From: Candidatus Magnetomicrobium cryptolimnococcus
GTDB taxonomy: Bacteria; Nitrospirota; Thermodesulfovibrionia; Thermodesulfovibrionales; Magnetobacteriaceae
Direction of reading: 5' to 3'
DNA: 64,000 nt
NCBI GenBank assembly: GCA_018606805.1
Contig: JAGYWI010000001.1
Location: 1 to 64,000 of the forward strand
Of this stretch, positions 1 through 64,000 are shown piece after piece; the first letter of the stretch is position 1; each line of letters begins with the position of its first letter. Under the pieces are notes generated by a model. That model was not told where the DNA came from and searched no databases. It saw only the letters and a program-made list of their open reading frames with translations. The translations under genes were made by a program, and so were the position numbers.

Positions 1-128
1 CAATTCTTCTATTAAAAACCGCTAACACTACCTTTATCTTTCAATTTTATAACACATAAACTCCAGCTTTATCCATTTTAGCATACATTTTTGTACTCTA
101 TCCCACCCCTCCATCCTCTCGATTTTCA

Positions 129-158
129 TTTCCGAGAAATCTCAGGTAGGCTAAAAAC
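129..158 (-). repeat. Degenerate leader-distal CRISPR repeat
   Basis: The last 15 nt of this copy (144-158) match the array repeat exactly, but the first half is scrambled. Decay of the terminal repeat is normal at the end farthest from the leader. It supports minus-strand transcription of the array. Bases 1-128 to its left show no gene or repeat that I recognise. Confidence 0.85.
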
Positions 159-3004
159 TATTGATAAGTTCTACGATATTGACTTGCCTAATGTGTTTCA
201 ATTCCTCATAGGTAGGCTAAAAACCTATTATTGACATATAGTATCACCTATGATTTTTAAGTTTCAATTCCTCATAGGTAGGCTAAAAACAAACAGTTAA
301 AGAAAGCAAAAAATGTTCAATTATAAGTTTCAATTCCTCATAGGTAGGCTAAAAACGATAACCCGTTGAATCTAAAGGTGTAAAATTAATATGTTTCAAT
401 TCCTCATAGGTAGGCTAAAAACCAAGAATATGAAGTATTATACATATGAGGATTTGGAGTTTCAATTCCTCATAGGTAGGCTAAAAACTGGTGTATCTTC
501 TTCAGTAACTCTTGAATATTACAAGGTTTCAATTCCTCATAGGTAGGCTAAAAACGAGCAATAGAATTTATAGGGGATAACAGATTACGGAGTTTCAATT
601 CCTCATAGGTAGGCTAAAAACTTAAATTCAACGTATTGTAATAAAGTAGATGTTAGGTTTCAATTCCTCATAGGTAGGCTAAAAACTTACAACTGCCAAG
701 ACATTGGCTGTTATACTTGTTATGTTTCAATTCCTCATAGGTAGGCTAAAAACGGTCCAAATAAACGTATATCATCATCATATGCGTAGTTTCAATTCCT
801 CATAGGTAGGCTAAAAACTCATTTACAACGCCCACAAGTATTATTAAAAATATTGTTTCAATTCCTCATAGGTAGGCTAAAAACCATAGTGCATGAGCAC
901 TACAATAAAATTAAAGTGAGGGTTTCAATTCCTCATAGGTAGGCTAAAAACGATCAGAGCATATCTGAATTATCTCTGGATAAACTGGTTTCAATTCCTC
1001 ATAGGTAGGCTAAAAACATACTTGACAGGGTATACAGGCTCAGGTTTTTTCCAGTTTCAATTCCTCATAGGTAGGCTAAAAACATCATCACAAACAACAA
1101 ATAATTTAATAACTGCATAGTTTCAATTCCTCATAGGTAGGCTAAAAACTGCTGACACAGGTTGAATTGATTTGATTGCATGACGGTTTCAATTCCTCAT
1201 AGGTAGGCTAAAAACATTTCAAAAACTTGAAAACTCTGACTATCTTTTACGGTTTCAATTCCTCATAGGTAGGCTAAAAACTCCAAAACGGAGAATTACA
1301 TTGATAGGAGTTACAAAAGTTTCAATTCCTCATAGGTAGGCTAAAAACGTATTGATGTTCCGTTAGTGTTCATATCAAGTAAAAGTTTCAATTCCTCATA
1401 GGTAGGCTAAAAACTCGTAGTCTTGTTCTCTGAGCGCTTCTTGAGATTCATGTTTCAATTCCTCATAGGTAGGCTAAAAACATACTTGACAGGGTATACA
1501 GGCTCAGGTTTTTTCCAGTTTCAATTCCTCATAGGTAGGCTAAAAACGTGGAGACGGTTAGATCAATGCTAGCAGTGCTAGGAGGTTTCAATTCCTCATA
1601 GGTAGGCTAAAAACATACATAATGGGGTAATAAAGACAAAAAGATAGCACGTTTCAATTCCTCATAGGTAGGCTAAAAACATTGTTTTTTTTGCTCAATA
1701 CTAATCTTTCTTTCTGGTTTCAATTCCTCATAGGTAGGCTAAAAACGAAACCCCCTCTATAGTAGAAACCCCCTCTATAGTAGTTTCAATTCCTCATAGG
1801 TAGGCTAAAAACATAGTGTAGATACTTCCTAATAGTGTAGATACTTCCGTTTCAATTCCTCATAGGTAGGCTAAAAACTTACAACAACAGTGTCTTCTGT
1901 AGTACAGAAGAGTGAGTTTCAATTCCTCATAGGTAGGCTAAAAACACGTAGTAGGGTACATTGGACACATTCACTCATACTGTTTCAATTCCTCATAGGT
2001 AGGCTAAAAACGCACACCAGGCTCGCCCGTTGCCCATGCGTTATATGGTTTCAATTCCTCATAGGTAGGCTAAAAACCAATATTTGCAATAACACACCAT
2101 TGATTTTTTCTGTGTTTCAATTCCTCATAGGTAGGCTAAAAACTTTTAATAACCATATGTTTTCAGGGAGGAAAATATAGTTTCAATTCCTCATAGGTAG
2201 GCTAAAAACTCTATGATGTTTTTTTGGAGCTGGCGTTTGATATTGGTTTCAATTCCTCATAGGTAGGCTAAAAACGGTCTTTAAAAAACTCATATTGTTC
2301 AAAGATTTTCATGTTTCAATTCCTCATAGGTAGGCTAAAAACTCTACAAAGTTGACCACTGTACGATGGTCAACTTTGGTTTCAATTCCTCATAGGTAGG
2401 CTAAAAACGGTGCCATCATTTCAAACCATTGCTCGAATATTGGAGTTTCAATTCCTCATAGGTAGGCTAAAAACGGGGCTACTCCGTGAGATAGATTCAC
2501 TTGTTTATTAGTTTCAATTCCTCATAGGTAGGCTAAAAACTGCTAATACCCCTCAAGAAGTGGGGAATGGGATTTAGTTTCAATTCCTCATAGGTAGGCT
2601 AAAAACCAACTTACTGGTCTTGAATTTTTGGGGGGAAAATGGTTTCAATTCCTCATAGGTAGGCTAAAAACCAGAAACAAAAAATGGAATCATTACCCTT
2701 ATCTAATTGTTTCAATTCCTCATAGGTAGGCTAAAAACATTTTTTAAATTATATTCATCTATCATATACGCTAGTTTCAATTCCTCATAGGTAGGCTAAA
2801 AACCAGAAAACGGTAATGGAAAGTGGTCCCTTTGAGTTTAGTTTCAATTCCTCATAGGTAGGCTAAAAACTTAGCAGTATTAGAGCAGGTCAAAGATGAT
2901 GCTTTATGTTTCAATTCCTCATAGGTAGGCTAAAAACTAAGAAAGGAGGAATTATGCGACATGAGAACAACAGAGTTTCAATTCCTCATAGGTAGGCTAA
3001 AAAC
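129..3004 (-). CRISPR. Type I-B CRISPR array, 43 spacers
   Basis: A 30-nt direct repeat recurs every 64-68 nt. I count 43 intact copies (first 195-224, last 2975-3004) plus a degenerate copy at 129-158, so 43 spacers of about 34-38 nt. Read on the minus strand, the repeat begins GTTTTTAGCC and ends ATTGAAAC, the typical 8-nt crRNA 5' handle made by Cas6 in type I-B systems. This puts the leader at the right-hand (3005) side, next to cas2. The degenerate repeat at the far left fits a leader-distal end. The intact copies appear identical. Unusual spacers: a perfect duplicate (1018-1053 and 1482-1517), two tandem-repeat spacers (1747-1782, 1813-1848) and two palindromic ones (1879-1915, 2343-2378). 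Confidence 0.98.
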
Positions 3005-3090
3005 CCATTTTTGCCTTATAAAATAACACTTTTTATCAAAGAGCGTTTAACCATTGAAATTATTATAAACTATAATCTCTTGATTTGCAA
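3005..3090 (-). promoter_or_regulatory. CRISPR leader with array promoter
   Basis: AT-rich leader between the first repeat (ending 3004) and the cas2 terminator. On the minus strand it has a -35 box TTGCAA at 3085-3090, a 17-nt spacer and a perfect -10 box TATAAT at 3062-3067. The predicted start is near 3055, about 50 nt before the first repeat, so the array would have its own promoter. The call rests on motif match and spacing only. Confidence 0.75.
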
Positions 3091-3144
3091 GAAAAATTTT
3101 TGCGTCGGTCTCCAGTGTTTTTTACGCTATTGGAGGGCGACGCA
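3091..3144 (-). terminator. Terminator after cas2
   Basis: A stem-loop starts directly after the cas2 stop codon. TGCGTCG (3101-3107) pairs with CGACGCA (3138-3144), and CTCCA (3110-3114) pairs with TGGAG (3131-3135). On the minus strand it is followed by AAAATTTTT. It would separate the cas mRNA from the array transcript. The T-tract is displaced by about four A residues, so efficiency is uncertain. Confidence 0.65.
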
Positions 3145-3417
3145 TTATAATATTAGTTGCTCCCCTCCCTTTTGTATACCTATTACCTCCTTATCACTAT
3201 ACATCAATGTTCTAAATTTATATATTATCACCGAGTCCTCTTCTTCCTTTACTTTCTTTTTAAGCTCCACTTTCAATTTTTCCAGTTGGCTGTTTGTTAT
3301 TTCTCCTTCAAATACAGAGTTTTGTATCCAATTCAAATACTTTCTACATATTTTTAAAATCTTTGTTACACGTTCCTGTTTTATATCATATACCAATATC
3401 ACATACACTTTTATCAC
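3145..3417 (-). CDS. cas2: CRISPR adaptation endonuclease Cas2
   Basis: 90 aa, normal Cas2 length. The start (IKVYVILVYDI) is the Cas2 beta-1 strand with the conserved Asp, followed by a ferredoxin-like fold ending in a strand containing VIIYKF. Cas2 forms the scaffold of the Cas1-Cas2 integrase, which inserts new spacers at the leader-proximal repeat. It is the last gene of the operon. Its ATG overlaps the cas1 stop by 4 nt (ATGA), a sign of translational coupling, and a hairpin terminator follows immediately. Position and family assignment are mutually consistent. Confidence 0.95.
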   Translation of the reverse strand: MIKVYVILVYDIKQERVTKILKICRKYLNWIQNSVFEGEITNSQLEKLKVELKKKVKEEEDSVIIYKFRTLMYSDKEVIGIQKGGEQLIL

Positions 3418-4409
3418 CAGCGACCTATATAAGGCTCATAATCCTGAGTTCCCATTAAATGTTTTTCTATTTTATATAGTTCAAGTCTTATTAGTCGCCT
3501 ATACGATACGTTTTTGTCTAAATCGCTATGGTGTATCGTTGTTTTCAGTCTATTATCCATTTCTGACACAAATATTTCCTTCCCTTTTTGATTTAAAATT
3601 ATACCATCCAACTTTTCCTCAAAGTGTTGAGCCTTCAGCATTCCTTTATTAAGAAGTGTAAAGATTACTCTATCTACGATTATCGGTTTAAATATCTCAG
3701 CAACATCAAGATTTAAGCTAAATCGCCGAAAGTTTGTTGTATGCAGGTAACCAATTCTTGGATCAAGGTGTGTTTTATAAATCTCGCTTAAGGCTGTTGT
3801 ATAAATAATCGAGTTGCCAAAGCTTATCAGGGCATTTAATCTATTTTGGGGCGGTCGCTTACTTCTTTCTTCAAACATAAAATCCTTATTTTTTATAATT
3901 ATATCAAAGGTTTTGTAATATTGCTCTCTTATATTGCCTTCTATTGCCATAAGTTCTTCTGTAGTTTGACAGGTATTTATTTTGTCTTTTAATATATCTA
4001 TGCTTGATATGTTTTCACTTAGAGTGCTTCCCCTATTTTCATAATAGCTAATAACCTTATTTATATTAGCAACAGCGCCATTTACAAATTTTTGTGCCAA
4101 AGCTAACCTTTGCTTTTCGTTTAAATAAAACTCCGCCTGCTTCAAAGTCATATACCCGGAGTTTAAGTGCTCCCTCGGATAATATGAACCTACGTAATAA
4201 TCATAATGATTAAAAAAGTGCATTATTATTTCTGCCTTTGTTAAAAACTCCAAAAACCGTTTATTGACAGTTACCTCACCAAAAATCATTATCTCAGCAG
4301 TAGTTTCAACTGGAATGAATTTTCTCCCGCCCTCTTCTGTTTCATAGTATAACGTATTATCTTTTCTTTTTAGTTCACCATCGGAAAAAATGTATATCGT
4401 ATTTTTCAT
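3414..4409 (-). CDS. cas1: CRISPR integrase Cas1
   Basis: 331 aa from the ATG at 4409; an upstream GTG at 4418 is possible. I chose the ATG because it forms an ATGA overlap with the cas4 stop. It has the N-terminal beta domain (NTIYIFSDGEL) and the C-terminal helical catalytic domain. Visible motifs are NALISFGNSIIYT, LDPRIGYLHT and RRFSLNLDVAEIFKP, which carry the family's metal-binding Glu/His/Asp positions. The type I-B length is normal. Cas1 is the catalytic subunit that joins protospacers to the repeat. Neighbours cas4 and cas2 complete the adaptation module, so the locus looks able to acquire spacers. Confidence 0.97.
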   Translation of the reverse strand: MKNTIYIFSDGELKRKDNTLYYETEEGGRKFIPVETTAEIMIFGEVTVNKRFLEFLTKAEIIMHFFNHYDYYVGSYYPREHLNSGYMTLKQAEFYLNEKQRLALAQKFVNGAVANINKVISYYENRGSTLSENISSIDILKDKINTCQTTEELMAIEGNIREQYYKTFDIIIKNKDFMFEERSKRPPQNRLNALISFGNSIIYTTALSEIYKTHLDPRIGYLHTTNFRRFSLNLDVAEIFKPIIVDRVIFTLLNKGMLKAQHFEEKLDGIILNQKGKEIFVSEMDNRLKTTIHHSDLDKNVSYRRLIRLELYKIEKHLMGTQDYEPYIGRW

Positions 4410-4906
4410 GACCAGCACAGCTCCCCATATCCACAGTTTTTACAGTAATGTATGTGCTGTCTTTCTGGCACCTTCTCGTTTGTTGCTATGGATATTATTT
4501 CTGCCTCCACCACCTCTAACTCTTTTTCTAACTCCTGCGTAAGTGTAACCTCTATGGTTTTCTTCTCCTTTGGAAATAAAAGCTCACCTTTAACAACTAC
4601 CCCACTTTCTTTAAGAGTCTTTAAATAAAAGGCTAGCTGCATGGTTGCGCTTTTTACAAATGTGGAGCTTTTCTTAACCTCTCCAATCACTATTTCACCG
4701 TCTCTTTTTCTAAGCACATCTATGGCAATATTGCCTATCATTATTTCTTTTTTCTCACGTTTATAGCTTTCTTCCGATATAAGCCGCCCTATTTCAATAA
4801 AAGGATTATCTTGCTGTGGCTCAAGTTTGCGTGCCATAAACCACACCTCGCGCTTACATATGAAATAGTACCAAATAAGTGTACCATTTATACTTAAATC
4901 TACCAA
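4406..4906 (-). CDS. cas4: CRISPR-associated exonuclease Cas4
   Basis: 166 aa, RecB-like nuclease of the PD-(D/E)XK family. The N-terminal GTLIWYYFICKREVW holds the first cluster cysteine. The C-terminal HYCKNCGYGELCWS gives three more, the usual four ligands of the Cas4 [4Fe-4S] cluster. The core IGEVKKSS is the catalytic E-x-K element. Cas4 trims prespacers and helps select PAM-bearing ends in the correct orientation. It overlaps cas3 by 7 nt and cas1 by 4 nt. The first Met is favoured because the conserved GTLIWYY block lies just after it. Confidence 0.95.
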   Translation of the reverse strand: MVDLSINGTLIWYYFICKREVWFMARKLEPQQDNPFIEIGRLISEESYKREKKEIMIGNIAIDVLRKRDGEIVIGEVKKSSTFVKSATMQLAFYLKTLKESGVVVKGELLFPKEKKTIEVTLTQELEKELEVVEAEIISIATNEKVPERQHIHYCKNCGYGELCWS

Positions 4907-7230
4907 ATAGCAAGTCCCCCTTCTGTTTTAAAGCCTGTCGTTCCGTCATAGTATTCGCTCAGTTGGCTACCACCTATATACATTATATCATTAACCTTTG
5001 GAGGCTGATTTTTTGATGCCTTCAATATAGAGACTGATATTACAAATTTCGCAAACTCACCCTTTATACGAGCAAATTCCTCTTTTCTTTTCCACCTATC
5101 GCTTATTTCATAAAGCTTGGTATACGTTTGCCACACTTCCTGCGCCTCTTCATTTATCTCTACAAAAATGTCTACCTTTTCATACTTGTCCTCTATTAAC
5201 TTAAACTTAGCAATAGACTTATCCCCATCATCATAATTAAGCTCATAGGTTGCTTTAAGGATTTCTTGCTCCTGATACACCTTTCTTTCTAAACTATCAT
5301 AATATTTTTGCAATATTTTCAAACAATCCTTCTCGCAAAACTCCTCTTTTGGTATACTATCTTTGGTAGCCTTCATTAAAACTATATCATAAATAAAGCT
5401 AGAATAGCGCTTACCTTTATCATCTACCATATTAACAATAATGACTTTACCTATTTTTTGAGAGTCAGCGTTTCTATTGCACCTACCAGCGCTTTGCATT
5501 ATGCAATCAAAAGGCGCTAGGTCCCTTATCACAACGTCAAGGTCAATATCCACACCTGCTTCTACAAGCTGCGTTGAAATAACCAGTTTCTGTCCATCGT
5601 ATGTCTTGATTTCCTCTATGCGCTTGATGCGTTCATAGGGAGTTACGTGTGTAGAAAGGAAAAAAGTCTTTATATCTACCACTAACGATAACTTGCTAAA
5701 AACATTGTCGGCAGCCCCAATCGTATTCAACACAACAAGCACGGATTTATCTTCATCAATTTCGGCTTGGATTATTTCAATAATCCTATCTATCCCCTGT
5801 GGGTTTTCTATATCTGGTACAACCATATATCTATCCATCGCTTCAAAATACTTGTAAGGTGAGTTTACAAGCTCTGTACAATTCTTTGCTATCATCGGTC
5901 TTGTCGCTGTTGATAACACTATATAGCAATGAAGCCTTTCAGAAAGGTACTTAAGGGCTTCTTCTATTAAGCGCCAATACCTAACCGGTATTGCCTGCAC
6001 CTCATCAAGTATTATGATGCTGCCAGCAATCTTATTAAATTTCTTAAGCATTTTATTTTGGTAGCCTATTACAGTATGAAAAAACTGAATAAACGTTGTA
6101 ACTATAATCTCGCTGTTCCACCCCTCAATAAGCAGTTTTTCTTCACCAATTTCGTATTCATTTTCACTATCGCTACCGGTCTTATAAGAAATTTCACTTA
6201 AATGATGGTGCTTTAATAGTTGGTCAGTTGTAGGAGGCGTATTATCACCCCAAAGCCGCTCAATAACATTGTAATTTTGCTCAATAATGCTTAAAAAAGG
6301 TAGACAATATATTATTCTTGGCTTTGGTAAAGGCATTGTTGCTCTCAAGGCTTCGGCGAAGGCAAATGTAGTAAGGGTTTTACCAAGCCCTGTTGGCACA
6401 TTTAAAGATAATATAGAAGGGGCATTAATAGTGCAGACCTTAGATAGCACTTCCTCGTATACCTCATTACGCAGTTTATTAATGTCTGATGTAGGTATAT
6501 CAAGCCCTTTTTGCTGCCTATAATGTCCCACTAAATTTGACGGAATCTGCCCCCTTTCTGGCATACCGCCGGTCTTTAACCCAGCATCGCTTTTATCTGC
6601 ATCTATTAGTATAGAAAACGCTAAATTTAATCTAAAAAAATTATCCATATTATTAGGATTTATTAGCTGGCCCTTTGCACGTTTCAATTTCTTTAAATCA
6701 TCAAACGCTCCCTCTACCCCTTTTTTTAACTCATCAACAGTAACGTTTATTTCTAAAGCCAAAAGTAATTTAGCAAGGTAATTATCATTAATACAATCCA
6801 ATTGTTGATTAACTGCATCAATATCTTCTTTGTCAAAGATTAAGCTGTCTTTTAATTCTTTTAAATTCCCATGGTGATGTTTTACACAGAAAAATCCACA
6901 AAATGCAGCAAACGGCTCTTCTGGATAGAGTTTTCTTATCACCCAATAAGTAGCCAATGCAGATAGTAAAGAATGATTCGTACGCATGTCATTTTTGAGC
7001 CTTGGTTTATTTGCAGGACTTGCCGACAAATAGTTTTGAAAAAACGTTGTTGCCTTACCTAAATCGTGCAGTTTAGCGGCAATAATAATAGCATCTTTCA
7101 TATTATTACCAGGTAAAAATACTGGCACAAGCTTAGAGGCAATCTCACTTACTGCCAAGAGGTGCTCAACTAAAGGTTTATCGGGGTGGGAAAAAATATT
7201 ACTAAGGCATGAATAAGAGGTTTCGTTCAT
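4900..7230 (-). CDS. cas3: CRISPR effector nuclease-helicase Cas3 (HD + DExD/H)
   Basis: 776 aa, full-length type I Cas3. The N-terminal HD nuclease shows H23, the H55-D56 pair in KLHDLGK and a later KHHHGN. The helicase shows a Walker A motif (NVPTGLGKT, about residue 275), ILDEVQAI, STATRP, and the motif V-VI region VISTQLVEAGVDIDLD and QSAGRCNRN. It is recruited by Cascade to the displaced strand, then unwinds and degrades target DNA. The HD and helicase domains are in one chain with no missing motif. It starts 29 nt inside the end of cas5 and overlaps cas4 by 7 nt. Confidence 0.96.
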   Translation of the reverse strand: MNETSYSCLSNIFSHPDKPLVEHLLAVSEIASKLVPVFLPGNNMKDAIIIAAKLHDLGKATTFFQNYLSASPANKPRLKNDMRTNHSLLSALATYWVIRKLYPEEPFAAFCGFFCVKHHHGNLKELKDSLIFDKEDIDAVNQQLDCINDNYLAKLLLALEINVTVDELKKGVEGAFDDLKKLKRAKGQLINPNNMDNFFRLNLAFSILIDADKSDAGLKTGGMPERGQIPSNLVGHYRQQKGLDIPTSDINKLRNEVYEEVLSKVCTINAPSILSLNVPTGLGKTLTTFAFAEALRATMPLPKPRIIYCLPFLSIIEQNYNVIERLWGDNTPPTTDQLLKHHHLSEISYKTGSDSENEYEIGEEKLLIEGWNSEIIVTTFIQFFHTVIGYQNKMLKKFNKIAGSIIILDEVQAIPVRYWRLIEEALKYLSERLHCYIVLSTATRPMIAKNCTELVNSPYKYFEAMDRYMVVPDIENPQGIDRIIEIIQAEIDEDKSVLVVLNTIGAADNVFSKLSLVVDIKTFFLSTHVTPYERIKRIEEIKTYDGQKLVISTQLVEAGVDIDLDVVIRDLAPFDCIMQSAGRCNRNADSQKIGKVIIVNMVDDKGKRYSSFIYDIVLMKATKDSIPKEEFCEKDCLKILQKYYDSLERKVYQEQEILKATYELNYDDGDKSIAKFKLIEDKYEKVDIFVEINEEAQEVWQTYTKLYEISDRWKRKEEFARIKGEFAKFVISVSILKASKNQPPKVNDIMYIGGSQLSEYYDGTTGFKTEGGLAIW

Positions 7231-7933
7231 CGCTTGTCCTCACATATTTGGAAGGTCTACATTTTATTGTTTGACAGTTTACTTCAAAGATGACATCTTC
7301 ATACTGAGTAACTTGCCTGTTTTCAGCCATTTTTATAGGGATACGCTCTTTTGAATATTTCTTGCCAGACTCAAAGGCTATACCATTTGGTTTATCAGAA
7401 AGGGCAAACACCGGCAAAACCGAGTCAATCTCTATATAATCGTCCCCGGCGGATAAGACCTCACCCTCAAGCTCACCGTCAAAACAAAAACTGGCAATAC
7501 ACTCAGATATACCAAGACAGGGCGTGTATATACACCTTTGTACTTTAACAAGATTAGCAAACTCTGTTAAAAAGCTCTCATCCTCAGCAGTTATAAAAAG
7601 CGTATAACATGGGTTCTTTAGATATTCAAGCCTAATTTGCGTACGTTCTTTTATTAGGTTGAAGCCCGGTCCTTTTGCATATTTTGTCTCTATCCAATTA
7701 ACACCCATCCGAAATTTTTTAACCCTATTTTTCAATACTACAGCAGCCTTAAGGTTAGCAGAATTTAGACGATTAATATAACTATCTTTAGAAAAACCTG
7801 CCAAAGCGCCAACAATGCCGTACACAGCAGTAATCGGCGGTATTGAAAACGTAATCGGGGATGCTGTTGTATAGAATCTCTTAAAGTGCCCATAATCAGC
7901 CCATATATCAATACTAACTATGCGTATTTTCAT
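7202..7933 (-). CDS. cas5: Cascade subunit Cas5 (type I-B)
   Basis: 243 aa RAMP protein. The N-terminus (MKIRIVSIDIWADYGHFKRF) and the following PITFSIPPITAVYGIVGA are typical of the Cas5h/Cas5b family, in which the first strand and a glycine-rich turn form the ferredoxin-like fold. Cas5 caps the crRNA 5' handle and contacts Cas7 and Cas8. The gene overlaps cas7 by 20 nt and cas3 by 29 nt, so translation is probably coupled. No frame damage is seen. Confidence 0.93.
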   Translation of the reverse strand: MKIRIVSIDIWADYGHFKRFYTTASPITFSIPPITAVYGIVGALAGFSKDSYINRLNSANLKAAVVLKNRVKKFRMGVNWIETKYAKGPGFNLIKERTQIRLEYLKNPCYTLFITAEDESFLTEFANLVKVQRCIYTPCLGISECIASFCFDGELEGEVLSAGDDYIEIDSVLPVFALSDKPNGIAFESGKKYSKERIPIKMAENRQVTQYEDVIFEVNCQTIKCRPSKYVRTSDERNLLFMP

Positions 7934-8918
7934 TGACCTTAAACTCTATTTGTTCTAATGTAACGTCCTCTCCACCTTCAAACCAGCCTTTAAGCTCAAC
8001 CCTATCATCTTTAATTTGCCTAACCGTTTTGATGCGCCCTTTTTCACGCAACAATCTCCCTTTAAGAGTAGACATATCAAGCGCTACCTGTGAAACATCC
8101 CTTATAGCCTCATCACGCAGTTGAGGGTCTTTTTTTTCAAGTTTTACAAGCTTATCAACCTCACCTATGTGGAAATTTTCACCTTCTTTATATATTATTT
8201 CAAGTAATAGGCGCGGCATCTGTCCTACCTTTGAACGTGAGATAAGGTTTTTTGTCCCCTGCCACATCGCTTCAATCAATAGTTCAATGTCGCCGTCAGT
8301 CAGTTTTGTATGAATAGCAGCATTTTCATTCACAACACCATAAAAACAAATAAGTGAGTATGGCAGCAAATATTCCTCTCTAAAGGTTGCCTGTGATTTA
8401 CCTTCACCTGATGCAAAAGCACCAGTACCTTTAATCAGCATAGTATCCACACTATGTAAAGATACACCCATTTTAAACTGTACAGGGCCTGTATGGGTAA
8501 TTGAGCCTTTATGTGTGTTGTCCTTTTCGATTGGCAAGGTTACACCAAACATTCTAATATCAATACATTCATTTAACACATTACCGTTAATAATATTTAT
8601 CATATCATTTAAAGATTTTATATCTTTTTTAGCAAGAGTTTTCTTATTTTCACCATATAAAAAATCTTCAGCCCTCTTTTTGGCATCTTGAATTTTGCCG
8701 TCATCGTCTCCGATTTCACGTACAAAGATTTCCTTCCTTTTGAAATTATAAAAATAGTCCCTAACTGTCCTTTTAAGCCTAACATCAGTAACCAAGTTCT
8801 TGCCGCTTTCCTCGTCAATCCTTGGCTTATTGTCATCCACAGGGTCGCCGTTTGGATTTGCATTAGACACATCATAAATAAATAATAACTCCCGACGGTT
8901 TTTAATTGTTTCATTCAT
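7914..8918 (-). CDS. cas7: Cascade backbone subunit Cas7 (Csh2 type)
   Basis: 334 aa from ATG 8918; the open frame extends to 8972, but a GAGGG ribosome site lies 8 nt before 8918 and the family N-terminus begins here. The motif FIYDVSNANPNGDPVDDNKPR is the Csh2/DevR signature. Later GAFASGEGKSQATFREEYLLPYSL resembles the family core. Several copies of this RAMP protein wrap the crRNA spacer in Cascade. It overlaps the cas8b stop by 8 nt (ATGAATGA) and cas5 by 20 nt. Confidence 0.95.
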   Translation of the reverse strand: MNETIKNRRELLFIYDVSNANPNGDPVDDNKPRIDEESGKNLVTDVRLKRTVRDYFYNFKRKEIFVREIGDDDGKIQDAKKRAEDFLYGENKKTLAKKDIKSLNDMINIINGNVLNECIDIRMFGVTLPIEKDNTHKGSITHTGPVQFKMGVSLHSVDTMLIKGTGAFASGEGKSQATFREEYLLPYSLICFYGVVNENAAIHTKLTDGDIELLIEAMWQGTKNLISRSKVGQMPRLLLEIIYKEGENFHIGEVDKLVKLEKKDPQLRDEAIRDVSQVALDMSTLKGRLLREKGRIKTVRQIKDDRVELKGWFEGGEDVTLEQIEFKVNENTHS

Positions 8919-10710
8919 TATCTTTTCCCTCTTCTTGCCCTTTCTTATTTGATTTAAAAATAAAGCTACCATCTATAGCAGTTGCATCATACAAATTCAT
9001 ACCAAGTACAAAGTAGTAGTTAATTTCATCAACAGACATATGCCAATCCTTCCCTGCATTGAGAAAATAAAACGATATAATTGATTCCAATTGTTTATAG
9101 TAATTCTTCCCATACTCTTCAAGTTTATTTATTATTTTCGGTAAAAGACCGCATATATCATCTTCTTTCATCTTTAATCCTTTAAGTTGCTTCCTAAATG
9201 GAGTAGAGCTTCTATCTCCACCTTGAATCTGCAAAAGTAACTGAGTCAAAACCCCCATCAAAAACACAGCACGCATTGAATAACTACTAAAGGCATCTGA
9301 AAATGAATTAAAAAATCCATCTATTTTTTCATTTAATTCTAAAGCACTGGGCATAACTCTCTTATCCATTTTAACCTGTTTTCCTCCATTAAAATTTAAA
9401 AGACCAAAATGATTAAAAAATAAAAGACAAACAAAAGACTGTAGAGCAGAGATTTTTATATAGTTATCATTAACAAATCTATCTCTAATATATTCAATAA
9501 ACTTACTAATAACAAAATCATAATTTAATGGTATCTTTTTAAATATCTGTTCAGTAATATTTAAAAACTCTTTTATAGAATTAAAAAAAACACGCAATAC
9601 ATAAAAATTAAACAAAATATCTTTAGTATCTTTTTTTGAAAAAACTATATTTTTAAATATTGAATAATCTTCTGCCATAGATTTGGCGTTAAACATTTCC
9701 ATTAATCTACTTGGATATATGTCTTCTATTAAAAGATTGATTGCAAAACGACTGTTTGATTTTTCATAAAATAGAAAGGTGAATACAAAACTATCATTAC
9801 AGTCTTTTATAATATATAATATATCATCCTCATCACTTAATAGTCGCTTTCTATGTTTTTCATCAATAGCGATTTTTTTTGTACGAAAATCGTTATAAAT
9901 TGTTAACACACCTGTTAGTGCATCTATATTATTAGTTATAGAGCGTGGAATGAGATAGTAGCTAAGTTTGGCAAAACTAAATGCCCCAAGCGTGTCTTCA
10001 AGATACTGCCTTCCCTCATCAATCAATAAAACACACTCTATACATAATGGAAAATTACGCCATCCCTGTTTATCGTCAAAACCACCTGCAACATATCCCG
10101 GTTTATCTAAAGTATAAAACGTATAAGGGCTAGCGTTACCAAACACCTCCTCCCTTTTTCCACATAATGAGCACACACCATCTTTAGTCTTTACTTTCCC
10201 ATACTTGCCCTTAACTCCTTCTATCAAAATATCTTGCATTACATTAAATTCATTCAAGTATTTACCATCAATTAATAAAGTAATTAAAAATGTCTCTTTA
10301 GAATAACTATTGAGCTCTTCTGTTATTTGATTAACAATTGTATTCATATTTTGCACAAAACTATTACCTATCTGTTGTATAGTTACATTGCCAAGCATAC
10401 CTTGTCTACCTTTAAACCAAGGAATAAACCTATTGTCAATAGTTTTTTGTACATTATCCGTTAATTTAGCACTGGGGGTAAAATTTGGTCCATTAGGCGC
10501 CTTTCTTCTGTATAAATACTTTATATAATTCCCCTTCATATCCTCAACATCTACACCATCATACCGCACCTCCCCACTATCTGATTTAAACTTAATAAGG
10601 ATTACTTTATCAACGTTAGGGTCTTGCACCATTATCTCAAGTTCATTAGCAGTGCTCCTTCCCTCACTCTTTAAACTATACAAACCAAGCTCTCGCAGTG
10701 CCTCTATCAT
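8911..10710 (-). CDS. cas8b: Cascade large subunit Cas8b (Csh1 type)
   Basis: 599 aa, usual for Csh1/TM1802-type large subunits. A zinc-finger pair is visible: CSLCGKREEVF (about residue 181) and FPLCIEC (about residue 225). The rest is mostly alpha-helical and very AT-rich. The large subunit recognises the PAM and positions target DNA for Cas3. The ATG directly follows the cas6 stop (TAAATG) with GGGAG upstream. The family is divergent. The assignment rests on the zinc finger, the length and the slot between cas6 and cas7. Confidence 0.92.
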   Translation of the reverse strand: MIEALRELGLYSLKSEGRSTANELEIMVQDPNVDKVILIKFKSDSGEVRYDGVDVEDMKGNYIKYLYRRKAPNGPNFTPSAKLTDNVQKTIDNRFIPWFKGRQGMLGNVTIQQIGNSFVQNMNTIVNQITEELNSYSKETFLITLLIDGKYLNEFNVMQDILIEGVKGKYGKVKTKDGVCSLCGKREEVFGNASPYTFYTLDKPGYVAGGFDDKQGWRNFPLCIECVLLIDEGRQYLEDTLGAFSFAKLSYYLIPRSITNNIDALTGVLTIYNDFRTKKIAIDEKHRKRLLSDEDDILYIIKDCNDSFVFTFLFYEKSNSRFAINLLIEDIYPSRLMEMFNAKSMAEDYSIFKNIVFSKKDTKDILFNFYVLRVFFNSIKEFLNITEQIFKKIPLNYDFVISKFIEYIRDRFVNDNYIKISALQSFVCLLFFNHFGLLNFNGGKQVKMDKRVMPSALELNEKIDGFFNSFSDAFSSYSMRAVFLMGVLTQLLLQIQGGDRSSTPFRKQLKGLKMKEDDICGLLPKIINKLEEYGKNYYKQLESIISFYFLNAGKDWHMSVDEINYYFVLGMNLYDATAIDGSFIFKSNKKGQEEGKDNE

Positions 10711-11466
10711 TTAATCTCCCATAAACCTCTTATTACCGCACAGTTCAAAGCACCCAAACCCTTGAGAGTTCTTACTACCAATCCCAGCATCATATGCAAG
10801 CCCAATTAATTCCCTATCCCCCTTTAACCTATACTTTCCCATCCATGCCTTTGTAACAAACCCCTTGTACTTGACTACCTTTTCATGATTTTTTGATACA
10901 TTCACAGGCTCTATTTCAAACCGTGAGTAATCTGGGTCCCTATGATAATATGCAATATACTTCTTAATTATATTATCTTGTATCTGCTTGGTAAACTCTT
11001 TTTCAAATGGACTATAATAATACGTTTTACTTATACCTTCATAATTTTTAAATGTACTATACACAGTAACTGGTGAAACCATGTAAACGCTTACCTCTGA
11101 TAACATGTCTGGTTTACTGTATACATCTACCGTATCCACATACAAAGTATTCGAACCTAACATTACAGTTCTTTTTTTCAAAACATTATCCGAAAAACTT
11201 TGCAGTATCGGCTCAACCGGCGACGACACAGTTAAATAACAAGGCGTTGCCATGTACATAGATTCGTTAACAATTTTATACTTGCCAACAAGCCTCGAAA
11301 ACGTAAATAGCTTAAAAACCCTCTTTTCATATAAAAAGCCCTTATTGTGTATAAAATCACTTACAGAACAGTCTAAATTGCCATATATAAACCCCTGAAT
11401 CTGATAATTATAGTCTATTGGCAATACAACTATCTTTTTTGAATCAAAAGTAAATGTTATTCTCAT
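10711..11466 (-). CDS. cas6: crRNA-processing endoribonuclease Cas6
   Basis: 251 aa. Tandem ferredoxin-like RAMP with the C-terminal glycine-rich loop GIGSKNSQGFGCFEL that defines Cas6. The N-terminus (MRITFTFDSKKIVVLPIDYNY) and a following YLFTFS-like strand (FKLFTFSRL) also fit. It cuts the pre-crRNA within each repeat to leave the ATTGAAAC handle seen in the array. First gene of the operon, preceded by a plausible promoter at 11504-11532 and an AGGA site. The catalytic His cannot be fixed by eye. Confidence 0.93.
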   Translation of the reverse strand: MRITFTFDSKKIVVLPIDYNYQIQGFIYGNLDCSVSDFIHNKGFLYEKRVFKLFTFSRLVGKYKIVNESMYMATPCYLTVSSPVEPILQSFSDNVLKKRTVMLGSNTLYVDTVDVYSKPDMLSEVSVYMVSPVTVYSTFKNYEGISKTYYYSPFEKEFTKQIQDNIIKKYIAYYHRDPDYSRFEIEPVNVSKNHEKVVKYKGFVTKAWMGKYRLKGDRELIGLAYDAGIGSKNSQGFGCFELCGNKRFMGD

Positions 11467-11503
11467 TTTTCAAATTCCTATTAATCCAAATAGTATTTTT
11501 TTT

Positions 11504-11532
11504 ATATTAAAGCCATTAAATAGAAATGTAAA
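11504..11532 (-). promoter_or_regulatory. Putative cas operon promoter
   Basis: On the minus strand, TTTACA (11527-11532) and TAATAT (11504-11509) are separated by exactly 17 nt, about 38 nt upstream of the cas6 ATG. The -35 matches consensus at five of six positions, the -10 at four of six. Upstream, a perfect 9-bp inverted repeat (GGCTTTTTT 11572-11580 and its complement 11589-11597) lies in the 260-nt gap shared with the divergent hydrolase gene and could be an operator. Confidence 0.5.
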
Positions 11533-11726
11533 GACCCAAAATGCCATGCAAAATTAAAGATTTTTAATATTGGCTTTTTTGGACATATAAAAAAGCCTCC
11601 TGTATACCCAACTATATGACAAAAATGCCTTGAAGTAAATTATTTTTAAATTTTTATAATCCAGTTGTTTTATTTAAGGAAAATATTTTGTATACTATAT
11701 TTTATCCCAAAAAACGGGAGGACTGA

Positions 11727-12566
11727 ATGCTTATTAAATGTTGGGGAACACGAGGCTCCATACCGGTGTCAGGTCGCCAGTATATAAAGTACGGCGGCAG
11801 CACGACGTGTTTTGAAATAAACACTAAGGATGGAGAACTCATAATAATAGATGCAGGTTCTGGAATAAGAGAACTTGGTATAAAGGTGGCTGAGAATAAC
11901 CACTCAAAGATTAACTTGCTCCTAACCCATGCACACTGGGACCATATAATGGGCTTCCCTTTCTTCAGACCAATCTACACACCAGGTACCAACATAGCCG
12001 TCTTTGGCTGCTCCTTTACAAATAACTCCATCAAAGAAGTACTCGCCAATACAATGACTAAACCACACTTTCCCGTTAACTTTCAAGACATAAGAGCAAC
12101 CTTTACCTACAATAACGTCTGCGACAAGATATTTCAAATAGGCAACATTACAGTTGCAACCATACACCTAAGCCACCCTAACCAAGGCCTTTCTTTTAAA
12201 CTAACAGAAGATGATAAAAGCTTCGTATTCATGACCGATAACGAATTGACCTTTAGACACATAGGAGGCCTTGATTACAACGATTATTTAGAATTTATAA
12301 AAGGCGCCGATATACTAATGCACGACTCCGAATATACACAATCAGACTATACCATAAAAAAAGCATGGGGACACTCCGTTTACAATGACTCCCTAAGACT
12401 TGCCCTTGAAAGCGGAGTTAAACAATTTGGCCTTATTCACCATAACCAAGAAAGAAGCGACGATATGATAGACGAAATCGTCAATGACTGCAAACAAATA
12501 ATAAACGAACACGGCTCAACACTTGATTGCTTTGCCGTCTACGAAGGTATGGAAATTGAACTTTAA
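11727..12566 (+). CDS. Metallo-beta-lactamase-fold hydrolase
   Basis: 279 aa. Motifs of the MBL fold are clear: TRGSIPVSG near the start, the metal site THAHWDH, FMTDNE, and HHNQERSDD near the C-terminus. The family includes PhnP-like phosphodiesterases and RNase Z-like enzymes, so a phosphodiester substrate is possible but not shown. No signal peptide, so cytoplasmic. GGGAGGA lies 4 nt before the ATG. It is divergent from cas6 and followed by two tRNA genes. A role linked to CRISPR is not supported beyond adjacency. Confidence 0.85.
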   Translation: MLIKCWGTRGSIPVSGRQYIKYGGSTTCFEINTKDGELIIIDAGSGIRELGIKVAENNHSKINLLLTHAHWDHIMGFPFFRPIYTPGTNIAVFGCSFTNNSIKEVLANTMTKPHFPVNFQDIRATFTYNNVCDKIFQIGNITVATIHLSHPNQGLSFKLTEDDKSFVFMTDNELTFRHIGGLDYNDYLEFIKGADILMHDSEYTQSDYTIKKAWGHSVYNDSLRLALESGVKQFGLIHHNQERSDDMIDEIVNDCKQIINEHGSTLDCFAVYEGMEIEL

Positions 12567-12611
12567 AAGAAACGACAATACAAAAATTTCTGAAGTGTAA
12601 TCATTTTGTGC

Positions 12612-12640
12612 TTGCATTTTTAAATAAAATTTAATATAAT
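12612..12640 (+). promoter_or_regulatory. Putative tRNA promoter
   Basis: TTGCAT (12612-12617) and a perfect TATAAT (12635-12640) with a 17-nt spacer. The expected start lies about 14 nt before the tRNA-Pro gene at 12661. The two tRNAs are 27 nt apart and are probably one transcript. Confidence 0.65.
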
Positions 12641-12660
12641 TTAAGGATGGTCTTGGCAAT

Positions 12661-12734
12661 CGGGGCGTAGCGCAGTCTGGTAGCGCACCTGCCTTGGGAG
12701 CAGGGGGCCGGAGGTTCGAATCCTCTCGCCCCGA
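12661..12734 (+). tRNA. tRNA-Pro (anticodon TGG)
   Basis: Complete cloverleaf. Acceptor arms CGGGGCG and CGCCCCG, discriminator A, anticodon stem CCTGC/GCAGG with the TGG anticodon at 12695-12697, and the T-loop GGTTCGAAT. CCA is not encoded. Confidence 0.97.
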
Positions 12735-12761
12735 TTTATGTTAGCTTATAAACTTACAACT

Positions 12762-12835
12762 GCGCCTGTAGCTCAGCAGGAAAGAGCAACTGCCTTCTAA
12801 GCAGTGGGCCAGGGGTTCGAATCCCTTCAGGCGCG
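12762..12835 (+). tRNA. tRNA-Arg (anticodon TCT)
   Basis: Complete cloverleaf. Acceptor arms GCGCCTG and CAGGCGC, discriminator G, anticodon stem ACTGC/GCAGT with TCT at 12796-12798, and the T-loop GGTTCGAAT. It reads AGA codons. CCA is not encoded. Confidence 0.97.
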
Positions 12836-12923
12836 TATTCTTCTTCCTACTTTAAAATGCTTGAAAAAGATAAAAAATCAATACCGTTTGGCATAATATT
12901 GATTGAATAAAGTTTCACAAATT

Positions 12924-13045
12924 TATAGCATATTTCGATTTTGATAAGAACACAAAGTGTAGATAATAAAAATAGGCCTGCCCCTACAATACATGTATTT
13001 TTGTAGGGGCGAACATAGGGGCAACCCCCTGCTTTGCAACTATAA
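12924..13045 (+). repeat. Dispersed MITE-like repeat, copy A
   Basis: Begins ATAGCATATTTCGATT, shares CACAAAGTGTAGATAATAA with copies at 49760 and 53228, and contains the core TGTAGGGGCGAACATAGGGG. The right end (TGCAACTATA, near 13036-13045) looks like a decayed inverted end. It lies in a 588-nt gene-free gap (12836-13423) after the tRNAs. Confidence 0.65.
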
Positions 13046-13098
13046 TTATTGCCGTAAAGCCTCTGCGCTAGATCCAAAAGAGTTAGAGAGGGGGTTTT

Positions 13099-13196
13099 AA
13101 AGGGGGAGATATTTTTCCTCCCCCTTTTAGCGCCAAATCTGCAATGGAAAGACAACCCCCGTTCTTTTTGGGGGGTTATCTTTCCATTGCAGATTT
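13099..13196. repeat. Two long inverted repeats in the gap after the tRNAs
   Basis: The first stem pairs AAAGGGGGAG (13099-13108) with CTCCCCCTTT (13118-13127). The second is exceptional: 13135-13160 pairs with 13171-13196, 26 bp with one mismatch and a 10-nt loop. There is no poly-T tract right after it, so it is not a standard terminator. Short open frames across it lack a ribosome site and are not genes. Confidence 0.8.
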
Positions 13197-13273
13197 ACTC
13201 GTTATGCCTGCACAAGTCTTGGAAAAAAAAGTATATCCTGCCACAGTGTACAACATTTAGCACTTATTGTCAG

Positions 13274-13390
13274 GACAAAAGTTTTAGGAAGTGCGTAGGC
13301 GCACTCCCGTAAGGGGTGCGGGGGGATAACAGGGAGGTACGCCTCCGCACCCCTTTTGCCTAAAAGGGTTTCCCCCCGCTCTTTCATCTT
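13274..13390 (-). repeat. Dispersed GC-rich hairpin repeat (3' of the dsr operon)
   Basis: Contains GTGCGTAGGCGCACTCCC and an 11-bp stem AAGGGGTGCGG whose arms lie at about 13311 and 13356. It lies just past the 3' end of the minus-strand cytochrome gene. Relatives occur at 26480, 29421, 39407, 49651 and 62299. A probable transcription-end structure that has spread as a repeat. Confidence 0.65.
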
Positions 13391-13423
13391 TTACATATTA
13401 AAGGATTTCCCGCACAAATTACA

Positions 13424-13960
13424 TTATTTTATTTTTCTAACACCGACATTTTTATGGCACTTATTACAAAATGCCTGAGCTTGTTGATGACAGCCTAAAC
13501 ACTGATTAATATTCACATTAGCAAAGATTATAGCATCATCGTGATTGAAAACCCATGTTTCAAGTGGATAGTGTTTCATAGGCGGCTCGTCTGGTGCTCT
13601 AAGAGATGGAGAGAGTTCAAGCTTTAAAAATTCCTTCTGTGATTTATCAATTACAATATTTTTGACACCAACATATTCATGACACCTGTTACAGAATGTC
13701 TCTGGATCGCTATGACACACAATACAGTTAGATAAGGTTACTTCACCTGAGTTAAACTTATCCATGTGAACATTCCGCCATTCCTTAATAGGTCTGTGCC
13801 AGTAAGGGATAAGATCAATGATTTCCTGTGATTCAAAAGCCTTAATATTCTCATCTGTCATTACGGGGTTTTCTACTTCAACACAACCCGTGTTAAACAC
13901 TGGGATTAATAGTAACAACAAAATTAGCTTAACGAAATTTCCTCTAATCATAGCTACCAT
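13424..13960 (-). CDS. Tetrahaem c-type cytochrome lipoprotein (DsrJ-like position)
   Basis: 178 aa. The N-terminal hydrophobic segment ends in LIPVFNTGC, a lipobox, so the protein is probably lipid-anchored and exported. Four CxxCH haem motifs are visible: CIVCH, CNRCH, CLGCH and CNKCH, arranged as two similar halves. It overlaps the dsrK stop (TAATG) and so is translationally coupled to it. In canonical dsrMKJOP operons this slot is DsrJ, normally a trihaem protein. Here there are four motifs and a lipobox, and no dsrO or dsrP follows. It likely passes electrons between periplasmic carriers and DsrMK. The name DsrJ is not assigned. Confidence 0.85.
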   Translation of the reverse strand: MVAMIRGNFVKLILLLLLIPVFNTGCVEVENPVMTDENIKAFESQEIIDLIPYWHRPIKEWRNVHMDKFNSGEVTLSNCIVCHSDPETFCNRCHEYVGVKNIVIDKSQKEFLKLELSPSLRAPDEPPMKHYPLETWVFNHDDAIIFANVNINQCLGCHQQAQAFCNKCHKNVGVRKIK

Positions 13961-15558
13961 TATACTCCCTCCTTAGCACCAAGTACTATAGCCCTACCAA
14001 CAAGTTGATGAATACCGCCAACTTCTTCCATAGGATAACCGTACGTGGGGAACATTTTACTTAATTGTGCCTTACATATTGCGCAGATAAGGGCTATGAA
14101 GTTAACCCCATGAGCTTGTTTAGCAGCCGTATAAGCTTGCATTCTAGGAATTGCACCTTTAACTCTTGTTGGAAGCATATCATCGCCAAGGAGTCCCTGA
14201 CCAGCACCACAACAGAATGTCCTCTCCCTTATAGTATCTTCTGGCATATCTTGGAACTTATCACAGACGTACCTTATAACAGCACGAGGGATTTCAAATT
14301 GTCCATACTCAGTACCGCCCATTTCCATACCTCTTGCTATCTGACAAGAATCGTGCATTGTTACAATAAACTCATCATTAGCGCTCTTATCAATCTTAAG
14401 GGCTCCACGCTTTAGTAGATTCAATGTAAACTCGCATATATGCTCAGGTATTGGATAGCGCTGATCAAGCCAATCAAAAGGTCCCCACATTGTATTACTA
14501 TAGCTTGACAGTATCCTCCACATATGCCCACACTCACCACCGACAACCCTTTTGACTTTAAGGTCTTTAGCTGCCTGCCATATGCGTTTGTTAATCTTCT
14601 TCATATGCTCGTAGTTGTGGATAAATAAACCGAAGTTACCACCTTCTGAGGCATAGGTACTCATAGTCCAGCTAATGCCGGCCTGATGGAATACCTTAGC
14701 GTAGCCATACAGGGATTCAATATGTGGAGAGGCAAAAAAGTCAGCCGATGGGGTTACAAATAGTATCTCAGCGCCTTCTTCATCAATAGGTATACGGATA
14801 TTATCAATACCGGTTTCCTCTTGCAGATCGCTTTCAACAAACTCAAGGGCGTTTATTACTGCGTTTTTCTGCATACCAAGGTTATTACCCATAGTCTGAG
14901 CGTTATTTATTATCTGATGGAGATATTTTTGAACAAGCCCAACGCTATTTAGAATCTCTCTAGCTGCCATAGTAACTTCAGCGGTATCTATTCCGTAGGG
15001 GCAAAACACCGAACACCTGCGGCATTCTGAGCATTGGTAAAAATATGTATACCACATATTAAGCAGTTCAAGGGATAGCTCCTCACCTTTAACCATCCAA
15101 TTACCAAAGAGCTGACCAGGTACTGTAAAGTAGCGACGGTAGACCTTACGCATAAGCTCTTGTCTTGCCATTGGCATATTATTGGCATCCCCAGTACCGA
15201 TGTAGTAAGGGCACTTATCAGCACAAGCTCCGCACTTGACGCAAATATCCATAAATACGCGCACGGATTTGTACTTTTTAAGCATTTCATCCATCTTTCT
15301 AAGAAAAACTTCCTTCCAGTTATCTACTAATCCGTCCGTGGGGTAGCCCAAGTTTGCCAAAAGTTTCTTATCAGTCAGGAGTTGTGGTTTAATGTGAGCA
15401 AAACACTTATCCACTGGTTCTGTAGGAAGAATAATTTCACCGGTCAACTCGACCGTCTGATAGTCAATCTTATCGTATTTGAGCATTGCCTGAATCTTAT
15501 CATTATCAGTCGTTGCTGCAGCACCAGCAGTTACTGTCTGAGCTTCTTTATCAGCCAT
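13960..15558 (-). CDS. dsrK: DsrK, HdrD-like iron-sulfur subunit
   Basis: 532 aa. Two ferredoxin-type clusters are visible: CVKCGACADKCPYY and CSECRRCSVFCPYG. The C-terminal CCG-type region shows HDSCQIARG and FCCGAGQGLLGDD, which bind the catalytic [4Fe-4S] cluster in the HdrD/DsrK family. DsrK faces the cytoplasm and is thought to reduce the DsrC trisulfide with electrons from DsrM. Its start overlaps dsrM by 8 nt, with a good GGAGG site. dsrC lies two genes upstream, consistent with this partner. The region before the first cluster (about 100 residues) is typical of DsrK. Confidence 0.93.
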   Translation of the reverse strand: MADKEAQTVTAGAAATTDNDKIQAMLKYDKIDYQTVELTGEIILPTEPVDKCFAHIKPQLLTDKKLLANLGYPTDGLVDNWKEVFLRKMDEMLKKYKSVRVFMDICVKCGACADKCPYYIGTGDANNMPMARQELMRKVYRRYFTVPGQLFGNWMVKGEELSLELLNMWYTYFYQCSECRRCSVFCPYGIDTAEVTMAAREILNSVGLVQKYLHQIINNAQTMGNNLGMQKNAVINALEFVESDLQEETGIDNIRIPIDEEGAEILFVTPSADFFASPHIESLYGYAKVFHQAGISWTMSTYASEGGNFGLFIHNYEHMKKINKRIWQAAKDLKVKRVVGGECGHMWRILSSYSNTMWGPFDWLDQRYPIPEHICEFTLNLLKRGALKIDKSANDEFIVTMHDSCQIARGMEMGGTEYGQFEIPRAVIRYVCDKFQDMPEDTIRERTFCCGAGQGLLGDDMLPTRVKGAIPRMQAYTAAKQAHGVNFIALICAICKAQLSKMFPTYGYPMEEVGGIHQLVGRAIVLGAKEGV

Positions 15559-16357
15559 TATTTTGACCTCCTTCCCCGCTTACTGTTAGGTTTCCGGGCT
15601 CTTTATCCCACGGATTAACATATCGCTTAGTTCTTGGATTGTTAACCATATACCGTGTTGGGCTGAAGAAATAGCCCCCCATGTGCATAAGCTTGCTGAA
15701 GGGGAAATATATAAGTAAAATAAATACTAAAATAATGTGGATAGCAAACATATAATTAGCTGGTGCATGAGGTGGATGCAGGGTCAATAGTGAAAATGCA
15801 GTAACAGGGTTCACAAGCTCAAGCATTAATCCCTTAATGCCAACAATATCAGGCCGAAATGGAGCATATCTCATTAGTAATCCAGTAAACACTATACAAA
15901 TCAGCAATAAAAGAACGAAATAGTCAGATAAGGAAGAGACAAAAACCACTTTTTTATCTACAATCCTTCTAATAAGCAAAACTACAAGTGAAAGTAATAA
16001 CACGAAGCCTATAAATATGGCAACATGACTAAACCAAACAACGACATCAGGCACCATCGGCAGGAAATAGCGTAGATGTCTTATACCGGTTACCAATAAG
16101 GTAATATGGAAAATCCAGCCAGCAAAGAACAAAAGTGTAGTACCTTTGGATAGGCTGCGGAAAAAAAGGACATCCCCTGCCATTCTGAAAACAACGCCAC
16201 CAACGTTTACAGGTTGAGGGGTTTGTGGAATTTTCAGTGGTTGAGGGGTTGAATAGTACAGGCTAACTCGGTAGATAAAACCTGCCAAAAACACAAAAAC
16301 GCTCAAATAAAACAAGGAGCTAATTGCTATACTGGTTAAGAAGGTCATGCCTCCCAT
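15551..16357 (-). CDS. dsrM: DsrM, membrane cytochrome b (NarI-like)
   Basis: 268 aa integral membrane protein with about five or six hydrophobic helices and scattered histidines (for example FHITLLVTGIRHLRYF and WFSHVAIF) suited to bind two haem b. It resembles NarI and the DsrM subunit, which links the quinone pool or periplasmic cytochrome to DsrK. At 268 aa it is somewhat shorter than many DsrM proteins. It overlaps dsrK and follows dsrC after a 174-nt gap that holds a strong stem-loop. Confidence 0.88.
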   Translation of the reverse strand: MGGMTFLTSIAISSLFYLSVFVFLAGFIYRVSLYYSTPQPLKIPQTPQPVNVGGVVFRMAGDVLFFRSLSKGTTLLFFAGWIFHITLLVTGIRHLRYFLPMVPDVVVWFSHVAIFIGFVLLLSLVVLLIRRIVDKKVVFVSSLSDYFVLLLLICIVFTGLLMRYAPFRPDIVGIKGLMLELVNPVTAFSLLTLHPPHAPANYMFAIHIILVFILLIYFPFSKLMHMGGYFFSPTRYMVNNPRTKRYVNPWDKEPGNLTVSGEGGQNNG

Positions 16358-16418
16358 TAATAAAATACCCCCTTTATTTTTTTAATTACACAGTTTATAT
16401 TATTTTTTTAGATATAAA

Positions 16419-16443
16419 ACGCCCGGCTTTACTACCCGGGCGT
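16419..16443. terminator. Stem-loop between dsrC and dsrM
   Basis: ACGCCCGG (16419-16426) pairs with CCGGGCGT (16436-16443). T-runs flank both sides (CTTTTTTT on the plus strand, TTTTATAT on the minus strand). It probably makes dsrC more abundant than dsrMK by attenuation or partial termination. Confidence 0.7.
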
Positions 16444-16531
16444 CTTTTTTTAAAACAACCTAACTCTTTTAAAAACAACCTAATGATAACTTGTTTAATT
16501 TAAGGCCTTAACTAACATCCTATGTTAATTA

Positions 16532-16867
16532 TTATACACAACCTGTTGGTTTTGGTAGCCCAGCATAACGACATGCCTGTTTAGCAGGCCCATCCGGAAA
16601 CAACTGGTACAGATACTTAGTGTTACCCTTATCAGCGCCCATAGTCTTTTTGATTTCCTTAACCAATATCTTGATCATAGGGGCTATCTGGTACTGCTCA
16701 TAATAACTTCTCAGAAAGTTGATAACTTCCCAGTGTGCCTCTGTTAAAACCAGGCTATCCTCTTTTGCTAAAAACTCTGCAACATCCTTAGACCACTCAC
16801 CTAAGTTAGTCATATAACCATCTTCGTCAAGTTCAATCTGCTTGCCAGATACTTCGATACTACGCAT
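16532..16867 (-). CDS. dsrC: DsrC, sulfur-carrier protein
   Basis: 111 aa, standard DsrC length. The C-terminal arm CRYAGLPKPTGCV contains both redox cysteines, separated by ten residues with the last at the penultimate position. This separates true DsrC from TusE-like proteins with only one. DsrC carries sulfite-derived sulfur as a trisulfide made by DsrAB, which DsrMK then reduces. AAGGAGG lies 6 nt before the ATG. It is the first gene of the group. dsrAB is not in this window. Confidence 0.97.
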   Translation of the reverse strand: MRSIEVSGKQIELDEDGYMTNLGEWSKDVAEFLAKEDSLVLTEAHWEVINFLRSYYEQYQIAPMIKILVKEIKKTMGADKGNTKYLYQLFPDGPAKQACRYAGLPKPTGCV

Positions 16868-16927
16868 GCTAATCCTCCTTATTTAGTTGTTGTTATATAT
16901 TTATGGGGGAAAAATCCCTTTTTTATT

Positions 16928-16961
16928 ATATTAGTTTTTGTTTAGTATTAAAAACTAATAT
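16928..16961. promoter_or_regulatory. 12-bp perfect inverted repeat upstream of dsrC
   Basis: ATATTAGTTTTT (16928-16939) and its complement (16950-16961) with a 10-nt loop lie between dsrC and the zinc-ribbon gene. Fully AT-rich, so it could be an operator or a weak terminator. No function is proven. Confidence 0.45.
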
Positions 16962-17025
16962 AGATTATGTATTATCGTCAAATTATTTATATTTATAACT
17001 TAATAACAAAATACTATATAGTTTA

Positions 17026-17415
17026 TTAAAAATCATTTGACTTTCTTAATTTAACAAAAACCATATTACCCATTTTTTCATAGAATGTCTTTGCCTGCTT
17101 AATAGAAATACTATGGTTGCGCTCCACATAACTCATATATACATCATCATAGCCCTTCCCTGCTTCTAAAGACATGGCATAATCCCAATCCTCTTTACAG
17201 GCATATACGAGGGCATCCATGAAGGCTTCACCCATATTTTTTGATGAGGCATCGTACACATAAACTGCCCCACATTTACTACACACGCCTCCACTAAAAA
17301 ATCCAAGCGTTGTAGATACCTCCGCAGGTGGTAAAAAGCACTCACGACAAAAAGGACACAGCGGCGCTGTTAAAACACTCTTATCTTCTCTTTCTCTTAT
17401 GCCAAATCTACTCAT
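17026..17415 (-). CDS. Small zinc-ribbon protein upstream of dsrC
   Basis: 129 aa with no family I recognise. Two CxxC pairs, CPFC (near residue 20) and CSKC (near residue 46), separated by about 23 residues, suggest a zinc ribbon. No signal peptide or membrane segment. The second half is helical with aromatic residues. It lies upstream of dsrC on the same strand with a 158-nt gap. A role in sulfur metabolism or regulation is guesswork from position alone. Confidence 0.7.
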   Translation of the reverse strand: MSRFGIREREDKSVLTAPLCPFCRECFLPPAEVSTTLGFFSGGVCSKCGAVYVYDASSKNMGEAFMDALVYACKEDWDYAMSLEAGKGYDDVYMSYVERNHSISIKQAKTFYEKMGNMVFVKLRKSNDF

Positions 17416-17547
17416 ATTATTTTAGGTGTATAACCAATCTTATTTACGTTTGTATATTATACTATCTCAACATATACTAAAGTCAAATGTTCATAACAGA
17501 AAAAAACAAATTAATTACAAAAATTTACAAATATACTTAAATGCCCT

Positions 17548-19269
17548 CTACTGCAAAAACACATGCTGCCTCCCAAGCTCTATTTTCCCTTTATACTTTA
17601 CATACTCAGTAAAAACCGTGCTATCAAGTAAACCAGTATCTTTGCCGTTATTTTTACCTTTAAATAAGTCATAACCGTCCTTACCACGGGCTATATAGGA
17701 GTTAGTAACTAATGTATAGGTTTTAGATGGGCTCAATGGCGTCCATTTCCCATTAGAGTCTATATCAATAGCAGTAATATTTACAGTTTTATCAACATTT
17801 GTCTTAGCATAATATCGAACACCACTTACATATGGAAAAGACCCATAGGTACTACTACTTTGGAACGTGTGGTTAAGCGCTTGCTCAAGCACAGTTTTTA
17901 TCTCTTTACCGGTTAGCTCAAATGTATACAAGGTGTTTTTAAATGGTAAGATTGACTTAACTTGAGCCTCCGTCATATTGCCTAATTCAATATCAGCACG
18001 TATACCACCAGCATTTTGCAGCGCTATACTAACATCTCCATACAGCAAACGGGTCTTCCAAAGCATGGCATCAGTTACCACAGTTGCCACCTGACTACCG
18101 GTTGGATTTGCAGGTGTCGGTACATATATATGGATAAGCTTTTCTTTAGCCCAGCCTATTACGTTTTCACTAAAACCCCTGACCTTCTCCCTGTAAGGTT
18201 TGAGATAATCTGTTAGCCCATAATCTGATACCGTAAGCTCTATAAGTGGATTTTCGGCAATTTCTTTCCTTACCAACTGTGTATCCAAAGCACCAAGGGG
18301 TTCATTCATCTTATTAAAAAACGGCTCTGTCGTAACCATAACCGGTCTTGCCTTGTACTTAGTAACATTGCCACCTTTATCAAATCCCACATCTATAACC
18401 CCAAGCACCTTCCCCCACTTCCACGCCTGCACTATCAACACATTAGCTCCCCCCTTATCCTTAATAACGGTAGGATAAGCTCCCTCAGGCGAAAGCCCAA
18501 GCGCCCTGAACTCCTCACCAAGAAGTGTGTGCGAATGGCCACCAATAATAATATCAGCACCCGTTATTGACTGCGCTAACGCTTTATCTTCATCGTAGCC
18601 AATATGGGTTAAAAGTATTATATTATTGACCCCCACCTGCAAAAGCTCGTTAATATATCTTTGAGCTGTTTGTATATTGTCTAAAAATTGAACATCCTCA
18701 CCGGAAAAGGATATTTTTGGCGTTTCTTCTGTAATAAGCCCAATAATTCCAACCCTTTGGCCATCATATTCTTTAATTACATATGGTTTGATAAAACCGT
18801 TTAAGTGTTTATCATTAGTAAAATCAGCATTAGCAGTTACCACCGGAAACAAAATCCCCTTAAGAAACTCAGCATAGCCTTCCGGTTTTCTGTCAAATTC
18901 ATGATTTCCAGTGGCAAACACCTCAAGGTCCATGTAGTTAAATACGCAGACATTTAATTTGCTAGCAAATTCATTGTAATACAACGTACCTTGCGCCATA
19001 TCGCCAGCGTGCAGAAAAAGCGAGTGCCTTACACCTTTGCGAATCTGCGCTATTTTAGTTGCCAGCGCTCCAGCCTCTCCAATATTTACAACCACATGCC
19101 CAAAGCGTGGTAGCTTTATATCTTCCTTCGAACCATCAATGTACGAATGTGTATCGTTTAGATGTATTATTGTTAAATTTAATAAAGAATCTGTCTCAGC
19201 ACTGACAACACCAGCAGCCAAAAAGAACAATATAATAATTACTTTTAAAACCGTTCCAGCTAATTTCAT
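17548..19269 (-). CDS. Exported 5'-nucleotidase / cyclic phosphodiesterase (UshA family)
   Basis: 573 aa. A signal peptide ends near VVSA (about residue 24). The metallophosphatase domain shows LNDTHSYI, HAGDMAQG, TGNHEFDR and GGHSHTLLG, and the C-terminal 5'-nucleotidase domain shows QNAGGIRADI and the family end NSYIARGKDGYD. It hydrolyses nucleotides or sugar-nucleotides outside the cytoplasm and salvages phosphate and nucleosides. GGGGGA lies 5 nt before the ATG. It is 15 nt downstream of an HDOD gene on the same strand, but a functional link is not obvious. Confidence 0.92.
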   Translation of the reverse strand: MKLAGTVLKVIIILFFLAAGVVSAETDSLLNLTIIHLNDTHSYIDGSKEDIKLPRFGHVVVNIGEAGALATKIAQIRKGVRHSLFLHAGDMAQGTLYYNEFASKLNVCVFNYMDLEVFATGNHEFDRKPEGYAEFLKGILFPVVTANADFTNDKHLNGFIKPYVIKEYDGQRVGIIGLITEETPKISFSGEDVQFLDNIQTAQRYINELLQVGVNNIILLTHIGYDEDKALAQSITGADIIIGGHSHTLLGEEFRALGLSPEGAYPTVIKDKGGANVLIVQAWKWGKVLGVIDVGFDKGGNVTKYKARPVMVTTEPFFNKMNEPLGALDTQLVRKEIAENPLIELTVSDYGLTDYLKPYREKVRGFSENVIGWAKEKLIHIYVPTPANPTGSQVATVVTDAMLWKTRLLYGDVSIALQNAGGIRADIELGNMTEAQVKSILPFKNTLYTFELTGKEIKTVLEQALNHTFQSSSTYGSFPYVSGVRYYAKTNVDKTVNITAIDIDSNGKWTPLSPSKTYTLVTNSYIARGKDGYDLFKGKNNGKDTGLLDSTVFTEYVKYKGKIELGRQHVFLQ

Positions 19270-19284
19270 AAAAATCCCCCAAAT

Positions 19285-20178
19285 TTACCGGGTTATTATC
19301 TCAAAAACCTTTTCTCTTATTGAAAAGACATCCTCTTCATCAATACCTAAATCCGACATAATTTTAGCCCATCGGCTATCAAAATCTATCGGATTATTCA
19401 TTAAAAAGCTATCAAGAGTTCTACCCCACGACGGCTCTATCTCAAAATTGCCTGCATTTTGCTGCATACTGCCGGCATACACAATGGTCTCAGCCAGTAT
19501 AAGTGTTGAAGCTAACTTCCTTATTTCAGGACTTTCATATATGTCAATATCTGGGTAGTGGTGATACTTTATTGCATATGATACAGGTTTAGGTAGGTGC
19601 CATGACGTAGCAATAACAAATCCAGCAATACAGTGGTCGGTTTTATAAATATCATTTTCAATTTCAACAACCGGATAGTTAAGCCTTAATGCAAGCCGAA
19701 AAACTTTCAAATAACCATCAAACCTTTTTATAAGTAACGGCACAGCACAATCATGAAAAAGCCCTGTCATGTAGGCATACCCCTCCGGAGCACTCCTTGT
19801 CCGCCTTGCTATATATGCACACGCAGCCGCCATTAACTCCGTATGAGACCAAAAAAACTCAAAAAACTCTTTATCTAAATCCTTCTCCGACATAGCTTCT
19901 TTAAGAGCCGCAGCCAATATTATACTATAAAAATTATCAATGCCTACCATGCGCAAGGCTTGCTCAATTGTCTCAATACGCCCACCTGCAAAAAACGGCG
20001 AATTAGCCACCCTAATAAGCCTTGCAGATAAACTAACATCCTTCTCTACTATATTAATAATATTGTGGAAATCAGGAACTTTCTTACTAAACTCTTCTTG
20101 TAAAGATAACAAAAATAAAGGCTGGCTTGGAATCCCTATACTTTCTAATATCTTTTTCGTATATTCTGTTTTTTGCAT
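19285..20178 (-). CDS. HDOD-domain signalling protein
   Basis: 297 aa. The HDOD domain covers most of the protein: SLSARLIRVANSPFF near residue 45, AYMTGLFHDCAV, and KYHHYPD near residue 215. It lacks the strict metal-binding HD-GYP set, so enzymatic activity is uncertain; HDOD proteins usually act as signalling scaffolds. It follows a sensor diguanylate cyclase by 61 nt, so both may serve one c-di-GMP pathway. Confidence 0.88.
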   Translation of the reverse strand: MQKTEYTKKILESIGIPSQPLFLLSLQEEFSKKVPDFHNIINIVEKDVSLSARLIRVANSPFFAGGRIETIEQALRMVGIDNFYSIILAAALKEAMSEKDLDKEFFEFFWSHTELMAAACAYIARRTRSAPEGYAYMTGLFHDCAVPLLIKRFDGYLKVFRLALRLNYPVVEIENDIYKTDHCIAGFVIATSWHLPKPVSYAIKYHHYPDIDIYESPEIRKLASTLILAETIVYAGSMQQNAGNFEIEPSWGRTLDSFLMNNPIDFDSRWAKIMSDLGIDEEDVFSIREKVFEIITR

Positions 20179-20239
20179 AAATACTTACCTAAATTATCCT
20201 TCTGCGTTTGCTACATCATTTATAGTGTGTGGAAAAAAA

Positions 20240-22864
20240 CTAAGCTATTTTAACATTATAAAATTGGTAGTTATTTCTACCTGCTGCCTTTGCGTTATAT
20301 AGTGCAATATCTGCTTTTTTAACAAGAGTATCTATGTTTTCACCATCTTTAGGAAATATACTTATGCCTATACTTGTAGTAATAGACATCTGAGTATCAC
20401 CAAGTAAAAAATCTGTCTCCAGTGTTTTTATAATCTTCGATGTAACTGATTTAACATCTTCTCTGGAGTGTATATCGGCAAGTAGAAAGACAAACTCATC
20501 CCCTCCCTGTCTTGCTACCGTATCGCTTTCCCTGATGCACTGTTTAAGACGTTTTGCTACTTCTTTTAACAGTTCATCACCTTTATCGTGTCCGAGCGTG
20601 TCGTTTATATCTTTAAAGTGATCAAGGTCTAAAAACATGAGTGCAAATTTCTTATTTTGTCTTTTAGAGTAGGCTATCGTTTGTTTAATTCTATCACTAA
20701 ACAAAAGTCGGTTTGGAAGCGTTGTTAATGGATCATGGTATGCTAAAAACGATAACTGTTTTTCGTTTTCAAGGAGTTTTTCTTCAACGCTCTTTAACTG
20801 TGTAATATCCCTTGATATTCCCATAGTCCCGATAATGTCTCCAGCCTTATCACGCCATGGCAGTTTATAAACAGAAAGCCATACCTCATCACCATTTTTG
20901 CGTGTATGGCGTTCTATTTTATTTTCAATAGTTATGCCGTTTAATTTCACAAACTCATCATCTTCAAATGATTGTTTGGCGTCTTCTTCTTTTAAGAAAT
21001 CAAAATCGGTTCTTCCAAGCATTTTCTCCGGTATCGTACCTGAGTGCATTGCCTTTGCCTTATTAACCTTGACAAACCTATTATTCTTATCTTTAAAATA
21101 TATAGAATCTGGTATGCTATCTATTAGGGTTTGCAGTAGCGTGTGGGAGTGTGCTAGCTCATCTGACACCTTGCTGCGCTCTATGACGCCTGCTATAGTG
21201 TTTGCTATTGCCTTAAGAAAATCCTCTTCCTCTTTATTGTAGAGATGGCTATCTTTAATATAAAGATTAATAACGCCTAAAACCCTTTCACCATAGATTA
21301 TAGGCACACAGAAATGGCCATGTGGCATCATACTGTCGTATTTGATTTCATGGTCCTCATCTATATGATTTGAAAAAACTATACGTTTTTCTTTTGCTGC
21401 CATACCACATAAGCATCTACCAAGTGGTAGGTTTGCACACCTATCCAATAACACAGGGGATAGGTCTTTTTGCACCGTCATATTAAGAGTTATACCTTTT
21501 TCATCAAGTAAAAAGATAGCCCCCTTACTTTGAAGAGAAAGCCACGGTATTGACAGTATAAGGTTTAGGGTATCTTGCAAGAGTTCTTCCAATGAAGATG
21601 GCTGTAAGGACATACTAAGCACTGAACTTATTACGTTTTGCGTGAGATAATTGCGGCGATTTTTCTCTTCTGCCTTTTTTCTTTCCTCTATTTCATCAAG
21701 GAGCTTTCCGTTTGTCTCCCATAGCTCCTCCGTTCTTTCTATAACCTTTGTTTCAAGCTCTCCTTTCGCCTTATTTATCTCTTCACGGTAACTGTTTATC
21801 TCATCCATCATGTGCTCAAATCTGTTTTCAAGCACTAGCAATTCATCACCAAGTTTTACCTTACCCGGTTTAGTTCCAAAATATGACTGTGTATAATTCA
21901 CTATTTCTATTGTCAGATGCTCTATGCGGCTTGTAATCCAGTATATTATAACAATAAAGGAAGCTATTACTATTACAGTTATTATGGAATTATCTATCCA
22001 CTTTTTTCTTATAATTGATTGAATCAGCGGGTCATTTTCATTTTTAGGAAAAAGCGATACAAATCTAAGTGGTATAGCCGGCGGGCTTAAATCGTGTAAC
22101 AGGTGTTCTTCTAAATAGTAATTGTTTGATAAAATACTCAGTGGCGTACCATAACGTATAAGTTGAGGCATATTGCTTGCAACAGATACCGGCTCATTGC
22201 CGGCAAATATTGCTACGATATGGTCCTTTGTTAGATTTTCATGTGCAAATGATAAAAACAAATCATTTATATGACTTGCAAGAACTATATGTGCAACCGG
22301 TTTACCTGCGCTATCTTGTAGTACACCATAGGCTATCAACAGCAGCCTGCCATCAACAGTTGCAGTATATATTTGATTTGTACTGTTTCTAAAAAGAGAT
22401 TGTTGTGGCTTTAGCAGGGAGTTTGGTAGTTTTTCTATAGAATTTTCATATACTTGTCGCGGCAGCCCCTCTTTATCAAAAAGAATCGCATAATTTATAA
22501 CTGGATAGTCTTTCAATAGCGATTCGCTTGGAAACCATTCAGGCTGAGTAATTGAATATTCTTTAACACTTAATGTCGGATTTAACCATTCACTACTTTG
22601 CATATACTCATAGAGACTTTTTTGCGATAGCGTTATCGTTACAATTTGTAGAAACGACTTAGCATATCGTTCAAAATTGTGCTTATCCTCCTGCCCTCGA
22701 ACGTCTATCATACGCTCTTCTTGGTTTGCAAATAAGCTGTGCAATATTTGCTTGTCGTACTTATTTATCAAATAAAACCCTGTCATACCCACAAGGCTCG
22801 TTATTATAAGCATTTTTAGGGTTAAAGGAACCCAACTAAAAAAACGGTCTATCGTCTTTAGCAT
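20240..22864 (-). CDS. Membrane sensor diguanylate cyclase (GAF-PAS-GGDEF)
   Basis: 874 aa. TM helix near residues 15-35, a periplasmic sensor of about 260 residues, a second TM near 295-318, and a coiled coil near 350-405. A GAF domain follows (about 410-570, with CLCGMAAKEKR), then a PAS domain (about 580-700, DSIPDSIYFKDKNNRF), then a C-terminal GGDEF domain. The active site RQGGDEF is intact, and RESD five residues upstream is a product-inhibition I-site. It should make c-di-GMP in response to an external or small-molecule signal. Confidence 0.93.
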   Translation of the reverse strand: MLKTIDRFFSWVPLTLKMLIITSLVGMTGFYLINKYDKQILHSLFANQEERMIDVRGQEDKHNFERYAKSFLQIVTITLSQKSLYEYMQSSEWLNPTLSVKEYSITQPEWFPSESLLKDYPVINYAILFDKEGLPRQVYENSIEKLPNSLLKPQQSLFRNSTNQIYTATVDGRLLLIAYGVLQDSAGKPVAHIVLASHINDLFLSFAHENLTKDHIVAIFAGNEPVSVASNMPQLIRYGTPLSILSNNYYLEEHLLHDLSPPAIPLRFVSLFPKNENDPLIQSIIRKKWIDNSIITVIVIASFIVIIYWITSRIEHLTIEIVNYTQSYFGTKPGKVKLGDELLVLENRFEHMMDEINSYREEINKAKGELETKVIERTEELWETNGKLLDEIEERKKAEEKNRRNYLTQNVISSVLSMSLQPSSLEELLQDTLNLILSIPWLSLQSKGAIFLLDEKGITLNMTVQKDLSPVLLDRCANLPLGRCLCGMAAKEKRIVFSNHIDEDHEIKYDSMMPHGHFCVPIIYGERVLGVINLYIKDSHLYNKEEEDFLKAIANTIAGVIERSKVSDELAHSHTLLQTLIDSIPDSIYFKDKNNRFVKVNKAKAMHSGTIPEKMLGRTDFDFLKEEDAKQSFEDDEFVKLNGITIENKIERHTRKNGDEVWLSVYKLPWRDKAGDIIGTMGISRDITQLKSVEEKLLENEKQLSFLAYHDPLTTLPNRLLFSDRIKQTIAYSKRQNKKFALMFLDLDHFKDINDTLGHDKGDELLKEVAKRLKQCIRESDTVARQGGDEFVFLLADIHSREDVKSVTSKIIKTLETDFLLGDTQMSITTSIGISIFPKDGENIDTLVKKADIALYNAKAAGRNNYQFYNVKIA

Positions 22865-23163
22865 ATATCACACTTTTTATCTGTATCTTTAGTCATTATA
22901 ACAAATTATTTATCAATATTAAAATGTAAATAAACCAAACGCTCTATACATTTCAAAATAAAAAGTCTGCACACAAAAAAAAGAAGGAAATACCAAACAT
23001 GACAATTTTTTTATAAAACTATTTAATAATTATAATAACTTATTGTATTATATGTGATATAATGGTTTTGCTATTTTTTGATAAATGTTTGATAAATATA
23101 CAGGTTATAGCACATTGATGTTTATTTAGGTTAACAATTTATTTATATACGGAGGACGCGTGA
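22865..23163 (+). promoter_or_regulatory. Gene-free upstream region of the large repeat protein
   Basis: About 300 nt of AT-rich sequence between divergent genes. It holds a TATAAT box at 23058-23063 without a convincing -35, and GGAGG at 23151-23155, 8 nt before the ATG at 23164. No gene or repeat was seen. Confidence 0.4.
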
Positions 23164-26100
23164 ATGGTAGACAACAAGCTAAGGTTTGCAAAAACAAGTA
23201 TATGTGTTTTAATAGTATTCATACTATCGGTAACTGCTATAGAGGCATGGGCAACCGATCAGGTTTATACCTATTCATATGAGTTTGGAGCTTCGGGCAA
23301 CTCTGACGGCTTTTTCAATTATCCAAGGCGGTTACTTATTGACTCTAGCAACAACATACATGTGCTGGATGGCACCGGTAGAATACAGGTGTTTGACCTA
23401 AATGGTACATATATAGCCACGTGGGGTAAGGGGGGCGCTAATGATGCAATACTGTACTCACCCTTAAACATGGTTGAGGATGCCATTGGTATGTTTTACG
23501 TTACAGATAGCTATAAGGTTAAAAAATATAACGCCCAAGGTATTTATATTGACAAATGGGGGTCTCAAGGTATAAACCTAGGACAATTTGAAATAGCATG
23601 GGGTATTGCCATTGACTCACAGGGTTATATATATGTTTCTGATTCAACTAACTTACGTATGCAAAAGTTTAGTGCTTCTGGCAATTATCTATCTCAGTGG
23701 GATGGCTCCCAGTATTCAGGCGGCAAGTTTACTAATCTTGAAGACTTAGCATTTGATAGTTATGATTATTTATATATAGAAGACGGCGATAGTATACAAA
23801 AATATACTACGTATGGCGACTTTATAAAAAAATGGGGTTCTACCGGCTCAGGCGAGGGACAGTTCCAAAGCATCGGACAAATCACTATGGATGATAATAA
23901 TTACCTGTGGGTAGCTGATGAAATAAATAATAATATACAAAAATTTGACACTGAAGGTAATTTTATAGCAAATATTGGAGGTACGAGCGGTCTTGGAGAG
24001 GGACAATTTAGAGGATCCCTCGGTGTTGAAATAGATACCGAAGGCAACATATATGTAGCTGATGCCGGTAATAACCGTGTACAAGTGTTTTCACCGACAA
24101 TACCAACCCCTCTACCAACACCACCTCCAACGCCAACCCCTACCCCCACACCTATTACCCGCCCTTATGCCTATCTTACACAGTGGGGCAGTGCTGGCTC
24201 TAACGACGGACAGTTTAACCACCCAGACGGTCTTGCTATAGACTCCACTGGCTATATCTACGTTGTTGACACTGGCAATAATCGCATTCAAAAATTTGAT
24301 TCAGCCGGTAATTTTATAAGCAAATGGGGCTCACAAGGCAAAGACGATGGGCAGTTCCTAAACCCATTTGGCATTACCATTGACTCAAGCAACTTAATTT
24401 ACGTAACTGATACTGGCAATAACCGAATCCAAAAGTTTACACCAACCGGCGTATTCATATCACAATGGGGTGGATACGGCACAGACACCTCTCAATTTGC
24501 ACAACCGGGGGATGCCGCCGTGGATTCTTACGGCAATATTTATATAGCAGATACATTTAATAACCGTATACAGGTGTTTACCTCTACCGGTACTTTTATC
24601 AGAAGCTTTGGTTACAAAGGCTCTGGCGATGGACAGTTTTGGCAACCCCAAGGCATAGACGTAGACCCGGAAGGACGTGTCTATGTGGCTGATACAGCCA
24701 ATAGCCGCATAGAAGCACTAAATACTAGCGGCACGTATATTGCGGCATGGAGCAGCTCCGGCGCCACTAACGGCGCTATGTCTTGGCCATACAGCGTAAC
24801 CATAGCAGGCGCTAATGATGTCTACGTAGCTGATACACTTAATCACCGCATCCAACGATACGACAGAAACGGTAGCTTTGTTGCCTCGTGGGGTACTCAG
24901 GGCTCCGGAGACTATCAACTGTATAATCCACGGAGTGTTGTTGTTGATGCCAGCGGCAAAATCTACGTAGCCGACACATACAACAATAGGATTGTCGTTT
25001 ATGATAAAAATACAGCAGCACCAGCAATTACATCATACACACTTACAGTTAACCCAACCGGCTCTGGCTCTGGTAAGGTTATAAGCTCCCCTACAGGTAT
25101 CGAATGCGGCGATGATTGCTCCCAAAGCTATGATATAGGAACTACCGTAACACTGACGGCAACTGCCGACTTAGGCTCTACATTTAACGATTGGGCAGGT
25201 GCTAATTGTAGCGGTAACACCTTGTGTACTGTTACTATAGCTGAAGATACCACAGTAGAGGCTAATTTTTTCGGTAGTAAACCAGTACAAACCTACACGG
25301 TGTCTGTCTCAAAAACCGGCAATGGCACTGGCGCCATTACAAGCTCACCATCAGGAATTTCCTGCGGGGACATTTGCTCACGCTCCTTTGCAGCTGGAAA
25401 TATCGTTACTTTGTCAGCCACCCCGGATTTTAATTCAGCATTTAATGGTTGGAGCGGTAGCGGTTGCTCCGGCTCTGGCAACTGCTCGCTTGTTTTAAAC
25501 GCCTCACTAAGCGTTATTGCTGACTTTAAACCTGCCGACTATGTACCTCCTGTTTTGCAACCAAGCTTCGTTGGTGCATTTAATAGCGGAGTAGAATTAC
25601 ATTATAGTGTTACTGGCCTTGATATACTCAATCAGGTTTGGTACACCATGGACTTAAATAACTGGCGTAAAATCTCAGGCGCCCTAAACCATATGTTTAC
25701 AGCAGATATTGACGGCAATGGTGAAGATGAAATACTCGGTTTAACATCAGATGGCCATATATATTATTCAACTAACTTGTACGATTGGAACTACGTAGAC
25801 GGAGTCTTAGCACAAATGGCAGCCGCAAACCTCGATGGCGCCGGTAACCTTGACCTTGTTGGCCTATCCATCGATGGAAATATATGGTATACCGTAGACC
25901 TTTCTACATGGCAGCATATTCAGGGTGCTCTGTCTTTCATAGTACCAGCTGACTTAAATGGTGATAGGAAATTTGATATTGCAGGCTTAAGCCCCTCCGG
26001 TGAATTATTCTATACCACAGATTTAGGAACTACATGGATTGGCACTTCCAAGATATTCAAATCACTAAGCGTTGGCGATCTTAATAGAGACACCATAGCA

Positions 26101-26442
26101 GATTTTATCGGCATAGATACAGCAAACCAAATATCCTACTCAATAGATAAATCCACATGGAATCAGCTAACAGGCGTCTTTGCCCAAATAACTATCGGGG
26201 ATATAAACGATGACGGCAATGATGATATTATTGCGTTAGACCCAATAGGACAAGTATTCTACACATCAAATCTGTCTACTTGGGTACAAATACCAGGTAC
26301 ATTTTTACAAATAGCAGCCGGTGATATTGAGCACGACGGCGACGATGAGCTATTTGGTCTTACAAGTGGCGGGTTTATATGGTATACAAAAAACTTATCA
26401 ATATGGACAAATATACCGGGCTCTCTTAAAACTTTACAATAA
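23164..26442 (+). CDS. Large secreted NHL/propeller repeat protein
   Basis: 1092 aa. Signal peptide, probably cut after EAWA near residue 31. Two blocks of NHL beta-propeller repeats follow: about residues 34-310 and 330-620, with many copies of GQF, YVADT and NNRIQKF. A threonine-proline linker near 315-330 joins them. Next come two Ig/InlB-like repeats with paired cysteines (GIECGDDC, GISCGDIC). The C-terminal region has about seven repeats with WYT-DL--W and calcium-type DxDGDG-like loops. No C-terminal sorting signal is seen. Likely a secreted or surface-bound scaffold, adhesin or carbohydrate-binding protein. Substrate unknown. Confidence 0.85.
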   Translation: MVDNKLRFAKTSICVLIVFILSVTAIEAWATDQVYTYSYEFGASGNSDGFFNYPRRLLIDSSNNIHVLDGTGRIQVFDLNGTYIATWGKGGANDAILYSPLNMVEDAIGMFYVTDSYKVKKYNAQGIYIDKWGSQGINLGQFEIAWGIAIDSQGYIYVSDSTNLRMQKFSASGNYLSQWDGSQYSGGKFTNLEDLAFDSYDYLYIEDGDSIQKYTTYGDFIKKWGSTGSGEGQFQSIGQITMDDNNYLWVADEINNNIQKFDTEGNFIANIGGTSGLGEGQFRGSLGVEIDTEGNIYVADAGNNRVQVFSPTIPTPLPTPPPTPTPTPTPITRPYAYLTQWGSAGSNDGQFNHPDGLAIDSTGYIYVVDTGNNRIQKFDSAGNFISKWGSQGKDDGQFLNPFGITIDSSNLIYVTDTGNNRIQKFTPTGVFISQWGGYGTDTSQFAQPGDAAVDSYGNIYIADTFNNRIQVFTSTGTFIRSFGYKGSGDGQFWQPQGIDVDPEGRVYVADTANSRIEALNTSGTYIAAWSSSGATNGAMSWPYSVTIAGANDVYVADTLNHRIQRYDRNGSFVASWGTQGSGDYQLYNPRSVVVDASGKIYVADTYNNRIVVYDKNTAAPAITSYTLTVNPTGSGSGKVISSPTGIECGDDCSQSYDIGTTVTLTATADLGSTFNDWAGANCSGNTLCTVTIAEDTTVEANFFGSKPVQTYTVSVSKTGNGTGAITSSPSGISCGDICSRSFAAGNIVTLSATPDFNSAFNGWSGSGCSGSGNCSLVLNASLSVIADFKPADYVPPVLQPSFVGAFNSGVELHYSVTGLDILNQVWYTMDLNNWRKISGALNHMFTADIDGNGEDEILGLTSDGHIYYSTNLYDWNYVDGVLAQMAAANLDGAGNLDLVGLSIDGNIWYTVDLSTWQHIQGALSFIVPADLNGDRKFDIAGLSPSGELFYTTDLGTTWIGTSKIFKSLSVGDLNRDTIADFIGIDTANQISYSIDKSTWNQLTGVFAQITIGDINDDGNDDIIALDPIGQVFYTSNLSTWVQIPGTFLQIAAGDIEHDGDDELFGLTSGGFIWYTKNLSIWTNIPGSLKTLQ

Positions 26443-26780
26443 AGAAAAAAGATAAAAAAGTAGAGATAAAAAAGTAGAAGAGCGGGGGAAAACCCTTTTA
26501 GACAAAAGGTGCGTAGGCGCACTCCCAAACCCCCGCACCCCTTACGGGAGTGCGCCTACGCACTTCCTAAAACTTTTGGCCTGTAACTTGTTTAATTGTT
26601 CCTCGCAGCTATGCTTGCATAACAACTAAAGCGTCTATTGGGGAAAGCACGTTTTCCACAATAGACGCTTTGGTGTAATCAGGGGGAGAAAACACTCTCC
26701 CCCTAAGAAAAGACCCCCTCTGACTCTTTTCTTTTTCTGGTGCGCAAGCGCACCAGAGGTGCTTTACAACACTCCTTTAA
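26443..26780. repeat. Hairpin-rich intergenic region, convergent genes
   Basis: No gene. Four clear stems: an 18-bp perfect repeat (GTGCGTAGGCGCACTCCC at 26509-26526, complement at 26546-26563), a 19-bp near-perfect stem from 26628 to 26671, a 9-bp stem at 26681-26704, and a 9-bp stem CTGGTGCGC at 26737-26756. The first belongs to the dispersed hairpin family. They probably end transcription from both sides. Confidence 0.7.
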
Positions 26781-28001
26781 TTAAAACAAAATAGAAAAAA
26801 TCAGTATAACACTAAGTATTATTAGTACTATAACAGTTGCCCACGCTATAACATTATATACTTTTGAGTTAGTATACTCACCCATCAACGATTGTTTATT
26901 TATTAATAATATAGCATAAATTAAAACAAACGGCAGCAGTATACCATTTATAAACGATGCTGTTACCATAAGAGAAACGAGGGGCATACCGGGTATGACA
27001 ACCATCAGAGCTGCAAAAAATATTGTTACCGTATATATCAACATAAACTGCGGTGCTTCTTTATATGTTTTACCTACTCCTGACTCCCACCCCATAGCCT
27101 CACACATATAATAAGAAGTCGCAAGCGGTACTATTATAGCACCAAGCAAAGAGGCATTTGCTAAACTTACAGTAAATATTAACGTTGCGTACTCACCAGC
27201 AAACGGCTTTAGCGCCATTGCTGCCTCAGCAGCTTCATTTATCCTTATACCATGTGGATAAAGCAATGTCCCGCAAGTTATCAAAATAAAATACCCTATC
27301 GCTATAGTTATAATGCTTCCGACAATAATCTCTATGCGTGAAATATGAAAGTCTTCTTTTCTTAATCCCTTTTCCACAACAGATGATTGTAAATAAAACT
27401 GCATCCATGGTGTTATCGTTGTGCCAATAACAGCTATACTTAACATTATGTATTCTGAATCTAATTTAACAACCGGCACTATCGTATCTTTTAAGACCAA
27501 TTGCCACTGAGGTTTCGCCATAAAACACGACACAGCATAACCTACATACACAAGGCAGGCAATTAAAAGCACCTTTTCAACAAATCTGTAATTGCCCTTA
27601 CTAATAAGCATCCACACCAAAATAGCTCCAAGTGGCACTACAGCGTATTTACTCATATTAAATATCTCAAGACTTGCCGCAAGCCCTGAAAAATTAGCAA
27701 CAGTCGTGCCAAGATTTGCTATAAATAGACAAAACAGCATAATGACTGCCGTCTTTACACCATAGTTTTCCCTAATAAGGTCGGATAATCCCTTGCCAGT
27801 GATAACTCCCATACGGGCGACCATCTCCTGCACAACAATTAGCGATATGGCCGTTGGAATCATAGTCCACATCAAGGCATAGCCGTACCGCGCGCCAGCT
27901 ACCGAGTATGTAGTTATGCCACTGGCGTCATTATCTATCATTGCCGAAATAAGACCAGGTCCAAGCAGCGACAAAATGATTAAAAGCCGTCTTAAACGCA
28001 T
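26781..28001 (-). CDS. Nramp-superfamily divalent-metal transporter, variant binding site
   Basis: 406 aa with about eleven membrane helices. The N-terminus (GPGLISAMIDNDASG) aligns with Nramp TM1. Canonical Nramps have DPGN there, but this has D23-N24-D25. In TM6 the usual MPH metal-binding motif is replaced by T195-I-T-P-W, so the methionine that favours Mn or Fe is missing. The gene is 6 nt after a cytoplasmic protein with MgtE-N and CBS domains, suggesting Mg2+ or another hard ion. Transport is inferred; the ion is not shown. It is not called MntH because of the altered site. Confidence 0.85.
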   Translation of the reverse strand: MRLRRLLIILSLLGPGLISAMIDNDASGITTYSVAGARYGYALMWTMIPTAISLIVVQEMVARMGVITGKGLSDLIRENYGVKTAVIMLFCLFIANLGTTVANFSGLAASLEIFNMSKYAVVPLGAILVWMLISKGNYRFVEKVLLIACLVYVGYAVSCFMAKPQWQLVLKDTIVPVVKLDSEYIMLSIAVIGTTITPWMQFYLQSSVVEKGLRKEDFHISRIEIIVGSIITIAIGYFILITCGTLLYPHGIRINEAAEAAMALKPFAGEYATLIFTVSLANASLLGAIIVPLATSYYMCEAMGWESGVGKTYKEAPQFMLIYTVTIFFAALMVVIPGMPLVSLMVTASFINGILLPFVLIYAILLINKQSLMGEYTNSKVYNVIAWATVIVLIILSVILIFSILF

Positions 28002-28007
28002 TATCGC

Positions 28008-29270
28008 CTAAATCCTCGTTCTCTTCCTTTTAGCCCTTGGCGGCAATATACGGTCTAACACATCATCCACTGTTACCATGCCAAGCATATAACCGTTATC
28101 ATCTACAACCGGAATCGCTACAAGATTATACTTGGATATTTTAGCAGCCACTATGTCCTCATCATCTTCCGGGTGCACACACTTATAATTTGTAATCATA
28201 ATATCAAAAAGATATTTATCTGGCGGCGACAGCAGTAGCTCCTTTAAGGAAAGCACTCCGGCAAGCCTTTCATCCTTGTCCTCCACATAAATATAGTAGA
28301 TAGTCTCAACCTCTGCGGCATCAACCTTAAAGCGTTCAAGCGCCTCACCTACTGTCATCGTGGCTCGATAGACAAGGTACTCATTTGTCATGATGCCACC
28401 TGCGGAATCCTCCTCATGACCAAGGAGCTCTTGTATGTTTTCAGCCTCCTCACGGTCAATTTGGTCAAATATCTCTTTAATCTTATTTTTAGGCAAATCC
28501 GGCAACACATCTGCTGCCTCATCCGGCGGCATCTCCTCTATTATGTCTGCCGCCTTGGCAGTTTCCATGCTTGACAATATTTCAACCTGTGTCTTTGGCT
28601 GCAATTCCGAAAGTGTCTCAGATGCTGTCTCAACATCTAAGGTACTGAAAAAATCTGCCGCCTCTTTTCTTGGCATAGAGTTAATCATCTCGGCTATATC
28701 TGCCGGGTGCATCTGTTTTAACATCTGTTGGGGCATTTTTAGTGTTATGGCCTTCAATCTAGGCTCTAACGGCTGAAGGTAATCCCAGCTTATCAAAGTA
28801 ACCGGCAGCGATAACTTAATAAATCGTAAAAACGATTCCGTTTTTTTCTCAATTCCAAGTCGTCTCAATATACCCCTTACACCAATGTCTATTGCCACAA
28901 ACACTGCACGGCTTAAATAGCCCTCTATTTTTATATCGTTTACACGCACAACCTTAGCACCATTTATATCCACCACCTGTTTGTCTAAAATATCACGCAC
29001 AGCTAATAAATCTGTTTCGTTAAAATCGTAAATGGCTAGTTGGTCTTTTTGCAGCGTTGTTGTAATTATCTTTCTATTGAATATGGGCAGACTTTTATAG
29101 TGCAATCTATAGAATTTTTTTTTATCTTCTATTAAAAGAGCTTCTATGCCCGGCAGAGTTTCATCTTTTATAACAACCACATCTTTTATGGTGCCAAAAA
29201 ACTCACCTTGCTGTCCGTAGACCGATTTATTTAAAATCTCGCTTATAAATATTTCGCCAATTAAAGGCAT
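28008..29270 (-). CDS. Soluble MgtE-N/CBS regulatory protein
   Basis: 420 aa, no membrane helix. The N-terminal region (about 1-180) looks like PRC-barrel-type modules (SVYGQQGEFFGTIKDVV). Residues about 190-290 are MgtE-N-like helical repeats (HPADIAEMINSM, EEMPPDEAADVLPDL), and about 300-415 form a CBS pair (MTNEYLVYRA, VDDNGYMLGMVTVDDVLDRI). It lacks the MgtE membrane domain. In MgtE these domains sense Mg2+ and gate the pore. Here it probably senses ion or nucleotide levels and controls the adjacent Nramp-like transporter, with which it forms one operon. Confidence 0.85.
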   Translation of the reverse strand: MPLIGEIFISEILNKSVYGQQGEFFGTIKDVVVIKDETLPGIEALLIEDKKKFYRLHYKSLPIFNRKIITTTLQKDQLAIYDFNETDLLAVRDILDKQVVDINGAKVVRVNDIKIEGYLSRAVFVAIDIGVRGILRRLGIEKKTESFLRFIKLSLPVTLISWDYLQPLEPRLKAITLKMPQQMLKQMHPADIAEMINSMPRKEAADFFSTLDVETASETLSELQPKTQVEILSSMETAKAADIIEEMPPDEAADVLPDLPKNKIKEIFDQIDREEAENIQELLGHEEDSAGGIMTNEYLVYRATMTVGEALERFKVDAAEVETIYYIYVEDKDERLAGVLSLKELLLSPPDKYLFDIMITNYKCVHPEDDEDIVAAKISKYNLVAIPVVDDNGYMLGMVTVDDVLDRILPPRAKRKRTRI

Positions 29271-29420
29271 TTTCTCATACGCATCTTCATATTATTAAAC
29301 AAGCTACTATGATAGCACATCTTTATTTAAACAATATTAAATTATAATTAAATTCTACTCTAACTCTTTTTATAGATAGTGCGAAGGCTTCACGCAAGAA
29401 GTTAAGGAAAAAGAGGCGTT

Positions 29421-29453
29421 GGAGAAAACCTTTTTCTCGAAAATGGTTTTCCC
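29421..29453 (-). repeat. Dispersed hairpin repeat near the response regulator 3' end
   Basis: GGAGAAAACC (29421-29430) faces GGTTTTCCC (29445-29453). It lies between genes at 29270 and 29512 and is a short relative of the GC-rich hairpin family. It follows the 3' end of the minus-strand gene at 29512. Confidence 0.5.
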
Positions 29454-29511
29454 TCGTTCCTTTATCTTTTTTATTTCTTTTTTTTATTTCTTTTCTTCTT
29501 CATTTTTCACT

Positions 29512-30435
29512 TTAACAAATAGCAACTCTATTTCGACCTTCGCCTTTTGCCTTATATAGAGCATCGTCAGCTTTTTTAATCATAATATCTTCTGTGATAC
29601 CATTATCACCGAAGGCAACGTTAATACCGATAGAAACCGTTAACACATCAGATATATTGCTTTTGGCATGTTCTATATTAAGCACTGCGATTTTTTTTCT
29701 GATGTTTTCAACAAAATTCAATGATTGTTGAACATCAAGCCCGACAAACAGTGCTCCAAACTCCTCGCCTCCCATACGAAACACATAGTCGCCCGGTCTT
29801 TTAAAATGCTGTTTTAATATTGTTGCTACCTGTTTTATTGCCTCATCACCTGCCTGATGGCCATAATTGTCGTTATATTGTTTAAAAAAGTCTATATCGA
29901 GCATCATAAAAGCAATATACCTTCTTTCTCTTTTAGCGCGTTCAAGCTCACGTTTAAAAAATATCTCCATAGAGCGCCTGTTATATAGACCAGTCAGAGG
30001 ATCGGTTAAGGACATTTCACGGTTTAGGTCGGTTTCTCTTTTCAGTTTTAAAGCTGACTTTACACGTGCTATGAACTCCACATCATTTATTGGTTTTCTT
30101 ATGTAGTCATTAGCGCCGGCATCAAAGCAGTTTTTTAGTGTTTCAGTGTCAACCTTTGCTGTTATCATTATAATTGGTATAGATTTAAGCCTATCATTTG
30201 ATTTAAATTCCTTACATGCCGTAATACCGTCAATTTCAGGCATCATGATATCCAGCAGTATAAGGTCTATGTTTTCCTCAACTAACACCTTGCGTGCCTC
30301 TTTAACGTTAAAGGCTTCCTTAATATTATAAAACCCCTCTTCCTCCAAAAAGGCCTTAGCCAGTTCTAGATTATCAGGTGTATCATCAACAATCAGTACC
30401 TGCATGGCTGCATAATCGTTATTTGGAGAGTTCAT
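29512..30435 (-). CDS. Response regulator diguanylate cyclase (REC-GGDEF)
   Basis: 307 aa from ATG 30435; the frame is open to 30474, but GAGGAAAG lies just before 30435 and the protein then starts MNSPNNDYAAMQV. REC domain with LIVDDTPDN, the phospho-acceptor LLLDIMMPEIDG, and a conserved Lys in YIRKP. The GGDEF domain has the active GGEEF motif with an RPGD I-site five residues upstream. Similar to PleD-like regulators. It overlaps the histidine-kinase stop by 17 nt, so it is probably controlled by that kinase. Confidence 0.93.
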   Translation of the reverse strand: MNSPNNDYAAMQVLIVDDTPDNLELAKAFLEEEGFYNIKEAFNVKEARKVLVEENIDLILLDIMMPEIDGITACKEFKSNDRLKSIPIIMITAKVDTETLKNCFDAGANDYIRKPINDVEFIARVKSALKLKRETDLNREMSLTDPLTGLYNRRSMEIFFKRELERAKRERRYIAFMMLDIDFFKQYNDNYGHQAGDEAIKQVATILKQHFKRPGDYVFRMGGEEFGALFVGLDVQQSLNFVENIRKKIAVLNIEHAKSNISDVLTVSIGINVAFGDNGITEDIMIKKADDALYKAKGEGRNRVAIC

Positions 30436-32821
30436 ATCTTTCCTCTTTTTTAGCAAAAGTACTTTTAATAACATTCATTATATCATCTTTAGCCGTAGAT
30501 TTAGAAACAGATTCAACGGCTCCAAGGGTAAAGGCTATTTTCTCATCAGCCACTACACTTATTATAATAACAGGAATATGGGAGGTAGCGTGCTCACTTT
30601 TTAATGCCTTTAAGACCTCCCAACCGCTCATATCTGGAAGCAGTATATCTAGTAGTATCAAATCAGGCTTAAAGGCCTTTGCCTTATTAAGTCCATCGGC
30701 TCCATTTTTTGCTGTTATTAATTGATAGCCACAATCTTTCATATACTCAGTCATTATCTTTCTGCTATCATCGTCATCGTCAATTTGTAAAACATATATT
30801 TGGTCATTAGTAATTTCACGAATATCCGTAAAGTGGCTTTTATGTTCTTCCATATCCACCACTTCAGTAATTTCAGGGCACAAAGGGAAGGATAAAGTAA
30901 AGGTTGCCCCCTCACCATATTTGGACACAACATCAATTTTACCACCTATACGTTCTGCAATGCTTTTAGATATAGTTAAACCAAGACCAGTGCCGCCATA
31001 TTCCTTTGTGCTACTAGAGTCCACCTGTGTAAATGCTTCAAAAATAGCCGCCTGCTTATCCTCAGGTATACCTTTGCCATTATCTTTTACTGAAAAATTT
31101 AACCCCTGTTTGTCATTTTTTTCGATAATAACCTCAATCTTACCAGTTATGGGTTCAACAAATTTGATAGCATTGCCAATTAAATTAATCAGTATTTGTT
31201 GAATTTTCTGCTCATCGCTTTCTATCTCAATGTCCTCATCAAGTTTATTTATAAGTTCAATAGAGACGTTTTTGTTATCAGCTTGTGGTCTAAGCATATC
31301 CACCGTATTTGACACAGTAGGTATAACAGAAAAGCGCCCTTTATCTATTTCCATTCTACCGGCTTCTATTTTAGACAGGTCTAGTATATCATTAATGATT
31401 TTTAGTAAATGTACACCATTTCGGTTTATCTTTTCCAGATAGTTAAGAGATTTAGTCCCTAATGAGCCTTCACGATTTTTTAATAGCAGGTTAGAAAATC
31501 CTATAACTGAGTTAAGTGGCGTACGCAGCTCATGTGAGACATTTGCAAGAAACTCACTTTTTAGGCGATTTGCCGAGGCTAACTCCATGTTAGCAAGCTT
31601 AAGTCGTTGCGTTTGCATTTGCACTGTTTGGTATGATATAGCATTATTTAAGGCATGGGCTAGCGTATTTATATAACCTTCAAGATATGCCCCTTCCTCT
31701 TTTTTATCTGATATGGAGGCTATGACAATGGCACCGAGCTTTTGTTTTTGAAATATAATTGGTATTGCCGTAACACTTTTTATTGGTATTTTAAATAATC
31801 CCGTATCTATTAATGGCATTGAAACATCACTGGTAATATCCTTGACGGTAAGCCACTGGGCAGAATTTATAGCCTTTAGTGGAAGCCCTTCGGAAGACAC
31901 GCTGAAGTACTCTGAAGCTAGTGCCTTATCATCAATGCTGACGCTTGCTATTAGCTCTAATTTTTCTTCAACATACCGATAAAATAAACCTATCTGCGAG
32001 TTAGTAGCCTCCACAATTTGTTTAATAGTGCGGCTAGCTATATAGTAAATATCCACAGAGTGTAACGTGGAAAGAAACGTTGTAAAGCTTGACAGGCGGT
32101 CTCTTTCTTTTTGCAGTTTTTCATTTAGCTGTTTTTGATACACACTGAAACTTTCAAGTTCCTGTTGATTTGCACGTATGTTTTGCATTATGGGGGTTGA
32201 TAGCGCTATTATAAAAAATGCAATAATAATAATTGTATAAAGCAGGGCTTTACCGGTACGAGAAAAAATAGAATTAGCCTTATTTTTTTCAATTTTAGCA
32301 GAGTTATATTCAAAGTCAATGAGCTTATTTATAACATTAACAGCCGGTTCTATAGCCGTGTATATTTCCTCATTAGTTATTGCCTTTATAGAGGCAATGT
32401 TTTCAGATTCGTAGTAACCAAGCACCATATCAATAAATCTATTAGCAGCCAGCACTAATAAATCGGCTGCCTTTCTATCCCGTTCTTCTTCAGGCGTATA
32501 GTATGTCGCTGTGTATGCGTCCCATTTTTTATTAATAACATTGCTTGCATATAGAATTTTATTTTTACCATCTTTAATGCTTAAATGACCTTCTTTTGTC
32601 TTATCAATTGTTTCTATTATATTTTTTGAATACATGGTTGTTATGGTGTTAAGATCGCCTATTGGTATCATATTGCCAAAATATATAATATCCAAACCGG
32701 ACTTTATCTTTCCCATATTTATATATGATGTATACCCAGTAACAAACAATCCAGCCACTACTATACAAAAAAACAATGATAACTTCCATGCAAGAGACAT
32801 TTTGTTAAGTAATTTGGTCAT
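30419..32821 (-). CDS. Hybrid sensor histidine kinase
   Basis: 800 aa. TM helices near residues 15-32 and 190-212 flank a four-helix-bundle-like sensor. A GAF domain lies near 240-390. The HisKA domain has the phospho-acceptor His in NVSHELRTPLNSV. The ATPase domain shows DNGKGIPEDK and GGTGLGLTIS. The C-terminal REC has LLDILLPDMSG; its switch Lys lies in VSKST, not the usual KP. Gene order is response regulator, hybrid kinase, REC-GGDEF, with overlaps (4 nt, 17 nt), a typical phosphorelay operon feeding c-di-GMP synthesis. Confidence 0.94.
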   Translation of the reverse strand: MTKLLNKMSLAWKLSLFFCIVVAGLFVTGYTSYINMGKIKSGLDIIYFGNMIPIGDLNTITTMYSKNIIETIDKTKEGHLSIKDGKNKILYASNVINKKWDAYTATYYTPEEERDRKAADLLVLAANRFIDMVLGYYESENIASIKAITNEEIYTAIEPAVNVINKLIDFEYNSAKIEKNKANSIFSRTGKALLYTIIIIAFFIIALSTPIMQNIRANQQELESFSVYQKQLNEKLQKERDRLSSFTTFLSTLHSVDIYYIASRTIKQIVEATNSQIGLFYRYVEEKLELIASVSIDDKALASEYFSVSSEGLPLKAINSAQWLTVKDITSDVSMPLIDTGLFKIPIKSVTAIPIIFQKQKLGAIVIASISDKKEEGAYLEGYINTLAHALNNAISYQTVQMQTQRLKLANMELASANRLKSEFLANVSHELRTPLNSVIGFSNLLLKNREGSLGTKSLNYLEKINRNGVHLLKIINDILDLSKIEAGRMEIDKGRFSVIPTVSNTVDMLRPQADNKNVSIELINKLDEDIEIESDEQKIQQILINLIGNAIKFVEPITGKIEVIIEKNDKQGLNFSVKDNGKGIPEDKQAAIFEAFTQVDSSSTKEYGGTGLGLTISKSIAERIGGKIDVVSKYGEGATFTLSFPLCPEITEVVDMEEHKSHFTDIREITNDQIYVLQIDDDDDSRKIMTEYMKDCGYQLITAKNGADGLNKAKAFKPDLILLDILLPDMSGWEVLKALKSEHATSHIPVIIISVVADEKIAFTLGAVESVSKSTAKDDIMNVIKSTFAKKEERYELSK

Positions 32822-33213
32822 AATTCCACACTCCTTTTATGTATGAGTTTTTCTATGGAATTTAAAAGTAGACTCTCATCTATTATAGGTTTCGATACAT
32901 AGCCATCAAAGCCTATCCGAAGATACCGCTCCCTATCGCCTTTCATAGCATGTGCCGTTACGGCAATGATGGGCATTCTTCTTAAAGATTTATCCTGCTT
33001 AAAGCGTCTTAAGATTTCATTGCCATCCATTTTAGGCATTGAAATATCCAAAAGTACAAGTGATGGCTCATTTTCTTTAGCCATTTCCACTGATTTAGTT
33101 GAATCCGACGTCTTAATTACCGCATACTTGCCCTCAAGTATTGCCTCAAGTAACTCCATGCTGTCTAGATTATCTTCAATTATGAGTATTGTCTTTTTTT
33201 TCATAGTGCGCAT
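32818..33213 (-). CDS. Single-domain response regulator
   Basis: 131 aa, one REC domain. Acidic start ILIIEDNLDS, phospho-acceptor in LVLLDISMPKMDG, switch residues AVTAH and the conserved Lys in YVSKP. No output domain. It may pass phosphate between kinase and another protein. It is first of the three-gene operon, with a 4-nt ATGA overlap with the kinase. Confidence 0.92.
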   Translation of the reverse strand: MRTMKKKTILIIEDNLDSMELLEAILEGKYAVIKTSDSTKSVEMAKENEPSLVLLDISMPKMDGNEILRRFKQDKSLRRMPIIAVTAHAMKGDRERYLRIGFDGYVSKPIIDESLLLNSIEKLIHKRSVEL

Positions 33214-33280
33214 ATATTAATTTCGTTAATATCTACGTATAACTTTAATTATAGCAGATTTTGGTAGACATTAAAGAAAA

Positions 33281-33312
33281 GTAGGGGCTTGCCCCTATGT
33301 TCGCCCCTACAA
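33281..33312 (-). repeat. Dispersed MITE-like repeat core, copy D (partial)
   Basis: GTAGGGGCTTGCCCCTATG followed by TTCGCCCCTACAA is the reverse complement of the core in copy A at 12999-13025. Only the core remains, in the 180-nt gap between the regulator and the chemoreceptor. Confidence 0.55.
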
Positions 33313-33396
33313 TAATGGATGTTTGGATATTATATTTTTTGCAAATCTAACTTGACTAAAAGGGTTTTCACCTGTGTATGTCTTTCATTTTTAGCA

Positions 33397-35166
33397 TTAA
33401 GTCTTACACGTTGCAATGGAAAGCTTAAGCTGTGTTGCCCGTGAAGCTAATTCTTCTGCTGTTGATGACATTTCTTCTGCTGATGATGCATTTTGTTGTA
33501 TCACTTGGTCTAACAGGTTCAAAGCGTTACTAATTTGCTCAGCCCCTGAGCTTTGCTCACTACTTGCAGTTGCTATTTCTTGGACTAGTTCAGATGTCTT
33601 TTGTATCTGAGGCACTAATTCTTGCAATAGTTGTCCTGATTTATTAGCTAGTCCTACCGTACTTGTAGACAACAGGGTGATTTCCCCAGCTGCCTTTTGG
33701 CTTCGTTCAGCAAGTTTCCTAACCTCCGAGGCTACTACGGCAAAGCCCTTGCCGTGTTCACCAGCCCTAGCTGCCTCGATTGCGGCATTTAAAGCCAGAA
33801 GATTTGTCTGCCGTGCTATTTCTTCTATAATAGATATTTTTTCTGCTATGTTTTTCATTGCATCTATTGCTTCCATAATAGATTTCCCACTGCTTTTAGC
33901 GTCATCGGCTGCCTTTACTGCAATTTTTTCTGTCTGTTGGGAGTTGTGCGAGTTTTGTTTTATGCTTGACTTCATCTGTTCCATAGATGATGATACCTCT
34001 TCAATAGATGCAGCCTGCTTGGTTGAGCCGTCAGATAACCCATAAGCAACCGATTTCATCTCTTCACTGACTTGTGCCACATGATCAGTTGTTCCTTTTA
34101 ATTCGCTAAAAAAACTGCATAATTTATCTGTCATCATATTGATTCCTATAAGTAAATCGCCTGTCTCATCCTTTGTTCTAACCTTAGCCTTATGGGTCAT
34201 ATTACCTTCTGCTATTAGGTAGGTTGTAGCAACCGCCTCTTTCAGATTTTTGATAATTCCATAGGCAATTATAAAAAGTACCACACATACAACAGCACCT
34301 GTTAATACTAGTGTTGTAAAGAATATCCACGTTATTCGGTCTTGCATTGATTGATGGTAGGATTTATTTACTTTAATGAGTTCTTTTACATCGGTTTTCA
34401 GTTCTAATATGATAGGGTCAAGTGCTCTTCTGCTGTCTATCATCCCTTGTAAATAATCGTCGTTATCTTTGGTTGCTTTTGCAAAGGCTGTAAATTTTTT
34501 ATAGTATTCAGTTATCTTTGTTCTAATCTCATCTTTAGATTGTTGTTGCATTTGGCTTGTCTGTAGTAATACGTCAAAATTCTTTATTTCATTATCCATT
34601 TTGTCAAGTGATTTTTTATCTTTACGGAGCATATAATCTTTTTCATGACGACGCAAATATAACATAGAAATCATAAGTTTTGGCTCATTTACGTTTTTTA
34701 ATACCTCCTCGATGTCATGAACAGCCTTCCGTAAACTACCCAGTAAACCACTTTCTTCATTAAGTCCTATAGTGATTTTTTGCTCAGCAAGCTTTACAAA
34801 TTGCTCTTGATAGACCTGTATTATATCCGATAGTTTATCAATCTTATTTTTTAATGCGTCACTTTCCAATAATACCCTAAGGCTTTCTGCAAACGTTAAT
34901 GTTTTTTCAATGTCTTTTTTCAAATTTTCTATGTATTCAGGCTGATTTCTTAATAAAAAATTCTTTTCATCTCTGCGAGCTTGAGCGATTGAGATATTTA
35001 CCTCGCTAATATATTCAGTAATTTGTAGAATTTGGTCATCTTTTTCTTGGCCAATCTCTCCAATGTGTAAAATATACGCATACGTTACCCCTAACCCTAC
35101 AAATCCTGTAACTAACAATAATGCCAAAACTATCATCTTTTGACTAATTTTTAGATTATTAAACAT
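33397..35166 (-). CDS. Methyl-accepting chemotaxis protein
   Basis: 589 aa from ATG 35166; the frame extends to 35235, but GAGGTG lies 7 nt before 35166 and the first TM follows directly. TM at about 9-30, a large periplasmic helical domain of about 250 residues with paired motifs [11 protein letters not shown] and [11 protein letters not shown] (HBM-type sensor), TM near 290-310, HAMP, and a signalling domain with the tip [20 protein letters not shown]. It senses a small ligand and controls CheA. The flagellar genes are 20 kb away. Confidence 0.92.
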
Positions 35167-35381
35167 AAAACTCACCTCGTTATTTCTTGTATGCGGCATT
35201 AACCGTTTGTAAATGTGCCGCCTTTGGGGTGTCATCCCTTAAACACCAAGAGAGCCATTTTACATAAGTAATGATTAAAATACAACTATTATTTTTACAA
35301 ACCATTTTTATTTGGGAGGCAAAGCGGGGAATAACCTTTTTGAAAAAGTGTTTCCTCCTAACGTTATCTATATAAATACTA

Positions 35382-37091
35382 TTACTCTTTCTGTTTAACT
35401 ATGAAATCTTCTAAAACAAGATAATCTACCTTTGTATTTAAAAAGGTGGTAATAGCCTCTTTTGGTGTACAGACGATAGGTTCTTGTACATTAAATGATG
35501 TATTTAAAAGTAGTGGAATATTGGTTATCTTTTCAAATTCCTTAATAAGTGCCCAAAATCTTGGATTAATATCTTTGAAAACCGCCTGCGGGCGAGCTGT
35601 GTTATCAATATGGATGGTTGCTGGAATTTTAGCGGCAATATCATGTCTTACCGGAAAGGCGAAGTTCATGAAAGGAGAGTTATAGTAGTAGTCGAAAAAC
35701 TCTGATGCCTTTTCAGCCAATATGGAAGGTGCAAACGGTCTGAAGTGCTCACGATGCTTAACTCGTTTATTTATAATATCCTTCATCTCCGCAATCCGCG
35801 GGTCTGCTAACAAACTTCTAGCCCCAAGAGCCCGTGGTCCCCATTCCATTCTGCCATGAAACCAAAATAATAACTTCCCATTTGATATGATTTCAGCAGT
35901 TTTTTTCAACAATTCACTTTCTGTGTATCTTTCATACGGTATGTTCATCTCATTAAGTATTTTTTCACACTGAATGGTTGTATATGATGGTCCTAAGTAT
36001 ACACTTTTAAAGATATATTCTCTGTTATTTGGTGTATTTTTGGAGTGTTCAATATATAGTGGAGCACCAATAGCCCCGCCAGCATCCCCTGCCGCAGGTT
36101 GCAGGAATATCTTCCTAAACGGTGTATGTGCCAGTAGCTTACCAGCCGCAACGCAATTAAAAGCTACACCTCCTGCAAGACAAAGGTTGTCAACCATAGT
36201 TAACCTATAAAGGTGATTAACCATATGAAAAAAAGCCTCTTCAATTATTGCTTGAGCACTGGCAGCCACATCGGCGTGTCTTTGCGTGATCTCCTCTTCC
36301 CTTTGGCGCTGTTTTCCAAAAACATCTACTGTAGGTTTAAGGAAAAGCCCCTTTCGTGCAAGGTGATAATCTATAAAATATGGGTCTAAATAAAACGTTC
36401 CATCTGTATGGAATCTTATAAAATGTCTCTTTAAATGCTCTGCATAAAGTGGCTTACCAAGGGCTGCAAGCCCCATGACCTTGTACTCATCGGCTTGCAC
36501 ATTAAAGCCTAAAAAGGCCGTCACTGCTGAATAGAATTGCCCTAACGAGTGTGGCAGTTTTATAGCCTTAAGCTTTTTAATGCTCTTTCCCTCTCCAAGC
36601 CAAAACACTGTTGTTTCAGCCTCGCCCGCTCCATCAACTGTCAAGATAGCAGACCTATCATACGGTGAACACAAAAAAGCCGATGCTGCATGGGATAGGT
36701 GATGGTCTACGTAGTGTATAGTATACTTACCTTCACCAAAGTATTTATTTAAAAGTTGTCTTAGACGAAAAAGCTCTGCCCACTCATTGTACATTTGTCC
36801 CATGCCTCTTTCAAGCTTAGCTTTAAACATGTAAGAGGACTTATAAAAACTCTTAAACGCTTCTATAGCACGCCTTCTAAGCACCCATGGCCTCCACGAC
36901 GCGCATACAGCATCAATTTCACTAATTTTAAGCCCACTATTATCAAGGCAAAACCTTATTGCATTTATAGGTAAGCCATGCGCATGCTTTATGCGCGTAA
37001 ATCTTTCCTCTTCTGCTGCGTTAATGACATGTCCATCTACCACTAACGCACATGAAGCATCGTGCATGTTATTTATGCCTAATATCTTCAT
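35382..37091 (-). CDS. Carbamoyltransferase (NodU/CmcH family)
   Basis: 569 aa. N-terminal Kae1-like ATPase fold with HHLSHAASAF, VDGAGE and GGVAFNCVAAGKLL; C-terminal YrdC-like region with WGPRALGARSLLADPR. These enzymes transfer a carbamoyl group to a hydroxyl on a sugar or natural product. It starts 3 nt after the stop of a type I phosphodiesterase on the same strand, so the two are one operon. The acceptor is unknown; nearby glycosyltransferases make a surface glycan possible. Confidence 0.92.
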   Translation of the reverse strand: MKILGINNMHDASCALVVDGHVINAAEEERFTRIKHAHGLPINAIRFCLDNSGLKISEIDAVCASWRPWVLRRRAIEAFKSFYKSSYMFKAKLERGMGQMYNEWAELFRLRQLLNKYFGEGKYTIHYVDHHLSHAASAFLCSPYDRSAILTVDGAGEAETTVFWLGEGKSIKKLKAIKLPHSLGQFYSAVTAFLGFNVQADEYKVMGLAALGKPLYAEHLKRHFIRFHTDGTFYLDPYFIDYHLARKGLFLKPTVDVFGKQRQREEEITQRHADVAASAQAIIEEAFFHMVNHLYRLTMVDNLCLAGGVAFNCVAAGKLLAHTPFRKIFLQPAAGDAGGAIGAPLYIEHSKNTPNNREYIFKSVYLGPSYTTIQCEKILNEMNIPYERYTESELLKKTAEIISNGKLLFWFHGRMEWGPRALGARSLLADPRIAEMKDIINKRVKHREHFRPFAPSILAEKASEFFDYYYNSPFMNFAFPVRHDIAAKIPATIHIDNTARPQAVFKDINPRFWALIKEFEKITNIPLLLNTSFNVQEPIVCTPKEAITTFLNTKVDYLVLEDFIVKQKE

Positions 37092-37094
37092 AAT

Positions 37095-38744
37095 TTAAAC
37101 ATATCCAAGGTCGCGTAATTTTGCTTTAATGTTTTCCGACTCCTCAGTACTGAAAACCCCACTGTCTGTGCCTTTACGTTCAGTATTATCATCCCCGTAT
37201 ATAACACTACTTGGCTTATTAAAAACCTCCGCTAATACCTTACCATCCATATCCCTAGGCACGGAAAGCCCCATTGTGTGTAAAATAGTTGGTGCCATAT
37301 CTGTAATGTTAGCACCCTGTATAGTTTTTCCTGACACTACACCGTTACCATTTATAATGAAAATCCCATCCATTCGATGGGTGGCAGAATTTCTATTATC
37401 AACACCAAACATCCCCTTATGATACAGCTCCGGATGGCTAAGACAAGTAGCCCCTCTCATTAGGAAAAACATATCAGGTGCATTACGCACATGCGGTCCT
37501 TCGTAAAAGTCCTCTTTTTTGTGGATTTCATCAAAAAGCGGTTTGCCAGATTCAGGATCAATAATGCCCCTTAGTTTGCTAATTATATAATCCCTAAGAG
37601 CCTCATACTCATCCCCTTCTTGCACTGTACCGTTAGGTTCACGCCCCTTTAAATTTATATAAATCCCCTGCTCCGTATGGTTTGCAGCATAGGCTTTAGT
37701 TTTAGACCAGTCAATAAAATACGTGGTTTTTAAACCATCGCGCGGGTCCACCACACGTTTTAAGGTATTATATAAAGCCATCGGTATTGTCCAAGCCACT
37801 CCTTTATATCTTAACTTATTAAGTATCTTAAAAAAAAGATGGGGCGGCTTTAACCAAATAAAAGGATATAAATCTCTTTTTATGTGAAGTAAGCCCTCTT
37901 TCCTAAGCCAAGTGTTTAGATAAAATGCCTTATGCTCAGGCCCCATTCCATGGTCCGATACTACCATAACCACCGTAGAACTATCCAGTTTATCAAGAAT
38001 ACGGCCTATAGAAGTATCTATTTTTTTGTAAAATGTCGGTATAACATTAGCATATTTTTTAGCATTAAGAGCGTCATAATGTGGGTGGTTTTCATCATAA
38101 TATTTCCAAAATCGGTGCTGTATGGCATCAATAGAATAAAAGACAGCCATAAAAAAATCCCACTCATATTCATCCATAAGGGAAAGTATCACCTTTTCCC
38201 GAATATTATGCAAAATCTCCCACTGTTTTATATAATTGTCAAGCTCATGGGAATATACTCCCATTAGATTGCCATAAGCAACGTCATATGTCCCAAACTT
38301 GGCAAAGATTTTATCTATTAAGTTGGAAGGATAAGTAAAATTGTCCTTTATATCAATACCATATTGAATGCCCGGCACTATAAATCCATTAACCCTCTCA
38401 GGTGGATAAGTTATAGGCACATTAATAACCCCAACCTTTTTACCCTGCTCAGATAAAATAGCCCACAGCGTCTTTGCCTTGATATAATTTGCATTTAAAA
38501 CGGGTCTATCATATCCATACATAGGCGGGGCATAAAAATCAAAAACCCCATGCTTGCCCGGATTCTTGCCTGTCATAAACGAAACCCAAGCTGGCGGGGT
38601 TACCGGCGGAAAGGTTGAATGCAAAGCCCCCGAACAACCATTTTGAACCAACTTTAAAAGATTAGGCAACTCACCCCTTGCCATAAGAGGATTTATTACA
38701 TCAAAAGTTGCAGAATCAATTCCTATAACAAAGACTTTATTCAT
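37095..38744 (-). CDS. Type I phosphodiesterase / nucleotide pyrophosphatase
   Basis: 549 aa of the alkaline-phosphatase superfamily. Metal site VIGIDSATFD at the N-terminus, the nucleophile Thr in PPAWVSFMTGKNPGKHG, and SDHGMGPEH later. Near the C-terminus TDMAPTILHTMGL resembles sulfatase/phosphatase ends. No clear signal peptide, so the location is uncertain. Directly upstream of the carbamoyltransferase. It may cleave a nucleotide or lipid-sugar phosphate in the same pathway. Confidence 0.9.
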   Translation of the reverse strand: MNKVFVIGIDSATFDVINPLMARGELPNLLKLVQNGCSGALHSTFPPVTPPAWVSFMTGKNPGKHGVFDFYAPPMYGYDRPVLNANYIKAKTLWAILSEQGKKVGVINVPITYPPERVNGFIVPGIQYGIDIKDNFTYPSNLIDKIFAKFGTYDVAYGNLMGVYSHELDNYIKQWEILHNIREKVILSLMDEYEWDFFMAVFYSIDAIQHRFWKYYDENHPHYDALNAKKYANVIPTFYKKIDTSIGRILDKLDSSTVVMVVSDHGMGPEHKAFYLNTWLRKEGLLHIKRDLYPFIWLKPPHLFFKILNKLRYKGVAWTIPMALYNTLKRVVDPRDGLKTTYFIDWSKTKAYAANHTEQGIYINLKGREPNGTVQEGDEYEALRDYIISKLRGIIDPESGKPLFDEIHKKEDFYEGPHVRNAPDMFFLMRGATCLSHPELYHKGMFGVDNRNSATHRMDGIFIINGNGVVSGKTIQGANITDMAPTILHTMGLSVPRDMDGKVLAEVFNKPSSVIYGDDNTERKGTDSGVFSTEESENIKAKLRDLGYV

Positions 38745-38803
38745 TGTAGAAAATAAAACACAACTTCAAAAATCATTGAATTTTTGGCTATTAAGCATAT
38801 CTT

Positions 38804-39103
38804 TTACTCATTAATTAAATGTTGTTGTCCAATTGCTTGATATAATTCATTCAAAGACTCAACCGCTTTTTCAACTAGATAAAACCACTCCTTTTTTTGT
38901 ATACAAGATGGGTGATTAAGTAAGAATTTTTCAATAATGTTTGTAACAAAAGCTGTTCTATCCAATAATTCATGACAGCCAAAAGAACCTGGCTTGTACT
39001 GACTTTCTAACTCTGTCCCATACTCATTAATCAGATCTTGTAATAATCGCTGCCGTTGTTCTTCCATAACTATTGTTTTATTTGAGAATACCTGTACACT
39101 CAT
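38804..39103 (-). CDS. HicA-linked small protein, putative antitoxin
   Basis: 99 aa, helical, acidic C-terminus. A central block GSFGCHELLDRTAF and later HPSCIQKKEWFYLVEKAVESL are distinctive. It lacks the HicB fold (RNase H-like plus RHH or HTH), so it is not HicB. Its ATG overlaps the hicA stop by 4 nt, so the two are co-translated. A role as antitoxin is inferred only from this arrangement. It could also be an unrelated accessory protein. Confidence 0.7.
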   Translation of the reverse strand: MSVQVFSNKTIVMEEQRQRLLQDLINEYGTELESQYKPGSFGCHELLDRTAFVTNIIEKFLLNHPSCIQKKEWFYLVEKAVESLNELYQAIGQQHLINE

Positions 39104-39288
39104 CTGTCTATTCCTGCTTGTTTAAAAATGCTTTTTAGCATACTTATCTGTAAATCATCAGCCAGCTTACCTGGTACTGTTACTTTACCTTTTTTTACCA
39201 AATGTCTAAACTGTCTATGGCTACCTTTTTGCGATATCTGTAGCCATCCATCTTCTTTTAATAATTTAATAACATCACGTACTTTCAT
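39100..39288 (-). CDS. hicA: HicA-family mRNA interferase toxin
   Basis: 62 aa, matching the small double-stranded-RNA-binding HicA/YcfA fold. KEDGW, the catalytic GSHRQF histidine and GKVTVPGK are visible. HicA cleaves mRNA when free. It normally pairs with HicB, but the next gene is a non-HicB protein. No clear Shine-Dalgarno precedes the ATG. A TTGACT/TATTAT pair upstream overlaps the start codon and is not convincing. Confidence 0.9.
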   Translation of the reverse strand: MKVRDVIKLLKEDGWLQISQKGSHRQFRHLVKKGKVTVPGKLADDLQISMLKSIFKQAGIDR

Positions 39289-39406
39289 AATACTATCGAA
39301 ACTATGAATAAGTCAAGCAATCACTCCTATTCAAGATAAATATAAGAACTCTATTTGTAACATTAAAAATGTAATAGCCTGCAAGTCAAAAGTTTTTGAA
39401 AGGGGG

Positions 39407-39472
39407 TGCGGGGGAAAACCTTTACGGCGGGTGCGCCTTCGCACCTTTTTGCCTAAAAAGTTTTCCCCCGCA
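39407..39472 (-). repeat. Dispersed hairpin repeat before the HicA pair
   Basis: TGCGGGGGAAAAC (39407-39419) pairs with GTTTTCCCCCGCA (39460-39472), and an inner GGTGCG/CGCACC stem lies between. A pyrimidine-rich tract follows to 39540. It lies just past the 3' end of the glycosyltransferase gene, like other members of the family. Confidence 0.65.
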
Positions 39473-39528
39473 TCCTCTATCTTTTTTCTTTTCTTTCTTT
39501 TTTTTATTTTTCTTTCTTTTCTTTTTTT

Positions 39529-40641
39529 TTATTTTTTCAAAGAATTCATTAGATATGTAAATACAACATCATATCCAAATTTTTCATTTATTCTTTGTCT
39601 TATTTCTTTGAGTGGTATGTTGTTTCCGTTTTCTATTTTATCAAACAGATAGCTTGTGTTTTGTAGTAAAATGTTTTCGTCTAACACATTTTTTTCAAGG
39701 CCGAGGGTTACCATTATTTCTAATGGACCTGAGTTACTCAATACGTATGTATTTGGATTAAAAAATAATGATTCTAAGACTGTTAATCCGAAGCTTTCAA
39801 ATTTACTTGGTAGGAATACTGCTTTGGCTGATTTTATGTAACTAAATAGGGTTTTTGTACAAGCTATATGTCCTTTGAGCTCTACCTTAGTGGAAGTAAT
39901 ATTGTTTATGTTAGAAAGTTGCTTGGCAAAGGAGTACATATCTTCACCTATAAGTATTAGTTTATATGGTTTATCTTTTAAAAAATCACAGCGACAAAGA
40001 TGTAGCAATAAATCGGCTGATTTTCTTACTTGGAGTCTGCCAAAATATAGTATGTAATCGTTGTCAGGGGCAGGATTGTTGACTTCTATGTTATTCATAT
40101 AGAAAGGGTGAGGGAATATTTTTATCTTTGATTCAGGGATGTTCCACAGAAGCCCTGTAAGTTGTTTGATACTAATAGTGGGGGCTGTAATTAAATCTGC
40201 ATGGCTTGTTACGTATTTTTCTATGAAGTTTAAGGGAGTTAGTAAGATAGGTTGTTTTTGTTCGTAATAATTAATGATTTGATGGCATGTATGAAGCCTA
40301 ACGTGGATAAAGTTTTTTCTTTTTTTTAAAAGCCATTGGTATAAAAAAGTGCTGCCATCAAAATCGGTATCTTCTACTACGTCAAAGGTGTTCTTTATAA
40401 GGAAGCGGAAGACTTCCACATACCAGTGTAGCAGTAGGGGTTTACTGAGTTTCTTACGTATAACTTTTATGTTATCTTCCTCGTAGACCTTGTCTATCTC
40501 CATAGAATAACTAAAGACGGTAACCTGAATACCCTTTTCAGATAGAAGGTGTGCCATGTGCCAGACATAGGTTGCTATGCCACCAAATCCGGTTTCTGTA
40601 GGATATTCCCTTGTTATAAAGCAATAGGTATTAATATTCAT
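39529..40641 (-). CDS. Glycosyltransferase family 4
   Basis: 370 aa, GT-B fold. N-terminal GFGGIATYVWHMAHLL, the linker region YILYFGRLQVRKSADLL and the C-terminal donor site LPSKFESFGLTVLESLF are GT4 features. It adds a sugar from a nucleotide donor, probably to a surface glycan. It overlaps the GT9 gene by 11 nt, so the two are co-expressed. Donor and acceptor cannot be named. Confidence 0.88.
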   Translation of the reverse strand: MNINTYCFITREYPTETGFGGIATYVWHMAHLLSEKGIQVTVFSYSMEIDKVYEEDNIKVIRKKLSKPLLLHWYVEVFRFLIKNTFDVVEDTDFDGSTFLYQWLLKKRKNFIHVRLHTCHQIINYYEQKQPILLTPLNFIEKYVTSHADLITAPTISIKQLTGLLWNIPESKIKIFPHPFYMNNIEVNNPAPDNDYILYFGRLQVRKSADLLLHLCRCDFLKDKPYKLILIGEDMYSFAKQLSNINNITSTKVELKGHIACTKTLFSYIKSAKAVFLPSKFESFGLTVLESLFFNPNTYVLSNSGPLEIMVTLGLEKNVLDENILLQNTSYLFDKIENGNNIPLKEIRQRINEKFGYDVVFTYLMNSLKK

Positions 40642-41809
40642 TTGTTAATAATACCTCTACAGCGTTAAAAACCTCTGTTACGGTTATTTCGCTTAAGCAG
40701 CGGGCGTGTTTACACACAGGTAGTGTTTCATACTGATGAACATAGCAGGGGGAGCAGGGCAGGTCTTTTTTTATGACGTAGACGTGCTGATGGGAGCCGA
40801 TTACTTGGACTGGTGAGGTTGAGCCAAAGATGGCAACGCTTGGAATCTTTAAAGCGAGGGCAAGGTGTAGTGGCCCTGAGTCGCCGCCAATAAAGATACT
40901 TGATGATGATAGCAGGTAATAAAGCTCTAAGAAGGTAGTTTTGCCTGCCATGTTAAATAAATTTTTATGGTTAACACCTGATTCTATTGTTACGCTTAAG
41001 TGTTGTTCATCTGGTGAGCCAAGTAGTAGAATGGTTGCGTGTAGTTTATCTATAAGCATTTTAATAAGTAAGGTAAAATTATCTGTTGGCCAGCGCCTTT
41101 GGCTAGTTGCCCACAATGTGCCGGGATGTACAGAAATTATAGGGTTTTTATTAGCTCTAATTTTATCTATCAAATTACTATAAGTGGAAAGTGGAGGTTT
41201 TGCAAGTGTGATTTCATCAGTAGTAATGTTAAGCCCTCCTACCCTTAGAAGTTCTATATTTTGTTGAAGCAAGGGTGTATCAAACTTAAGCTCAGTTTTT
41301 ATATTATTACACTGTCCAACCCAATCCTTATAAAACCCAATCCTTAATTGTGCTCCTATTAAAAGCCACATTAATGATTCCTCTACCATTCCTTGTCCAC
41401 GTTTAGGTAGATATACCAAGTCAAAACGCCTTTTTCTTAGAGTGCTTATTAAGCGCCATTTAGCAAATAGTCCTTGGTGTTTGATAGAGGAAGGGGCATA
41501 ATACATGACTTCAAAGGATGGCTGTTTTCTTGGAAAAAAGGATAATAAATCTACAGTACGTGGGGAAATCAATAAGGTAAATAAGGCTTTTGGAAAATTA
41601 TCCATAATGGTTTCAATGGCTGGAAAGGTGCGGAGTAAATCCCCTATGCCACCGCCTTCAATTATAAGGATGTTTTTAATACCTTCCTTTTTACCTATAT
41701 TGTTAATTAATTTTTTGGAGTATAAAAATGGTAAAACATTTTTTGAAATAAGCTCAAATATGATTTTAATCAATTTGCTATACGTTAACAATACGATGAC
41801 CTTTTCCAT
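40631..41809 (-). CDS. Glycosyltransferase family 9 (heptosyltransferase-like)
   Basis: 392 aa. The N-terminal GGGIGDLLRTFPAIE and the donor-binding GGDSGPLHLALALKIPSVAIFG are typical of ADP-heptose transferases of GT9. A short cysteine-rich tail (PCSPCYVH and CKHARC) is seen. Probably acts in lipopolysaccharide core or a related glycan. It is cytoplasmic or membrane-associated and co-transcribed with the overlapping GT4 gene. Confidence 0.9.
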   Translation of the reverse strand: MEKVIVLLTYSKLIKIIFELISKNVLPFLYSKKLINNIGKKEGIKNILIIEGGGIGDLLRTFPAIETIMDNFPKALFTLLISPRTVDLLSFFPRKQPSFEVMYYAPSSIKHQGLFAKWRLISTLRKRRFDLVYLPKRGQGMVEESLMWLLIGAQLRIGFYKDWVGQCNNIKTELKFDTPLLQQNIELLRVGGLNITTDEITLAKPPLSTYSNLIDKIRANKNPIISVHPGTLWATSQRRWPTDNFTLLIKMLIDKLHATILLLGSPDEQHLSVTIESGVNHKNLFNMAGKTTFLELYYLLSSSSIFIGGDSGPLHLALALKIPSVAIFGSTSPVQVIGSHQHVYVIKKDLPCSPCYVHQYETLPVCKHARCLSEITVTEVFNAVEVLLTNEY

Positions 41810-41953
41810 AACAAAAGTATTATAGAAGTAATATTAAGGGAGCGCATAGATTAATGCCAAACAAAACGTGCACTTTTTTATCTTTATGGCTACATTTATG
41901 TCTTTCTCAAGTACTGTGTTTAAATGACAAAACAATAGCGTTTTATAAAAAAA

Positions 41954-42565
41954 TTACCTCCAATTGTTAGGACAGCTAAGTTTTTGATTGTTGCCAATAT
42001 CTATTTCATAATCAAAAATACTTGATTTTATTTGTTGTTCATTCATTTTATAATAACAATCTGCTACTTGTTTAAGATGTTCAGAACTTCTTCCAATAGG
42101 TAAGACTATGCCTATTTTTTTAACCGAGAACACTGTTTTAACTGCTCTTATTGCTGGTATTAAGTCTGTATCACCTGATATTATAATTGCAGTATCATAT
42201 TTATCCTGAAAGGCCATTACTAACAGTTGAGTTGCAATATTTATATCTGTTTGTTTTTCTTCGTAGGATTTATATTTCTTTCCACACTCTCTGCAACGCT
42301 TCTCTTTTTGTTTAAATGCCCCATAAATTACTTTTATTCCGCTATGTTCTAATACTTTAATGTATAATTTATGTCTATTAACTTTATTTTGATCCCATGT
42401 TACAAGTGCAGTAAAATAATATATATTTTCTATATTATCTATTTTTCTTACATAACAATTACATAATTTATCTAGGTTTAACCATTTATACTTGCGATAT
42501 TGTACCTTTTCATCAAGCGCATGGTAAAGATTAAACCCGTCTATAAAAAAAATAACTCTATTCAT
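41954..42565 (-). CDS. NYN-domain ribonuclease-like protein
   Basis: 203 aa. NYN/PIN-like fold: FIDGFNLYH at the very start, then TDINIATQLLVMAF and IISGDTDLIPAI, giving the acidic metal residues. A small zinc-like CRECGKKYK lies between. This LabA/DUF88-type family includes RNases. The ATG is preceded by the U-tract of a hairpin and has no Shine-Dalgarno, so expression may depend on read-through. It sits between glycosyltransferase genes with no functional link seen. Confidence 0.85.
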   Translation of the reverse strand: MNRVIFFIDGFNLYHALDEKVQYRKYKWLNLDKLCNCYVRKIDNIENIYYFTALVTWDQNKVNRHKLYIKVLEHSGIKVIYGAFKQKEKRCRECGKKYKSYEEKQTDINIATQLLVMAFQDKYDTAIIISGDTDLIPAIRAVKTVFSVKKIGIVLPIGRSSEHLKQVADCYYKMNEQQIKSSIFDYEIDIGNNQKLSCPNNWR

Positions 42566-42579
42566 TTAAAAAACAAAAA

Positions 42580-42626
42580 CCCGAATGCACCGGCATTCGG
42601 GGCCACTAACATCCAATATTTAGTGG
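42580..42626 (-). terminator. Tandem hairpins at the NYN start
   Basis: Two stems: CCACTAA (42603-42609) with TTAGTGG (42620-42626), and CCCGAATGC (42580-42588) with GCATTCGGG (42593-42601). On the minus strand the second is followed by TTTTTGTTTTTT right up to the NYN ATG (42565). Probably a terminator for the upstream glycosyltransferases, or an attenuator for the NYN gene. Confidence 0.75.
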
Positions 42627-42719
42627 GATGATAAATTATTTATATCATATATAAACGGTGTTTGTCAAGTAAATATTTTTTTAAAGCTAAAATCTAAAGA
42701 TTTTCTTCTGTTAACTATT

Positions 42720-43919
42720 TTACTTCATAAATACTATGCGGCATTGCAAGGTCTCTTTAATAATATTTGATGCCATATCTACCCTATCTTGCCATGTCCA
42801 ACTATAAGCGCGTTGTATAAACTCTTGCTTACATGCCTCATCCTTACTATCAATAAGTGCATATTTAATATTTTGCTCAAATTCCTCATAATTTTGTGAT
42901 ATACGAATTGCCTTTCCATACCCCTCGTATTCTGGTATCCAAGAGGCAACAACAGGTTTTCCAAGGGCTAAGTACTCAAATGCCTTACCGGGTTGACTAC
43001 CCCTCATAAAATCTTCCCCTTTATAGGGAATGAGGCAGACGTCAAACCCCTTTATATATGCTGGTAGGTTTTTATAGGGCTTAGGACCTAAGAATATAAT
43101 ATTTTTTTGTTGTAGAATGTCTAACGGTGGTGTATCGCTAAGTGGACCTACAAATACAAAAGTCCAAACAGGGTATGATAGGCTTAGCTGCGTTATCCAT
43201 AGCCAGTTCATTTTTGAATTAGCCATGCCGCCTACAAAGCCTATAATTGGCCGATTTAATTTATGAAGCTCATCGCCTATTTTATAATCGGATGAAAGCC
43301 CCTCCTTAAATATCTCAAGGTCTATGCCAGAAGGTAGCAGATGGGTATTAGGATTATCCTTTTTTCGTAATTCATACAGAAACGTTGACGTGGCAAATAC
43401 CACTTGTGCTTTTTTTGTAATAGTACACTCCATAGCATTTAGTTTGTTGCGTTTATTAAAATGTTCAGTAAAGAAAAATCCGACATCATCGTTACAATCA
43501 TAAACAACAAGCTTTTCCCCAAAAAAGCCAGATGGGGTTATGGCATACGGGTGATATATCCAAAGAATCGGTCTATTGAAGTTAAGGTGTGTTGCTATTT
43601 TTTTTATAGCCATTGCGGTACAGTAGTGATTTAATTTATCCATTATATTGAAATGGCCGTATTGGAGCATTAGCGGCGGTGGATAATATACATAAAGATT
43701 TGGATTAATTTGTTGTACCCCTTTTAACCAGCGTATGGTTTTAAGGGCATGTCCTTTAAAAAGCGATGGTTCAATGAGTAAATTACTAAGGGCAATGGTG
43801 GGGTCAACGAATAAGACCCTGTTGTCTTTTGCCAATATCTTCATTGTGTGGTGCATCACTAATGGGATTGAGTCCCATAAAAGCCACGATAGGCAAATTA
43901 TATCTTCTCCTTTTAACAT
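42720..43919 (-). CDS. Glycosyltransferase, GT-B fold
   Basis: 399 aa. GT-B signatures: an N-terminal Rossmann-like half with VLFVDP and a C-terminal half with IGFVGGMANSKMNW and GKAFEYLALGKPVVA. It resembles Wzy/GT1-like sugar transferases without a clear family match. Starts 3 nt after the stop of the upstream GT4 gene. Part of the surface-glycan cluster; substrate unknown. Confidence 0.82.
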   Translation of the reverse strand: MLKGEDIICLSWLLWDSIPLVMHHTMKILAKDNRVLFVDPTIALSNLLIEPSLFKGHALKTIRWLKGVQQINPNLYVYYPPPLMLQYGHFNIMDKLNHYCTAMAIKKIATHLNFNRPILWIYHPYAITPSGFFGEKLVVYDCNDDVGFFFTEHFNKRNKLNAMECTITKKAQVVFATSTFLYELRKKDNPNTHLLPSGIDLEIFKEGLSSDYKIGDELHKLNRPIIGFVGGMANSKMNWLWITQLSLSYPVWTFVFVGPLSDTPPLDILQQKNIIFLGPKPYKNLPAYIKGFDVCLIPYKGEDFMRGSQPGKAFEYLALGKPVVASWIPEYEGYGKAIRISQNYEEFEQNIKYALIDSKDEACKQEFIQRAYSWTWQDRVDMASNIIKETLQCRIVFMK

Positions 43920-43922
43920 AAA

Positions 43923-45185
43923 TTAAGATTTGGCACTTTGATAAATTTGCTCAACTGTTGATGCAATGTGCTGCCAATTATATTTATCGTTTACCATGCG
44001 TTTTCCCCATGTGCCCATTGTTTGACGAAGGTTTGGATTATCTAAAAGTAATAAGATAGCATTTGCAATATTTTCAGGCGTTGGTTTTATGAGCACCCCA
44101 CCTTGTCCACCGCCACTTAGCTCTCTAATGGGTGGAATATCGGCAGCTATTACAGGTTTTTTAAATGTCCATGCCTCTAAAAACACTCCGCCAAGGCTTT
44201 CAACCACAGATGGTATACAAATAATATCACTGCTTTTTAATGCAGAGGACTTATCCTCAGTTTCCAAAGGACCGCATAAGATTATACGACTATCGGCATA
44301 GTGTTTAAAAAGCTCCTCAACACCAAACTCCAATGGACCTGCAAACACAAAGTAAACATCAGGATTTTTTTGCCAAACAAGCCTTGTTGCGTTAAGAAGC
44401 TCTTCAACGCCTTTATCCTTATTATTACGCCCAAGGAATAGTACCATGAATTTATCCAAAAAACCGTATCTTTCCTTAAAATCGCCTGTAACATTAGTTG
44501 TAACAATAGCCCCAACTCCTGTAGTATATACGTTTGTATTGATTTTATTTTTTAGAAAAAACTCTCGTTCAAAATCAGTCATAGTTATAATGGCATCAGC
44601 CTGATAACATGTATTTAGCCATATTTGATTAACAGGTCCCCTTTCAGTAAATGGTAGCTCTTTTATTGTAATATGGGCTATATATGTTGCATTTTTTTTA
44701 TATAAATGTGAAAGAGCTGTGTAAATAAAAGGTATTTTGAGCCTTTTAGCTAAATGTAATGCTGCCATATCAAACCATGCAACCCCACAGTGTACGGCAT
44801 GTATAATGTCGGTTTCACCGATGATAGAGGCGAGTTTTTTGGCATATAGATTTACTAATAATCTTAGTGTTATTTTTTTTATAGGTTTTGGAATTTTATT
44901 AGTTTGTGTTTTTACTAAAACAAATGCAAGCCACCTTTCATAAACAGTTAACCCCAATTTTGTAATAACAATGTTACCATCGTGATAAAATTTGTTATGT
45001 TTAGGCGCACACAACACACCACCAAACCAAAACTCCCCTCCCTTTTCTTTATCTTTTTGGTTATCAAGGAGGGTTATAACACGAACTTCATGACTGTACC
45101 CAATAAGATTAACTAAATGCCGAGTGTGTAGCTCGCAGCCACCAATGGCAGGCCAGTATATTGGTAAAATATATGTTACCTTCAC
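43923..45185 (-). CDS. Glycosyltransferase family 4
   Basis: 420 aa. N-terminal YWPAIGGCELHTRHLVNLIG, mid-section LFLGRNNKDKGVEELLNAT, and a C-terminal nucleotide site with PSVVESLGGVFLEAWTFKKPVIA are standard for GT4. It probably transfers hexose in the same glycan pathway as the neighbours. First gene of its group; the tmRNA 3' end lies 90 nt upstream. Confidence 0.88.
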   Translation of the reverse strand: MKVTYILPIYWPAIGGCELHTRHLVNLIGYSHEVRVITLLDNQKDKEKGGEFWFGGVLCAPKHNKFYHDGNIVITKLGLTVYERWLAFVLVKTQTNKIPKPIKKITLRLLVNLYAKKLASIIGETDIIHAVHCGVAWFDMAALHLAKRLKIPFIYTALSHLYKKNATYIAHITIKELPFTERGPVNQIWLNTCYQADAIITMTDFEREFFLKNKINTNVYTTGVGAIVTTNVTGDFKERYGFLDKFMVLFLGRNNKDKGVEELLNATRLVWQKNPDVYFVFAGPLEFGVEELFKHYADSRIILCGPLETEDKSSALKSSDIICIPSVVESLGGVFLEAWTFKKPVIAADIPPIRELSGGGQGGVLIKPTPENIANAILLLLDNPNLRQTMGTWGKRMVNDKYNWQHIASTVEQIYQSAKS

Positions 45186-45274
45186 ACTTTGTCCGTACTT
45201 ATCTAATTCTAAGGAAACAAGTACACAGTGAAGTCACTGCCTTCACACCCTTGAACCCCAATTACAATCTTAAC

Positions 45275-45619
45275 TGGTGGAGGCGGCGGGACTCGAACCC
45301 GCGTCCAGAAGCACTCCTCCCAAACCACTACATGTTTAGCCATCTTTTTTATCTTCGAATATAAACACGCCAAGTGGCAGGCTTGCCTATATTCTAGTCC
45401 CCTTAATACACCGATTGGCGGGACCACAATCGGCGGTTATCCCCTTTATGACGCTTACCCTAAATAGGAGATATCTTCAGGGAAGCGGCTGCTTAATTAA
45501 TTAAGCAGCAACTGCCAGTTCGTCGTTGGCGTTTGTACGTTTTACCGCGTTTTTACATGGCCACGGCGCCATGACATGCGTTTTGAGCCTCATAACCCCT
45601 GTCAAATCCATACGCCCCC
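45275..45619 (-). ncRNA. ssrA: Transfer-messenger RNA (tmRNA)
   Basis: About 345 nt. The 5' GGGGGCG pairs with the 3' CGCCTCC, and the RNA ends in encoded CCA. The T-arm GGTTCGAGTCC is present. The reading frame encodes a probable tag ANDELAVAA ending at TAA, followed by the palindromic TTAATTAATTAA hairpin. It rescues stalled ribosomes with SmpB. It starts 1 nt after the smpB stop codon, so it may be processed from an smpB-ssrA transcript. The resume codon is inferred from alignment with known tags. Confidence 0.95.
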
Positions 45620-45620
45620 T

Positions 45621-46061
45621 TTAATGTCTCAACGCCCTCTCTATTTCCCTTTTAGCCTCTTTTTCTTTTATTGCTTCCCTTTTTTCATATACCCGCTTAC
45701 CTTTTCCTAATCCTACGGATAGTTTTATATAGGGTCCTTTTAAATATAGCTTTAAGGGTATTAAAGAGTAACCTTTTTGAGAAGCCTTACCCTCCATACT
45801 TACAATTTCTTTATAGTTTAATAACAGCTTTCTTGTCCTTAGAGGTTCATGGTTCATTCTGTTACCATGCGTATATGGGCTTATATGACAATTTATTAAA
45901 AAAGCTTCCTTTTCTTTTATTATAACATAACTGTCTTTTAAATTTGCTCGTCCTTGCCTTATGGATTTTACCTCCGTACCTTGTAAGACAAGACCAGCTT
46001 CTAAGGTTTCTTCTATAGTATAATCAAAATATGCCTTTTTGTTTTGTGAAAATACGCTCAT
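45621..46061 (-). CDS. smpB: tmRNA-binding protein SmpB
   Basis: 146 aa, usual size. Beta-barrel core with [24 protein letters not shown] and NLKDSYV, and the basic C-terminal tail [15 protein letters not shown]. It binds the tRNA-like end of tmRNA and delivers it to stalled ribosomes. The ssrA gene follows immediately on the same strand. Confidence 0.97.
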
Positions 46062-46098
46062 ACTCTATAATAGCATAATTTCTTTAAAATTTTAATAT

Positions 46099-47562
46099 TC
46101 ATTCAAACATAAATGAAAATAGCTTTGACCTTATTAAATAAAAGCGCACACGCAGCACTTTATCCTTCAAATGCGATATATCATCAATTCCCTTCCACGT
46201 TACTGGCTTAAAAAAGGCATCTCCTGAAACCCCATCACACTCATCAAGTGCAAACCCCTCAACTACCACTGTTTCAAGCTCCGGCTTTACCTCTATAAGT
46301 TCCACCTTAATTTTCCCGCCTGAGTGCGAATAGGAATTTAGTAAAAGCCTACTACCATCAAATTTGCACGGATAGGTATAAAACTCCCCACGTATCTTTG
46401 CCTCAAGCCCGATAAATCCATCCTGTCTTATTGTTGCTATGTGCATACCCTGCGGTATTGAGGTATATTCGTTATGCCCTCGCGGTGAATAATACACCGG
46501 AAAAGCCCATTTGGTCTTTTCATAGGGCACAAGCCCTTTACCTACATAAAAAGCAGATGTTTCTATCTTATTAGTATTTGAAATAATAGGTTTTGCCTGT
46601 GGCGTGTACCAATGTACAGCATCACGGCTTAGAAATAAGTGTATGTCTAAAGTATCAGTGTTTCTATCATAAAGGGATGGCAGCATTATGTGTGCCATAT
46701 CAGCGTTTGGCCACTTGTGATAGGCATTTGTATATATGTCAGTCGAGGGCTGCCATTGCACATCCGGTGCTAAAACCGTTTGCGGCAATGAAAACGCCCC
46801 AAATTGTGGCGACTCACTACGTTTTATAACCCTTCTACCACCACTACCGTAGCGGTTTGCAGGACTCCAGCCACGTAAGTACATAACATATTGCGCTGTC
46901 TCTTCATCGTAGAGCGCTACAGTTTGCGTATCGCTTGTGTGTTTAATCAAAGGCTCCTTCACTTTTGTCCAGTTAATGCCATCTGGTGATATAGCACCAT
47001 AAACCCAATTGTAGGGTAACTCCCCTTCCGTGGCTTGCCCAAGGTACACTAACTTGTAACGCTCACTATCAGGGGCTTTAGGGTCGCTAAACACGGTAGC
47101 ACCATGTGCTCCTGTAAGCCCTCCCTTTGCCTCTGGCCCAGTACCATACACTATATTGTTTTCAATTGAAGCCTTGTGCTCTATTACATTTAATACCGGC
47201 CGCTTCCAGTTAATCAAGTCCTTTGACTCCATGTACAAGATTATAGCCCCCCTATCACCCATATTAAAACTGCCATCCGTTTCATACCAAAAACGATAAA
47301 CACCTTCTTCATATAATAAGGTAGAATAGGCGCGCAAACCACCCGATGGGTCATCAGATAAAAACGGAGTCCTTTCTATCTCCGGTTTATTTACCACAAG
47401 CTCTACACCATATGGACTAAACCACGGGTCTGTCCCATATTTTAACTGATAAGATTTCCAAAAAGGCATACCATAACCCGCCTCAACAAACCACCAGTCT
47501 ATAAAGACGTTTCGTTTGCCCTTTTGAAAATTAATAGGAAGCGATATTTCGTTTTCATACAT
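46099..47562 (-). CDS. Glycosidase-like five-bladed propeller protein
   Basis: 487 aa. Repeated blade patterns such as YRFWYE, YKLVYLGQA and YVMYLRGWSP suggest the GH32/GH43 propeller superfamily. FIDWWFVE at the N-terminus and SDDPSGGLRAYS are plausible acidic active-site positions. No signal peptide, so probably cytoplasmic. It may bind or hydrolyse a glycan. A divergent promoter region separates it from the gene at 47674. Confidence 0.75.
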   Translation of the reverse strand: MYENEISLPINFQKGKRNVFIDWWFVEAGYGMPFWKSYQLKYGTDPWFSPYGVELVVNKPEIERTPFLSDDPSGGLRAYSTLLYEEGVYRFWYETDGSFNMGDRGAIILYMESKDLINWKRPVLNVIEHKASIENNIVYGTGPEAKGGLTGAHGATVFSDPKAPDSERYKLVYLGQATEGELPYNWVYGAISPDGINWTKVKEPLIKHTSDTQTVALYDEETAQYVMYLRGWSPANRYGSGGRRVIKRSESPQFGAFSLPQTVLAPDVQWQPSTDIYTNAYHKWPNADMAHIMLPSLYDRNTDTLDIHLFLSRDAVHWYTPQAKPIISNTNKIETSAFYVGKGLVPYEKTKWAFPVYYSPRGHNEYTSIPQGMHIATIRQDGFIGLEAKIRGEFYTYPCKFDGSRLLLNSYSHSGGKIKVELIEVKPELETVVVEGFALDECDGVSGDAFFKPVTWKGIDDISHLKDKVLRVRFYLIRSKLFSFMFE

Positions 47563-47673
47563 ATGTTAAATGTCTTGCCATATTGATAGTATTTAATATA
47601 TTATAATCGAAAAGGAAGTTTTTTTCCCATATTTTGTAATAGATTTCTCAAAAAAAAGAAGGAGCCCTAAAAA

Positions 47674-48237
47674 ATGGAAAGAAAGGACTATGAGGCCAAC
47701 CTGGAGACTGCCGTTTCCTATATGATGGCTAACCAGAGGGCTAATGCCTTATCGTCACTAAAAATGGCATACTCGCAAGTGCCAGACAAGGAAAAAACAT
47801 CGGACAACGTGGCATATCTGCGGATATTATCGTTTTTAGCAAGGTTTGCACTGGAAAATGCTGAGCATATTCAGGCTATTAACTATATTAACGAAGGGAT
47901 CAGCCTCAATAATATGCACGCTGACATGATCTTTATGAACGTACTTATATACAAGGCTACTAACAGGTTTCCGGAAATGTTGACTGCTATTATTAACTAT
48001 CTCATCGCTATTGATTTACCGGATAGGGATAAGTACGCATATGAGTTTGTAAATACCGTCGCTTTAAATGAGCTATACGTAGAGTATTTACCTGTTGCAT
48101 ACTCAAACACACCTAATCATACGCCGATTTTGTCAATTGTGGAAGAGACCATTGAAAAACTAAAACAGATAGCATCGGGTGAGTTCCTTGAAAAGGGGGC
48201 TCGTATTATGAAGGCTATTGATAGTACTAATAACTGA
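47674..48237 (+). CDS. TPR-like helical protein, unknown function
   Basis: 187 aa, almost all helical, with TPR-like pattern (ANALSSLKMAYSQVP, AINYINEGISLNNMHAD). GGAG lies upstream of the ATG. It overlaps the next gene by one base (TGATG) and so is coupled to it. Likely a protein-interaction scaffold. No enzymatic motif is seen. Confidence 0.75.
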   Translation: MERKDYEANLETAVSYMMANQRANALSSLKMAYSQVPDKEKTSDNVAYLRILSFLARFALENAEHIQAINYINEGISLNNMHADMIFMNVLIYKATNRFPEMLTAIINYLIAIDLPDRDKYAYEFVNTVALNELYVEYLPVAYSNTPNHTPILSIVEETIEKLKQIASGEFLEKGARIMKAIDSTNN

Positions 48238-49427
48238 TGAACGCTAACACTCTTAATAATAGAGTATTAATGCTTGCTGGAGATATTGATTTTCAATCAA
48301 CAGCCGGACGGCTTATATACCTTGCACGGTCTTTGACACAAAACGGCTTCGACGTAGACATTATGACCTATAGCAAAAGTGTGTTTAGTTTTTGTGATAA
48401 GTTTGCTAAAAACTTAAATGTTAGGATAAGGGTATTGTTAAGGGTACCACAGATTTTACCCGTTGAACACACAGTTACCCTTGTTAACTCATACATTAAA
48501 CTTATATACGATATGGAGCTTCCACAAACCGACCTGAAACTATATAAGGTTACGGCTTTTGACGATTTTAGAGGCCATCTCGTGAATTTTACCTACACAG
48601 ATATTGATATAAAGCCCTATAATGCCATCTTGCTGCCTATGATAACCACCGAAACACCACCTATGCCGGATAGCGATATTTTTTATTCAACTATATGTTT
48701 TTTTGCTAAGGAACTGTCAGTGCCAATTATCGGCATTAATATTTTCCCCGTAATTCAAACCCCATCACTTTTGTATTGGATTATTGATTACTTCATCGTA
48801 AAAGATAAATGGGAGAAAACCTACCTGCTTAACTATGGGGTTGAGGAAGAACGAGTTCTAATCCTTGATTATAAAATAGATGCCTATTACATTGAGCCAA
48901 TTGAAGATAAATACATGGATTACATATTAAATCCTGGCATAAATTTTTCCAAAAATGAACTTGTAATCGTGGTTGTTAATCACCCAAGACTTCGGTTTTG
49001 TGTAACAGATATATTGGATGTTATACATAAATTAGAAGTGCCTAAGTTTATGATATTTTTAAAAAGGAATTTTTTCGTACGTGAACTTTCAGAAGATGAT
49101 GTATTAAAGGAATTTTTCCTTGAAGATATTAAAAATATAAATGGTCGCTCCATGGTGCTTGAGCCAGAAAGTAAAACCGTTGCCCTTATGGCCTGCGATA
49201 TTATAATATCACCATCGCATTTGACAACCCTTGATTTTGTAGCCAGATACAATAAGGATGCCGTTGTTTATAATCCGCTCAATATTGAAGAAGATTTAAA
49301 TATGAATATCTCATTTACAAAAACTAAAGAAGAGCTAATGACAGCGCTTATTAAGTGCTATGAAAAAAAACAGGCACTCATGGGCATATCGGATATCGTA
49401 AGCAGAGTGCTAAATAGGATACAATAA
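48237..49427 (+). CDS. GT-B-like glycosyltransferase-related protein
   Basis: 396 aa. The start (RVLMLAGDIDFQSTAGRLIYLARSL) and the C-terminal half (ALMACDIIISPSHLTTLDFVARYNKDAVVYNP) match the layout of GT-B glycosyltransferases. The donor-binding Glu seen in GT4 is not obvious, so activity is uncertain. The TPR-like gene before and the small zinc-binding gene after suggest one operon. Confidence 0.65.
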   Translation: MNANTLNNRVLMLAGDIDFQSTAGRLIYLARSLTQNGFDVDIMTYSKSVFSFCDKFAKNLNVRIRVLLRVPQILPVEHTVTLVNSYIKLIYDMELPQTDLKLYKVTAFDDFRGHLVNFTYTDIDIKPYNAILLPMITTETPPMPDSDIFYSTICFFAKELSVPIIGINIFPVIQTPSLLYWIIDYFIVKDKWEKTYLLNYGVEEERVLILDYKIDAYYIEPIEDKYMDYILNPGINFSKNELVIVVVNHPRLRFCVTDILDVIHKLEVPKFMIFLKRNFFVRELSEDDVLKEFFLEDIKNINGRSMVLEPESKTVALMACDIIISPSHLTTLDFVARYNKDAVVYNPLNIEEDLNMNISFTKTKEELMTALIKCYEKKQALMGISDIVSRVLNRIQ

Positions 49428-49430
49428 AAT

Positions 49431-49601
49431 ATGAAAGAATCAGATGAATTTGACACTTCTAAGTGTGGGTGCAGTAGCCCAGCTGAACAGGTAGAAGAGG
49501 CTCTTGATTTATCGAAACTAATAGGGTGTCCATTTTGCGGTAAACCTGTTGCTGATGAAAGAGAGCTGTTTTCACATATAGTAATTTATCACAGTTGTTG
49601 A
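49431..49601 (+). CDS. Small zinc-finger-like protein
   Basis: 56 aa. ATG 49431, four bases after the stop of the previous gene. Translates with an N-terminal CGC pair, then CPFCGKPV and HIVIYHSC at the end, a plausible C2H2-type zinc site. Small size and spacing suggest the same operon. No family is recognised. The downstream 49651 hairpin probably ends the transcript. Confidence 0.6.
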   Translation: MKESDEFDTSKCGCSSPAEQVEEALDLSKLIGCPFCGKPVADERELFSHIVIYHSC

Positions 49602-49650
49602 GGAAAAGACTGATTGCCGTGTGCAATCTTTTAGTTAAGGAAAAAGAGGA

Positions 49651-49689
49651 GTGGGAGAAAACCTTTTTTGGCAAAAAGGTTCTTCCCAC
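49651..49689 (+). terminator. Long hairpin after the unknown cassette
   Basis: GTGGGAGAAAACCTTTTT (49651-49668) pairs imperfectly with AAAAAGGTTCTTCCCAC (49673-49689). It belongs to the dispersed hairpin family at gene 3' ends. It probably ends the cassette transcript. Confidence 0.6.
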
Positions 49690-49759
49690 ACACACCCTTT
49701 CCAAAAACTTTTAGCTTGTCATCTTTTAAGTTATTCCTTTTATCTTTTACTACATAAAT

Positions 49760-49930
49760 ATAGTGCATTTCGATTTGATACACAAAGTGTAGATAATAAA
49801 ATAGGGCAGACACTCGAAAGGTCTACCCCTACAATACCCGTATTTTGGTAAAGGCGAACCTATGTGAGGGAGGTGCGCCTTCGCATCTTCGCCCTTAATT
49901 TTTGTTACCTATTAAATCGAATTGCACTAT
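49760..49930 (+). mobile_element. MITE-like element, copy B
   Basis: 171 bp. The left end 49760-49780 (ATAGTGCATTTCGATTTGATA minus a few changes) matches the reverse complement of the right end 49910-49930 at 19 of 21 positions. AAAT flanks both sides (49756-49759 and 49931-49934), a candidate 4-bp target duplication, though the AT-rich context makes this weak. The inner core GACACTCGAAAGGTCT is shared with 53290. No transposase inside. The 425-nt gap 49602-50026 holds only this and the hairpin. Confidence 0.75.
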
Positions 49931-50038
49931 AAATAAAAAAAATTTTTTATTAGTTTATATTGATATTGCTCTACCAAAGAAGTTAAACTTAGTAAGTAGT
50001 TGAGTTATTGGAATTTATAAGATACGTTGGGGATTGAA

Positions 50039-52555
50039 TTGAATATTAACGGTTTAGAGGCAAGTTTAAACAAAAAAGCAGAATATGAAAAATTAGTATT
50101 AGAAGTATCCTCAGACATGGTAAATTGTGGGGTTGCCAGTCTTGATGATGGAATAACAAGTGCATTAGAAAAAATCGGTCAATATTGTGGTACTACGCGT
50201 GCCTTCATATATTTGTTGTCTGAGCAGGAAGAGGGTTTAAAATTAAAATATGAGTGGGAGTCGAGTGATTATCTTACAGGTAATCGTCTATCATATGAGC
50301 TTAGTTTAACGCAGTACCCGTGGTTTATGGAGAAACTACAACTCTTTGAAATGGTCTACATAAAAGATGTTGCGACACTTCCCGACGACGCTGCTATAGA
50401 AAGGGAAGCCCTCATTACAGCTAATGTACGGTCTATTATATTATTTCCTATTGTATACAATAATATGTTTATTGGCATTATAGGGTTTTGTTTTCAAAAA
50501 ATCAAGAATATACCAGATGAGGATAATATAAATCTTTTTAAAATATCAGTAAGCGTTATAGTAAATGCAGTTGTAAGAAAGATAGCAGAGGATTCCCTTA
50601 TGGAACAAATTAGGTTCCAGCAGGATTTAATAGATGCAATACCAAACCCGCTTTATTATAAAGATACGAAGGGCACGTATATTGCTTGTAATAAGGCATT
50701 TACTGAATTTATAGGTATTCCTCTTGAGTTAATAATAGGCAAAGATGACTATAATATATCCCAAAAGTATCTTGCTGATCTTTATAGCAAATCAGATAAA
50801 GAGCTTATACAAAACCCCGGAGTACAGACCTACGAAGGTTACATATATAGGGGAGATGGGACATTACATGATGTAATCTTTTATAAGGCAACTTTGAAGG
50901 ATAAAGACGGTAAGCCATATGGTATAGTGGGCACTTTTGCAGATATTTCAGAACAGAAATGGCTTGAAAAAAAGTTAAAGGACCAGCATGAAAGATTCAT
51001 AGCTGTGCTGGAGGGGCTTAATTTTGGCGTTTATGTTGTTGATATTGAAACGTATGAGATTTTGTTTATAAATAAGTATCTAAAAGATATGGTAGGTCCT
51101 GCCGTTGGTAGTAGTTGTTGGCGTTCGCTGCATAAAGGGTTTGACGGTCCGTGTACATTTTGTCCAATTGGTACATTACTAGCACATAATGAAGAAGGAC
51201 AAAACGTACATGTATGGGAGAGGGAGGAAAATGGCAAGTGGTGGTTTTTAAGTGATAGATTAATACGTTGGGTAAACGGTAGGTTGGCTAAACTACAGTT
51301 TGCTATGGATATTACACATATAAAACAGATGGAGGCAGCCCTTAGGGAAAGTGAAGAGTTATTTAAGACCCTTGCTGAAAATTCTTTTACAGGTGTCGGG
51401 CTTTATAGGGAGCACTTTATATATGTAAATCCTGAGATGGAGCGGATTTTTGCTATCAGTGAAGATGGTTTAAAAAACTTAGATATGACAAATAAAACCA
51501 TTTTTGACGTATTTTCTATAGACAGCAATATTGCACACCGAGAAGCTACCGAAACCAAAGAGTGCAATATTGGCACTAGTTGTACGATTGAAACTAAGGG
51601 GATTAGGGTAAAGGATGGTACGGAAAAGTGGACTCGTATTTATTCTACTATAGTTGACTATAAGGGGCTTCCCACCAATTTGATTAATATAATAGATGTA
51701 ACCGATAGAATTCAGTATGAACAGAAGCTTCAAGAACAGAAAAATGAGCTTGAACAATTAAACAAAAAGTTAGAAGCACTTAATAAAAATCTGGCAATAG
51801 ATATAAAACATGAGGTGGAAAAATCAAGACAACAAGAGCAGCTTATGATTCAACAATCTAAGATGGCTTCCATGGGCGAGATGCTTGGCTCTATAGCCCA
51901 CCAATGGCGACAACCATTAAATGCCCTTGGTCTTATTATTCAAGACCTTCAAGATGCCTATGAGTTTGGTGAAATAGACTCCGACTATGTTAACAAGGTT
52001 GTTAATGAATCTATGGAGTTGATTTCATTTATGTCAAAAACTATTGACGACTTTAGAAACTTTTTTATTCCTACGAAGGAAAAGAAGATTTTTAACGTTA
52101 TTGAATCGCTCAATGAGGTCTTATTGATTGTTTCTGCTCAATTGAAAAACAGCTTTATAGAAATAGAGGAAAGGTATAAAGATAAAAAACCCATTGAGGT
52201 AACCGGCTACCCTAATGAATTTAAACAGGTAATACTAAATATTATATCTAACGCAAGGGATGCCCTTATTGAAAGAAAGAAACGAGATATAATCGCTAAT
52301 GGCGTTATATTCATTGATGTGGAAGAGGTGGATGACGTCGTTAAAATAATGGTTGGCGACAATGGCGGTGGTGTACCGTCTGATGTCTTACCATATGTTT
52401 TTGATGCTTATTTTACAACAAAGAAAGATAGCGATGGAACAGGCATAGGGCTATATATGTCAAAGGTTATAATTGAAAACAATATGGGCGGTAAACTCTA
52501 TGCTGAAAATATACAAGATGGGGCTCTGTTTACTATTATTTTAAAAAACACATGA
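50039..52555 (+). CDS. Cytoplasmic PAS/GAF histidine kinase
   Basis: 838 aa from TTG 50039, chosen because GGGGA lies 5 nt upstream. A frame start at TTG 50027 is also possible. GAF at about 10-190, then three PAS domains (about 195-315, 315-430, 440-560). The second has CPIG, unusual. A coiled coil follows, then the H-box IAHQWRQPLN and an ATPase domain with DNGGGVPSD and GTGIGLYMSK. No membrane helix, so it senses a cytoplasmic signal. No cognate regulator lies next to it. Confidence 0.9.
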   Translation: MNINGLEASLNKKAEYEKLVLEVSSDMVNCGVASLDDGITSALEKIGQYCGTTRAFIYLLSEQEEGLKLKYEWESSDYLTGNRLSYELSLTQYPWFMEKLQLFEMVYIKDVATLPDDAAIEREALITANVRSIILFPIVYNNMFIGIIGFCFQKIKNIPDEDNINLFKISVSVIVNAVVRKIAEDSLMEQIRFQQDLIDAIPNPLYYKDTKGTYIACNKAFTEFIGIPLELIIGKDDYNISQKYLADLYSKSDKELIQNPGVQTYEGYIYRGDGTLHDVIFYKATLKDKDGKPYGIVGTFADISEQKWLEKKLKDQHERFIAVLEGLNFGVYVVDIETYEILFINKYLKDMVGPAVGSSCWRSLHKGFDGPCTFCPIGTLLAHNEEGQNVHVWEREENGKWWFLSDRLIRWVNGRLAKLQFAMDITHIKQMEAALRESEELFKTLAENSFTGVGLYREHFIYVNPEMERIFAISEDGLKNLDMTNKTIFDVFSIDSNIAHREATETKECNIGTSCTIETKGIRVKDGTEKWTRIYSTIVDYKGLPTNLINIIDVTDRIQYEQKLQEQKNELEQLNKKLEALNKNLAIDIKHEVEKSRQQEQLMIQQSKMASMGEMLGSIAHQWRQPLNALGLIIQDLQDAYEFGEIDSDYVNKVVNESMELISFMSKTIDDFRNFFIPTKEKKIFNVIESLNEVLLIVSAQLKNSFIEIEERYKDKKPIEVTGYPNEFKQVILNIISNARDALIERKKRDIIANGVIFIDVEEVDDVVKIMVGDNGGGVPSDVLPYVFDAYFTTKKDSDGTGIGLYMSKVIIENNMGGKLYAENIQDGALFTIILKNT

Positions 52556-52560
52556 AAAAT

Positions 52561-53163
52561 CTATGGAAACATCATTAAAATACTCATCATAGCAGTAGAC
52601 CAAGCAATATCAACAGGTAGTTGACGCTCACATGATTTATCAAAAAGTAAATCAGCCCTTGCAGGAAACTCATCATCTTGTAGCCACAAGATTAACGCCA
52701 TATATATACGTGGAAACGGACTTATACCTATAGAACAATCCCCATAAGTTAATATAGAACCACCAAGCATTTGCCCTTTCTTTAAAAACCCCTCCTTATT
52801 ATTACCATAAACATTTGCTAACTTATGTAATGGTAGGACGTGTGAACCCCTATAAAAAAGCTGCCCCTCACGTAAGTCTTGAGGGTGTAATAATTCATTA
52901 GTAAAAGGTATGTTTTGTGCGTTAGTTAAATACCACAACGAAGACAGACGAAAAAAATCCCCGTATCTGCTTAATAGAACCTCCCCCTCTGGTTCAATGC
53001 TTACAATGCTACACTTTTTTGTATAAAACACAAAGCGCCACCCAAAAGAAGTTAACACATAAGCCCCTTCCTCTTGATTATAGTTAACACCTGCCCCCTG
53101 ACAAACACTTTCTGGCGCTAATCCATTTAAAATTTCCCATCTTCTAACTTCACCCGATATCAT
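52561..53163 (-). CDS. DUF3786-like protein
   Basis: 200 aa. Pattern FPRIYMALILWLQDDEFPARADLLFD resembles the DUF3786 family. It has scattered cysteines but no regular cluster motif. The family is found in anaerobes and may bind a cofactor; its function is unknown. It is convergent with the kinase, only 5 nt apart at their stops. Confidence 0.65.
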   Translation of the reverse strand: MISGEVRRWEILNGLAPESVCQGAGVNYNQEEGAYVLTSFGWRFVFYTKKCSIVSIEPEGEVLLSRYGDFFRLSSLWYLTNAQNIPFTNELLHPQDLREGQLFYRGSHVLPLHKLANVYGNNKEGFLKKGQMLGGSILTYGDCSIGISPFPRIYMALILWLQDDEFPARADLLFDKSCERQLPVDIAWSTAMMSILMMFP

Positions 53164-53227
53164 AATATTTATGCTATATTATAACAAACATCCAAAATAT
53201 TTTCCTCAAAATACAGCATTTTCAATA

Positions 53228-53383
53228 ATTAGCGCATTTCGATTTGATAAGGACACAAAGTGTAGATAATAAAAATAGAGCAGACACTCGAAAGGTCTGC
53301 CCCTACGATACACGCGTTTTTGTAGGGGCGAACCTCGGGGCAAGCCCTTAATTCTTGTTACTTATTTAAGCCAATTAATTGCA
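53228..53383 (-). repeat. MITE-like element, copy C
   Basis: Left end TTAGCGCATTTCGATTTGATA matches copy B. The inner core with GACACTCGAAAGGTCTGCCCC is shared. The right end decays within the last codons of the STAS-like gene (53362-53383), where TTAAGCCAATTAATTGC resembles the inverted end. This may mark an insertion at the gene's 3' end. Confidence 0.55.
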
Positions 53384-53712
53384 CCTTCAAGGTTATTATG
53401 AAACACTTTATGATTTTGTGAAAGGACAAAAGAAATAGACGCCATAAAAGCGGTAGTAGCTCCTGGAACTACGGTAGCGCTTTTTTGCACTTTTTCCTTT
53501 ATTTTAGCGTCAAATGATTGCATCTCTATAGCAAGTTTCATAGAAGGAACAGACATATCTAATGTATTATAAAGAATTTTTGATGTATCGGATTCATCAA
53601 GAAGCCTTTCTATTTTAGCCTGTGCTTCTTTAATCAATTCTACATTCATTTCTCCAACATATTTGGCAAAAATAATCCCCTCTATCAATTCCACATTTAC
53701 ATAACCAGGCAT
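53362..53712 (-). CDS. SpoIIAA/STAS-like protein
   Basis: 116 aa. Alternating strands and helices with MNVELIKEAQAKIERLLDESDTSKILYN and a final NNLEGAINWLK match SpoIIAA-like proteins. The conserved phospho-serine of antisigma antagonists is not evident. The 3' end meets a decayed MITE end. It lies 19 nt downstream of motB on the same strand and could be co-expressed with it. Confidence 0.65.
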   Translation of the reverse strand: MPGYVNVELIEGIIFAKYVGEMNVELIKEAQAKIERLLDESDTSKILYNTLDMSVPSMKLAIEMQSFDAKIKEKVQKSATVVPGATTAFMASISFVLSQNHKVFHNNLEGAINWLK

Positions 53713-53731
53713 TAAAAATCCTCCTCTTTGC

Positions 53732-54667
53732 TTATTTCATAAAAAACTGTTTAGGTACAACGCTACCATTGCTATGATTAGGTTTAGAATTACCAGCACC
53801 ATAACCATTTACTGCTCTGCTACCGCTATTACTACCACCACTGCCACCGCCTTCAAGCTTCAGCTCTTCTATGTTAGTTAAAGGTGTGCGCTGAATACTT
53901 TGAATACTAGTATATATAAGTATACTAATCCTTCTATTTCTAGGGTCTAGTGGATTTTCTTTAACAAGTGGCTCTGTATCAGCATAACCACTAACCTTTT
54001 TTATATTATTAGGCATAATTCCATTTTTTTCTAGCTCCAGTCTAGCGGCAGATGCCCTTGACGTAGATAATTCCCAGTTTGTATACTGTTTACCAGCATA
54101 TTTTAAAGCATCCGTATGACCCTCTACAGCAATTTTAGCATCAGTCAAGTCGTTTATGCCCTCTCCAATAACCTTTATTATACTGCGAGCCTTCTCCGTA
54201 AGTTCGCTGCTGCCAACTGGGAACATTGGTTTACCCTCTTTATCTACAATCTGTATCCTTACTCCCTCTTCAAACACATCAACAAGCACTTGGTCTTTCA
54301 CATCCGAGAGTTTTTTTTCAATTTCCTTGACGAACTTCTCCTTAATCATTTCCTTAGCCAAGGCAAATGCGGTACCGCCACGTGGTAAATCAATAATATC
54401 CTCTGTATCGGTTATAGTGTTATCAAACGGAGCTGCCCCGTAATCCATAAAAGAAATACCCATCTGTTCAAACACTGTTACGTTTTGAAAGTAATTTTTA
54501 AGAGATAATTTCTTTTTAGGAGACGTCATAGTAACAAGCCACATAAGAAGAAAGAAGGCCATCATAGCTGTAACAAAGTCAGCATAGGCAACCTTCCATG
54601 ACCCACCATGTCCGCCTTGATGGGCTTGTTTCTTCCTTTTTTTAATTATTATATTTTGGCCTTTCAA
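53732..54667 (-). CDS. motB: Flagellar stator protein MotB
   Basis: 311 aa. The TM helix carries the proton-binding D30 in AYADFVTAMMAFFLLMWL. The C-terminal OmpA-like domain (GHTDALKYAG, RRISILIYT) anchors to peptidoglycan. A glycine-serine-rich tail is longer than usual. Start codon TTG 54667, with GGAGG 10 nt upstream. It follows motA by 39 nt. Confidence 0.94.
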   Translation of the reverse strand: MKGQNIIIKKRKKQAHQGGHGGSWKVAYADFVTAMMAFFLLMWLVTMTSPKKKLSLKNYFQNVTVFEQMGISFMDYGAAPFDNTITDTEDIIDLPRGGTAFALAKEMIKEKFVKEIEKKLSDVKDQVLVDVFEEGVRIQIVDKEGKPMFPVGSSELTEKARSIIKVIGEGINDLTDAKIAVEGHTDALKYAGKQYTNWELSTSRASAARLELEKNGIMPNNIKKVSGYADTEPLVKENPLDPRNRRISILIYTSIQSIQRTPLTNIEELKLEGGGSGGSNSGSRAVNGYGAGNSKPNHSNGSVVPKQFFMK

Positions 54668-54706
54668 TACTATTTAACCTCCTAATTTGGTTATATATAA
54701 AGCAAA

Positions 54707-55555
54707 CTATTTTTTAACAGCCTCTTCGAGTTCCGCAAATGCCGGTCTTTCAAGATTAGGGATAGCCCTTCTGCCGGACTCTATAGCAATCTGCGGGGCT
54801 GCACCACCAACAAAGGACACTAAAGACACCTTTATAACAGTAAAGTAAACCTCCCCTTCCTTCGCTTTTAATTCCAAATTAGTAGCCATAGGCCCAACAT
54901 AGCCATAACACATCAAAACCCCTAAAAACGTACCGGTCAAAGCCGCACCAATATGATAACCAAGCACTGTCGGCGGTGCATCTATATGACCCATCGTAAT
55001 AACAACCCCCAAAACAGCAGCTACAATACCAAGACCGGGCAGCGCATCTGCCATTTTCTGTAGCGTATACGATGGGAGCATTTCTTCATGTGCACTCGAC
55101 TCTATATCGGTACTTAAAAGTTCGTCAAGCTCATGGGTTGGCATATTGGTAGTTATTATCACTCGCAGATTATCACATATAAAGTTAAGCGCCTTTTTAT
55201 TATCCAAGACACTTTTATATTTAGTAAATATAGGACTTTTTTCTGGCAACTCAACATCTGCTTCGATAGAGATTAAACCTTCTTTTCTTATTTTTGAAAA
55301 GATCAAAAACATTAAGGACAACAGTTCTAAAAAATCTTCTTTTTTAGCGCCTCCTGATTGGAAAATACGTTTAAAATTCTTAACAACTAGCTTTATCACT
55401 GCAGGTGGTGAAGATAATACAAGCGAACCAAAGGCAGCACCCAAGATTATTAAAAACTCAGCCGGCTGCACTAACACCGCTAAATTACCATGGGCCATTA
55501 AGTAACCACTAAACACTGCTGCCGTTACAATAACAATACCTATAATCGCCGTCAT
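54707..55555 (-). CDS. motA: Flagellar stator protein MotA
   Basis: 282 aa. Four TM helices and the cytoplasmic loop with charged residues. LPGLGIVAAVLGVVITMG near residues 170-190 is a MotA core segment, and P-rich turns follow. It forms the ion channel with MotB that drives the motor. No classic sigma-28 box was found immediately upstream. Confidence 0.94.
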   Translation of the reverse strand: MTAIIGIVIVTAAVFSGYLMAHGNLAVLVQPAEFLIILGAAFGSLVLSSPPAVIKLVVKNFKRIFQSGGAKKEDFLELLSLMFLIFSKIRKEGLISIEADVELPEKSPIFTKYKSVLDNKKALNFICDNLRVIITTNMPTHELDELLSTDIESSAHEEMLPSYTLQKMADALPGLGIVAAVLGVVITMGHIDAPPTVLGYHIGAALTGTFLGVLMCYGYVGPMATNLELKAKEGEVYFTVIKVSLVSFVGGAAPQIAIESGRRAIPNLERPAFAELEEAVKK

Positions 55556-55606
55556 AGTTTTTTTTGCTGGAAGCTCTCTGCTATAAAACCTTAAATAACT
55601 CCCTTA

Positions 55607-56389
55607 CTAATGCTTTAACCCCCTTTCTTTCCTAAAAATCTCTCTTTGCCTTTTTAAGGTATACTGAATAATTTCCTCTCTAACACTTTCCTCTATATCG
55701 GCAAATTGTATAGATACCTCATAATCGTTTTCAGCATATTTTTTAACCCAAACAACTATCCCATATACAGCGAGCCCTACCGGTGGAGATGCCGGCAACA
55801 GCAGCTTTACTTCTACAAAATCGCTTTTTGATAACTTGTCTATTACTTTAAGCCTTATACCTGAAGCACTCAAGCTTACCTTCTTATATTCTGTATCTAT
55901 CAGCCCTTCATTTCCAAGGGTAACTTTATCCAGCAAAAGGCTTAACTTAGTATTTATATCTACAAGCATCTTCCAAAGTCTTGGACTTATATTTTCATCA
56001 GGAACATCTACACCATAGGCTACTAGATTGGGCATATCATGCCCATACTCTGTTATAACTCTAGACCGATACGGTGAAATATCGCCCCCTTCTATCTTAT
56101 TGACAATTACTGGCATTACATCATCTATTCTAAAATACTCGCGCCGTTCCTCACCAAAACATTTTAAGATAAGTGTGTCATCCTTTTCATCTACCACATC
56201 TGCAAAGTACTCCACCTCACCTGCAAAAAGAACAACATTTTGACCCTTAAAAAAATGATGTTCCTTTTCCATATCCTTTCTTAAAACTATAGTATCACCA
56301 TTTATAGAAACGATATTTGTCTTATATTGTTCATACTTAGGGAGTAATTTGCAAAATACAGTATCGCCTATTTCTAAAGACATCTTCAT
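55607..56389 (-). CDS. PilZ-domain flagellar brake protein (YcgR-like)
   Basis: 260 aa. N-terminal YcgR-like domain (about 1-100), then PilZ. The RxxxR c-di-GMP site is visible as RREYFR. The second motif is VSLSASG, where the usual D/N is a Ser, so binding may be weaker. It should slow or modulate motility when c-di-GMP is high, fitting the many cyclases here. 51 nt upstream of motA. Confidence 0.85.
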   Translation of the reverse strand: MKMSLEIGDTVFCKLLPKYEQYKTNIVSINGDTIVLRKDMEKEHHFFKGQNVVLFAGEVEYFADVVDEKDDTLILKCFGEERREYFRIDDVMPVIVNKIEGGDISPYRSRVITEYGHDMPNLVAYGVDVPDENISPRLWKMLVDINTKLSLLLDKVTLGNEGLIDTEYKKVSLSASGIRLKVIDKLSKSDFVEVKLLLPASPPVGLAVYGIVVWVKKYAENDYEVSIQFADIEESVREEIIQYTLKRQREIFRKERGLKH

Positions 56390-56619
56390 AATTCCTTACG
56401 CTTAAGAAGCTAACATACCATAATAGTTATTGTCAATCAAAAACCGTGCATTGCGCACCATAATAAACTCTTAAAAAACACTACTAAATACTTACCAGTA
56501 TTGTAATAGCAACAGTCCTATATCTTTTGTTATTTCCCGCCCAAACACACTCTTATGTAATCATCGGAAAGCATTATTCTTTCCCTTATTAAATTTACAG
56601 CTATAATTGTTATCTTTTA

Positions 56620-57039
56620 TTAATTTGCCTTAACATAGTATCTTTGAGATGACAATTCAGAACTTGGCATGGTTTGCCGTATTTCTTGCCATGCACTTCT
56701 TAACGTCTTTAAAAGGTCCTGAATATGATATACCTTATCCAGACTTTCAGAGGTATGCAACCTTGCAAGCTCTATTAACATATAGGTATAAAGGTCTTGA
56801 AGATTCTGTGCAACCTCACCACCCTCTTCCACTTTCAAAGAGTTAAGCAACTCCTCCACAATAGCCCTCGTTTTGTTTATGTACTGAATCTTCGAGACCT
56901 TATCCTTACCTTTAATAGCCGTTGCCACTTTATTGAGAAAACTTATAGCTCCGTCATATAGCTTTATAACTAGTTCTAATGGTGACAAACTACTAATACC
57001 TGTCGTCATATACGCATTATGTACATACGCATCTATCAT
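56620..57039 (-). CDS. fliS: Flagellin chaperone FliS
   Basis: 139 aa, helical. SPLELVIKLYDGAISFL and AVATAI-like repeats fit FliS, and the length is normal. It protects unfolded flagellin before export. GAGGAGG lies upstream of the ATG. It follows fliD by 46 nt in the flagellin-to-fliS order. Confidence 0.94.
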   Translation of the reverse strand: MIDAYVHNAYMTTGISSLSPLELVIKLYDGAISFLNKVATAIKGKDKVSKIQYINKTRAIVEELLNSLKVEEGGEVAQNLQDLYTYMLIELARLHTSESLDKVYHIQDLLKTLRSAWQEIRQTMPSSELSSQRYYVKAN

Positions 57040-57085
57040 TGACTCCTTGACCTCCTCCTCTATTTTTTTTATGCCTCTATTTTTC

Positions 57086-58426
57086 TTATGCGTTTAAATT
57101 AGACAACGAATCAAGCATGCTGTTACCTGACTGTTGCAATTCTCCAATTGTTTGTTCAAGTAAACTAAATTTTTTCGTATAAGACAACTCCTTAAGCTCT
57201 AGTATATACTCTAGGTTAGTTATCTTATCATCTGTGCTATCTACAATAGCCTCAAAGGTATCACTTCTACCTGGAAGCATCTCATTTATCATGTTTTTCA
57301 GTGTTGTATCAAAAGAAGTAGCAAGGGAATTCAATGTATTAGTAAGTCCACTTTCCCCATTTGCTATGGCCTTTTCCAGCTTACTTGTATCAAGCTCCAA
57401 ATTATCATCATCATCATGGGTTATCCCATACTGGGCTAAAGTACCGGAACCATAAGTAGTTGTTGTAATACCTCTTAATTGGGTAACTATCCTCTTAACA
57501 ACAGAATCGTAAGCCAAATCCCCATCTTTATTTGATAATTCCTTAGCCTTTTGCATAGCCGTATTATACGTATCTATGAAGGATTGTAAATTCTCAGATG
57601 CTGCATCCGCATCAAAATTAACACTAATTTGTACAGGAGTTTCCGAGGCACTATGCAAACTAAGCTTAAGACCACTAATGGCATCTGTTATTTCATTGGA
57701 ACTACTTGTAACAGTTACGCCATCTATTTCAACAATAGCATCCTGTGCGGACTGATAAACGGTTAATGAACCTTCCCCGCCATCTGTTGCAAATGCGCTC
57801 AAACTATTAGCTGCTGAGGAATTATCTTGTGTTGTTATTGTCAGAGAGCCTGAACCACCAGTATCTGCACTTATAATCAGCCGATAGCCACTATCTCCAT
57901 GTATAATAGAAGCCTTCGCTGCTGTACCAGAAGTGTTTATTGCATTTTTAACACCTTCAAGCGTACTATTAGTATAATTTATACTAATGTCAGTAACCGT
58001 ACCATTTAGATTGATAGAAATAGTTCCACTATTAAAAACAGTAGAACTCGAACTGAAATCCTGCGATTTTAATTTTAGCTTCTGTGCCACCTGATGTACT
58101 GTAACATCATACTCCCCTGATACTGCACTACCCGTTGACGTAGCAGTCACAACATTAGCATTAGAGCTAGAAGAAGCATAGGCGCTTGGCGAACTACTTG
58201 TAGCCGAAGACCCAGAAGTGGATGTACCTATCTTCATAGTCTTCAGCGCAGTCCTTAGCGATGATATAGAAGAAGATAGCTCGCCAAGAGCGCTAATTTT
58301 CGTATTATATTCATCTTTCTTCTCTTGGAGTTGAGTCAACGGTTGGCGCTCTATCTCCATAAGCTTTTCTACCATCTCGTTATAATCTATACCTGAAAAG
58401 GCACCAATTCCCGTCGTAATACTCAT
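57086..58426 (-). CDS. fliD: Flagellar cap protein FliD
   Basis: 446 aa. N-terminal GIGAFSGIDYNEMVEKLMEIERQPL and C-terminal LEQTIGELQQSGNSMLDSLSNL give the coiled-coil ends of FliD. The Ser/Thr-rich middle is typical of the variable domain. It caps the filament and helps flagellin fold. The ATG is 1 nt after flaG, with GGAGGTG inside flaG. Confidence 0.95.
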   Translation of the reverse strand: MSITTGIGAFSGIDYNEMVEKLMEIERQPLTQLQEKKDEYNTKISALGELSSSISSLRTALKTMKIGTSTSGSSATSSSPSAYASSSSNANVVTATSTGSAVSGEYDVTVHQVAQKLKLKSQDFSSSSTVFNSGTISINLNGTVTDISINYTNSTLEGVKNAINTSGTAAKASIIHGDSGYRLIISADTGGSGSLTITTQDNSSAANSLSAFATDGGEGSLTVYQSAQDAIVEIDGVTVTSSSNEITDAISGLKLSLHSASETPVQISVNFDADAASENLQSFIDTYNTAMQKAKELSNKDGDLAYDSVVKRIVTQLRGITTTTYGSGTLAQYGITHDDDDNLELDTSKLEKAIANGESGLTNTLNSLATSFDTTLKNMINEMLPGRSDTFEAIVDSTDDKITNLEYILELKELSYTKKFSLLEQTIGELQQSGNSMLDSLSNLNA

Positions 58427-58427
58427 T

Positions 58428-58859
58428 TTACACCTCCAAGTGAAATAGGTTTTTCACACTTTCTTTCATTCCTTCCACCATCTTAATATAATCCTCTGGT
58501 GGTATCTGTTTTATTACCTCACCATCGTTACTTACTATTTTAATCACAACGTTATTATTTTCGTCAACATCAAAATAAGCTTTTTGTGGCAGCTCTATTT
58601 CCTTACCCTCTTGTGTATCTTTATCTTCAGCGCTACTATCATCTTTTTTCCCAAAAGCATCTTCTACGTTGGTGTTACCACTACCTATACCAGCTACTTC
58701 ATACAAACCAGCATCTACACTAAAGGCACTTGTCACACTATTAGCAGGCACTGAATATTTCCCCTCAACCTTTTCAGCCTTCAAATCCACGTTACTAAAA
58801 CGTCCAAGGTTTACGGGCTTAAACGCTACTTCATAACTACCCACTGCCAGTTCATTCAT
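58428..58859 (-). CDS. flaG: FlaG-family flagellar protein
   Basis: 143 aa from ATG 58859, with GGAGGT 6 nt upstream; an upstream GTG at 58865 is also open. The C-terminal YFDVDENNNVVIKIVS and EVIKQIPPEDYIKM match FlaG. The N-terminal part is poorly conserved. It sits between flagellin and fliD and helps control filament length in some species. Confidence 0.9.
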   Translation of the reverse strand: MNELAVGSYEVAFKPVNLGRFSNVDLKAEKVEGKYSVPANSVTSAFSVDAGLYEVAGIGSGNTNVEDAFGKKDDSSAEDKDTQEGKEIELPQKAYFDVDENNNVVIKIVSNDGEVIKQIPPEDYIKMVEGMKESVKNLFHLEV

Positions 58860-58883
58860 GCTCACACCTCCTTATGGTCAGTA

Positions 58884-58919
58884 AGAGGCAGAGAAGATAA
58901 CCTTATCTTCCCTGCCTCT
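58884..58919 (-). terminator. Hairpin after flagellin
   Basis: A 17-bp stem (58884-58900 with 58903-58919) with one wobble pair and a 2-nt loop lies 6 nt after the flagellin stop. No strong T-tract follows on the minus strand, so it may process or stabilise the message rather than terminate fully. Confidence 0.7.
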
Positions 58920-58925
58920 TTCCTG

Positions 58926-60041
58926 TTATCTCAATAGGGCTAAAATATTCTGTGGTATAGAATTAGCCTGAGACAGTACAGAAATACCTGCCTGCTGGAG
59001 GATGAGAGATTTGGTTAACGAAGCAGTTTCAGAAGCAAAGTCGGCATCCATAATTCTTGACTTTGAAGCTGTTGTCGTTTCTATCTGATTATCCATATTT
59101 CTTATAGCTGCTTCCAACTGATTAGCCTTTGCACCAAGATATGACCGTTCCCTTGTTACTGTATTAAGCACTGTATCTACAACTAATATTGTATTTGAGG
59201 CATTGCTAATAAATTGCATACTTTCAGCCTGTAACGAAGAATCATACACACCGTTAGCCTGCATAAGTGATAACGGACCGCTAAACGGATTAGTGGAACC
59301 ACCACCTTTTATGGCATTAAGGTTACCCCAAAAAGCCGAATTATACACATAAGTCAAATTACCATTTACATCAATAGCCGAAGCATACCGATGCTGCGTT
59401 ATTTGAGCACCCATATTAGAAGCATTATATATCTGGCTCGATGATAAGGTTGTTGCTGCTGCTGCTGTACCAGGCGTACTAGACATAGTTACAGTTACAA
59501 CGGTAGCCGTATTTGCATGTAAATACCTATTATTAGTACCGGTAATCTGCATACTAGACACTGACAGATTGATCGGGCTATCGGTAGCCTTATAGCTAAC
59601 ATTCAAGTTTATATTGAAGTAGCCGTCAAAGACCTTCTTATTATTGAATCTCGTCTGATCTGCCGTTCTACCAATCTCATCAATAAGGGCATCTACTTCA
59701 AGCTGCATGTACTGAACATCTGACGCTGAGTACTGACCGCTTTTTGCCTGCAAGGCTAGCTCTCTTATTCTTTGTAGATTGGTTACCATCTCGTCAATAG
59801 CACCTTCTGCCGTCTGCACCATTGATAGACCATCATTAGCGTTTCTAACTGCCACAGTTAAGCCTCTAATCTGAGTAGTCATCCTTGTTGCAATAGCCAA
59901 ACCCGCTGCATCATCCTTAGCTGAGTTAATTCTCAGGCCTGAAGACAACCTCGTCATAGCCTGCTGTAATGGGCCTTCAGTTTTACGTAACTGCCTCTGA
60001 GCTACCTCGGATAATATGTTTGTGTTAATTACGAAACTCAT
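58926..60041 (-). CDS. fliC: Flagellin
   Basis: 371 aa. N-terminal D0/D1 with RLSSGLRINSAKDDAAGLAIA and C-terminal SRIMDADFASETASL and ILQQAGISVLSQAN are the canonical ends. The central domain is short and Thr/Ala-rich. GGAGGT lies 5 nt before the ATG. Its sigma-28 promoter is at 60187-60213. It is exported through the flagellar secretion system and forms the filament. Confidence 0.97.
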   Translation of the reverse strand: MSFVINTNILSEVAQRQLRKTEGPLQQAMTRLSSGLRINSAKDDAAGLAIATRMTTQIRGLTVAVRNANDGLSMVQTAEGAIDEMVTNLQRIRELALQAKSGQYSASDVQYMQLEVDALIDEIGRTADQTRFNNKKVFDGYFNINLNVSYKATDSPINLSVSSMQITGTNNRYLHANTATVVTVTMSSTPGTAAAATTLSSSQIYNASNMGAQITQHRYASAIDVNGNLTYVYNSAFWGNLNAIKGGGSTNPFSGPLSLMQANGVYDSSLQAESMQFISNASNTILVVDTVLNTVTRERSYLGAKANQLEAAIRNMDNQIETTTASKSRIMDADFASETASLTKSLILQQAGISVLSQANSIPQNILALLR

Positions 60042-60186
60042 AACTTACCTCCATGTAATACAATGATTAATCATTACTTATGGTCGGACAGCGTCCGGCT
60101 ATACCGGCCATAATTCTTTGGACATAATGTCCATACCTTTATACTCAACTTACTTTGTTTCACCTTTTATAACCAACTTAAGTTAT
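60042..60186 (-). promoter_or_regulatory. Structured 5' leader of flagellin
   Basis: About 140 nt between the sigma-28 box and the ATG, with four short stems, including GGACATTATGTCC, CGGACGCTGTCCG and TAATGATTAATCATTA. GGA elements occur in and near the loops and at the GGAGG site, as in CsrA-regulated flagellin mRNAs. A CsrA or FliW link is a hypothesis; neither gene is in the window. Confidence 0.5.
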
Positions 60187-60213
60187 TTATCGGCTATACA
60201 ATAGTAAACTTTA
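60187..60213 (-). promoter_or_regulatory. Sigma-28 (FliA) flagellin promoter
   Basis: On the minus strand, TAAAGTTT (60206-60213), 11 nt, then GCCGATAA (60187-60194). Both boxes match the sigma-28 consensus exactly and the spacing is right. It is the main evidence for late flagellar control. Confidence 0.9.
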
Positions 60214-60243
60214 GGCGTTTTTTAAAATTTTTAATAAATTCCA

Positions 60244-62244
60244 TCAATCATCTTTCTTAATAACTGCAAGGAGTGCCTTATCTTCTATGGAGTCGGTAAA
60301 CTCAATGGCAATTAGCCGAAAGCGCTCCTCTATTTCTAAAAAGGCATCAACCACTTCCGGATCAAAATGTCTGCCCCTACCCTCTCGTATAATACTAACG
60401 GCCTTTTCGTGTGATAGTCCGGGCTTATACACCCTACGGCTTATCAGAGCGTCATACACATCAGCAACAGCCATAATTCTACCACTTAAAGGAATGTCCT
60501 TGCCTACAATACCTCTTGGATAACCGCTACTATCCCACTTCTCGTGATGCGTATAAGCCATCTCTTCTGATATTTTTAAATACTTAACACTACCAAGCTT
60601 TGCAATAGCTGTCTGTATTATTTCCTTTCCATATACCGTATGCTTCTTCATCTGCGCAAACTCTTCCTCAGTAAGCTTATCAGCCTTTAATAATACCCTA
60701 TCAGGCACACCTATTTTCCCAACGTCATGCACAGGCGCACACCGATACATAAGCCCTATCGCCTCATCATCAAGCTCTGTATTAAACTTTCCCTGTTTTT
60801 TCAGGTGCAATGCTAATACCTTAACATACTCTTTTGTACGGTTTATATGACCACCTGTTTGATTATCCCGGCTTTCTATAGCGGAGGCTATCACATCTAT
60901 TGTAGCCTCCTGCGTTATGGCAAGCTCCTTAGTACTATTTAATAACCTCTTTTCTTCACGTCTGTATTTTAAAAGTGTAAGCACCGTGTAATTACACAAT
61001 AATGTAAGCATTGGATACAAGCCTGAGATATACACCCCAGAGGTTTGTATAAGTTTAAGCGAACCGACAAAACATAAAAAAACAAAAAAAAGCACAACCA
61101 AAGCCCCCATTAAGGCATGAAACCTATATATAATGAACGACGACACCACGCCAACAAGTAAGACTATTAAAAACTCTACTCCTTTTGCCCATGACGGCAT
61201 TGTCAGGTAATCGTTTTTTAATATATTCTCTATAACAGTTGCGTGAATTTCCACCCCAGATGATTTTGGATTTAACGGCGTTACACGAATATCCTTTAAC
61301 CCGGCAGCACTTGTACCAACAAGCACGATTTTCCCACTGAGTTTCTCAGGCAACACCCGCCCACTCATCACACTTGCAGCTGAAACCCGCTCAAAATACT
61401 CATCACGCTTATAGTACCGCACAAGCATATTGCCCTTATCATCTAAAGGAATATGCGTATCAGCTATCTGTATAGAATCAATAGCACCAGAGATGGTATG
61501 CAAAAATATCTGTTTTTCTGAAATTGCTAAAAGCAGTGTAGCTAGAGATAGGTTTGGATAAATCTGCCCATTATAAGAAATAATAAGCGGTACCCTTCTA
61601 ACAACCCCATCTTCATCAGTTGTGCTATTAATAAACCCTGACACTTGCACCGACTCACCAAGCTTTTTCAAGTTGCACAAGACCCCAGAAGCCTTTAATA
61701 GTTCATTGTCGGCTGTCTCCGATACCCATACAACCTGCAACGGGTGTAATATGCACCCCTTACCGTCACTATTTTCAAACATGAATTGATATCCCGGCAC
61801 AAACGGACCCCTTCTTAACGCTACTGCCAATAGCGTATCATTATCTTCATACCCCTCAGGCACACCGGAAATATGTACATCAACGCCAAGGTTTTTTAAT
61901 ATCTCCTCCTTCACTACAGATAAAGAGGTACGGTCTGGCTCAGGAAAAAACATATCAAGCCCCACACCCACCGGCCCAAGGGCTAATATACTTTCAAGTA
62001 GCTTTGCAATTTTATACCTTGGCCACGGCCACTGCCCATATTTCGATAAACTCTCTTCATCTATATCAACAATAACAGGAAACCCCCGCCCACTATCATC
62101 CATCGCCATTAACAACACATCATAAATCTTGTTATCCATAAGCGTTAGAAACAGCGGCTTATAAACCACAAACACCGCCAAGACTATTGTTATAAATAGC
62201 CCGGTAAATACTATATACCTACCATGCCGCATAATTTTAACCAA
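60244..62244 (-). CDS. CHASE2 membrane HD-GYP phosphodiesterase
   Basis: 666 aa. N-terminal TM, CHASE2 sensor (DVYGLDM-like GVGLDMFFPEPDR near residue 90), then three TM helices near 355-425, then HD-GYP. VHDVGKIG and HHEKWDSSGYP with DVYDAL show the full metal and GYP sites, so it should hydrolyse c-di-GMP. It balances the cyclases elsewhere in the window. Confidence 0.92.
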   Translation of the reverse strand: MVKIMRHGRYIVFTGLFITIVLAVFVVYKPLFLTLMDNKIYDVLLMAMDDSGRGFPVIVDIDEESLSKYGQWPWPRYKIAKLLESILALGPVGVGLDMFFPEPDRTSLSVVKEEILKNLGVDVHISGVPEGYEDNDTLLAVALRRGPFVPGYQFMFENSDGKGCILHPLQVVWVSETADNELLKASGVLCNLKKLGESVQVSGFINSTTDEDGVVRRVPLIISYNGQIYPNLSLATLLLAISEKQIFLHTISGAIDSIQIADTHIPLDDKGNMLVRYYKRDEYFERVSAASVMSGRVLPEKLSGKIVLVGTSAAGLKDIRVTPLNPKSSGVEIHATVIENILKNDYLTMPSWAKGVEFLIVLLVGVVSSFIIYRFHALMGALVVLFFVFLCFVGSLKLIQTSGVYISGLYPMLTLLCNYTVLTLLKYRREEKRLLNSTKELAITQEATIDVIASAIESRDNQTGGHINRTKEYVKVLALHLKKQGKFNTELDDEAIGLMYRCAPVHDVGKIGVPDRVLLKADKLTEEEFAQMKKHTVYGKEIIQTAIAKLGSVKYLKISEEMAYTHHEKWDSSGYPRGIVGKDIPLSGRIMAVADVYDALISRRVYKPGLSHEKAVSIIREGRGRHFDPEVVDAFLEIEERFRLIAIEFTDSIEDKALLAVIKKDD

Positions 62245-62541
62245 CCAAATAGGGGATAAAAGAACGGGGGGAAACTTAAGCTAAGGAAAAAAGATAACGG
62301 GGGAAAAACCTTTTCGAAAAAAACGGTTCTTCCCCCACACCCCTTACGGGAGTGCGCCTACGCACTTCCTAAAACTTCTGGCCTGCTACCTCTTTATTTA
62401 TTCTTCTACAAGTAAACCTTTATGACCACTACACTGATACACCTTCTCTATAGATAGATAGTTTTTATAAAAGTAGATGCTCGGATTGGACTATTTTTCA
62501 GGACATCAACATTAATTACTACAGGTCAATAAAACATGGTG
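62245..62541 (+). repeat. Dispersed hairpin repeat in a gene-free gap
   Basis: GGGGGAAAAACC (62299-62310) faces GGTTCTTCCCCC (62325-62336). A following CCTTACGGGAGTGCGCC block matches 26541-26560. No gene seen. Its orientation is opposite to the flanking genes, unlike most family members. Confidence 0.6.
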
Positions 62542-63045
62542 TCACAAAACTTGGGCGTTTATAAGCTCACTAAATTCCGACACGGTAGATGCCTTTTTAA
62601 TGCTTTCTTTTATCAATTCTATTTTAGTTAAATCATCTACGGCTTTTATATTTTCTATTACAGTAAGCCCATTTGGTCCAAACTTAACCTCTATGGCTAA
62701 TTTTATACCTTCCATCAGACCTTTATTAAACAATCTCTTGTACATTTCTTCCTTTCCATCTCCAAGCCCCAGTTTTAATCCTTCTTCAAAACCCTGCCTA
62801 TACCTATAGTCTTTTTTTATGTCAAAAACTAAAGCCATGTCATCTACCTCCTTACAAAATTCGTCTTGTACACCCTTTAATATAGATAATGCTTCTGCTA
62901 TTTTTAGATATTTACTCAAAAGGATATCTTCATCTGTTTGTGGTGAAGTAGTTGTTGGCTCATCAATACCACAAACCTCAACTACCAAAGCATCTGCCGC
63001 TTCGTTAATGGTCTCTTCGATTATCTTATCGTATTCGTCTATCAT
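62542..63045 (-). CDS. Rpn-family C-terminal-like protein
   Basis: 167 aa. The sequence KKDYRYRQGFEEGLKLGLGDGKEEMYKRLFNKGLMEGIKLAIE resembles the C-terminal helical part of Rpn/PD-(D/E)XK proteins. The N-terminal nuclease core is missing. A stop lies in frame about 25 nt upstream, so it is a real short protein or an old remnant. Function unknown. Confidence 0.5.
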   Translation of the reverse strand: MIDEYDKIIEETINEAADALVVEVCGIDEPTTTSPQTDEDILLSKYLKIAEALSILKGVQDEFCKEVDDMALVFDIKKDYRYRQGFEEGLKLGLGDGKEEMYKRLFNKGLMEGIKLAIEVKFGPNGLTVIENIKAVDDLTKIELIKESIKKASTVSEFSELINAQVL

Positions 63046-63185
63046 CTTTATTTTATAATTATACCATAATTATAAATGCCTGCATAAAATAATTATATGT
63101 AATTATGGATGGGTAGATGCAAATTTTACGTAACATATTTATGTTATTGCAAGACCTGACCAGTCATAGCACTAAATAATAATCA

Positions 63186-64000
63186 CTAACAACAATCAGC
63201 ACTATCAAAACCGTTGAAATAGCCGTAACCAACGTTTCGCTTAGCCCCTATCCCAAAACACCCAATAATGCGCTTAAAAAGACAGCACTTTTGTTCAGCA
63301 GTAATCTTCTTACCCCCAAGCAGTATACTGTCATGCAACTTAAACTGAAAAGTAAATTGTACGTTAGGGGCAATCTTTAGAAACCGTATAGGTGTTGGAT
63401 TTTTAAGAGGGTTTTTCCCGTGTGGCGTGATGTAGTCTTCCGCAAATATTTTTCCATCGGGTACATGTGATATAAAGGCATCGTAAAAGACATCGTTTTT
63501 ACAAAATAAATCCTCCCAGTTATCCTCACCAATTCTAACATCTTTAATATCTTCTTTTTCACATAATTTATTAATTGTACAAAACATATCATACATTCTT
63601 AATATGGCAAGCTCTTGCTCCTCAGGCTTTTCAGGCTTTGCATAGCTATCTAAGCTTTTTTTAGGAAACCGTGCCTTTAATATTCCTTTTACTGTAGAGC
63701 CCGGAATAACAGGCATTCCAGACGTGTGATCAAAGTAAAAACCAAGCTGAAAATCACTACTATCTACTTTAGTAGCTTCTTTGTCATCATCTTTTCTGGA
63801 CGGATGATTATAACCTATTCCAATGATTAGGCCCGGATATGTGGTAGTTAGGGTAAATTTATGGTCAGTTTTAATCTCAAAAAAACTGTCTGCATCACCG
63901 CAACAAATCATGTATGGTATACCATTAATTTTAGCACTACTATCTATATTACCTTGTACATTAAGAAGTTCCTGAACACCCTTTTCCTGAAGACACTTTC
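63186..64000 (-). CDS. cmr6: Cmr6-like RAMP, type III-B CRISPR (partial)
   Basis: At least 270 residues. The frame is open to the window edge, beyond the Met at 63911, so the true start lies outside. Features: FTLTTTYPGLIIGIGYNHP, SGMPVIPGSTVKGILKARF and the C-terminal CFGIGAKRNVGYGYFNGF, which is the RAMP glycine-rich loop of Cmr6. Cmr6 is a subunit of the type III-B complex that cleaves RNA. Rest of the cmr operon should lie to the right. Confidence 0.85.
   Translation of the reverse strand, partial: KCLQEKGVQELLNVQGNIDSSAKINGIPYMICCGDADSFFEIKTDHKFTLTTTYPGLIIGIGYNHPSRKDDDKEATKVDSSDFQLGFYFDHTSGMPVIPGSTVKGILKARFPKKSLDSYAKPEKPEEQELAILRMYDMFCTINKLCEKEDIKDVRIGEDNWEDLFCKNDVFYDAFISHVPDGKIFAEDYITPHGKNPLKNPTPIRFLKIAPNVQFTFQFKLHDSILLGGKKITAEQKCCLFKRIIGCFGIGAKRNVGYGYFNGFDSADCC

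Follow-up and report, generated by a model that had tools for sequence, protein, structure and literature searches.

Two adjoining genes on the reverse strand of the analysed window, a stretch of 64,000 nucleotides from Candidatus Magnetomicrobium cryptolimnococcus, encode an Nramp-related transporter and a cytoplasmic protein built like the Mg2+ sensor of MgtE (Table 1). The pair is probably a Mg2+ uptake operon, in which an importer of the NRMT type is shut by a separate MgtE-like Mg2+ gauge. MgtE is a Mg2+ channel whose sensor gates the covalently linked pore. The reading of the pair is based on the membership of the transporter in the NRMT clade, the strict pairing of transporter and sensor across the phylum, and the replacement of the transporter, in several relatives, by an MgtE pore joined to the same sensor.

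Table 1 Features of the transporter–sensor locus in the window.
Feature	Position	Strand	Basis
NRMT-type transporter (Nramp superfamily, LeuT fold), 406 aa	26781..28001	-	ORF; Pfam; EleNRMT match; model
TM6 site T194-T-I-T197-P-W199 (TxxT; W for the H of MntH)	27405..27422	-	Alignment
TM1 site D25-A-S-G28 (DxxG)	27918..27929	-	Alignment with EleNRMT and MntH
Junction: TAG stop of the partner and 6 nt, then the transporter ATG, one frame	28002..28010	-	Sequence
Stand-alone cytoplasmic Mg2+-sensor-like partner, 420 aa	28008..29270	-	ORF; Pfam; Foldseek 2yvy
Polybasic tail, aa 409-420, LPPRAKRKRTRI, at the position of the acidic plug helix of MgtE	28011..28046	-	Alignment
CBS pair, about aa 290-408; D247 and D250 equivalents kept, D226 -> N	28047..28403	-	Pfam, alignment
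MgtE_N, aa 187-288; equivalents of T. thermophilus E59, D91, D95	28407..28712	-	Pfam, alignment
PRC-barrel domain, aa 5-73	29052..29258	-	Pfam PRC 30.7 bits, 2 stretches

By its predicted fold, the signature of its metal site and its position in the tree, the transporter belongs to the NRMT (NrmT) clade. It scores 307 bits against Pfam Nramp, and among solved structures its sequence matches EleNRMT best (7qia, 381 bits), with an MntH from Bacteroides as the runner-up (10ky, 92 bits). The AlphaFold2 model (mean pLDDT 85.6, pTM 0.86) has the EleNRMT structures 7qia/7qji as its top Foldseek matches (TM 0.93, 44% identity). Alignment with MntH and with EleNRMT showed that the asparagine of TM1 is replaced by G28 and that, in TM6, the alanine is replaced by T194, the methionine by T197, and the histidine by W199. 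The aspartate D25 of the segment N-D-A-S-G aligns with that of the MntH motif DPGN, and this ligand is therefore kept. The preliminary description had read TM1 as D-N-D instead of DPGN, which was a misreading of the register, and had concluded that the transporter lacks the canonical metal ligands. The conclusion is right for the TM6 methionine, since the segment T-I-T-P-W indeed carries T-P-W in place of MPH, but it is too strong for the site as a whole because D25 is retained. A methionine at this position of TM6 is a soft ligand for transition metals. The site D25xxG28 / T194xxT197 / W199 matches the NRMT signature, which is given in the available excerpts of Ramanadane et al. 2022 (PMC8806188) as DxxG in TM1 and TxxA/T in TM6, with T224 and W229 as the TM6 equivalents in EleNRMT.

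A tree of 39 transporters, calculated with a careful search and without CabNRMT, and to be read with a warning for the long branch of L020, has MntH on one side of a split with support of 100/99, and on the other the window protein together with EleNRMT and every relative that bears a sensor. The phylogeny that the preliminary description had called for thus places the transporter outside MntH. Its nearest neighbours are two relatives from the window's own family (100/98). The score of the transporter against NCBIfam MntH is 134 bits, with a cut-off of 430, and neither a DPGN / AxxM-H site of the MntH type in the alignment nor a place in the MntH clade of the tree was found. An NRMT from Acidobacteriota (L012:3992-5239) shares a poorly resolved NRMT subclade with the window protein in the 39-row tree, and its TM1 sequence DNDPNG looks midway between DPGN and DASG.

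The partner gene encodes the sensing domains of MgtE without the channel. Pfam identified MgtE_N (100 bits), CBS (60 bits) and PRC (31 bits) in the partner, and no MgtE pore family, as the preliminary description had claimed; the PRC-barrel region at the N-terminus, recognized by Pfam and in the model, had been left unnamed there. The barrel is followed in the model by a second beta-rich segment at about residues 98-161. The model of the partner (mean pLDDT 80.7, pTM 0.45) is most similar to the Mg2+-bound cytosolic domain of MgtE (2yvy, TM 0.85 by target length). Since the N domain and the CBS pair are present and the pore and plug helix are absent, the protein would work like the sensor of MgtE without being an MgtE.

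Residues of the Mg2+ sites of T. thermophilus MgtE, taken from the available part of PMC5882242, were transferred by alignment to 82 rows of stand-alone sensors, which include split and partial sequences, and were counted only where aligned. D95 is kept in all 78 rows and D91 in 72 of 78; of 77 rows, 74 keep D247 and 63 keep D250. In 74 of 80 rows, E59 is either conserved or replaced by D. D226, a residue of the Mg5 site, is replaced by N in the window's partner and in 66 of the 77 stand-alone rows. High Mg2+ causes the plug helices to close the MgtE pore, according to the accessible text of PMC8104411. At the plug position, the tails of stand-alone sensors have a net charge of at least +4 in 66 of 76 cases, typically with the sequence LPPxAKRKRRKV, and are not polybasic in the other 10. 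The same segment reaches +4 in none of four fused and nine MgtE rows, with mean net charges of -3 and -4, respectively. Judged from these alignments, the stand-alone sensor is a gauge of the MgtE type that has been retained while the plug was lost.

The spacing of 6 nt between the two genes, which share a frame and are separated by a single TAG and two codons, is consistent with an operon. Among the matches listed, relatives from the window's family have TAG or TAA at the junction, which makes an ordinary stop with coupled translation likelier than readthrough. An 836-aa stop-free frame in the window was considered as an NRMT–sensor fusion and rejected, because the TAG stop separates the genes; an 890-aa stop-free frame in G111 was rejected because the sensor lies in another frame. 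The opposite strand beside the operon encodes a 1092-aa protein with an NHL beta-propeller and InlB-like repeats (23164-26442, +).

The genome of the window, 98.5% complete, encodes one Nramp, which is not of the MntH type, one MgtE_N and one CorA above cut-off, P-type ATPases that score below the MgtA cut-off, and two ZnuA-type binding proteins. The MgtE pore family (PF01769) had no match anywhere in this genome. The presence of CorA means that the NRMT is not the only likely Mg2+ importer. No M-box riboswitch was found upstream of the pair in the window, including a lax scan of positions 29200-29800, or at the gathering threshold in 20 related loci. Elsewhere, the window contains a CRISPR array of 43 repeats (195-11466) with Cas3 (4903-7230) and Cas_TM1802 (8914-10710), which we take to be of subtype I-B, and a tmRNA (45275-45619, 195 bits).

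Transporters of the NRMT type are paired with the sensor throughout the phylum. A survey of 148 genomes yielded 75 Nramp matches, of which 70 were aligned and classed; five were set aside before counting, namely a broken copy (L038), a partial sequence (L093) and three weak matches (L094-L096). L038 is an NRMT broken by an in-frame TAG, and a sensor adjoins it. All 52 Nramps with the signature DxxG-TxxA/T have an adjoining sensor on the same strand, located upstream in 45 and downstream in six of the fetched loci, and upstream in the window itself. No sensor adjoins any of the 13 MntH-type Nramps with AxxM, and with 52/52 against 0/13 the arrangement is not due to chance. The sensor is likewise absent beside the three Nramps with DxxA-TxxA (L054-L056, 554-577 aa) and the single one with DxxA-AxxS (L085), as well as beside L086, which is cut at a contig end and was aligned without TM1. 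No sensor was found with the relatives carrying DxxG-TxxS (L015-L017, L019, L156). In a separate set of 12 NRMT-like loci, ten have an adjoining sensor. The contig of L009 starts at the locus and includes only the last part of the sensor, and L010 has no sensor beside its NRMT and a sensor relative elsewhere in the genome. In a second NRMT lineage of the phylum (L087-L092), the transporter is accompanied by a sensor of its own that lies downstream rather than upstream, and some genomes thus contain two matched pairs. L054-L056 have DNDAGA in TM1, TxxA in TM6 and a C-terminal extension, and two MntH-type Nramps of 627-628 aa (L021, L022) carry about 200 extra C-terminal residues.

The same PRC-MgtE_N-CBS sensor is fused to an MgtE pore in at least five genomes of the window's order (G144, G159, G160, G168 and G256); the fusion of G256 came from a wider survey that scored up to seven candidates per genome. 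The fusion of G159 is split over two contigs, and the other four are unsplit. In G144, an orthologue of the sensor (459 bits, residues 1-407) shares one frame of 609 aa with a complete pore of the MgtE type that follows it (98.6 bits against Pfam MgtE), and no Nramp was found in the genome. Most relatives in the order have the gene succession sensor, NRMT, mtnA, polyprenyl synthase and AMMECR1, and G144 has the sensor–pore fusion, mtnA, polyprenyl synthase and AMMECR1 (names read from the sequences). Each of the five fusions precedes mtnA, a position that the NRMT gene holds in most relatives from the order. The pair in the window itself is not adjacent to mtnA; its family has moved the sensor/NRMT pair away from this site. 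At the mtnA site of G134, from the window's family, the sensor is frameshifted and no NRMT adjoins it; the frameshift is possibly a sequencing error.

All 31 genomes of the family of G144 were searched, and the fusions of G159, G160 and G168 were found besides that of G144. A signature NRMT is present, adjoining the sensor, in all 21 genomes with a stand-alone sensor (one being frameshifted and one cut by a contig end). It is present in none of the four genomes with a fusion, which are 97% (G144), 92% (G159), 80% (G160) and 89% (G168) complete, and in none of the six with neither sensor nor fusion, two of which have an MntH-type Nramp. The genomes are related and not independent, and we therefore attach no probability to these counts. 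G256 belongs to another family, and its fusion is followed by a 61-aa frame and then by mtnA. The last 53 residues of this frame match the C-terminus of NRMT, best that of its congeners (97, 96 and 93 bits), which indicates that an NRMT stood at this site earlier.

The exchange argues, as far as gene content and order can, that the substrate of the pathway is Mg2+ and that the sensor gates it. The replacement of the importer by an unrelated channel on the same sensor suggests that the sensor controls magnesium entry. The proposal of a Mg2+ importer with a separate sensor, made in the preliminary description, is supported by this replacement, by the position of the transporter outside MntH and by its greater similarity to EleNRMT. 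The literature on Nramp or NRMT with MgtE, CBS, PRC-barrel or fusions, as covered in excerpts and with most subscription journals outside the scope, contained no report of the exchange, which appears to be new, whereas the pair itself is of a kind already described.

The fused pores of the four genomes in the family of G144 share 63-82% identity among themselves and no more than 43% with the other MgtEs sampled, and the G256 pore is 77% identical to that of G144. Such a single pore lineage would fit a history in which the fusions are the ancestral full-length PRC-MgtE and the stand-alone sensor is an MgtE that lost its pore when an NRMT was recruited beside it. We regard this order of events as quite improbable, since the fused sensors are not a single clade and are nested inside the trees of stand-alone sensors; a larger sensor tree of 85 rows was calculated in a quick version. 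The sensors of G144 (fused) and of its congener G167 (stand-alone) are sisters (100/99 and 100/98), and grouping of the fusions was rejected with p-AU of 0.019 for three fusions and 0.037 for four, in post hoc tests of moderate strength for which the second bootstrap had not settled. Furthermore, the remnant in G256 shows that the NRMT was there first. A single pore lineage thus appears to have become attached to two or more lineages of the sensor. Artefacts of assembly could be suspected, as all the genomes are drafts of 40-310 contigs, but such an origin is extremely improbable for fusions that occur in five genomes from four genera and two families with the same downstream synteny, are open through the junction, are 63-69% identical to the G144 copy over the part available, and are split only in G159.

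Based on the sequences and models of the two proteins and on the natural exchange, a mechanism of regulated Mg2+ uptake can be proposed. The NRMT would take up Mg2+, probably partly hydrated, without proton coupling, as was shown for EleNRMT. The partner may be the cytoplasmic Mg2+ gauge of MgtE acting as a subunit in its own right. At high cytosolic Mg2+, the ion would bind between the N and CBS domains and compact the sensor, which would then hold the transporter shut from the cytosolic side. We infer that the sensor inhibits rather than activates the transporter. The conserved polybasic tail, located in place of the plug helix, may dock on the transporter or on the inner face of the membrane.

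The transporter might instead import mainly Mn2+, or both Mn2+ and Mg2+, with a sensor that answers Mn2+ or serves another purpose. The NrmT of A. capsulatum, whose gene has such a partner, rescued Mn2+ uptake and not high-affinity Mg2+ uptake in the available sections of PMC4072509, EleNRMT transports both Mn2+ and Mg2+ (PMC8806188, excerpts), and the lack of an MntH-type Nramp in the window's genome would leave room for such a role. However, the pore that replaces the NRMT on the same sensor belongs to a Mg2+ channel, the TM6 methionine is absent, the two ZnuA-type proteins could serve the uptake of Mn2+ or Zn2+, and MntH and NRMT coexist in other genomes (e.g. G113 and G124), so that we find a primary role in Mn2+ uptake rather unlikely. 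Uptake of Mg2+ could also proceed with a partner that does not gate it and is a Mg2+-dependent scaffold, chaperone or stability factor, as its PRC barrel and CBS domains might allow, or acts on another target. Two NrmTs of C. acetobutylicum transported without a partner, and co-expression of the partner did not improve the rescue of Mg2+ uptake by the A. capsulatum NrmT, according to the same sections of PMC4072509. A sensor relative in Chloroflexota (L110) lies apart from NRMT, just before a K+-channel-like gene with the motif TLGIGD (label read from the sequence). A non-gating partner is nevertheless unlikely in our view, because five genomes link the sensor covalently, through a normal acidic plug helix, to the MgtE pore, the pairing with NRMT is strict, and the sensor of G134 is broken where the transporter has been lost.

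If the sensor gates Mg2+ entry, it may be a transferable gate: a single PRC-MgtE_N-CBS module would control a carrier of the LeuT fold, NRMT, in trans and the MgtE channel in cis, and on at least two occasions the channel would have taken over the site of the carrier, with a change only in the coupling element, from polybasic tail to acidic plug helix. We consider the arguments for and against this extension to be evenly balanced. If it is correct, one gauge can be wired to different Mg2+ pathways, and a module that works in both settings would be one of few ion-sensing units that regulate a carrier as well as a channel. The replacement of NRMT by the MgtE pore, together with the remnant in G256, is direct evidence from evolution for a role of the sensor in Mg2+ entry. 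What the MgtE-like neighbour of NrmT does was still an open question in 2014, as far as the available sections of PMC4072509 go, and the exchange makes the question directly testable, since it supplies matched pairs for experiments, with the same sensor and different transporters.

The pair can be compared with four known systems. With MntH and the classical Nramps, the window's transporter shares the superfamily, the fold and the TM1 aspartate; it differs in the DPGN/MPH site, in the clade and in the sensor neighbour. With MgtE of T. thermophilus (2yvy/2zy9), the partner shares the N domain, the CBS pair and most Mg2+-site residues, but it lacks the membrane pore and the plug helix, has N for D226, and adds the PRC region and the polybasic tail. 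The PRC-MgtE_N-CBS-MgtE fusions contain a sensor orthologous to the window's partner in the slot before mtnA that sensor and NRMT fill in most relatives of the order, and in these the MgtE pore and acidic plug helix take the place of the separate NRMT. With the NRMT/NrmT systems (Ca_c0685 of C. acetobutylicum, EleNRMT), the window's pair shares the fold, the DxxG-TxxA/T signature, the clade and the MgtE-N-like neighbour. EleNRMT likewise has W for H in TM6, with A where the window's protein has T, and a subset of NRMTs has an M-box upstream, a non-defining feature that the window lacks. Shin et al. 2014 demonstrated Mg2+ transport by NrmT, noted that most members neighbour an MgtE-N-like gene, and proposed feedback regulation (PMC4072509, available sections); the pair in the window is a further member of this known kind.
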